Positions 1-29,075 of a stretch of DNA of 29,075 nt are shown here, in pieces. The DNA lies in assembly GCA_001799195.1 (NCBI GenBank), contig MGSU01000276.1, positions 1-29,075 on the forward strand, read 5' to 3'. Both the position numbers and the translations under genes were made by a program. The notes beneath the pieces are model-generated. The model searched no databases. It was not told the origin of the DNA and worked only from the letters and a program-made list of their open reading frames with translations. This DNA is from Deltaproteobacteria bacterium RIFOXYA12_FULL_61_11 (GTDB taxonomy: Bacteria > Bdellovibrionota_F > JAHFAK01 > YA12-FULL-61-11). How positions within the stretch are numbered: the first letter of the stretch is position 1; every line of letters begins with the position of its first letter.

Positions 1-515
1 TGTTCAAGTAAAGCATGAAGGCTCGAAACCAACTCTGGAGCTGCCCAATTGCGAGGTCCCACGATCTTCTCGACCAGACGACCGGCTCGATCGATGATGA
101 AGGTCTCGGGATATTTCTCCACACCGAACTGTCGGGCCAAGCGTTCTTCGGGGTCGCTGCCGAGGAGAATGTTGATCACCCTACCGGTGGTGAACTTCTG
201 GATGTCTGGGAAACCCCCATCGTCGACGCTGATCGCAAGTATTTCGAAAGGTTTACCCCACAAAGCGTACTTGAGCTGTAGAAGAGAGGGAAATTCCTCG
301 ACGCAGGGTGGGCACCATGTTGCCCAAAAGTTGAGCACGACTACCTTTCCTCGCAATGACGCCAGAGAAAGGGTTCGATCTTGGAGAAGGATGTCTACCT
401 CTGGAGCGAGAGGCCGGGAGGTAACCTCGGACGTTGAAGGTTCGCGGCTTTTTCCCGGACAACCAAGGAACAATGGCACGAGAAGAAGGAAGAACGCCCA
501 GGTTCTCGAAGGCAT
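1..515 (-). CDS. TlpA-like thiol-disulfide oxidoreductase lipoprotein (partial, C-terminus beyond window)
   Basis: The reading frame from an ATG at 515 to the left edge encodes at least 171 residues. The N-terminus (MPSRTWAFFLLLVPLFLGC) is a typical lipoprotein signal with Cys19 as the lipidated residue, so the protein should sit in the membrane facing the periplasm. A thioredoxin fold of the TlpA/ResA/AhpC-TSA type follows, with the segment VVVLNFWATWCPPC holding the redox pair Cys68/Cys71. Further on come ISVDDGG, and KYPETFIIDRAG with the expected cis-proline. Members of this family reduce disulfides of exported proteins or apocytochromes in the periplasm. The frame is open to position 1, so the last few residues are missing. 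The ribosome site is weak; a GTG nine codons upstream is an alternative start, but it would lengthen the n-region of the signal peptide. It is transcribed away from the structured RNA region. Confidence 0.85.
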   Translation of the reverse strand, partial: MPSRTWAFFLLLVPLFLGCPGKSREPSTSEVTSRPLAPEVDILLQDRTLSLASLRGKVVVLNFWATWCPPCVEEFPSLLQLKYALWGKPFEILAISVDDGGFPDIQKFTTGRVINILLGSDPEERLARQFGVEKYPETFIIDRAGRLVEKIVGPRNWAAPELVSSLHALLE

Positions 516-727
516 CGGAAGGTTGAGGAAGGGGATGGTCGGCACGAAGGAACTACCTCTGAAAGTGCTTTCCTGCCACCAATAGCATTGCCTTGCAGTG
601 CAGACAAGCGCAGTAACAGCTGCGGGATCCACCCGCGCCCGGGAAGGGACTATCCAGCCGAGGTACGAAAATAAAACACACAAGATCATGGCAATATGAT
701 TATTATGGTTTCCTCGAAAGAAAATGC
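516..727. other. Intergenic region between tlpA-like gene and RNA promoter
   Basis: No credible gene is present. Two overlapping perfect inverted repeats lie here: CGCAG/CTGCG around a 6-nt loop, and GCGGG/CCCGC around a 5-nt loop (about 609-634). They would fall in the 5' leader of the minus-strand thioredoxin gene. An AT-rich patch at about 665-725 precedes the RNA promoter and could serve as an UP-like element or carry the divergent promoter of the lipoprotein gene. I cannot place that divergent promoter with confidence. Confidence 0.4.
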
Positions 728-756
728 TTGACCGGAAACCCGCTTCGTAGTAGAGA
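728..756 (+). promoter_or_regulatory. Sigma70-like promoter of the structured RNA
   Basis: A TTGACC -35 box (728-733) is separated by exactly 17 nt from a TAGAGA -10 box (751-756). This predicts a start near A764. That is the first base of the strand AGGCAGCAAGG, which pairs with the 3' end of the putative RNA just before its U-tract. The agreement between predicted start site and terminal helix supports the promoter. The -10 box is imperfect. Confidence 0.6.
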
Positions 757-763
757 CTATTTC

Positions 764-1713
764 AGGCAGCAAGGTTCAGCTGTTTGGCCGACCTGCTCAT
801 GACGATGACGAAAGCTTCGGCTGTCGGTATTCGTTGGGCGTGACGAAGTGAGATTGTGCATCCGGAGACGGATGAGGCCTCTCACTGTGAATCCATAGCT
901 AGTCACACTGACGGGTTTGACATCGAGATGAGACGAGGCCCAAAGGTCGCAGAGGTAAGGTGCTTGGTAACAGGGCACCTATCCGAACGGCGAAATACTC
1001 CGGAGAGCCGCATTGTTCGCAAGAATGATGAAAAGCTCAGGGGAGGATACCGGCAACGGTATACGTCGTGAGGGGAAAAAACCTCAAGGATCGTAACCCC
1101 AGGAAGGGATTGCCACCGAAAGGCTGGCAGCGACTTCGAGGATCAGAAACCCTGGAACCGTAAAAACGGTAAGAGGGGAGAATCTCGTGAAGAACGTGAT
1201 TCGAACTCGAAGGCGTGAAGACCTTGTAGGGGAGAACCCCAGGAGCGTAGTCGGATTGAAAAAGCATCCGACATCCCTCGAAGGGACGTGAAACGCTAGA
1301 AGGTTAACCAAAGCCTAGAAGCGCTACGAGGCGAACTGGTATGCTCGCCGTTGGTTAGCCCTAGAGGGACGAAGACGCTGAAGGGGACCGGGAACCCCAT
1401 GAGGGGTGGATGAGTTTCGAGGTTCGCCTCACCCTCATCCCAGGTTCTGGATGAAGACTCTCAGGAGGGATGAAGTCCAAGACGGCCACCATTGGTTTAC
1501 TAATGGTACGGGTTCGCGAGCGAAGACCGGCGTGTGTATGTACGTACCAGTCCCGGGAACGCCAACCGATGAGGCGTTAGTTCGTGAACAGGAAAAGCCG
1601 TGAAGGGCAGTCAACCTCGAAAGAGGATCTTGTGGATCGGAAAGGATCTGCGGGATAGTTCAGAACAAGGAAACCCTGTAGGGGACCCACAAGCTGGCCT
1701 TGATGCCTTTTTT
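764..1713 (+). ncRNA. Candidate ornate large structured non-coding RNA (~950 nt), family unassigned
   Basis: There is no credible ORF here but a dense series of near-perfect stem-loops. Examples: CATCCG/CGGATG with a GAGA loop (859-874) inside GTGAGA/TCTCAC (848-885); AGGTGC/GCACCT capped by GTAA (958-980); ATACCG/CGGTAT capped by GCAA (1047-1062); TGCCA/TGGCA capped by GAAA (1111-1129); ACCGT/ACGGT (1157-1170); GTCGGAT/ATCCGAC (1250-1272); TCCCT/AGGGA (1274-1286). Also GGTTAACCAA/TTGGTTAGCC (1302-1360, one G-U pair) enclosing GGCGA/TCGCC; GGATGAG/CTCATCC around GAGG-TTCG-CCTC (1408-1440); ACCATT/AATGGT (1488-1507); CCTC-GAAA-GAGG (1615-1626); CTTGTGG/CCACAAG (1629-1693). Ends 764-774 and 1698-1708 pair. 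GNRA and UUCG loops in the plus sense and the U-tract set the strand. Size and style recall OLE, GOLLD and ROOL RNAs, but I recognise no signature of a particular family. No group II intron domain V is visible. Confidence 0.8.
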
Positions 1714-1725
1714 GTCTGTTTTTTT
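1698..1725 (+). terminator. 3' end and U-tract of the structured RNA
   Basis: The 3' strand CCTTGATGCCT (1698-1708) of the end-closing helix runs straight into six T residues (1708-1713). A second run of seven T residues follows at 1719-1725. The helix CTTGTGG/CCACAAG (1629-1635 with 1687-1693) lies immediately upstream. This arrangement resembles intrinsic termination in which either the terminal long-range helix or the CTTGTGG stem acts as the terminator hairpin. The next gene is convergent, which fits transcription stopping here. Confidence 0.6.
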
Positions 1726-1777
1726 GCCCTCGAACGATTCTGTCCAACTATTCCTCAGAACGATTACTCAAAGTCCA

Positions 1778-2395
1778 TTATTGTCGGTTGCATTCCTCTT
1801 TTAGGCGAACTGGGGCTTCTCTCTCTGGGTGCTTTCCCCTGATCGTGGCATAGAAAGTTCGGATACGGTCCATATCTTCGGGGATATCCCCGGTTGGAGT
1901 GAAGGAGGGACCGATGCCCATCTCCTTGCGCGCATAGTCCATATAACCCAGAACAAGAGGGACGTTTGCTTTGCAGGCAAGCCAATAGAAGCCGGAATGC
2001 CAACGCTCGACCTTCCCCCGGGTCCCCGAGGGGGCCATCGCAATGACCAAGGAATCCGACTGTACGAAGCGCTGATACATGGTTTCGACTACTCCGTGGG
2101 AGCTGCTGCGGTCGATGGGTATGCCACCGAGCCGACGCATGAGATAACCGAGAGGGCCGCGAAACAGGGAGGCCTTTCCTAGCCAAGAGATGTGGAGGCG
2201 CAACACGAAGGTCGTCGCCATGGTCAGGATGAAGTCCCAATTGCTCGTATGGGGTGCTCCGATCAACACGAACTTCGAAGCGAGTGGCAAACTGCCTTCC
2301 ACGCGCCAGCCGAGGAGGGTCAAGACGATCCGTCCGAGGCAATAGGAAAAACGTCCGGAAACCGGTCCGTTGTGCTGGATTTTCCAGGATCGCAT
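1778..2395 (-). CDS. 1-acylglycerol-3-phosphate acyltransferase-family protein (PlsC-like)
   Basis: This 205-residue protein has the lysophospholipid acyltransferase fold. The catalytic HX4D motif appears as APHTSNWD (His49, Asp54). The acceptor-binding block, usually EGTR, appears as PSGTRGKVERW near residue 120, and a later conserved LGYMDY follows. A hydrophobic N-terminal segment (about 18-30) could anchor it at the inner membrane. The length suits the short COG0204-type acyltransferases that transfer acyl groups to glycerolipid or related acceptors; the exact acceptor cannot be read from sequence. The PSGTR variant in place of EGTR occurs in a divergent branch often left as general acyltransferase. 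The start at 2395 has AGAGGT at suitable distance. It converges on the structured RNA and ends 52 bp after its second U-tract, with TAA at 1778-1780. Confidence 0.85.
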   Translation of the reverse strand: MRSWKIQHNGPVSGRFSYCLGRIVLTLLGWRVEGSLPLASKFVLIGAPHTSNWDFILTMATTFVLRLHISWLGKASLFRGPLGYLMRRLGGIPIDRSSSHGVVETMYQRFVQSDSLVIAMAPSGTRGKVERWHSGFYWLACKANVPLVLGYMDYARKEMGIGPSFTPTGDIPEDMDRIRTFYATIRGKHPEREAPVRLKEECNRQ

Positions 2396-2689
2396 CGTGA
2401 ATACCTCTGAGGTGAAACCCTAGTATATCGGTATTCCTTCGCGTTGGACAGCAACAACACGATCGCACAGTATGTGTTCAGTCTTGGGGGGCGAGGGGTC
2501 CTGTCGCCTCACACAACGACGCCGCTGCATCCTGCGCGTCGCATGCAGGTCCGCATCCATGCGGCCACCCCCACCATGCTCATCCTTGCGCGTGGCGGGG
2601 GTCCCCCGTCGGCGCCACCCTTACGAGGTTACAGACACTATCAGCAATCCCCCCAAGACTGAATGGACACATCGCATAGCGGACAGGAG
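2396..2689. other. Intergenic region rich in inverted repeats
   Basis: No believable gene fills this stretch between the divergent acyltransferase and phospholipase D-like genes. It holds several inverted repeats: GGCGA/TCGCC (2490-2508), CCTGC/GCAGG (about 2531-2549), the tight palindrome CCGCAT-CC-ATGCGG (2551-2564), and GGGGG/CCCCC about 2600-2612. A TATACT box read on the minus strand (AGTATA at 2422-2427) lies about 27 bp before the acyltransferase start and may be its -10 element, although no good -35 box accompanies it. The palindromes could be operator sites or structured leader RNA. Confidence 0.4.
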
Positions 2690-2718
2690 TTGACCTGTTG
2701 CGTCATTCATGCTATAGG
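2690..2718 (+). promoter_or_regulatory. Sigma70-like promoter of the phospholipase D-like gene
   Basis: TTGACC (2690-2695) and TATAGG (2713-2718) are separated by 17 nt. They lie about 75 bp before the ATG of the phospholipase D-like gene, which has its own AGGAG ribosome site. The -35 box is identical to that of the structured RNA promoter at 728. Confidence 0.6.
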
Positions 2719-2793
2719 CGAAGTTCATCCGTGGGTTCCAAGGACGGACCTTGCACGTCCCGGGCTTGCCCGAACGGAACGTAGGAGCGAACC

Positions 2794-4296
2794 ATGCTGG
2801 TCCGGTTGGCGATTTTCGTGCTCGGGCTCCAAATGCTTGCCTGCGAAGTGGCCGAACGTCCGTATACCCCGCACACTTCCGCAACGGTCCCCGAGGATCA
2901 GTCCGGCAACGGGACCGTCGTCCGGCGTCCCTTGCCCTCGACCAACGTTGTAACGTCCCCTGCGACCGGAGAACATCAATCCCAAGAGCCCTCGAGTTCT
3001 GCTGCAGGGGAGGATGCAACCCCATCCCCTGCGACCATCGCGCTTGAGCAGCCCCTCCTCGAGAAGGGTTCGCTCCTTCCCCGCTGGTCGATCAACCAGA
3101 CCTATACGGTCTATGACCCTAAACCCATTTATGCTGAACTCAAGAGCCTTTTACGCGCGGCTCGCGAGAGCATCCGTTTCGATTTCTATATTTTTTATGG
3201 TGCCGATGCCGCTGAGATGGTCGATATCCTCATCGACCAGAGTCGCCGCGGAGTCGAGGTCAAAGTCCTGCTCGATCCCCTGCACGGTCCTCCGATCAAG
3301 GGCATGTTGGACGGTAAAGCCTTATATGAAAAGCTGCGGGACCATCGCTCCGAACACCTCGAGGTCCATCTGGCGCCGATAGCGCTCCAGCCCGAGCAAT
3401 TCCGCAACATCGATCACAACAAGAACGTGGTCATTGATGACCGGATCATGGTGACCGGGGGGATGAACGTGGGCACTCACTTCGAGCGTTACCACGATGT
3501 GATCGTCGTGGCCGAGGGTCCCGTGGCTCAAGACCTTGCAGCGCTCTTCGACGCAGATCTCGGGCTGGCTAGACGCTTGACCGAGGGCGAGGAATTGGGT
3601 CGTTTCGAACCCGATTTCAGCCCCGTCGTTGCTTTCGAGGATTACCGCGACCTGGATAGAGCGGGAAGAGGGAACGAAACCTCAGCACGGTTGGTGGTGA
3701 CGGGATATGGTCGAACCGAAGGGTATAGGGCGCTTTTATCCCATGTGATCAACGCTCGCGAGAGCATCGATCTCCAGGTATCCGAGTTCAGCGCCCTCGA
3801 ACTGGCTCATGCCTTGACCGAAGCTCATGAACGCGGGGTCCAGGTACGCGTCTTGATCGATGCCGATGACAACCTCTCGGACTTCGTGCCATTCACGTCC
3901 TCTCTCTCAGGCACGCTCATCGCCGCCACGGTCAACTATCTTCTCGACCATGGTGTACCGACCCGCTTCTTCGACCAAGCCGAGCGGTACGCCCGAGCCC
4001 ATCTCAAGCTCTCGATCTTCGATCGTCTCCTGGTCAGTGTCGGCACCACGAACTGGAGTACCGAGATCCTCGGCAACAGCGAGACCAACATCGAGTTGGT
4101 AGGCGGTGGGGCGGCGACCGAGATCCAACGTCGTTTCAACGAGGATTGGGAACTCTCGTCGGCGGCTACTCACCCCAGCGAGGCCGCGACGACTATCAAT
4201 ACCTTCCTCTATCAGATTGGGCTGTTCCGCGAACCTCCCACGTTGGTCGATACCGTGTTGCCCGGTTTTCGCGTGGGACCGACGATCGGATACTGA
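2794..4296 (+). CDS. Phospholipase D/cardiolipin synthase-like lipoprotein with two HKD motifs
   Basis: This 500-residue protein begins with a lipoprotein signal (MLVRLAIFVLGLQMLAC, lipobox LAC), then a Pro/Ser/Thr-rich linker of about 80 residues. Two phospholipase D domains follow. The first HxKx4D motif is HNKNVVIDD (His208) with the downstream GGMN. The second is HLKLSIFD (His403) with the following TTNWS. Two complete motifs mean an intact active site able to make the phosphohistidine intermediate of phosphatidyl transfer or hydrolysis. Cardiolipin synthases of this family are normally inner-membrane proteins with N-terminal transmembrane helices, whereas this one is a lipoprotein exposed to the periplasm or outer surface. 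A phospholipase, a cardiolipin synthase-like enzyme or a nuclease are all possible. The start is fixed by AGGAG seven bases upstream. It converges with the symporter gene, leaving only six bases between the stop codons. Confidence 0.88.
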   Translation: MLVRLAIFVLGLQMLACEVAERPYTPHTSATVPEDQSGNGTVVRRPLPSTNVVTSPATGEHQSQEPSSSAAGEDATPSPATIALEQPLLEKGSLLPRWSINQTYTVYDPKPIYAELKSLLRAARESIRFDFYIFYGADAAEMVDILIDQSRRGVEVKVLLDPLHGPPIKGMLDGKALYEKLRDHRSEHLEVHLAPIALQPEQFRNIDHNKNVVIDDRIMVTGGMNVGTHFERYHDVIVVAEGPVAQDLAALFDADLGLARRLTEGEELGRFEPDFSPVVAFEDYRDLDRAGRGNETSARLVVTGYGRTEGYRALLSHVINARESIDLQVSEFSALELAHALTEAHERGVQVRVLIDADDNLSDFVPFTSSLSGTLIAATVNYLLDHGVPTRFFDQAERYARAHLKLSIFDRLLVSVGTTNWSTEILGNSETNIELVGGGAATEIQRRFNEDWELSSAATHPSEAATTINTFLYQIGLFREPPTLVDTVLPGFRVGPTIGY

Positions 4297-4302
4297 ACAA
4301 GC

Positions 4303-5691
4303 TCAGGTGAGTTCGGTTCTTCGCAGCTCTGCCTGATAGGCCCTGAGGTCTCGGCGCACCTCGGGGAAGAGTATCAGCAGAGCGATCAGGTTGGGGATAG
4401 TCATGAAGGTGATGAAGGCGTCGGCGAAGTTCCAGACCAGGTCGATACCCCAGATCGAGCCCAGGAAGAAGAAAACGCAGTAGGCCACGCGGTAGGGTAG
4501 GATAGCCCTCGGACCGAAAAGAAAACCAGCCGCACGGTCGCCATAGTAGGACCAGCTCAGGGCAGTAGAGAAAGCGAAGAGCATCAAACCCATAGCGACC
4601 ACGTGTTTTCCCAGGAAGCCCAGACCGATCGGCGTCAAGCCGACTTCAAAGGCCGCGACCGTCATGGCCGCACCCTTGTGCCCCATGGACCACTGCTCGG
4701 TGAAGACGATGACGAGCGCGGTCATGGTGCAGATGACCAGGGTGTCGATGAAGGGTTCGAGCAGGGCTACATACCCCTCACGTACCGGGATCTCGGTCTT
4801 GGCCGCGGCATGAGCGATGGGCGCCGAGCCCTGACCGGCTTCATTGGAGAAGAGCCCGCGGGCGATGCCCCATCGCATGCTCATCAGGAAGGTCGCGCCG
4901 AGGAAGCCTCCGGTCGCCGCGGTACCCTGGAAGGCCGAGGTGAAGATCAGAGCAAAAGCGGAGGGTAACCGGTCGAGATGCAGAAAGATGACCACGAGAG
5001 CCGCGCTCATGTAGAAGACCGACATGAACGGCACCAACCGACTGGCGACCTGGGCGATGCGGCGGATACCGCCGACGATGACCAGGAAGATCAGCCCACC
5101 GAGGATCAGTCCGCTGATCCAGGTAGGTATTGCATAATTCGCTTCCAGGGCTGAGGCCATGGAGTTCGACTGGGCCATGTTGCCCGATCCCATGGAGCAA
5201 AACACCGTGCCCAGGGCGAAGAAGGTGGCCATCACGGCCGCACCCCGACCGAGGTGGGTTTTCAGCCGCATGGTCATGTAGTACATCGGTCCGCCGAAGA
5301 TGGATCCGTCGTTGCCTTGCTGACGGTACTTCACCGCCAGGGTACAACAGACGAACTTGGTCATCATGCCGAGAAAACCTGTGACCCACATCCAGAAGAT
5401 CGCTCCGGGACCTCCGTAATAGATGGCCAGGGCCACTCCGACGATGTTGCCGGTACCGACGGTCGCGGACAGGGCGGTGGTGAGGGCTTTGAAATGGTTG
5501 ACGTCGCCGGGGTCACCGGGTCGGTCGTAACGGCCCATCGTGATAGCCACCGCATGTTTGAGACCTCGTAGTTGCAGGAAGCCGCCGGCTACGGTGAAGT
5601 AGAGTCCCGCGGGAACCAACAAGATCATGACCAGGTACTGGCCAATATAGGAGTTGTAGCCTTCCAGGATCGTGTTGAACAGGTCGAGCAT
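4303..5691 (-). CDS. AGCS-family sodium:alanine/glycine symporter
   Basis: This 462-residue, highly hydrophobic protein has about ten to eleven membrane spans. It carries the family hallmark near residues 75-105, where the segment TVGTGNIVGVALAIYYGGPG is followed by AIFWMW. Other typical blocks are GGPMYYM, and FSNEAGQGSAPIAHAAAKT in the middle of the protein. AGCS proteins import alanine, glycine or similar small neutral amino acids with Na+. The length is normal and the protein looks intact. It lies 28 bp downstream of an NSS-family symporter on the same strand, with GGAGG in front of its ATG, so the two form an operon of Na+-driven amino-acid importers. The substrate cannot be set from sequence alone. 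Confidence 0.93.
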   Translation of the reverse strand: MLDLFNTILEGYNSYIGQYLVMILLVPAGLYFTVAGGFLQLRGLKHAVAITMGRYDRPGDPGDVNHFKALTTALSATVGTGNIVGVALAIYYGGPGAIFWMWVTGFLGMMTKFVCCTLAVKYRQQGNDGSIFGGPMYYMTMRLKTHLGRGAAVMATFFALGTVFCSMGSGNMAQSNSMASALEANYAIPTWISGLILGGLIFLVIVGGIRRIAQVASRLVPFMSVFYMSAALVVIFLHLDRLPSAFALIFTSAFQGTAATGGFLGATFLMSMRWGIARGLFSNEAGQGSAPIAHAAAKTEIPVREGYVALLEPFIDTLVICTMTALVIVFTEQWSMGHKGAAMTVAAFEVGLTPIGLGFLGKHVVAMGLMLFAFSTALSWSYYGDRAAGFLFGPRAILPYRVAYCVFFFLGSIWGIDLVWNFADAFITFMTIPNLIALLILFPEVRRDLRAYQAELRRTELT

Positions 5692-5719
5692 GGGTTCGTT
5701 CCTCCAGAAGTCGGGACAA

Positions 5720-7072
5720 TCAGGATCCGAGCAGACCGATCTGGTAGAGGAAGACCAGGCTCAAGCCGATCGGAGCGACATACCGGATGCAGGTGATCCA
5801 AGAGCGGTACATCCCTGAGTGACGTGACCCGAGGCAGAATTCGCTCCGGCTCACCGTTGAAGGAAGGCGCCAACCCAGGAACAGGGTCATGCCCAAGCCG
5901 CCGAGGGGTAGCATCCAGTTCGAGGCCAGGTTATCCATGGTGTCGAACACATTTCGCCCCAGGATCGTCACGGAGGAGAGCAGGTCACTACCCGATAGAG
6001 CAGAGGGTATGCCAAGCAGGAAAATGATGGTCCCGGAGAGCAGGGTGGCCCGACGGCGGTTCCAGGTCCGCTCATCGATGAAATAGCTGGCCACGACCTC
6101 GAGCAGGGAGACCGCGGAGGTCAAGGCGGCGAAGAACAGCAGGATGAAGAACAAGACCGCCAGCACCGAGCCGCCCGGGAGATCGGAGAAGACGACGGGG
6201 AGAGTCTGGAACACGAGACCAGGGCCGGCCGATGGTTCCAATCCGTGACTGAAGATGATCGGGAAGATTGCAAAACAAGCTAGCAGGGCCACGCCGGTGT
6301 CCATGAGACAGACGAGGAGTGACGAACGGACTAGGTCGACCTTCTTGTCCAGGTAACTGCCATAAGTGAGCATGGCTCCCATGCCGAGGCTGAGGGAGAA
6401 GAAAGCCTGACCGATGGCCTCGAGCACGGTCTTAGCCGAGAGGTTCTCGGCCTTGGGGAGGAAAATAAAGCTCACCGTACGACCGAAACCGTCGGAGAAG
6501 ACACCGTAACCGACGAGAATCGCGAGCAGGAGGAAAAGCAAGGGCATCATGATCTTCGAAGAACGCTCGATGCCCTTCTGAACACCCCCGAGGACCACTG
6601 CCACGGTAATGGCCATGAAGATGGTGTGCCAGAAGAGGTTGAGGGGGCCATGGGCATAGAGGTCGCCGAACAGGGCGCGGATCTCGTTCGGTTCACGACC
6701 GGTGAAGGCGTTGGTGATCGAAAGGATGACATAGTGCAGCGTCCAACCGGCGACCACGCTGTAATACGAAAGGATGATGAAGCCTGCCGCCACCCCCATC
6801 CAACCGAGCACGACGAAGGGGCTGCCCTTTCCCGCCAATTTCCGATAGGTGCCCACGGGAGAGGTCCCGGTGTTCCTACCGAGTACGAACTCGGCGATCA
6901 TGATTGGAAAACCCAGGGCCAAGACCGCTACCAGGTAGATAAGAATGAAATAGCCACCGCCATTGGTGCCAGTCACATACGGTAGTTTCCAGACATTGCC
7001 CAGGCCTACCGCGCTGCCCGCCGCTGCCAGGATGAAGCCCATCCGGGAGGTCCACATTCCTCGGCTGGTCAT
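5720..7072 (-). CDS. NSS (SNF)-family sodium-dependent amino-acid/neurotransmitter-like transporter
   Basis: This 450-residue membrane protein opens with the NSS signature: MGFILAAAGSAVGLGNVWK followed by LPYVTGTNGGGYFILIYL. This is the first transmembrane helix that holds the Na+ and substrate sites in LeuT-type transporters. Later blocks such as GWMGVAAGFIILSYYSVVAGW and FFSLSLGMGAMLTYGSYL are equally characteristic. About eleven to twelve spans are expected and the length matches bacterial members. It should import an amino acid with Na+. It is the first gene of a two-gene operon with the AGCS symporter, with AGAGGA before the ATG at 7072 and a promoter candidate just upstream. It would feed amino acids into the 2-oxoacid metabolism encoded further right, which is inference. 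Confidence 0.94.
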   Translation of the reverse strand: MTSRGMWTSRMGFILAAAGSAVGLGNVWKLPYVTGTNGGGYFILIYLVAVLALGFPIMIAEFVLGRNTGTSPVGTYRKLAGKGSPFVVLGWMGVAAGFIILSYYSVVAGWTLHYVILSITNAFTGREPNEIRALFGDLYAHGPLNLFWHTIFMAITVAVVLGGVQKGIERSSKIMMPLLFLLLAILVGYGVFSDGFGRTVSFIFLPKAENLSAKTVLEAIGQAFFSLSLGMGAMLTYGSYLDKKVDLVRSSLLVCLMDTGVALLACFAIFPIIFSHGLEPSAGPGLVFQTLPVVFSDLPGGSVLAVLFFILLFFAALTSAVSLLEVVASYFIDERTWNRRRATLLSGTIIFLLGIPSALSGSDLLSSVTILGRNVFDTMDNLASNWMLPLGGLGMTLFLGWRLPSTVSRSEFCLGSRHSGMYRSWITCIRYVAPIGLSLVFLYQIGLLGS

Positions 7073-7111
7073 GACAGTCCTCTATCGCGTGGTTTCTCTA
7101 CGAGAACCGGC

Positions 7112-7140
7112 ACGCTAGCCAAGCCCCGAGGGCAAGTCAA
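7112..7140 (-). promoter_or_regulatory. Promoter candidate for the NSS-AGCS symporter operon
   Basis: Read on the minus strand, TTGACT (7135-7140) and TAGCGT (7112-7117) are separated by 17 nt and lie 40 bp before the ATG of the NSS gene. An overlapping alternative is TTGGCT (7117-7122) with TAGAGA (7095-7100) at 16 nt. Either could drive the operon; the sequence does not decide. Confidence 0.45.
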
Positions 7141-7253
7141 GACCGAATGACCTGTCGCCGAGAGAGGGGATCTTGATCTTTGCTCCTCAACTATGCTATG
7201 GCATCTCCACTGAAACCTGGGGAAGCCGGGTCGCATCCGATCGTGGAGGGGGG

Positions 7254-8300
7254 ATGTCGCGGATTGTCATCGGGCTGGGACTCTGCTTGCTCGCCGTGGG
7301 TTTCTCCGAGACCTCCTGGGCGACAGAACTCCGCGTCGTCAGCCTCAACACCAAGCAATTGCCGTCGTCACCTCAAAGGGTCGAACGCCTCGTCGGGCTC
7401 CTACGCTTGCTCGCTGATCGCAGTTTCGATCACCATCTCGTCGCCCTACAGGAATTCTATTTCAATCCGGTTACCGACAAACATCTGCTGAAAACCCTCG
7501 TAGCCGCGGTGCAGGACAAGTACGAGATCTTCACCGGAGTGCCCTGGCACGGTAAACCCGAACACGATCGGTACAAGGCAAAACTCGGGGGCTCGGGCCT
7601 GACCTTGTTGGTCCGCAAAGATCTCAAGGTACTCTCGCGGCACGCCGAACCCTGGCGGAAGGCGGTGTTCATGGATGACATCGCCCAGAAGGGATTTCTG
7701 CGCGTGACTCTCGGGTTGCCGGGAGGACAGCGCCTGCATCTCGTGGCCGTCCATCTCAATGCCATGTTCCCTGGACGCGATTATGCCGATCTCTTGAAGA
7801 ACCTGACCTTCGGGGTCAAGACCTTGCCCGAGGAGCTGTTCCTCGGGGAGGTCGTCCAACGGGATCAGATCAACCAGCTCGCACAACACCTGGAAACCCT
7901 ACCGGCGGGAGATACCCAACTGCTCCTCGGGGATTTCAATGTGATCAGCACCCGCGAGTATCCTGAACACCCGTTCCTCACCATGCCGATCCGGCAGTGC
8001 TACCGCAGGATGCTCGAACGGCTGAAGGCGGTCGACCTCTGGGCGGTGTTGCACCCGGGAATGGATGAACCAGGTTTCACCATCGATCCCTCGCTCAACC
8101 CGATGGCCTTCCAGGTGCCGAAGTCCCTGCGGTTGCTTTATCCCGATAAAACCCGGATCGATTACTTCCTCTTGCGCGATCCTGCCAACACTCTCCGTCC
8201 CCTCGGCCTCGAAGTGGCCTTTTCATCGATCGTTCCCTTCCCGAACGGCGAGGGGTTTGTCTCTGACCACTTCGGTCTCCTCGGTCGTTTCGCCTACTGA
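7254..8300 (+). CDS. Secreted endonuclease/exonuclease/phosphatase (EEP)-superfamily protein
   Basis: I start this gene at the ATG at 7254, because GGAGG sits just upstream and the protein then begins with a clean signal peptide (MSRIVIGLGLCLLAVGF, cut after about ATA/TEL). The frame remains open 27 codons further upstream. The mature part of about 325 residues has the DNase I-like fold: Asn32 in SLNTK, Glu67 in ALQEF, LLLGDFNVIS near residue 225, and the C-terminal SDHFGLLGRF that supplies the catalytic His. All metal-binding and catalytic landmarks of the superfamily are present, so it is probably active outside the cytoplasm. The family includes DNases, sphingomyelinase C-type phosphodiesterases and inositol-phosphate phosphatases. 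The substrate cannot be chosen with confidence. It is transcribed divergently from the symporter operon. Confidence 0.87.
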   Translation: MSRIVIGLGLCLLAVGFSETSWATELRVVSLNTKQLPSSPQRVERLVGLLRLLADRSFDHHLVALQEFYFNPVTDKHLLKTLVAAVQDKYEIFTGVPWHGKPEHDRYKAKLGGSGLTLLVRKDLKVLSRHAEPWRKAVFMDDIAQKGFLRVTLGLPGGQRLHLVAVHLNAMFPGRDYADLLKNLTFGVKTLPEELFLGEVVQRDQINQLAQHLETLPAGDTQLLLGDFNVISTREYPEHPFLTMPIRQCYRRMLERLKAVDLWAVLHPGMDEPGFTIDPSLNPMAFQVPKSLRLLYPDKTRIDYFLLRDPANTLRPLGLEVAFSSIVPFPNGEGFVSDHFGLLGRFAY

Positions 8301-8365
8301 TATTCCTCGGATCGTAGCGGGGGTTCGCGTTCCTCGCCGGGACGGCCGCAAGGGTTCGCCCCAGT

Positions 8366-9019
8366 TCAACCTCCGGGTAAAACGTAGAACAGCATCGCGA
8401 AGAAGTGGCAAATACTGGCGGCGAGCACGAAGAGGTGCCAGATGGCGTGGTTGAAGGGGAGTTTCTTCCACACGTAGAAGATGACTCCACTGGTATAGAG
8501 CACGCCCCCGAGCGCCAACCAGATCAACCCACCGAGGGGTAGGGCCGCTACCAGGGGTTTGAAAGCAATGATCACGATCCAACCCATGGCGACATATATC
8601 AGAGCGGTGAAGAGCTTGCCCCGGTCATGGATGAAGAGGGTCGCGACGATGCCGATGAGCGCCAACCCCCAGATCACTCCGAACATGGACCAACCCCAGG
8701 GACCTCTCATGCTGACCAAGGTGAAAGGAGTATAGGTGCCGGCTATGAGGAGAAAGATGGCGGAATGATCGAGAATGCGGAAGAACCGTTTTGTTTCAGT
8801 ATGTTGAATACTGTGATAGAGCGTTGACGCGAGAAAGAGCAGAATCAGGGTCGTGCCGTAAATGCTGAAACTCACCACGCGCCAAGCGTCGCCGTAGACA
8901 CCCGCCAGGGTGACCAGGATGGAGAGCGCGGCAACCCCCAGAGCGGTGCCGATGCCGTGAATGACGCTGTTGGCTATTTCTTCCCCGAGGGGATAGGGAA
9001 CAAGGTCCTGGGTGGTCAT
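8366..9019 (-). CDS. trhA: TrhA/hemolysin III (PAQR-type) membrane protein
   Basis: This 217-residue protein has seven predicted membrane helices and the conserved residues of the bacterial PAQR family. These are SVIHGIGTALG near the N-terminus, STLYHSIQH in the second/third helix, and DHSAIFLLIAGTYTPF after it. Near the C-terminus comes FNHAIWHLFVLAASICHFF with the paired histidines. In this family the serine, aspartate and histidine residues form a metal-dependent amide hydrolase-like site; the bacterial members affect membrane fluidity homeostasis and some were first described as haemolysins. Length and motif order are normal. It converges with the EEP gene, which stops 65 bp away, and stands alone on its strand. 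Confidence 0.92.
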   Translation of the reverse strand: MTTQDLVPYPLGEEIANSVIHGIGTALGVAALSILVTLAGVYGDAWRVVSFSIYGTTLILLFLASTLYHSIQHTETKRFFRILDHSAIFLLIAGTYTPFTLVSMRGPWGWSMFGVIWGLALIGIVATLFIHDRGKLFTALIYVAMGWIVIIAFKPLVAALPLGGLIWLALGGVLYTSGVIFYVWKKLPFNHAIWHLFVLAASICHFFAMLFYVLPGG

Positions 9020-9272
9020 AGTCGGGAGTTCCTTTCTGGGTTTCCTTTCTCGATTCTTCTCGGTCTATGAGCAACAGTGGCCCTACTTATTCCCGTCGTA
9101 GACGTTTCTGCGGTTCTTGGCAACTTGTCCCCGTGGTAGAGTGGTGTTGACGAGGGTGGCTCACAGGAGTCTTCCCTTGATCCTCTAACGCTTGCTAGCG
9201 GCTGGCACGCAGGGTACAGTTCACGCACGAAAGTTTCGGAAGAACGCCTTCGGAAGCGAAGAGGGGGTTGGA

Positions 9273-12200
9273 ATGACGAGCCTGCGCGTAGTGGGGTTGG
9301 GGCTCCTCGGAGCGCTGTTGGTGTTGGGTTGCGACAAGGATCAGTCCTTCGTGGCAAAGGAACGCAGCGGCGAGGAGTTGGAGGTAAGGACCGAGGGGGA
9401 AGGGGATGCCAGTGGGGACGTGGAGGTCGGCACGGTTGGGGCGAAGCAGCGCATCGGCATCAGCGTAACCGACGAGGCCGCGCTGCGGGAGGCGTTGGGC
9501 TTGGTGGCCGATTGTCTCTCCGAGGTGCAGGTGGGGCAGACCCTGGAATGCGATCTGAGCACCGCGAGCGGGGACGACGGGGTAACCTTCGCCTTGGCCG
9601 ATGCGCCGGAGGGGATGAGTCTGGATCCGACCAGCGGGAAGTTGACCTGGACCCCGCGGGCCGATCAGGTGGGGCCGGTGCAGTTGTCGATCGTGACCAT
9701 GCGCGGTTCTGCCAACGCGGTGGGGGCGATGGACCTCTCGGTGGTGGCCAACGCGGTGCCGGTGATCGAGGAGCTGACCTGTGAGCTCCTGATCGAGGCC
9801 GGGTTGGTTTGGGAGTGCAGCGTGCGGGCCACGGACGCGGACGGGGGCGAGGTGCGGCTGGGCCTGGCCTTCGAGCCGAGCGGTATGGTGTTGGAAGACG
9901 GCACGTTGCGGTGGACGCCGACGACCGATCAGGCCGGGTACAACCTGTTCCAGGTGACGGCGAGCGACGGGGTCCACACGACGACCCGGCAGGTGAGCGT
10001 CCGGGTGAGCACGCCGGACCGGCCGGTGGTGTTGTTGTTCGACGAGTGCGCGCTGTCGGTGGACGAGGACACGGAGTACCGTTGCGGGTTCCGCCTGGCC
10101 GAGCCGCTGGCCGAGGCGCACCGCTTCGAGTTGCGGGACGGACCGGCGGGTATGGTCCTGGACGCTGAGAAACTCGAGGTGCGCTACACGGTGCCGAACG
10201 TGCTTGAGGTGGTGCGGCGGGAGTACACCATCGCGGTCGTGCGGGACGGCGCCGAATTGCGCGACGGCAACGGCTTCTTCGCCATGCCGGTGAACGATGC
10301 GCCGACCATCAAGCTGGTGGATTGCCCTCGGACCGTGCAAGAGGACGAGACCTTCGCCTGCGGGTACGAGATCGCGGACGAAGATGAAGACCGACTTTTC
10401 GTGTCGCTGAACGAGGGTCCCAGCGGGATGCAGGTGGATACGGTAGAGCGGCGGCTGAGCTGGGTGGCGCCGGAGACGGCCACCGCCTCTCAAGAAAAGA
10501 TTGTGCTCACGGTCAGCGACGGGAAGGCTTCGGCCTCGGCGACGCACGAGGTGCGCGTATTGCCGGTGAACGATGCGCCGCAGCTCGCCTTCCTCGAGTG
10601 CCCGCGGGCCGAGGCCGAGGACGAGGAGTTCGTGTGCCGGTTCGAGGTTTTCGATCTCGACGGCGACGATGTCGAGGTGACGCTGGTGAGCGGACCGAAC
10701 GGTTTGACCCTTGCCGGCGACGAGATACGGTGGCGGGTGCCGCCGGTGCTGGAACGGCACGACGAGCAGTTCGTCCTGGCCGTGGCCGATGGGACGGTGA
10801 CCGTGGAGGTCCCGCGGACCGTGTTGGTCTATCCGGCCAATGATCCTCCGACGTTATTGTTCGGCGATTGTCCGGCCACGGTACTCGAGGATGAGCTCTA
10901 CCGCTGCGAGTTCGACCTGCTCGACGAGGACGGCGACCGGTTGGAGGTGACCTTGGCCTCCGGAGCACCGACCGGGATGCGTGTAGAGGGCAAGGCCGTG
11001 GTCTGGACCGTACCCGAGACCGCTGTGCCCACGGCGGTGAGCTACCAGCTCGAGGTTCGCGACGCCGAGGGCTCCGATCGGTTCGGCCAGAGCGTCTTGG
11101 CCTTGCCGGTGAACGATCCGCCCCGCCTCGTCTTCGGGAGCTGCGCGGCGAGGGCGAACGAGGGGCAGAGTTATGTCTGTCCCTTCACGGTGAGCGACCC
11201 CGAGGGGGATACCCTCGAAGTCAGCGTGGCCGCGGGACCCGAGTTGCTGATCGTGGTCGGCAACGAGGTGCGTTGGATGGTCGGCGAGACCCTCGTCGAG
11301 ACCCCGGTAGCGTACCAACTCAGGGTCTCGGACGGTCGGGCCAGCATGCTGGAAGCCAATAGTCTGATAGCGGTGCCGGTGAACGATCCACCTAGCCTGA
11401 CCATCGGTCCGTGCGGTCCTGCTTTGGTCGGCCAACTCTTCACCTGTCCGCTGGCCGTGGTCGACCCTGACAGCACGGCCTTCACCTTCACCGCTCGCGC
11501 GCCGGCCGGTGCGACGGTCAACCAGCAGACCCGCACCGTGAGCTGGCTGCCTGCCTTCGCGGACCTCGGCCTCGTGACCTTCAGGGTCTCGGTCAGCGAC
11601 GGCACTGCCGAAGACAGCGAGACGGCCTCGGTGACCGTACGCAACCAGGACACCGGCGGCACCTGCGACGAGTGTCAGTACGTCCCGCCTCCAGGGGTCT
11701 TCTCCCCGGTGGTGGAGTGGGAGGCTTCGACCTTCACGGTCGATCCTTCAGCGAAGCACGTCTCGGGCATGCCGGTGGTCGCGAATGTCAATGATGATGA
11801 TGGAGATGGACGGATTACCGTAGAAGGGGATATTCCCGATATCGTCTTCGTGACCTATCCGGAACCGCTCGATTTCACGAATTCCCTCGGGAGATTGCGG
11901 GTCTACAGCGGGGACGGCAGTGGAGAGTTGTTCACCGTTACTAGCCACTATCTCGACTTCGATGTGGCGCCGGCAGTGGGGGACATCGATGGAGATGGGT
12001 TTGTAGAAATCATTGTTGGGGCCGATGGCGGCACCGGTGGGTTGCTCGCCTTCGAACATGACGGCACGTTGAAATGGTCTGCGCCCGGAATAAGCACGGG
12101 TACGGGGGCCGCGGCCATCGCAGACCTCGATCAGGACGGCCAACCGGAGGTCCTCTTCAGGGATAGGGTGTTGCGTAATAACGGGCAGCAATGGTGGCAG

Positions 12201-13409
12201 GCCGGCGGCGGAGACACGACCGACTTGCCTATTGCCTTTGATCACGATCTCGACGGTGACCTCGAGGTGCTCATCGGCCGAGGGCTCTACAACAAGGATG
12301 GGACACTCGTTTGGAGAGCATCATCTCTCCTGAGCGGGGATGTGACCAGTGCAGTCGGGAATTTCGATATCGATCCCAATCCGGAAATTGCCCTGATCCA
12401 CTCCAACAACACCTCGAAAACCGGCTTCCTCAGTCTTCTCGACCATGACGGGACGCTCAAATGGAGTCGTTCCCTCATCCGCGGTTGTACCTGCAACAAC
12501 AATTGCTGGAGAGCGGGTTCTCCCAACGTCGCCGATTTTGACGGTGATGGCGTTGTCGATGTGGCCACTGCCGGGGCGTGTTCGTATTTCGTTTACAAGG
12601 CCGAAGGGACCCTACTCTGGGAAGTGCCGACCGAGGATGACAGCTCGGCCATCACCTCTTCTTCGGTCTTCGACTTCGACGGCGATGGGAATGCCGAGGC
12701 GGTGTATGCCGATGAACACCATCTGCGCATCTATGACGGTGCTAGTGGCACGGTGCTCTACGCTCTACCCAATTCCACCCGAACCCGCAGGGAATATGCG
12801 GTCATCGCCGATGTCGATAACGATGGGAACGCCGAGGTCGTCGTCGCCTCGAACGACCATGTGTGGGGTACGACCCATGGAATCAAGATATTAGGCGACG
12901 AACGCGACAACTGGGTGCCGACGCGGCGGATCTGGAACCAGCACTCCTATCACGTCACCAACGTCCAGGAAAACGGCGCCATCCCGCGGGTGGAGCCTTC
13001 GAACCTCGAACTCTACAACAACTTCCGCCAGAACGTGCAGGGCGAGTTCTCGGAGGACGTCTTCGACGCGCCGGATCTGCGACCGGTCTTGAGCTGGGTC
13101 GATCGCGGCGGTTGCCCGAGCCGGATCGTCTACGAAGTGCTGCTGCTCAACGAGGGCGAGATGCAGCTTGGGGCCGGTGTCCAACTCGGCGTCTACGGGG
13201 TGGACGGAGCCGGGGAACGCTTCTTGGTCTCAGCCCTCTCCGAAGAGGGCATTCCCTCGTGCAGCCAAACCCTGCTCAGGATCGAGTTGGCAAGCAGTGC
13301 ACTTACCGGGCTTCAGGAAATCGTCCTACACGCCGACGACCCCAGCAGGCACAACGAGTGCAACGAGAACAACAACCTGATGCGCTTCGAAGTCTTGCGT
13401 TGCCCCTGA
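9273..13409 (+). CDS. Large surface lipoprotein: eight Ig/cadherin-like repeats, FG-GAP propeller, CARDB-like C-terminus
   Basis: The ATG at 9273 with a preceding GAGGGGG ribosome site gives a lipoprotein signal (MTSLRVVGLGLLGALLVLGC) and 1378 residues. After a Gly/Glu/Asp-rich linker come eight tandem beta-sandwich repeats of about 90 residues (Cys81 to about residue 790). They have closing motifs VNDAP, VNDPP or ANDPP and the putative-Ig/cadherin pattern PEGMSLDPTSGKLTWTP. Each starts with a Cys-x11-Cys pair (x10 in the last). A CDECQYVPPPG linker leads to about seven FG-GAP/VCBS-type blades (VGDIDGDGFVEIIVG, IADLDQDGQPEVLF, VADFDGDGVVDVAT, FDFDGDGNAEAVY, IADVDNDGNAEVVVAS), which bind Ca2+ in known propellers. 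The last ~110 residues resemble a CARDB domain. Such proteins act in surface adhesion or as exported repeat proteins; the ligand is unknown. A radical SAM gene follows 32 bp downstream. Confidence 0.88.
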   Translation: MTSLRVVGLGLLGALLVLGCDKDQSFVAKERSGEELEVRTEGEGDASGDVEVGTVGAKQRIGISVTDEAALREALGLVADCLSEVQVGQTLECDLSTASGDDGVTFALADAPEGMSLDPTSGKLTWTPRADQVGPVQLSIVTMRGSANAVGAMDLSVVANAVPVIEELTCELLIEAGLVWECSVRATDADGGEVRLGLAFEPSGMVLEDGTLRWTPTTDQAGYNLFQVTASDGVHTTTRQVSVRVSTPDRPVVLLFDECALSVDEDTEYRCGFRLAEPLAEAHRFELRDGPAGMVLDAEKLEVRYTVPNVLEVVRREYTIAVVRDGAELRDGNGFFAMPVNDAPTIKLVDCPRTVQEDETFACGYEIADEDEDRLFVSLNEGPSGMQVDTVERRLSWVAPETATASQEKIVLTVSDGKASASATHEVRVLPVNDAPQLAFLECPRAEAEDEEFVCRFEVFDLDGDDVEVTLVSGPNGLTLAGDEIRWRVPPVLERHDEQFVLAVADGTVTVEVPRTVLVYPANDPPTLLFGDCPATVLEDELYRCEFDLLDEDGDRLEVTLASGAPTGMRVEGKAVVWTVPETAVPTAVSYQLEVRDAEGSDRFGQSVLALPVNDPPRLVFGSCAARANEGQSYVCPFTVSDPEGDTLEVSVAAGPELLIVVGNEVRWMVGETLVETPVAYQLRVSDGRASMLEANSLIAVPVNDPPSLTIGPCGPALVGQLFTCPLAVVDPDSTAFTFTARAPAGATVNQQTRTVSWLPAFADLGLVTFRVSVSDGTAEDSETASVTVRNQDTGGTCDECQYVPPPGVFSPVVEWEASTFTVDPSAKHVSGMPVVANVNDDDGDGRITVEGDIPDIVFVTYPEPLDFTNSLGRLRVYSGDGSGELFTVTSHYLDFDVAPAVGDIDGDGFVEIIVGADGGTGGLLAFEHDGTLKWSAPGISTGTGAAAIADLDQDGQPEVLFRDRVLRNNGQQWWQAGGGDTTDLPIAFDHDLDGDLEVLIGRGLYNKDGTLVWRASSLLSGDVTSAVGNFDIDPNPEIALIHSNNTSKTGFLSLLDHDGTLKWSRSLIRGCTCNNNCWRAGSPNVADFDGDGVVDVATAGACSYFVYKAEGTLLWEVPTEDDSSAITSSSVFDFDGDGNAEAVYADEHHLRIYDGASGTVLYALPNSTRTRREYAVIADVDNDGNAEVVVASNDHVWGTTHGIKILGDERDNWVPTRRIWNQHSYHVTNVQENGAIPRVEPSNLELYNNFRQNVQGEFSEDVFDAPDLRPVLSWVDRGGCPSRIVYEVLLLNEGEMQLGAGVQLGVYGVDGAGERFLVSALSEEGIPSCSQTLLRIELASSALTGLQEIVLHADDPSRHNECNENNNLMRFEVLRCP
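9510..11650 (+). repeat. Eight tandem protein repeats with paired cysteines
   Basis: Within the large lipoprotein, eight repeats of about 90 residues each open with a cysteine pair. The pairs are CLSEVQVGQTLEC, CELLIEAGLVWEC, CALSVDEDTEYRC, CPRTVQEDETFAC, CPRAEAEDEEFVC, CPATVLEDELYRC, CAARANEGQSYVC and CGPALVGQLFTC. Seven have exactly 11 residues between the cysteines. The constant spacing suggests a disulfide staple in each domain. The later five repeats are separated by VNDAP/VNDPP/ANDPP junctions. The DNA copies are diverged, so this is an old array rather than a recent expansion. Confidence 0.8.
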
Positions 13410-13441
13410 TTGATGAGGCCAATGTAGGAAGGGACATCTTT

Positions 13442-14854
13442 ATGACCATGGTCCTAGAAAAACTACCGAAGATCGAAGCGGGACTCGATCTCCTCGTGAT
13501 ACATCCACCACCGTGGGGGCCGGATTCCCCCCCCCTGGGCCCGCTTGCTCTAACTACGTTCCTTGTGGACCATGGTCTGCAGGTTCAGTTGCTCGACCTC
13601 AACGCCGAACTCGCTACCCTCTTCCCAGAAGGGTCGGCGCTGTGGGGTATGGATCAAGCGTGGCGTTGGAGTACACCACAGTATTTTTCCGACATTCAAA
13701 ACATGTTGGATTCGGTGGTACGTTCGCGAGCATCGCACATCCTTGCCGCAGCTCCTCGTCTCATTGGTCTTTCGGCAACGTACGGTAAGGAATTGGTGAT
13801 AAAATACCTTTTGAAAATCTTTCGGTCCCTGGGGTATTCAGGACGTATCATTCTCGGGGGGCCTGGGGTGTTCCTGGCTGAGGATCGCCGTGCCTACGCC
13901 TCAGATGAAGACCTGATCTGCGGGTATGTCGTAGGTGAAGGAGAACGAGCTACTCTGGACCTACTTCGTATTCCAGAGGTAGATTGGGCATCCCGTCAAT
14001 CCCCTCTGCTAGGTACGGCGACACCAATAGATATGGAGTATTTACCCTGTCCCAACCCTTTGTTGATTCACAAGTATTTGTATGCAAAACCACACATGAT
14101 GGTGGAATGGTCAAGGGGGTGTGTTCGTACCTGCCGTTTCTGTGAGATGGAAATCCTCTGGGGACGCTATCGCTCCAAAAGTGCAACCCAGCGGGTGGCA
14201 GAACTCAAACACTTCTATGAGGTTCACGGTTACTCGGTTTTTCATTGTGCGGATCCCGCGGTCAATGGACGCTACAGAACCCTGATGGAAACCTGCAAGC
14301 AACTCCGCGCTCTTGCCCTGCCGATACGTTGGACTGGCCATCTGATGATTAGCCCGGCCATGTCATCCGAGGATTTCCTGCTCCTGGCGGCCTCTGGATG
14401 TGCGAAAGTCGGTTTTGGGGTCGAGAGCGGAAGCGAACGAGTACTCGCTTTGATGCACAAGAAAACCAGCCTCGCTGCGGTCGAACGCAATGTACGAGAC
14501 GCTCACGAGGCGGGGTTGTTCGTGGAGATATTCCTCATGGTGGGGTACCCGGGTGAGTGTGAAGAAGACGTACTCGCGACCATCGCTCTGTTGCGCAAGA
14601 ATAGGCCCTATATCGATGCGGTTCGTTCGATCAACACCGTCACCGTGCAACATGCCTCGGCGCTCTGGCGAGAACGCTCGACCCTTGGAATCGAATACCA
14701 CGGTCGTTTGGTTGAACGGGATCACGACTGGTCGTTTGGTTCCGACAATACACTGGAAGAACGGCGACGACGCCAGCAGCGGATACTTGATGTGCTCAAC
14801 GAGTTGGGTCTTTCGCATCATCATGCGGCCGGACATGATGAATTCAACAGTTGA
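13442..14854 (+). CDS. B12-binding-domain radical SAM protein
   Basis: This 470-residue protein starts at the ATG at 13442, preceded by GGAAGGG; the frame extends far upstream only as an overlap with the lipoprotein gene. Residues 1-160 resemble a cobalamin-binding Rossmann domain: DLLVIHPPPWGP, then PLGPLALTTFLVDHGLQV, and later RIILGGPGVFLAED. No DxHxxG motif is visible, so cobalamin would bind base-off without the lower histidine. The radical SAM core follows, with cluster cysteines C227-x3-C231-x2-C234 (CVRTCRFC) and the downstream GVESGSERVL and FLMVGYPGE blocks. Proteins of this architecture methylate or otherwise modify unactivated carbons, or build secondary metabolites and lipids. 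The substrate is unknown. Base composition looks more AT-rich than both neighbours, which may mean a separate origin. Confidence 0.88.
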   Translation: MTMVLEKLPKIEAGLDLLVIHPPPWGPDSPPLGPLALTTFLVDHGLQVQLLDLNAELATLFPEGSALWGMDQAWRWSTPQYFSDIQNMLDSVVRSRASHILAAAPRLIGLSATYGKELVIKYLLKIFRSLGYSGRIILGGPGVFLAEDRRAYASDEDLICGYVVGEGERATLDLLRIPEVDWASRQSPLLGTATPIDMEYLPCPNPLLIHKYLYAKPHMMVEWSRGCVRTCRFCEMEILWGRYRSKSATQRVAELKHFYEVHGYSVFHCADPAVNGRYRTLMETCKQLRALALPIRWTGHLMISPAMSSEDFLLLAASGCAKVGFGVESGSERVLALMHKKTSLAAVERNVRDAHEAGLFVEIFLMVGYPGECEEDVLATIALLRKNRPYIDAVRSINTVTVQHASALWRERSTLGIEYHGRLVERDHDWSFGSDNTLEERRRRQQRILDVLNELGLSHHHAAGHDEFNS

Positions 14855-14863
14855 AGCTTTTTT
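14843..14863 (+). terminator. Candidate intrinsic terminator after the radical SAM gene
   Basis: TTCAA-CAG-TTGAA (14843-14855) forms a short hairpin overlapping the stop codon and is followed by GC and six T residues (14858-14863). A larger imperfect stem CATCAT/ATGATG lies just upstream. The hairpin is only five base pairs, so the call is tentative, but the U-tract and the convergent gene beyond it fit. Confidence 0.45.
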
Positions 14864-14916
14864 GGGGTGATGCCGGCACGGTCAATTTGGGAACTTTCTC
14901 GACGAAGAAATGAAAC

Positions 14917-16776
14917 TCACTGGAATTTTGCTGCTTTCTCGATGAGTTTGTCGAGATTCTTCTCGCCGGGGTCCTGGGGGTTCCCCGGATGGATGATGCC
15001 GGCTGAACACTTTTCCGCGGCCTTGACGATATCTTTGAAGGGCCCCCCCTTGGGATTCTTCACGAAGGCCTTCTTATCGGCGTTGTAACCGAAGATGCTC
15101 TTGTTGATGTTCACGCACTCGTCGCACGAAGTACAGAGCGGGGTATCGATCCAGGCGCTGCCACCGGCAGGAGTGGCGGGTTTCGCCGGTGCGGTTGGGG
15201 TTGCCGAGGGTTCGATTCTTGGTGTGGCAGCTGACGGAGCGGCAGTGCGTAAGGCTGCCGGATCCACGGTCAGGTCGAAACCGGCCGGATCGAGGCCCGT
15301 CAAGCGCAGAGCGAGGTTCTTCATAGCCGAGGCCACGGCGAAATCCTCTCGTTGACGGAGCTGGTTCTCCATGACCATTTTTGCCTCGTCAATCGAACGC
15401 CGCTTCTCATCCTCGAATTTGGCCGCGGTCTCAGAACGTGCACGCAATACATGGGGATTCTCGACCCCTGCGAGTTCTTGTAGCGCCCTCCACAGATGCA
15501 AGCGGTCGATCGTTTGCGCGATCAACGCCTTGGAAGGTACCATTTTTACCAGACGACGGTTCCCGTCGAGGTACAGGATGTAAGGGGTTCTCCCCTCGCG
15601 CTGTTGGTGGGACTTGAGCAAGTACTCATCGAGAGGCATGATCGAGGCTTCGTCGAGGTGCTGTGCCAAGGGAGTGAAGTGGTCGCCGAGAATGCCTTCG
15701 CTTGCGATGAAATCGGCGAAGGTCATGGTGTGAGGGGCTTTCTGCTCTTTCCCGCTCTCATCGACATAGACGAGTTCCGAGGTAGCGAAGTGGCGGTCGG
15801 TCTCGGGGTTGCCGGTGACATCGAGACAGTCGACGAAGTCGAGGGATTGATCCGGGTCGAAGATGAAGTGCGGGAAAGCTCGGGAACGCAACGCATCGAT
15901 GGCGCGTTGTTCCAGGGGGCGGTTACTGCGGGAGTAATCCGAGAGCAAGGAGAAGATCGAGGGCCGCAGGGTCACCAGACCTCGCAGGAGACCGTGGTGG
16001 AGGTGCTCCGGCAGGGCCAGGGAACTCTGGAGCACAAAAACATGGCGGAGCGACATGGAGAGAAAACCGATATCGGCCACGAGTTTGGTCGCGGCGGCTC
16101 TGCCGATCTCGCCCGGATCGCCGGAGACCTTCCCTTGCAGAACGAGTAGTTTGATCGGCCTTCCGGTCGAGACCAATTGGAGGAGTTGGCCGAAGAAATG
16201 GCCGGTCAGTTCTTCGGGCTCTGCCAACACCACGTAGGGTGGACAGAGGGCCATCTCGGTATTGTTCAGATTACGCCAGTCGAAAGTCGAATAAAAAGCA
16301 TCGTGCTTGCGTGGGTCGTACTTGCCGCGCAACTCGAGAGCGACCTTGCGCAGGACGGAGAACACCCGTACCACGGGGGCGATCTTACGATCGTAAGCGG
16401 TGACCACTTCGTCGGCCTTCTCGCCCTGGAGCGTGACCATTTCATACCCGGGTACAAGGGTGTCGAGGGCTCCGAGCAGGGTGTGCAGCTCGGCTTGCAG
16501 CGCTTTCATCCTGGCAAGACGCGCCGCCGGACTGGTTCCGTGATCGTCGGCCTTCCTGAACAGGGTGGCCAAGGCCGTGGTATCGATGGTTCCACCGCCG
16601 AAATCGCCCATCGACCGTTGCAACTGCTGGGCATTCGAACGTCCCTGGCGGTAGTGGTCCTCGACCGTGAGCATATCGTCGAGGGCCTTGGTTTGTTCCG
16701 TGATCATCTGGATCAAGGACTTCTTCCTGCCCTGCCAGAAGGTCTCGATGATCGCGGTGACCTTGTCTTTCATCAT
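14917..16776 (-). CDS. Degenerate TPP-domain paralogue with C-terminal 3+1 Cys ferredoxin module
   Basis: This 619-residue protein has no canonical enzyme signature. It aligns colinearly with the C-terminal ~600 residues of the giant PFOR-like protein of the same operon. Shared blocks are FYSTFDWRNLNNTEMALCPP versus FFEHFTWRDLTSAELQLCPP, GRPIKLLVLQ versus DRPIKILVLD, and AIDALRSRAFPHF versus VEQAVRSRSFPLF. The GDG/GGD thiamine-pyrophosphate motif, the CPGCGE motif and the GCPSAWG motif are absent, so it should not bind TPP. The N-terminus is helical. After an Ala/Pro-rich linker (about 500-530) the C-terminus has CTSCDECVNIN, FGYN and KAAEKCSAGIIHPG, a single-cluster [4Fe-4S] ferredoxin pattern. 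It is the last gene of the operon, 15 bp after korB, with AGGAGG before its ATG. I infer an electron-transfer subunit for KorAB or Rnf, standing in for the usual small ferredoxin subunit. Confidence 0.72.
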   Translation of the reverse strand: MMKDKVTAIIETFWQGRKKSLIQMITEQTKALDDMLTVEDHYRQGRSNAQQLQRSMGDFGGGTIDTTALATLFRKADDHGTSPAARLARMKALQAELHTLLGALDTLVPGYEMVTLQGEKADEVVTAYDRKIAPVVRVFSVLRKVALELRGKYDPRKHDAFYSTFDWRNLNNTEMALCPPYVVLAEPEELTGHFFGQLLQLVSTGRPIKLLVLQGKVSGDPGEIGRAAATKLVADIGFLSMSLRHVFVLQSSLALPEHLHHGLLRGLVTLRPSIFSLLSDYSRSNRPLEQRAIDALRSRAFPHFIFDPDQSLDFVDCLDVTGNPETDRHFATSELVYVDESGKEQKAPHTMTFADFIASEGILGDHFTPLAQHLDEASIMPLDEYLLKSHQQREGRTPYILYLDGNRRLVKMVPSKALIAQTIDRLHLWRALQELAGVENPHVLRARSETAAKFEDEKRRSIDEAKMVMENQLRQREDFAVASAMKNLALRLTGLDPAGFDLTVDPAALRTAAPSAATPRIEPSATPTAPAKPATPAGGSAWIDTPLCTSCDECVNINKSIFGYNADKKAFVKNPKGGPFKDIVKAAEKCSAGIIHPGNPQDPGEKNLDKLIEKAAKFQ

Positions 16777-16791
16777 TGGCGACCTCCTCGC

Positions 16792-17751
16792 TCAGATGGT
16801 GTATTTGTCGAGGAGCTTTTCCAACCGCTTGAGATAGGTCGGGCGGTCGATCTTGTCGGCGCGCTGGCGGCGGATCTCATCATAGGTCGGTACGCTCGGG
16901 TCATGATAGATCAACCCGATCGGCGCGGGTTTGTCGGACAGAGCTACCCGTTGGGCCGCGTGGATGTCGCGATGGTCGTGAACCACGGTCTCCCCCATTC
17001 TGGAGAAGGCTGGATCGATCGCGATACCTTCGGGATTCTGTAGGAAGTACAAAGGGTAATCTTTACCACCCTTGCCGTAGAGGGAACCGGTGTAGGCCGG
17101 ACAGTATTGCAGGATGCGCACGAAGCCGGTGCCCTTGTGGTGCCAAGCGCGATAGATCGTCTGCTCCATGTGCGAGGGCAGCCAAGTCGCGGTCTGGGCC
17201 AGGAAGCTGATGTTGGTGATGCCCATCATCACGCTCAAGGGATTGAGGGCCTTGAGGTACGAACCCCGCGGGGTGGTATTCGACTTGGTGCCCTCGGGGG
17301 AGGTCGGCGAGGCCTGGTTCTTGGTCAGAGCGTAGATCTCGTTGTCGAAGACGCAGACGGTGAGGTTGGTGTTGTAGCGCATGGCATGCAACCAGTGCCC
17401 CCCGCCGATGCTGAAACAGTCCCCGTCGCCGGACATGACCAGTACGTGCAGATCTGGCCGCTGCAACGCGATGCCAGTGGCGATCGGCAGGGCTCGGCCG
17501 TGGATACTGTGGAAACCGAAGGTGCGCAGGTAATGGGGGAAGCGGCTGCTGCAACCGATGCCGGAGACGCAGACGATCTTCTCGGGATCGGTTTGGTCGT
17601 CGCGAAGGATGCGCTGTACGGTCGACAGGATGGACATGTCGCCGCAGCCCTTGCACCAACGCGGTACGCTGGACGATTCGTAGTCGGACAATCCGTAGGT
17701 GTTGTGTAAACCCTCGCACTCGATGTACTCTTCGAATTCCTCTGCCTTCAT
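16792..17751 (-). CDS. korB: 2-oxoacid:ferredoxin oxidoreductase beta subunit (TPP-binding)
   Basis: This 319-residue protein starts at the ATG at 17751, which has a strong AGGAGG site; the frame continues upstream only as intergenic sequence. It carries the complete beta-subunit pattern: WCKGCGDMSILS, SGIGCSSRFPHYL, the TPP/Mg site GDGDCFSIGGGHWLHAMRYN, and FDNEIYALTKNQASPTSP. With KorA it would decarboxylate a 2-oxoacid (2-oxoglutarate, pyruvate or branched-chain oxoacids) to the acyl-CoA, passing two electrons to ferredoxin. Length matches KorB-type subunits (about 280-340). It lies 62 bp after korA, and the gap contains a GC-rich hairpin. The exact substrate cannot be read from sequence. 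Confidence 0.93.
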   Translation of the reverse strand: MKAEEFEEYIECEGLHNTYGLSDYESSSVPRWCKGCGDMSILSTVQRILRDDQTDPEKIVCVSGIGCSSRFPHYLRTFGFHSIHGRALPIATGIALQRPDLHVLVMSGDGDCFSIGGGHWLHAMRYNTNLTVCVFDNEIYALTKNQASPTSPEGTKSNTTPRGSYLKALNPLSVMMGITNISFLAQTATWLPSHMEQTIYRAWHHKGTGFVRILQYCPAYTGSLYGKGGKDYPLYFLQNPEGIAIDPAFSRMGETVVHDHRDIHAAQRVALSDKPAPIGLIYHDPSVPTYDEIRRQRADKIDRPTYLKRLEKLLDKYTI

Positions 17752-17765
17752 TGCTCCTCCTGCTC

Positions 17766-17785
17766 GGAGCCGTTTCCGCGGCTCC
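17766..17785 (-). promoter_or_regulatory. GC-rich hairpin between korA and korB
   Basis: In the message strand GGAGCCG and CGGCTCC flank a six-base loop (eight base pairs when the outer C-G pair at 17765/17786 is included). The hairpin sits 14 bp before the korB start, close to its ribosome site. No U-tract follows, so it is not an ordinary terminator. It could stabilise processed mRNA or set the korA:korB ratio. Confidence 0.5.
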
Positions 17786-17813
17786 GTATGGTTGCTATTC
17801 CAATTCTCCGAGA

Positions 17814-19679
17814 TCAACCGCGGCTGAGTTTCCCGACCTCGAGGCTGATGACTTCGTGCAGCTCGCGAGGCATGAACGGTCTGCCGAGCACGCGGGACCA
17901 ACAGTCGATGTCCATCAAGGTGTGCGCCCTAAGGACATAGGCGAGTTGCGCGTAACGCCGGGTCGTCTCGTCGACAAGGGGATCCCCCCAATCATCGCTG
18001 TAGTTGAGTTCGATGGTCATGACCTTCTTGAAACGCGAGAAAATCCCTTTCAATCCGGGCGGTAAGGGGTTGAGGAAGGTCAGGTGGAGATAGGACACCG
18101 AATGTCCCTCGGCCCTGACTCGGTCTATGGCCTCGACGATGGAGCCTTTGGTGCTGCCCCAACCGACGATGAGCAGGTCGCCGCTCTGATCGCCGTATAC
18201 CGTCGGGACTTTCAGGGTCTTCTGGAAGGCTGCTAACTTGCGGCTGCGCATGCGATGGCCGCGCTGGTTCGAGGGAGCGTCATACCCGACCTTGCCGGCA
18301 TCGGTGTGGTTGAGGGTGGTGGTGACGCTCATGCCGCCGGGTTGGCCGGGAATGATCCGGCGCGACAGACCGGTCTGCTCGTCCCAGTCGAACGGTTTTG
18401 TGCCCGGGGGTACCGGAGAGAGGTCGAGCGGAGGCGGCAAGGTGTCGGGTGTGACCGTTGGGCGCGGGAAGAGCTGTACCCCGGTGGCGAGGTTGGCGTC
18501 GGTGAGCACGATCACCACCATCCGGAATTCCTCGGCGATCTGCCTTGCGGTCGCCATGATGTAATAGCATTCCTCGATCGAGGAAGCGGCGAGGATGATC
18601 TTGGGGGCATCGCCGGGAGCGCCGAAGAGGCAATGGAGGAGGTCCGACTGTTCGATCTTGGTGGGCAGACCGGTGCTGGGACCGCCACGCTGGACGTCGA
18701 CGATAACCAAGGGGATCTCGGTCATAACGGCAAGACCTTGGAATTCCGTTTTGAGGGCCATGCCCGGGCCAGAGGTGATGGTCAGGGCGCGACGGCCTGC
18801 ATAGGAGGCACCGACGGCGACCCCGATGGCCGCGATCTCGTCCTCTGCTTGGTGGATGAAGCCGCCGAAGTCCTCAAAGTGGTCGGCCAGGGTAAACGAG
18901 GCCGAGGTGGCCGGAGTGATCGGATACATGGAACACAGCTCGAAGCCGGCGGCGATCGAACCGAAGGCCACGGCCTGGTTGCCGTTCATCGAGATCATCG
19001 GTTTGTCGTGCTTCTTGGCCGGGATCTGGAAGCGGAAGTCGAGGTGTTCGTCGGCATACTTGTACCCCAACTCGAGCAGGGCGAGGTTGGCGTCGATGAC
19101 CTTCTGGGCCTTCTTGGCGAAGGTGGCCATAATCGTCTTGCGCGCCTCTTCGTAGTCCAGGGAGTAGAGGTAGGTCAGGTAGCCCAGTTCGAGCATGTTC
19201 TTGCCGCGTCGGGGATCATCGAGGATCTGGAGCGCCAGTTCCTCGACTGGCACCTCGATGAGGGTGCCGCCGTTCTTCTTGAAGTCTTCGGTGATGCGGG
19301 CGTAGGATGCGCGATATTCCGGATTCTCGTGGTTCTTCCACATGTTGTCGATGATGACGGTGGCGTCCTTGGCCACGACGTTGACCTCGATACGCGACAG
19401 GAGCGACATCTCGTTGAAGGCGAAGACGAGGTTCGCATAGTCACCGACATTGGTGACGATGGGATTCTCGGAGACGCGCAGCCGGATGCCGCTGGTGCTG
19501 CCCGTGGTGTGCGGTGGGGGTTGTATCTCGGCCGGGATGATCTCCACCGTCCACAGGCCGTTGCCGTTGAGTGCGAACAAGCGGGCCAGCGAGACGCCGG
19601 CCTTCTGCGCGCCCTCGCCGGAGTCGCAGACGATCTCGATGATGTGTTCTCTGACGATCTTCGTTTCTTTCTGCGTCAT
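17814..19679 (-). CDS. korA: 2-oxoacid:ferredoxin oxidoreductase, fused gamma-alpha subunit
   Basis: This 621-residue protein has the KorA architecture with the gamma domain first (residues about 10-195) and the pyrimidine-binding alpha domain after it. The gamma part begins EIVCDSGEGAQKAGVSLARLF. The alpha part has GNQAVAFGSIAAGFELC, MYPITPATSAS, QAEDEIAAIGVAVGASYAG, TSGPGMALKTEF and QRGGPSTGLPTKIEQSDL, all typical and intact. It binds CoA and the TPP pyrimidine ring at the interface with KorB. Length is normal for the fused form. It follows rnfA by 62 bp on the same strand with GAGGAAGG as ribosome site, so the 2-oxoacid dehydrogenase is transcriptionally joined to the Rnf complex that can consume its reduced ferredoxin. 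Confidence 0.94.
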   Translation of the reverse strand: MTQKETKIVREHIIEIVCDSGEGAQKAGVSLARLFALNGNGLWTVEIIPAEIQPPPHTTGSTSGIRLRVSENPIVTNVGDYANLVFAFNEMSLLSRIEVNVVAKDATVIIDNMWKNHENPEYRASYARITEDFKKNGGTLIEVPVEELALQILDDPRRGKNMLELGYLTYLYSLDYEEARKTIMATFAKKAQKVIDANLALLELGYKYADEHLDFRFQIPAKKHDKPMISMNGNQAVAFGSIAAGFELCSMYPITPATSASFTLADHFEDFGGFIHQAEDEIAAIGVAVGASYAGRRALTITSGPGMALKTEFQGLAVMTEIPLVIVDVQRGGPSTGLPTKIEQSDLLHCLFGAPGDAPKIILAASSIEECYYIMATARQIAEEFRMVVIVLTDANLATGVQLFPRPTVTPDTLPPPLDLSPVPPGTKPFDWDEQTGLSRRIIPGQPGGMSVTTTLNHTDAGKVGYDAPSNQRGHRMRSRKLAAFQKTLKVPTVYGDQSGDLLIVGWGSTKGSIVEAIDRVRAEGHSVSYLHLTFLNPLPPGLKGIFSRFKKVMTIELNYSDDWGDPLVDETTRRYAQLAYVLRAHTLMDIDCWSRVLGRPFMPRELHEVISLEVGKLSRG

Positions 19680-19741
19680 GGTCGACCTTCCTCTTTGTTA
19701 CTCCGAAAAGTTCTTCGTGCCTTCGTTGTCGTACTCGGTAT

Positions 19742-20338
19742 TCAACCCCCGCCGCCCAGACCCGCAAAACCCATGAAGCCCAGCGACAGGATGCCCGCTA
19801 TAATCAGGGTCAAGGCCGCGCCTTTGATCATCGGGGGAACCTTGGACAATTCCAGTTCCTCCCGGATACCGGACATAATGACCAGAGCCAGGGTGAAACC
19901 GAGGCCACCGCCGATTGCAAAGACAATCGATTGTAATATATTGTATTGACGGTTTGTTTGAAAAAGGGCTACCGCCAGGATGGCGCAGTTGGTGGTGATG
20001 AGGGGCAGGAAAATGCCCAAGGCCCGAAAGAGGGCCGGGCTATATTTCTTCATAAACATTTCAACAAGTTGAACAGTTGAAGCGATAACTACGATGTAGC
20101 AGATCAGTTGCAGGAATTGCACGTCGAGCCAGGTCAGGAGCAGATTGATGCCATAGGCGCAGGTCGAGGAGATGATCATCACGAAGGTGACCGCAATGCC
20201 CATGCGCGAGGCTGTTTCCCATTTACCCGAAACACCCAGGAAGGGGCAGATACCGAGGAAATAGCTGAATATGAAATTGTTGATGATACAGGCATTGATG
20301 AAGATGAAGCCCGGGGATTCCATGTTCATATGGGTCAC
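19742..20338 (-). CDS. rnfA: Rnf electron transport complex subunit A
   Basis: This 198-residue protein has six membrane spans. The first carries INACIINNFIFSYFLGICPFLGV, with the cysteine conserved in RnfA/NqrE that helps bind the intramembrane iron-sulfur centre. LPLITTNCAILAVALFQ in the second half holds the matching cysteine, and GGGLGFTLALVIMSGIREEL is the family C-terminal block. RnfA and RnfE form inverted halves of the membrane core through which electrons cross. The ATG at 20338 overlaps the rnfE stop by 4 nt, so the two are translationally coupled; internal ATGs at codons 4 and 6 are alternative starts. It is the last rnf gene before korA. Confidence 0.95.
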   Translation of the reverse strand: MTHMNMESPGFIFINACIINNFIFSYFLGICPFLGVSGKWETASRMGIAVTFVMIISSTCAYGINLLLTWLDVQFLQLICYIVVIASTVQLVEMFMKKYSPALFRALGIFLPLITTNCAILAVALFQTNRQYNILQSIVFAIGGGLGFTLALVIMSGIREELELSKVPPMIKGAALTLIIAGILSLGFMGFAGLGGGG

Positions 20339-20982
20339 GCTCCCAGTTTGGCTTTCGCCCGTTGCCGGGTGTTCACGATGTTCGCGCCCAGCATCAGGGT
20401 ACCGAAGATGAAGAAGCCACCGCAGGGGAGGATCATGATCACCCAGGGTTCGAAGCTCGGACCAAAGAGGTCGATCCCCGCGAAGGAACCATTGCCGAGA
20501 ATTTCACGGATGGTCCCCATGCAGACGATGGCCAGGGTGAAACCGATACCGGAACCAATGGCATCAAGGATCGATTTCGCAATCGTGTTCTTCGAGGCGA
20601 AGGCTTCCGCCCGACCGAGGATGATGCAATTGACCACGATCAAGGCGAGGAAGGCGCCCAGGGCCTTGTGGATTTCCAGGCTGATCGCCTGGATGAGGTA
20701 GTCGGCCACGGTGACGAACGTTGCGATGATCACGATGAAGGTGCCGATGCGGACCTCTTTCGGGATGAAACGGCGCAGCATCGAGATCAATGCACTGGAG
20801 CAGATGAGCACGAAGGTCGTTGCTAAGCCCATCGAGACGGCGTTGATCACCGAGTTGGAGACGGCCAGGGTCGGGCAGCAGCCTAGTAAACTGACAAGGA
20901 CCGGGTTCTCCTTCCAGAGTCCGCGGACGAGACAGTCGAAGTTCTCGTGCTTGGCTGAAGCGGAGTAGATCGGTTCGTTCAT
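20335..20982 (-). CDS. rnfE: Rnf electron transport complex subunit E
   Basis: This 215-residue membrane protein has the RnfE/NqrD pattern: a short cytoplasmic start, then GLWKENPVLVSLLGCCPTLAV with the conserved cysteine pair, FIPKEVRIGTFIVIIATFVT, ALIVVNCIILGRAEAFASKN, and GSGIGFTLAIVCMGTIREILGNG. Six spans are expected. With RnfA it forms the inverted-repeat core that carries the buried iron-sulfur centre. It overlaps rnfG upstream (4 nt) and rnfA downstream (4 nt). Length is normal and no key residue is missing. Confidence 0.95.
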   Translation of the reverse strand: MNEPIYSASAKHENFDCLVRGLWKENPVLVSLLGCCPTLAVSNSVINAVSMGLATTFVLICSSALISMLRRFIPKEVRIGTFIVIIATFVTVADYLIQAISLEIHKALGAFLALIVVNCIILGRAEAFASKNTIAKSILDAIGSGIGFTLAIVCMGTIREILGNGSFAGIDLFGPSFEPWVIMILPCGGFFIFGTLMLGANIVNTRQRAKAKLGA

Positions 20983-21650
20983 CGTCCGCCTCCTTGCAAC
21001 GTATCCATATTCTTGACGATGATCGGGAGTTTCTCCTGGGCGCTCTGGTTGAGCAGTTTTCCGACCGCTTTGGAGGAGATGGTTGCGCCGGTGATCGCAT
21101 CGATCTGCCAGGGGTTCTGTTTCTCCCCATGCTTGACCACTTCGATGGGGTTTGCCAGATGGGTGTGCGAAGAATCAAGTTTGACATCAAGGGCTTTGAA
21201 GTTTTCCGCAAAGTTAGCATCGGTGTAAATTTTATCCCCAAGCCCCGGGGTCTCCTTGCTCTCCAGGACCTTCATCGCGATCACGGCCTGCTTGCTCGGG
21301 TCATAACCGTAGAGTACGCGGATGACGTCGGCGAAACCCTGACCAGAGGCTTCTACGGCGATGCCTTTCAACGCATGGTCTTGATCGTAGCCGATGAAGA
21401 GTTTGACCGCTTTCTCGTCCTCGCCTTGGAGGAGAATCAGCCGGTCGTCCTCGAGTTTGAAGGTCTGGAAGGAGGAAATCCCGGGCAGAACCTCGAAGAC
21501 CGATTTTTTGAGCATTTCCGCTTTGTTGAGCTTGATAGTGGGGGTCGTCGCTTGGACGGCTACGACGATCAACAGACCGGACAGGGCGGAGATCCCGGCC
21601 AGGGTCCTAATCATCACCAGACTCGATGTTCCTTTCTCACGTTCTTCCAT
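20979..21650 (-). CDS. rnfG: Rnf electron transport complex subunit G (covalent FMN)
   Basis: This 223-residue protein has one N-terminal membrane helix (about 12-33) and a soluble domain facing the periplasm. The motif DAITGATISSKAV near residue 190 contains the S/T-GAT site where ApbE attaches FMN to the threonine. ESKETPGLGDKI is the other family hallmark. In Rnf, RnfG relays electrons on the outer face of the membrane between RnfD and the RnfA/E core. It begins 7 nt after the rnfD stop and overlaps rnfE. No apbE gene is visible in the window, so flavin attachment must rely on one elsewhere. Confidence 0.94.
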   Translation of the reverse strand: MEEREKGTSSLVMIRTLAGISALSGLLIVVAVQATTPTIKLNKAEMLKKSVFEVLPGISSFQTFKLEDDRLILLQGEDEKAVKLFIGYDQDHALKGIAVEASGQGFADVIRVLYGYDPSKQAVIAMKVLESKETPGLGDKIYTDANFAENFKALDVKLDSSHTHLANPIEVVKHGEKQNPWQIDAITGATISSKAVGKLLNQSAQEKLPIIVKNMDTLQGGGR

Positions 21651-21657
21651 GCCTGAC

Positions 21658-22686
21658 CTACTTCCAACTCAAGAGCTTGCGATTGGTGCCGTAGACCTTG
21701 GTACCGGTCATCCGGCTGATCAAGGGGGTGAAGGCGTTGCCCAGGAGTATCGCGTACATGACTCCCTCGGGCAGACCGCCGAGTAAACGGATCACCACTA
21801 CCAGGAGACCGATGAGGCCTCCGTAGATCCATACTCCCAGCGGTGTCAACGGTGAGGTGACCATGTCCGTGGCCATGAAGACCGCGCCAAGCATCAACCC
21901 CCCGGAGAACAACATGAAGAGTGGATCTGGATAACGATCGGGAGCTGCGAGCCAGAATATTCCGCTGAACAGGGCCACCGAGAGCATGATGGCCAGCGGA
22001 ATGCGCCAGTCCAGCAGGTGCCGCCAGGCAAGATAGAGGCCACCGAGCAGGATCAGCACGGCACTGGTTTCTCCCGTTGAGCCGCTCGTCAGGCCGAAGA
22101 AAAGGTCACCTACGATGGTCGTCTGGTGGCTGAATTTCATCGCGGCTAGAGGAGTGGCTCCACTGACAGCGTCGACCATGGGTCTGAGAAAGGGGGCTGC
22201 CAGAGTCGAAGAAGCGCAATACTGGAAGCGGTCCGGTGCGAAGGCTTCGGACCAGGTGGTGATCGCAACCGGGAAGGAAGCTTGTAAGAAAGCCCGTCCC
22301 ACCAGGGCAGGATTGAAGATGTTGCAGCCCAGCCCACCGAAGATCATTTTTCCGACGAGGATCGAGACAATACTGCCGATCACCCCCATCCAGAGCGGGA
22401 AAGCAGGAGGCAGGGTCAGTCCGAGCAGCAGGCCGGTGAGTGCTGCAGACCAGTCGCCAATGGTTGGTTCCTGCCGTCCGAGCCGGGTGTAGATCCACTC
22501 GGTGAGGACGCAGGTGAGGGTTGTTGTGATCAGCAAGAGTGCGGCGCTCTGACCGAAGGTATAGATGGCCATTGCCGTTACCGGCAACAAGGCATAGATC
22601 ACCTGTCTCATGACCGTCTCGACCGAGAGACCGCGACTGAGATGGGGAGAGGTGCGCAGGACAATGGACAAATAGTTGGACTTCAC
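21658..22686 (-). CDS. rnfD: Rnf electron transport complex subunit D (covalent FMN)
   Basis: I start this 342-residue protein at the GTG at 22686. It overlaps the rnfC stop by 4 nt (GTGA) and has AGGAG nine bases upstream. The frame remains open further upstream only inside rnfC. The protein has the RnfD/NqrB membrane fold. VRTSPHLS-like sequence (VLRTSPHLSRG) opens the gene, followed by AALTGLLLGLTLPPAFP, GGLGCNIFNPALVGRAFL, and DAVSGATPLAAMK, where SGAT is the covalent FMN site. DMVTSPLTPLGVWIYG lies near the end. RnfD passes electrons across the membrane and takes part in ion translocation. All expected features are intact. Confidence 0.95.
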   Translation of the reverse strand: MKSNYLSIVLRTSPHLSRGLSVETVMRQVIYALLPVTAMAIYTFGQSAALLLITTTLTCVLTEWIYTRLGRQEPTIGDWSAALTGLLLGLTLPPAFPLWMGVIGSIVSILVGKMIFGGLGCNIFNPALVGRAFLQASFPVAITTWSEAFAPDRFQYCASSTLAAPFLRPMVDAVSGATPLAAMKFSHQTTIVGDLFFGLTSGSTGETSAVLILLGGLYLAWRHLLDWRIPLAIMLSVALFSGIFWLAAPDRYPDPLFMLFSGGLMLGAVFMATDMVTSPLTPLGVWIYGGLIGLLVVVIRLLGGLPEGVMYAILLGNAFTPLISRMTGTKVYGTNRKLLSWK

Positions 22687-24029
22687 CGCTTGGTGCTCCT
22701 TTCCCTGAGGATGCCCTTGGACAGGCGGAACAACTGGACCAGGGGAATGTTGGACGGACAGACGTAGGCGCAACTACCGCACTCGAAGCAGTCCATGAGG
22801 TTGTAAGACGAGGCCATCTCCTCGAAGCGGCTGTTGCGCGCAAGGAGCCCCAGGCGCGAGGGATTGAGATGGATCGGACAGGCTGTGACGCATTCCCCGC
22901 AGCGAATACAGGGGTAGGTTTTGCGCGGTGGGGAAATTTCGTCCTCGGCCAGGACCACGATCCCGGAAACCCCTTTGGTCACCGGGGTGTCGAGGAACGC
23001 CACGGATTTTCCCATCATGGGGCCGCCGAAGAGGACCTGCCTGGCCGAACCGTTGAAACCGACCTGCTCGAGCAGAAAGTCCAACGGGGTTCCCAGTGGT
23101 ACCAGATAGTTGCCAGGTCGGTCGATGCCGTGGCCCGTGACCGTGACGACCCGTTCGATCAAGCCCTGGCCTCGAGGCAGCAAGGTGCCCACCTCGCCCA
23201 CGGTGGCCACGTTCGAGACCACCACCCCGATGTCCGCGGGCAACCCGCCGGAGGGAATGTCCATATGGAGGAGAGCCCGGGTGAGCATTTTCTCCGCACC
23301 CTGGGGATACTTGGTCTTGACCGCCGCGACCGTGATCGCCGAGCCGGGGGGGACTAACCGGGAGAATTCGGCCAAGGCATCGGGCTTATTGTCCTCGATG
23401 GCAAGGACCGCCCGTTTTGCTCCCAGGGCTTTTTGCACCAACGAGGTGCCGAGCAGAATGGCTTCGCCCTGTTCCAGCATGACCCGGTGATCGCTGGTCA
23501 GGTATGGTTCGCACTCGCAGCCGTTAATGATCAGGTCGTTGACAGTCTTGCCCTTTGGTGGGGAGAGCTTGACGTGGGTAGGAAATGCCGCTCCGCCAAG
23601 TCCCACCATGCCCATGGCCTGGATGCCCGCGACTATCTCCTGACCCGAGAGGTTCTCAAGGGTTCGTGGTTCTCCGGCCAAGACCTCTTGTGTCGCGCCG
23701 GGATAGGGCCGAAGGGTGATCGAGGGCACCATCCTGCCGTCGCAATCCAATGAGCGTCCGACTTCAGTGACCACCCCGGTGACCGGGGCGTGCATGGGCA
23801 CGGAGACGAAACCATCGGCCCTGGCGATCAGTTCGCCGCGGATCACCTCTTGGCCCTTCCGTACTACTGGAAGGGCAGGTTTCCCAAGGTGTTGGGCCAT
23901 TAGCACGATATAGTGGGGAGCGAAGGGCAATCGGCGTACCGGCCTGGCTGAGGTCAGCTCTTTGTGCTCCTCCGGGTGGATACCGTGCGAGAAGGTCTTG
24001 CTCGCCGAGAGGTGTGCCAATTCAGGCAT
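22683..24029 (-). CDS. rnfC: Rnf electron transport complex subunit C (NADH-binding, two [4Fe-4S])
   Basis: This 448-residue protein starts at the ATG at 24029 (MPELAHLSASKTFSHGIHP), eight nt inside the end of the giant upstream gene, with GAGG as ribosome site. The frame extends upstream only as overlap. It shows the RnfC/NqrF-independent NuoF-like NADH/FMN domain: MGMVGLGGAAFPTHVKL and INGCECEPYLTSDHRVMLE, and later LFGGPMMGKSV. Two ferredoxin cysteine groups follow: CIRCGECVTACP and CFECGSCAYVCP. RnfC exchanges electrons with NAD(H) on the cytoplasmic face. Gene order CDGEA after a possible rnfB matches the RnfBCDGEA type found in Bacteroidetes and some Deltaproteobacteria. Confidence 0.95.
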   Translation of the reverse strand: MPELAHLSASKTFSHGIHPEEHKELTSARPVRRLPFAPHYIVLMAQHLGKPALPVVRKGQEVIRGELIARADGFVSVPMHAPVTGVVTEVGRSLDCDGRMVPSITLRPYPGATQEVLAGEPRTLENLSGQEIVAGIQAMGMVGLGGAAFPTHVKLSPPKGKTVNDLIINGCECEPYLTSDHRVMLEQGEAILLGTSLVQKALGAKRAVLAIEDNKPDALAEFSRLVPPGSAITVAAVKTKYPQGAEKMLTRALLHMDIPSGGLPADIGVVVSNVATVGEVGTLLPRGQGLIERVVTVTGHGIDRPGNYLVPLGTPLDFLLEQVGFNGSARQVLFGGPMMGKSVAFLDTPVTKGVSGIVVLAEDEISPPRKTYPCIRCGECVTACPIHLNPSRLGLLARNSRFEEMASSYNLMDCFECGSCAYVCPSNIPLVQLFRLSKGILRERSTKR

Positions 24030-27000
24030 TGAATTTCCTCGCTCTCTCGATCCATTTGTCAATGCCCTGTTCCTGGAGCTCGGCCGGTAACCCCGGATGG
24101 ATAATACCCAGCGGACAGAGTTCGGCGGCTTTGACCAGATCCCGGTAAGGCGCCCGGTTGGTGAGGAAAATGGCCTGGCGGTTGGAGTCGTAACCGAAGA
24201 CCGAGGGGTTGAGATTGATACAGCGGTCACAGGGCTCGCAGCGGGCGGTCTCGATCGAAGGAGCGATCCCCTCGGTCTTGGCTTCGCCGAGGTCGGGAGT
24301 CGTCTCTACTCCAGCAGGAGCTTCCGGGGAGCTCAGCGAACCGTCCTTCTTTTCTTCCACGGCCGGCAGGGTCAAGAGGGGGGCGGGGAGGGTGCTGCGG
24401 TACCCCCCGGAGAGTTCGACCAGCTTGGCGGTCAGGGAGTCGAGGAGCGCTGTTCTGGCCGCGGCGACTCGACCGTCGACATCGACGGTTTCGATCTCCT
24501 GACCGTTGAGAGCGCGCAACAGCGCCCAGAGCTCGCGGCGATCGCGGCACAGGCCGACCAAGGTCGGGGTGGCGCGGCGGGTGAGCAGCGTCCCGCGGGG
24601 GTCGACGACCTGGACCACCGGGACAGCCTCGAGCTGTTCCTCATCGGTGAGTTCGAGATAGTCGAGGAGCTCGGTCCTGACCGAGTCGGGAAGGTCCGAG
24701 GGCAAGGCCGCGAACAGCTCGGGATGCCTGTCCTCGCCGGCCAGGAACGTTGCCGGGGTCGCGGTGCAAGCCAATTCGGCGTGGTTCCCCTCGGGGGTCA
24801 GGTAGGTAAGGGTATCGGTAGACCAGGGTTGGCATGGGTCCGGGTTGCCGTCCAGGCGGAAGCGTTCGACCAGAGTGCCCTCGCGGGCAGGGCTATAGCT
24901 GAACAAGGGGAAGGAACGGGAACGGACGGCCTGCTCGACCCTCGCGGGACCGGCATGTTCGGCGATACCATGACGCAGCACACAACTGCTGTAGACATTG
25001 AAGAGAGCAGGTCCCGCGTGGTCGAGCCCTTCGCGGAAGCCGGCGATGAGTTGGTCGAGCGCCGCGACGCTGCCGTTCTGCACGAAACAGTGACGATGAG
25101 CGAAACCGAGCAGGGCGATTTCTTTCCTTCCTCTGCGGCCGAAGGAGGTGTCTGGTGCGCCTGCACCGGCCTCGGAGCTTCCCTGTGTGTCCAATACCAA
25201 GATCTTGATGGGCCTGTCGCTGGCAAGGATGGCGCTGAGGCCTTGCAGGGCGCTCCCTCCGAGTGCGGTATCGCCGCCGACCAGCACCAGAGGAGGGCAG
25301 AGCTGGAGTTCGGCGGACGTCAGGTCGCGCCAGGTGAAGTGTTCGAAGAAGGACGAGTGCTGGCGGGTGACATACGTGCCCGCAAGTTCCAATTCGGCAA
25401 GGCGGAGCCATTTGAAACCCTCGGTCATAGCCGAGAGATGGGCCTCGAAGATCCCGGCCGCTACGGCAGGGCCGTCGGTGTAGCCGAGCGCGGTCCAGGG
25501 GAAGGGGAAGGGATTGTATGGCCAGGAAGCTCCCCAGGCGCTGGGGCAACCGCGATCGCTGATCATCCCGAGGTTCGCTCGAGGAGCCTGCCCCTGCTGG
25601 CCGCGATAGGCCGTGCTCAGGCGTTTGAGGCCCCCGAGGATCGAGGTCACTCGGTCGAGCCATTCAGGGTCGATGGGGCGCTGGTCACGCTGCAACCTGG
25701 TGGCCAACTCGACCAAGGTGAGGTCCTGGCCGCCGAGTTCGCGCAAGGTCTGTTCAATCATTTCGGTCGCGTCGATGTCCACGGCGAGCTTGAGCTTGAC
25801 GTGGGTTTCGAGCTTGTCGATCACTTCTTCGACCTTTTCCAGGTGAGCGGCCACCCGTTCGCGCATCGAAGCGGTCACCGTGGCGGTGAAGAGGTGCAAG
25901 ACGGTCTTCTCGCCGCATCCAGGGCAGGCTCCGTCGCCGCCGCTCATCGCCGCATAGGTCTCTTTATCAAGGAGGAAGGGCGCGGTGGGGCCACCGGCGC
26001 GTTCGCTACGGTAGGTGACAGGAGTGGTCGGCAGGTCCAGCCACAACTCCCACGTGGAACGCAGTTCTTCGAGGCGGCCGGGAGTTTGTTCCGAGGCGGT
26101 CAGCGCTTTCTCGGGACAAACGGCCACGCAGGTCAGACAACCCTTGCAGGCATAGGGGTTGAGATTGAGCGTGAGCAGTCCTCCGGAACCCTCGGGTGCG
26201 GCGAAGAAGGGTTTGGCAGCGGAGAAACGCAGCGATCGGAGTTGCGTCGAGAAGACCTCGAGTTCGGAGCGCAGTTCCGAAACGCCTGATTCGCCGAGGT
26301 TTGAGGTTTGGGGCAAGGCTTCGAGCGCGGCGGTCAAGGCGGTGTTGACCTCTGTACCTTCGGCGAGGTTCTGCCGCCAGGTAGTGTCGAGAGAGCGAAT
26401 CGCCTTGCGCAGGTGTTTGAACGTCGCCCCGCGGCGCTCGAGCCGTTCGAGCACCGCTTCGCAGAAAGCCGAGGGAGTATTGACGAGGCCGGGCAGGGCG
26501 GAATCCGGGCACAAGGTCCAACACTTGCCGCAGCCCGTGCAACGTTCAGGGTGCCAATGGGGAAGTACGGTCCGAATCGGTGCGTGGTCCTGGAAAATAC
26601 CGGTGTGGGCCGGGACCGTGCCGGTGGCCAAGAACGGGTCGGCCAGGACGTGTCCGAAGTCGCCTTTGCGGTAAAACCTGCCGGTGCGGTCCCAAAAATG
26701 GTGGAGGTCCATGGCGGGGCAGGGATGCTCGGGCAAGGCCTTGAGAGTGGCGGGGAGGCGCTCGTCAGAGAGGTTGGGGGAGGTTCCGATCGAGGTCGGT
26801 TCCGCAACGGGTCTGACCTGTTCGAAACCGAAGCGCAACCAGTTCAAGGCCGAGGCAGGCGAGGGATGTTCTTCGAGGTAGGCGCGAACCAATTTGAAGA
26901 AGGCTTTTGGTTCGAGTTTGAGGGATGCGAGGACCTGCGAGTTGGACCACAGGGCTCCGAGCAGCGCCCAGTCGCGGGCAGCGGATCGCTCACCGGGCTG

Positions 27001-28833
27001 GAAAGGCACCTGGGTCGCGAGCGGCCGGAGGTCCACGGCCAAGAGTTTCGCCTTCAGAGTGTGGAGAGTCTTGCGATGTCGTGGTGGGATCTGGTCCCAG
27101 GGAGCTCCGCCGTCGGTTACCACCAGCACGGTGCCTCCTTCGCGCAGACCGGCGAAAGGATCGTGCTGAGGACGGTGGTGGCCATCGATCAAGACCGACA
27201 GGTCGAGGGCGTTCAGGTGCAAAGGTGCGCGCAATCTGGCGGGTGAAGCTGCCAGGTGGTGGAGAGCGAGGTGACCGCGTTTACGGCCGAAGGGCAGAGT
27301 CAAGGCCTTCACATCGTAGCCGAAGATGGCGAAGAGCTGGCGGCCGAATTCCTCGGCGACGCCGCTGTCGTCGCGGCCTTCGACTGCTGTGACGAGCAGG
27401 GACAACCCCACGGGGGGGAGGAGCGAGGGGTTGGAACTACCGCGCACTACCAATTCATGCAGGTGGGGGTACGTATCTTCCAGGGTCTGGTCGTAGATCT
27501 CTTCTTTCGGGGTGGTTGGTCGGTCGAGGAAGAAATTGATCGAGGTGACAAAGGAGCTGCGTTGCTTCCCTTGCGGCAACATGTTCTCCACCGCACCGAG
27601 GATCGCCTCCGGTTCCGGTTCCAGACCGCCCAGCCCGACCAAGCCGGAGGAGAGGAAAGGGGTTTGCTCGGCCCGTTTGAAAACATCGCACTGTGGGTGG
27701 GGGAGGTTCTTGCCCCGGACTCGGCCGTTCTCCAGGCATTTTGCCATGGTGTTCCGTACTTCGGAGAGCAAGGGCGGATTGCCTCCCAGGGGACTGGCAG
27801 AGCGTTCGAGGACCACGACTCCCGCTTTGTCGCGCAGGACCTGTCCGAGCAGATCTTCGGGGAAAGGCCGGAACATGGTCACATTGACCACTCCGAGCTT
27901 GCAGACATTGGTCTCGCGCAGATGGTCGGCCATGGCCATGGCCAGGTCGGCGGTGCTACCCATGGTCACGAGCAGGTATTGGGCATCTTCGGTGCGATAG
28001 GTCTCGAGGCGACGGTAGTGCCTACCGGTCAATTCCCGGTAACGTTCGAAGGTCTCCTCGGCCAGGGGAACGAGGTGGTCTGCGTAGAACACCTCCCCGG
28101 CCACCACAGTGCTTGCATAGACCCGTGGAGAGAGTTCGGCCCCGGTCTGCAAGGGGGCTTCGGTGTTCCAGAAGGTCGGAATGGCTCGGCGCTGGGCTCC
28201 GAAGGCCAGTTCTTGGGCCTTGGTGGGAGCTTCGAGGTCTTGGCTCGGCAAACCGAGGAACTGTTGCAGCAATTCATCTTCGGGCAGGTGTAGGACTTGG
28301 GTCTGATGCGAGGTGAGCAGGGCATCTTGCGCCAGGAGACCGGGTACCAGGGAACGCTCCGCTAGTGCATGGCCGAGCACGGTGAGATCGGCGACCTGTT
28401 GGGCATTGCGGGCAAAGAGCAGGAAAGCTCCACTCCCGGCGAGGGCATAATAACCTTCGTGCCCGGTCGCCGAGGTGGTTCCTGGAGCGGTAGCGATCAA
28501 ATGGGTGAGCAGAGCGGAACGGCGGCTTGCGCAGGTGGTCATGGCCTGCACCCCTGCCAGGGCGGCTTCACCGGACACAACCGCGGCTACACGCTGACCG
28601 GCGAGACAGGCGCCGGTGGCCATGGGCAGGACCGTGGTATCGGCATCGGCCTGAAGGAAGGTTGCCTGGCTCTGGTCTTGGGCCGAAGTCCAGCGTCGGA
28701 CAACCTCTGCCGTGGCCGGGTGAGGAAAAGCGACCAGCAGGTCACTGCAAGCCCTTTCCACCAGGACCAGGGCTTCGCTGCCGTTGATGGCCATACGCCG
28801 ACCCGGGAAGGGGTATTTCTTCTTTCCGTCCAT
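24022..28833 (-). CDS. Giant pyruvate:ferredoxin oxidoreductase-like protein with extra C-terminal ferredoxin
   Basis: I start this about 1603-residue protein at the ATG at 28833, which has GAGG six bases upstream; ATGs at 28839 and 28845 and a TTG at 28884 are alternatives. The order follows a single-chain PFOR. A pyrimidine-binding domain (AINGSEALVLVERACSDLL) has lost the YPITP loop, reading FPHPATAE. Domain II follows (VNVTMFRPFPEDLLGQVL), then a gamma-like domain. A two-cluster ferredoxin domain comes next (CTGCGKCWTLCP near 760 and CKGCLTCVAVCP near 890). Then the TPP domain with CPGCGEK (about 968), GCPSAWGASWPYNPFPFPW (about 1093) and VGGDTALGGSALQGLSAIL (about 1185). The PFOR GDG and SNTGGQ elements are altered to GDT and SSEAGAG. 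The C-terminus adds CEPCDRCINLN plus KAAELCPLGIIHPG, a 3+1 Cys single-cluster module. It overlaps rnfC by eight nt. A role as electron hub for Rnf is plausible; true pyruvate activity is doubtful. Confidence 0.8.
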   Translation of the reverse strand: MDGKKKYPFPGRRMAINGSEALVLVERACSDLLVAFPHPATAEVVRRWTSAQDQSQATFLQADADTTVLPMATGACLAGQRVAAVVSGEAALAGVQAMTTCASRRSALLTHLIATAPGTTSATGHEGYYALAGSGAFLLFARNAQQVADLTVLGHALAERSLVPGLLAQDALLTSHQTQVLHLPEDELLQQFLGLPSQDLEAPTKAQELAFGAQRRAIPTFWNTEAPLQTGAELSPRVYASTVVAGEVFYADHLVPLAEETFERYRELTGRHYRRLETYRTEDAQYLLVTMGSTADLAMAMADHLRETNVCKLGVVNVTMFRPFPEDLLGQVLRDKAGVVVLERSASPLGGNPPLLSEVRNTMAKCLENGRVRGKNLPHPQCDVFKRAEQTPFLSSGLVGLGGLEPEPEAILGAVENMLPQGKQRSSFVTSINFFLDRPTTPKEEIYDQTLEDTYPHLHELVVRGSSNPSLLPPVGLSLLVTAVEGRDDSGVAEEFGRQLFAIFGYDVKALTLPFGRKRGHLALHHLAASPARLRAPLHLNALDLSVLIDGHHRPQHDPFAGLREGGTVLVVTDGGAPWDQIPPRHRKTLHTLKAKLLAVDLRPLATQVPFQPGERSAARDWALLGALWSNSQVLASLKLEPKAFFKLVRAYLEEHPSPASALNWLRFGFEQVRPVAEPTSIGTSPNLSDERLPATLKALPEHPCPAMDLHHFWDRTGRFYRKGDFGHVLADPFLATGTVPAHTGIFQDHAPIRTVLPHWHPERCTGCGKCWTLCPDSALPGLVNTPSAFCEAVLERLERRGATFKHLRKAIRSLDTTWRQNLAEGTEVNTALTAALEALPQTSNLGESGVSELRSELEVFSTQLRSLRFSAAKPFFAAPEGSGGLLTLNLNPYACKGCLTCVAVCPEKALTASEQTPGRLEELRSTWELWLDLPTTPVTYRSERAGGPTAPFLLDKETYAAMSGGDGACPGCGEKTVLHLFTATVTASMRERVAAHLEKVEEVIDKLETHVKLKLAVDIDATEMIEQTLRELGGQDLTLVELATRLQRDQRPIDPEWLDRVTSILGGLKRLSTAYRGQQGQAPRANLGMISDRGCPSAWGASWPYNPFPFPWTALGYTDGPAVAAGIFEAHLSAMTEGFKWLRLAELELAGTYVTRQHSSFFEHFTWRDLTSAELQLCPPLVLVGGDTALGGSALQGLSAILASDRPIKILVLDTQGSSEAGAGAPDTSFGRRGRKEIALLGFAHRHCFVQNGSVAALDQLIAGFREGLDHAGPALFNVYSSCVLRHGIAEHAGPARVEQAVRSRSFPLFSYSPAREGTLVERFRLDGNPDPCQPWSTDTLTYLTPEGNHAELACTATPATFLAGEDRHPELFAALPSDLPDSVRTELLDYLELTDEEQLEAVPVVQVVDPRGTLLTRRATPTLVGLCRDRRELWALLRALNGQEIETVDVDGRVAAARTALLDSLTAKLVELSGGYRSTLPAPLLTLPAVEEKKDGSLSSPEAPAGVETTPDLGEAKTEGIAPSIETARCEPCDRCINLNPSVFGYDSNRQAIFLTNRAPYRDLVKAAELCPLGIIHPGLPAELQEQGIDKWIERARKFNA

Positions 28834-28918
28834 GCTCATCCTCATGCTTGGTCCGCGGGCAGCCGCGAAGGGGTTGCTGGACAACCCGTTCCGGAAAGCC
28901 CGCGTGGATCGTCCTCGT

Positions 28919-29075
28919 TCACCCGACGGGCAAAGCAGTCGTACGTACGATTTTCTTCGCCGCTCTGCCTTTCACGATCGTACCGCCGTCCAACCAGACG
29001 ATCGCGCCGGTCGGACAACGTTGGATGGCCTGGAAGCTCTGCTCCCCGAGGCGTTCGCCGGAAATGACAGCGAGG
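28919..29075 (-). CDS. C-terminal end of a ferredoxin-domain protein, possibly RnfB (partial)
   Basis: The last 51 codons of a minus-strand gene enter from the right edge and stop at TGA 28919-28921, 85 bp before the giant PFOR-like gene. The readable end is SFQAIQRCPTGAIVWLDGG followed by a basic tail closing with TTALPVG. The CPTGAI motif is the last cysteine of a [4Fe-4S] ferredoxin fold. No CxxCxxC precedes it within 20 residues, so it looks like the isolated fourth cysteine of a single-cluster module. The position upstream of rnfC in an rnfCDGEA cluster is where RnfBCDGEA operons carry rnfB, hence the tentative call. Only the start of the gene, outside this window, can decide. Confidence 0.6.
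   Translation of the reverse strand, partial: LAVISGERLGEQSFQAIQRCPTGAIVWLDGGTIVKGRAAKKIVRTTALPVG

Follow-up and report, generated by a model that had tools for sequence, protein, structure and literature searches.

Bacterial RNA classes as large and complex as the one considered here number only a handful. OLE RNA is about 600 nt long and occurs in Gram-positive extremophiles and anaerobes (PMC9723947), with the oapA gene beside it (PMC10898510). GOLLD RNA, whose function is unknown, is often over 800 nt in length, and both GOLLD and ROOL are RNAs of phages and prophages that often lie near tRNA islands (PMC12286853). The recently solved OLE, ROOL and GOLLD RNAs turned out to be RNA-only assemblies. 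OLE forms long co-axial pipes, and the assemblies of all three use A-minor contacts and kissing loops (PMC12286853). The smtA motif, or 'Soda Lake RNA', is a lineage-restricted GC-IGR candidate of more than 350 nt, known in Thioalkalivibrio only (PMC11109978).

The region that we describe spans positions 764-1713 on the plus strand of a 29,075-nt window, the whole stretch of DNA analyzed here. The window opens its contig, which belongs to a 4.64-Mb genome in 342 contigs that is 87% complete. The region lies inside a 1.26-kb intergenic region between two genes on the minus strand, a TlpA/AhpC-TSA-type (thioredoxin-fold) lipoprotein gene on the 5' side (start codon at 515), which is divergent from it, and an acyltransferase gene (PF01553; 1778-2395) on the 3' side, which is convergent with it. 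Given this arrangement, an RNA transcribed from the region is left as its own transcription unit. Farther downstream come genes of the PLD, symporter and HlyIII types, then a gene for a surface protein, a pyruvate:ferredoxin-type oxidoreductase set and Rnf genes. The neighbors are cellular, no phage genes were seen among the annotated proteins of the window, where the sequence upstream of the region amounts to 763 bases only, and the whole window contains no tRNA.

Two of the downstream loci merit a brief description. The surface-type protein (9192-13409) has 1405 amino acids, and in it FG-GAP repeats come after a series of Ig/cadherin-like domains. The pyruvate:ferredoxin-oxidoreductase-like subunits and Rnf genes form a cluster on the minus strand (14917-28884), in which the POR-type protein (17814-19679) has 53-58% identity to proteins from other phyla (six genomes) and only 38% identity to its counterpart in the single relative from its own phylum. 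The contig may thus have been binned in error, although paralogy or transfer of this protein would produce the same pattern.

Fold stability, hairpins and loops

The plus strand of 764-1713 has a predicted minimum free energy (MFE) of about -376 kcal/mol. Compared with dinucleotide-preserving shuffles, its z-score was -9.4 with 20 shuffles, -7.2 with 15 shuffles and -6.8 with 100 shuffles, none of which was equally stable. Twenty other 950-nt segments along the contig, taken on both strands, had z-scores of -2.6 to +1.6, so the contig overall is not unusual. With z at about -7 to -9 in the region and -2.6 to +1.6 elsewhere, the proposal in the first-pass annotation that nearly a kilobase without a protein gene contains densely packed matched stems is confirmed. 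The minus strand also beats its shuffles, less strongly (z of -5 to -6), because it is the complement of a paired RNA. Unpaired adenines were not in excess over shuffles, so this common sign of structured RNA contributes nothing here. Outside the region, folding slightly above chance was observed at 561-720 on the plus strand (z -2.4), between the TlpA-like gene and the RNA, and the GC-rich segment 2481-2640, between the acyltransferase and PLD-type genes, folds strongly on both strands, with z-scores of -1.7 and -2.0 that are statistically weak.

More than fifteen near-perfect stem-loops had been proposed in the region, and we found 21 perfect Watson-Crick hairpins when stems of 5 bp or more were counted, against 8.9 +/- 3.5 in shuffles, only one of 300 of which reached 21. 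Loops of three kinds are in excess as well: the plus-strand MFE structure has five GNRA tetraloops (shuffle mean 0.8), two UUCG tetraloops (shuffle mean 0.01) and, among its internal loops, five all-purine 3x3 loops (shuffle mean 1.2), and for each kind 0 of 100 shuffles reached the count. The fold of the minus strand has no GNRA, UUCG or all-purine 3x3 loops at all. Loops of these kinds thus distinguish the two strands.

The GNRA loops in the predicted fold are GAGA at 865, GUAA at 967, GCAA at 1019, GCAA at 1053 and GAAA at 1118, and the UUCG loops are at 816 and 1423. Five GNRA loops had been proposed earlier, and that number is correct, although their identities differ in part, with a second GCAA (1053) in the MFE structure and the additional GAAA hairpin (1615-1626) in competition with an alternative pairing. 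3x3 purine loops, AAG/GAA and GGA/AAG among them, recur as the joints between helices. Eight copies each of the pentamers CGUGA and GAUGA are present (1.5 and 1.7 expected), and 11 copies of YGAAG (4.4 expected). Many of these copies lie in internal loops or where a helix ends, and they may represent a recurrent module.

Predicted architecture and transcription signals

The predicted fold is closed by a long helix, P1, that joins the extreme 5' and 3' ends by pairing 764-783 with 1689-1708. Its 18 bp are interrupted by small bulges and have a mean pair probability of 0.86. Inside P1 the prediction begins with a 5' domain (796-932) that has a UUCG hairpin (809-826) and a GAGA hairpin (859-874), and continues with a row of hairpins (947-1094), three of them GNRA-capped (GUAA 958-980, GCAA 1011-1030 and GCAA 1047-1062) and a fourth at 1063-1094. 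The central domain (1097-1232) has pair probabilities of up to 1.0 and contains a GAAA hairpin (1112-1128), a long helix (1130-1140 with 1206-1216) and the 3x3 purine loop GGA/AAG. It is followed by a domain with two near-equal folds (1237-1386) and a UUCG-capped hairpin (1409-1439). The 3' domain (1444-1666) is rod-like, its helices being joined via purine-rich internal loops.

The long-range 10-bp helix that had been singled out earlier, 1302-1311 with 1351-1360, exists and includes one G-U pair, but it is one of the two near-equal local folds of 1237-1386, with a pair probability of about 0.3 and a cost of 1.1 kcal/mol when it is forced. Chance alone would give a sequence of this kind about 0.5 perfect 10-bp complements, so long-range complementarity by itself is not significant. 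Two candidate pseudoknots, 1328-1336 with 1422-1430 and 1415-1424 with 1613-1622, have complementarity at chance level and were dropped as evidence.

Upstream of P1, a candidate promoter on the plus strand (728-756) can be read from the sequence as TTGACC (728-733), a 17-nt spacer and TAGAGA (751-756), with five of six consensus positions in the -35 element, three of six in the -10 element and an A/T-rich tract before them (about 669-727). A consensus promoter scan reported no promoter at this site. From the -35 element and from where P1 starts, we infer that transcription begins at about 764. The probable end of transcription is at T6 and T7 tracts (1708-1725, with T6 at 1708-1713), where P1 would serve as the terminator stem. 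There is no strong local hairpin before T6 (1684-1713 folds at -3.3 kcal/mol), and the P1 duplex, worth about -24 kcal/mol, runs directly into it. A terminator at this site would need a long-range stem, for which the 5' end of the RNA itself is predicted to supply one strand. The suggestion that the RNA has its own promoter and terminator is plausible as far as the good -35 element and the junction of P1 with T6 are concerned, and is weakened by the poor -10 element and the lack of a local terminator stem.

The sequence of events that we favor would be that the RNA, started at about 764, folds into hairpin domains capped by GNRA and UUCG loops and into rods of helices with purine 3x3 loops, the individual pairs being predicted, and that its two ends then pair as P1, closing the molecule and, with T6, forming the putative terminator. 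An improbable alternative is that the region encodes a tandem set of smaller RNAs, or else a long antisense or 3' regulatory RNA that acts on the convergent acyltransferase mRNA. The sub-domains do fold on their own into the same structure that they have within the whole RNA, which would suit separate units, and readthrough past T6 would be antisense to the acyltransferase gene. However, P1 encloses every domain and is the sole strong stem adjoining T6, the scan found no internal terminator on the plus strand within the RNA, and ordinary antisense RNAs do not need such a fold.

Coding potential, known families and homologs

The open reading frames in 764-1713 (those of at least 60 amino acids were listed) are all of 80 amino acids or fewer and overlap each other on both strands. 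None has a Pfam match above the curated cut-off, and the one that was compared with plasmid records had no match there. On these grounds we rejected a protein-coding reading of the region.

Rfam 15 gave no match at gathering score in the whole window, and at E<=5 the single match in the RNA region, to v-snoRNA-1, scored 17.9 bits where the cut-off is 75 and was put down to chance. A recognizable OLE, GOLLD, ROOL, HEARO, RNase P, tmRNA or group I or II intron is excluded by this result, and neither Rfam nor ARAGORN detected a conserved core of a tmRNA, an intron or RNase P. The first reading of the DNA had noted no family-specific signature and had left room for a strongly diverged member of a known family; the covariance search agrees with the former and offers no signal, even at E<=5, for descent from OLE, GOLLD or ROOL. 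It also bears on the distinctly improbable idea that this is a catalytic or mobile RNA, such as a strongly diverged or ORF-less intron, another ribozyme or a remnant of one. The size, the GNRA loops and the end-to-end closure would fit a large ribozyme, but the models of group I and II introns, RNase P and other ribozymes were unmatched even at E<=5, blastn finds a single copy in the genome, and the position is intergenic, with no host gene interrupted.

Searches for homologs recovered nothing beyond the source. With blastn, phages and plasmids gave no match at 1e-5, and the matches at E<=5 in Vibrio and Klebsiella phages are 26-44 nt long and were attributed to chance. The same program found no homolog in 386 genomes; two 24-33-nt matches in relatives (E of 0.004-0.008) were also judged to be chance, neither having an Rfam match. 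Patterns made from the loop sequences found nothing in GTDB genomes. On viral contigs they gave five single matches, discarded for want of extended similarity, and two further patterns had no match there. At 75 loci in GTDB with relatives of the acyltransferase gene, all from other lineages by their titles, blastn and nhmmer detected no homolog of the RNA. We also built two single-sequence covariance models, R1 from the central domain (1097-1232) and R2 from part of the 3' domain (1444-1666), whose reach is limited to about 0.59 bits per position. R1 found nothing at 44 of the acyltransferase loci, and R1 in 192 genomes and R2 in 39 reached a significant E for the source window only; the sole weak extra match of R2 (18.7 bits, E 0.07) was taken as noise. 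Nor did a homolog turn up in the phyla of three more genomes in which a window protein has close relatives. The genome sets in these searches overlap, and records of the source genome or a very near one may be left out of them.

In the collection searched, the phylum of the source genome is represented by a single further genome. With a phylum so thinly sampled (two genomes), the absence of homologs says little about conservation within the genus or family.

It is very improbable that the region is no RNA gene at all and instead a structured DNA element or decaying insertion with inverted repeats that fold on both strands, since the excess of GNRA, UUCG and purine loops is confined to the plus strand, neither a terminal inverted repeat nor another copy was found and P1 ends at a U tract, even though the fold of the minus strand, too, is more stable than that of its shuffles and the region is known from one genome only. 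Taken together, the gap in z-scores between the region and the rest of the contig, the loop excess on the plus strand only, the excess of hairpins, the position of P1 at T6, the lack of a coding signal and the lone transcription unit argue for a stand-alone structured non-coding RNA. Counted against this explanation are that no homolog, and hence no covariation, was found, that there is no clean sigma-70 promoter or local terminator, and that the pseudoknot-like complements are at chance level. We regard it as very probable that 764-1713 is a structured non-coding RNA, with a start at about 764 and a domain fold of predicted pairs. The narrower proposal, that it is a stand-alone gene for a trans-acting structured RNA of about 950 nt, found so far in one genome of a poorly sampled lineage, we consider evenly balanced.

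Comparison with large ornate RNAs

The region is long, non-coding, folded far beyond chance and dense in tetraloops, which places it with the large ornate non-coding RNAs as a functional kind and not as a homology family. Its fold, its loops and the lack of a coding ORF support the original description of a large plus-strand RNA with the general character of that group. It is probably an orphan class of large structured RNA that resembles the known large ornate families and is not a detectable member of them.

By analogy with OLE, GOLLD and ROOL, the GNRA and purine-rich loops might dock helices by tertiary contacts, within one copy or between copies, and the outcome could be a compact scaffold, alone or with proteins. 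Such a scaffold, or self-assembly into a homo-oligomer, is a tentative and somewhat doubtful role for the RNA. More specific, and unlikely as a whole, is the idea of a new large ornate class, unrelated by descent to OLE, GOLLD and ROOL and located on a chromosome away from any phage, whose GNRA and purine-loop contacts build a defined particle, made of RNA only or of RNA and protein, and whose own 5' end doubles as the terminator stem.

Finding such an orphan in a phylum with so few genomes suggests that RNAs of this sort outnumber what family-based annotation reports, since discovery pipelines depend on homologs. The RNA is also a concrete molecule that is open to transcription, probing and imaging.

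None of the three large families has an Rfam match here, and the likenesses are of other kinds. GOLLD has a similar length, many stems and no coding function, and differs in context, which here is chromosomal and housekeeping with no tRNA in the window. ROOL is likewise a large, ornate, stand-alone RNA, whereas no phage or tRNA context is present at this locus. The smtA motif is a large structured intergenic RNA restricted to one lineage; it has homologs and covariation, none of which were found here, and the RNA described here is far longer than 350 nt. As for OLE, its RNA is about 600 nt and its hosts are Gram-positive, in contrast to the roughly 950 nt here, and where OLE has oapA, the two genes that flank this RNA (only the flanks being compared) are the TlpA-like and acyltransferase genes. 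OLE and this RNA are nevertheless both large, ornate and chromosomal, and the RNA here also has predicted rods of helices with purine loops.
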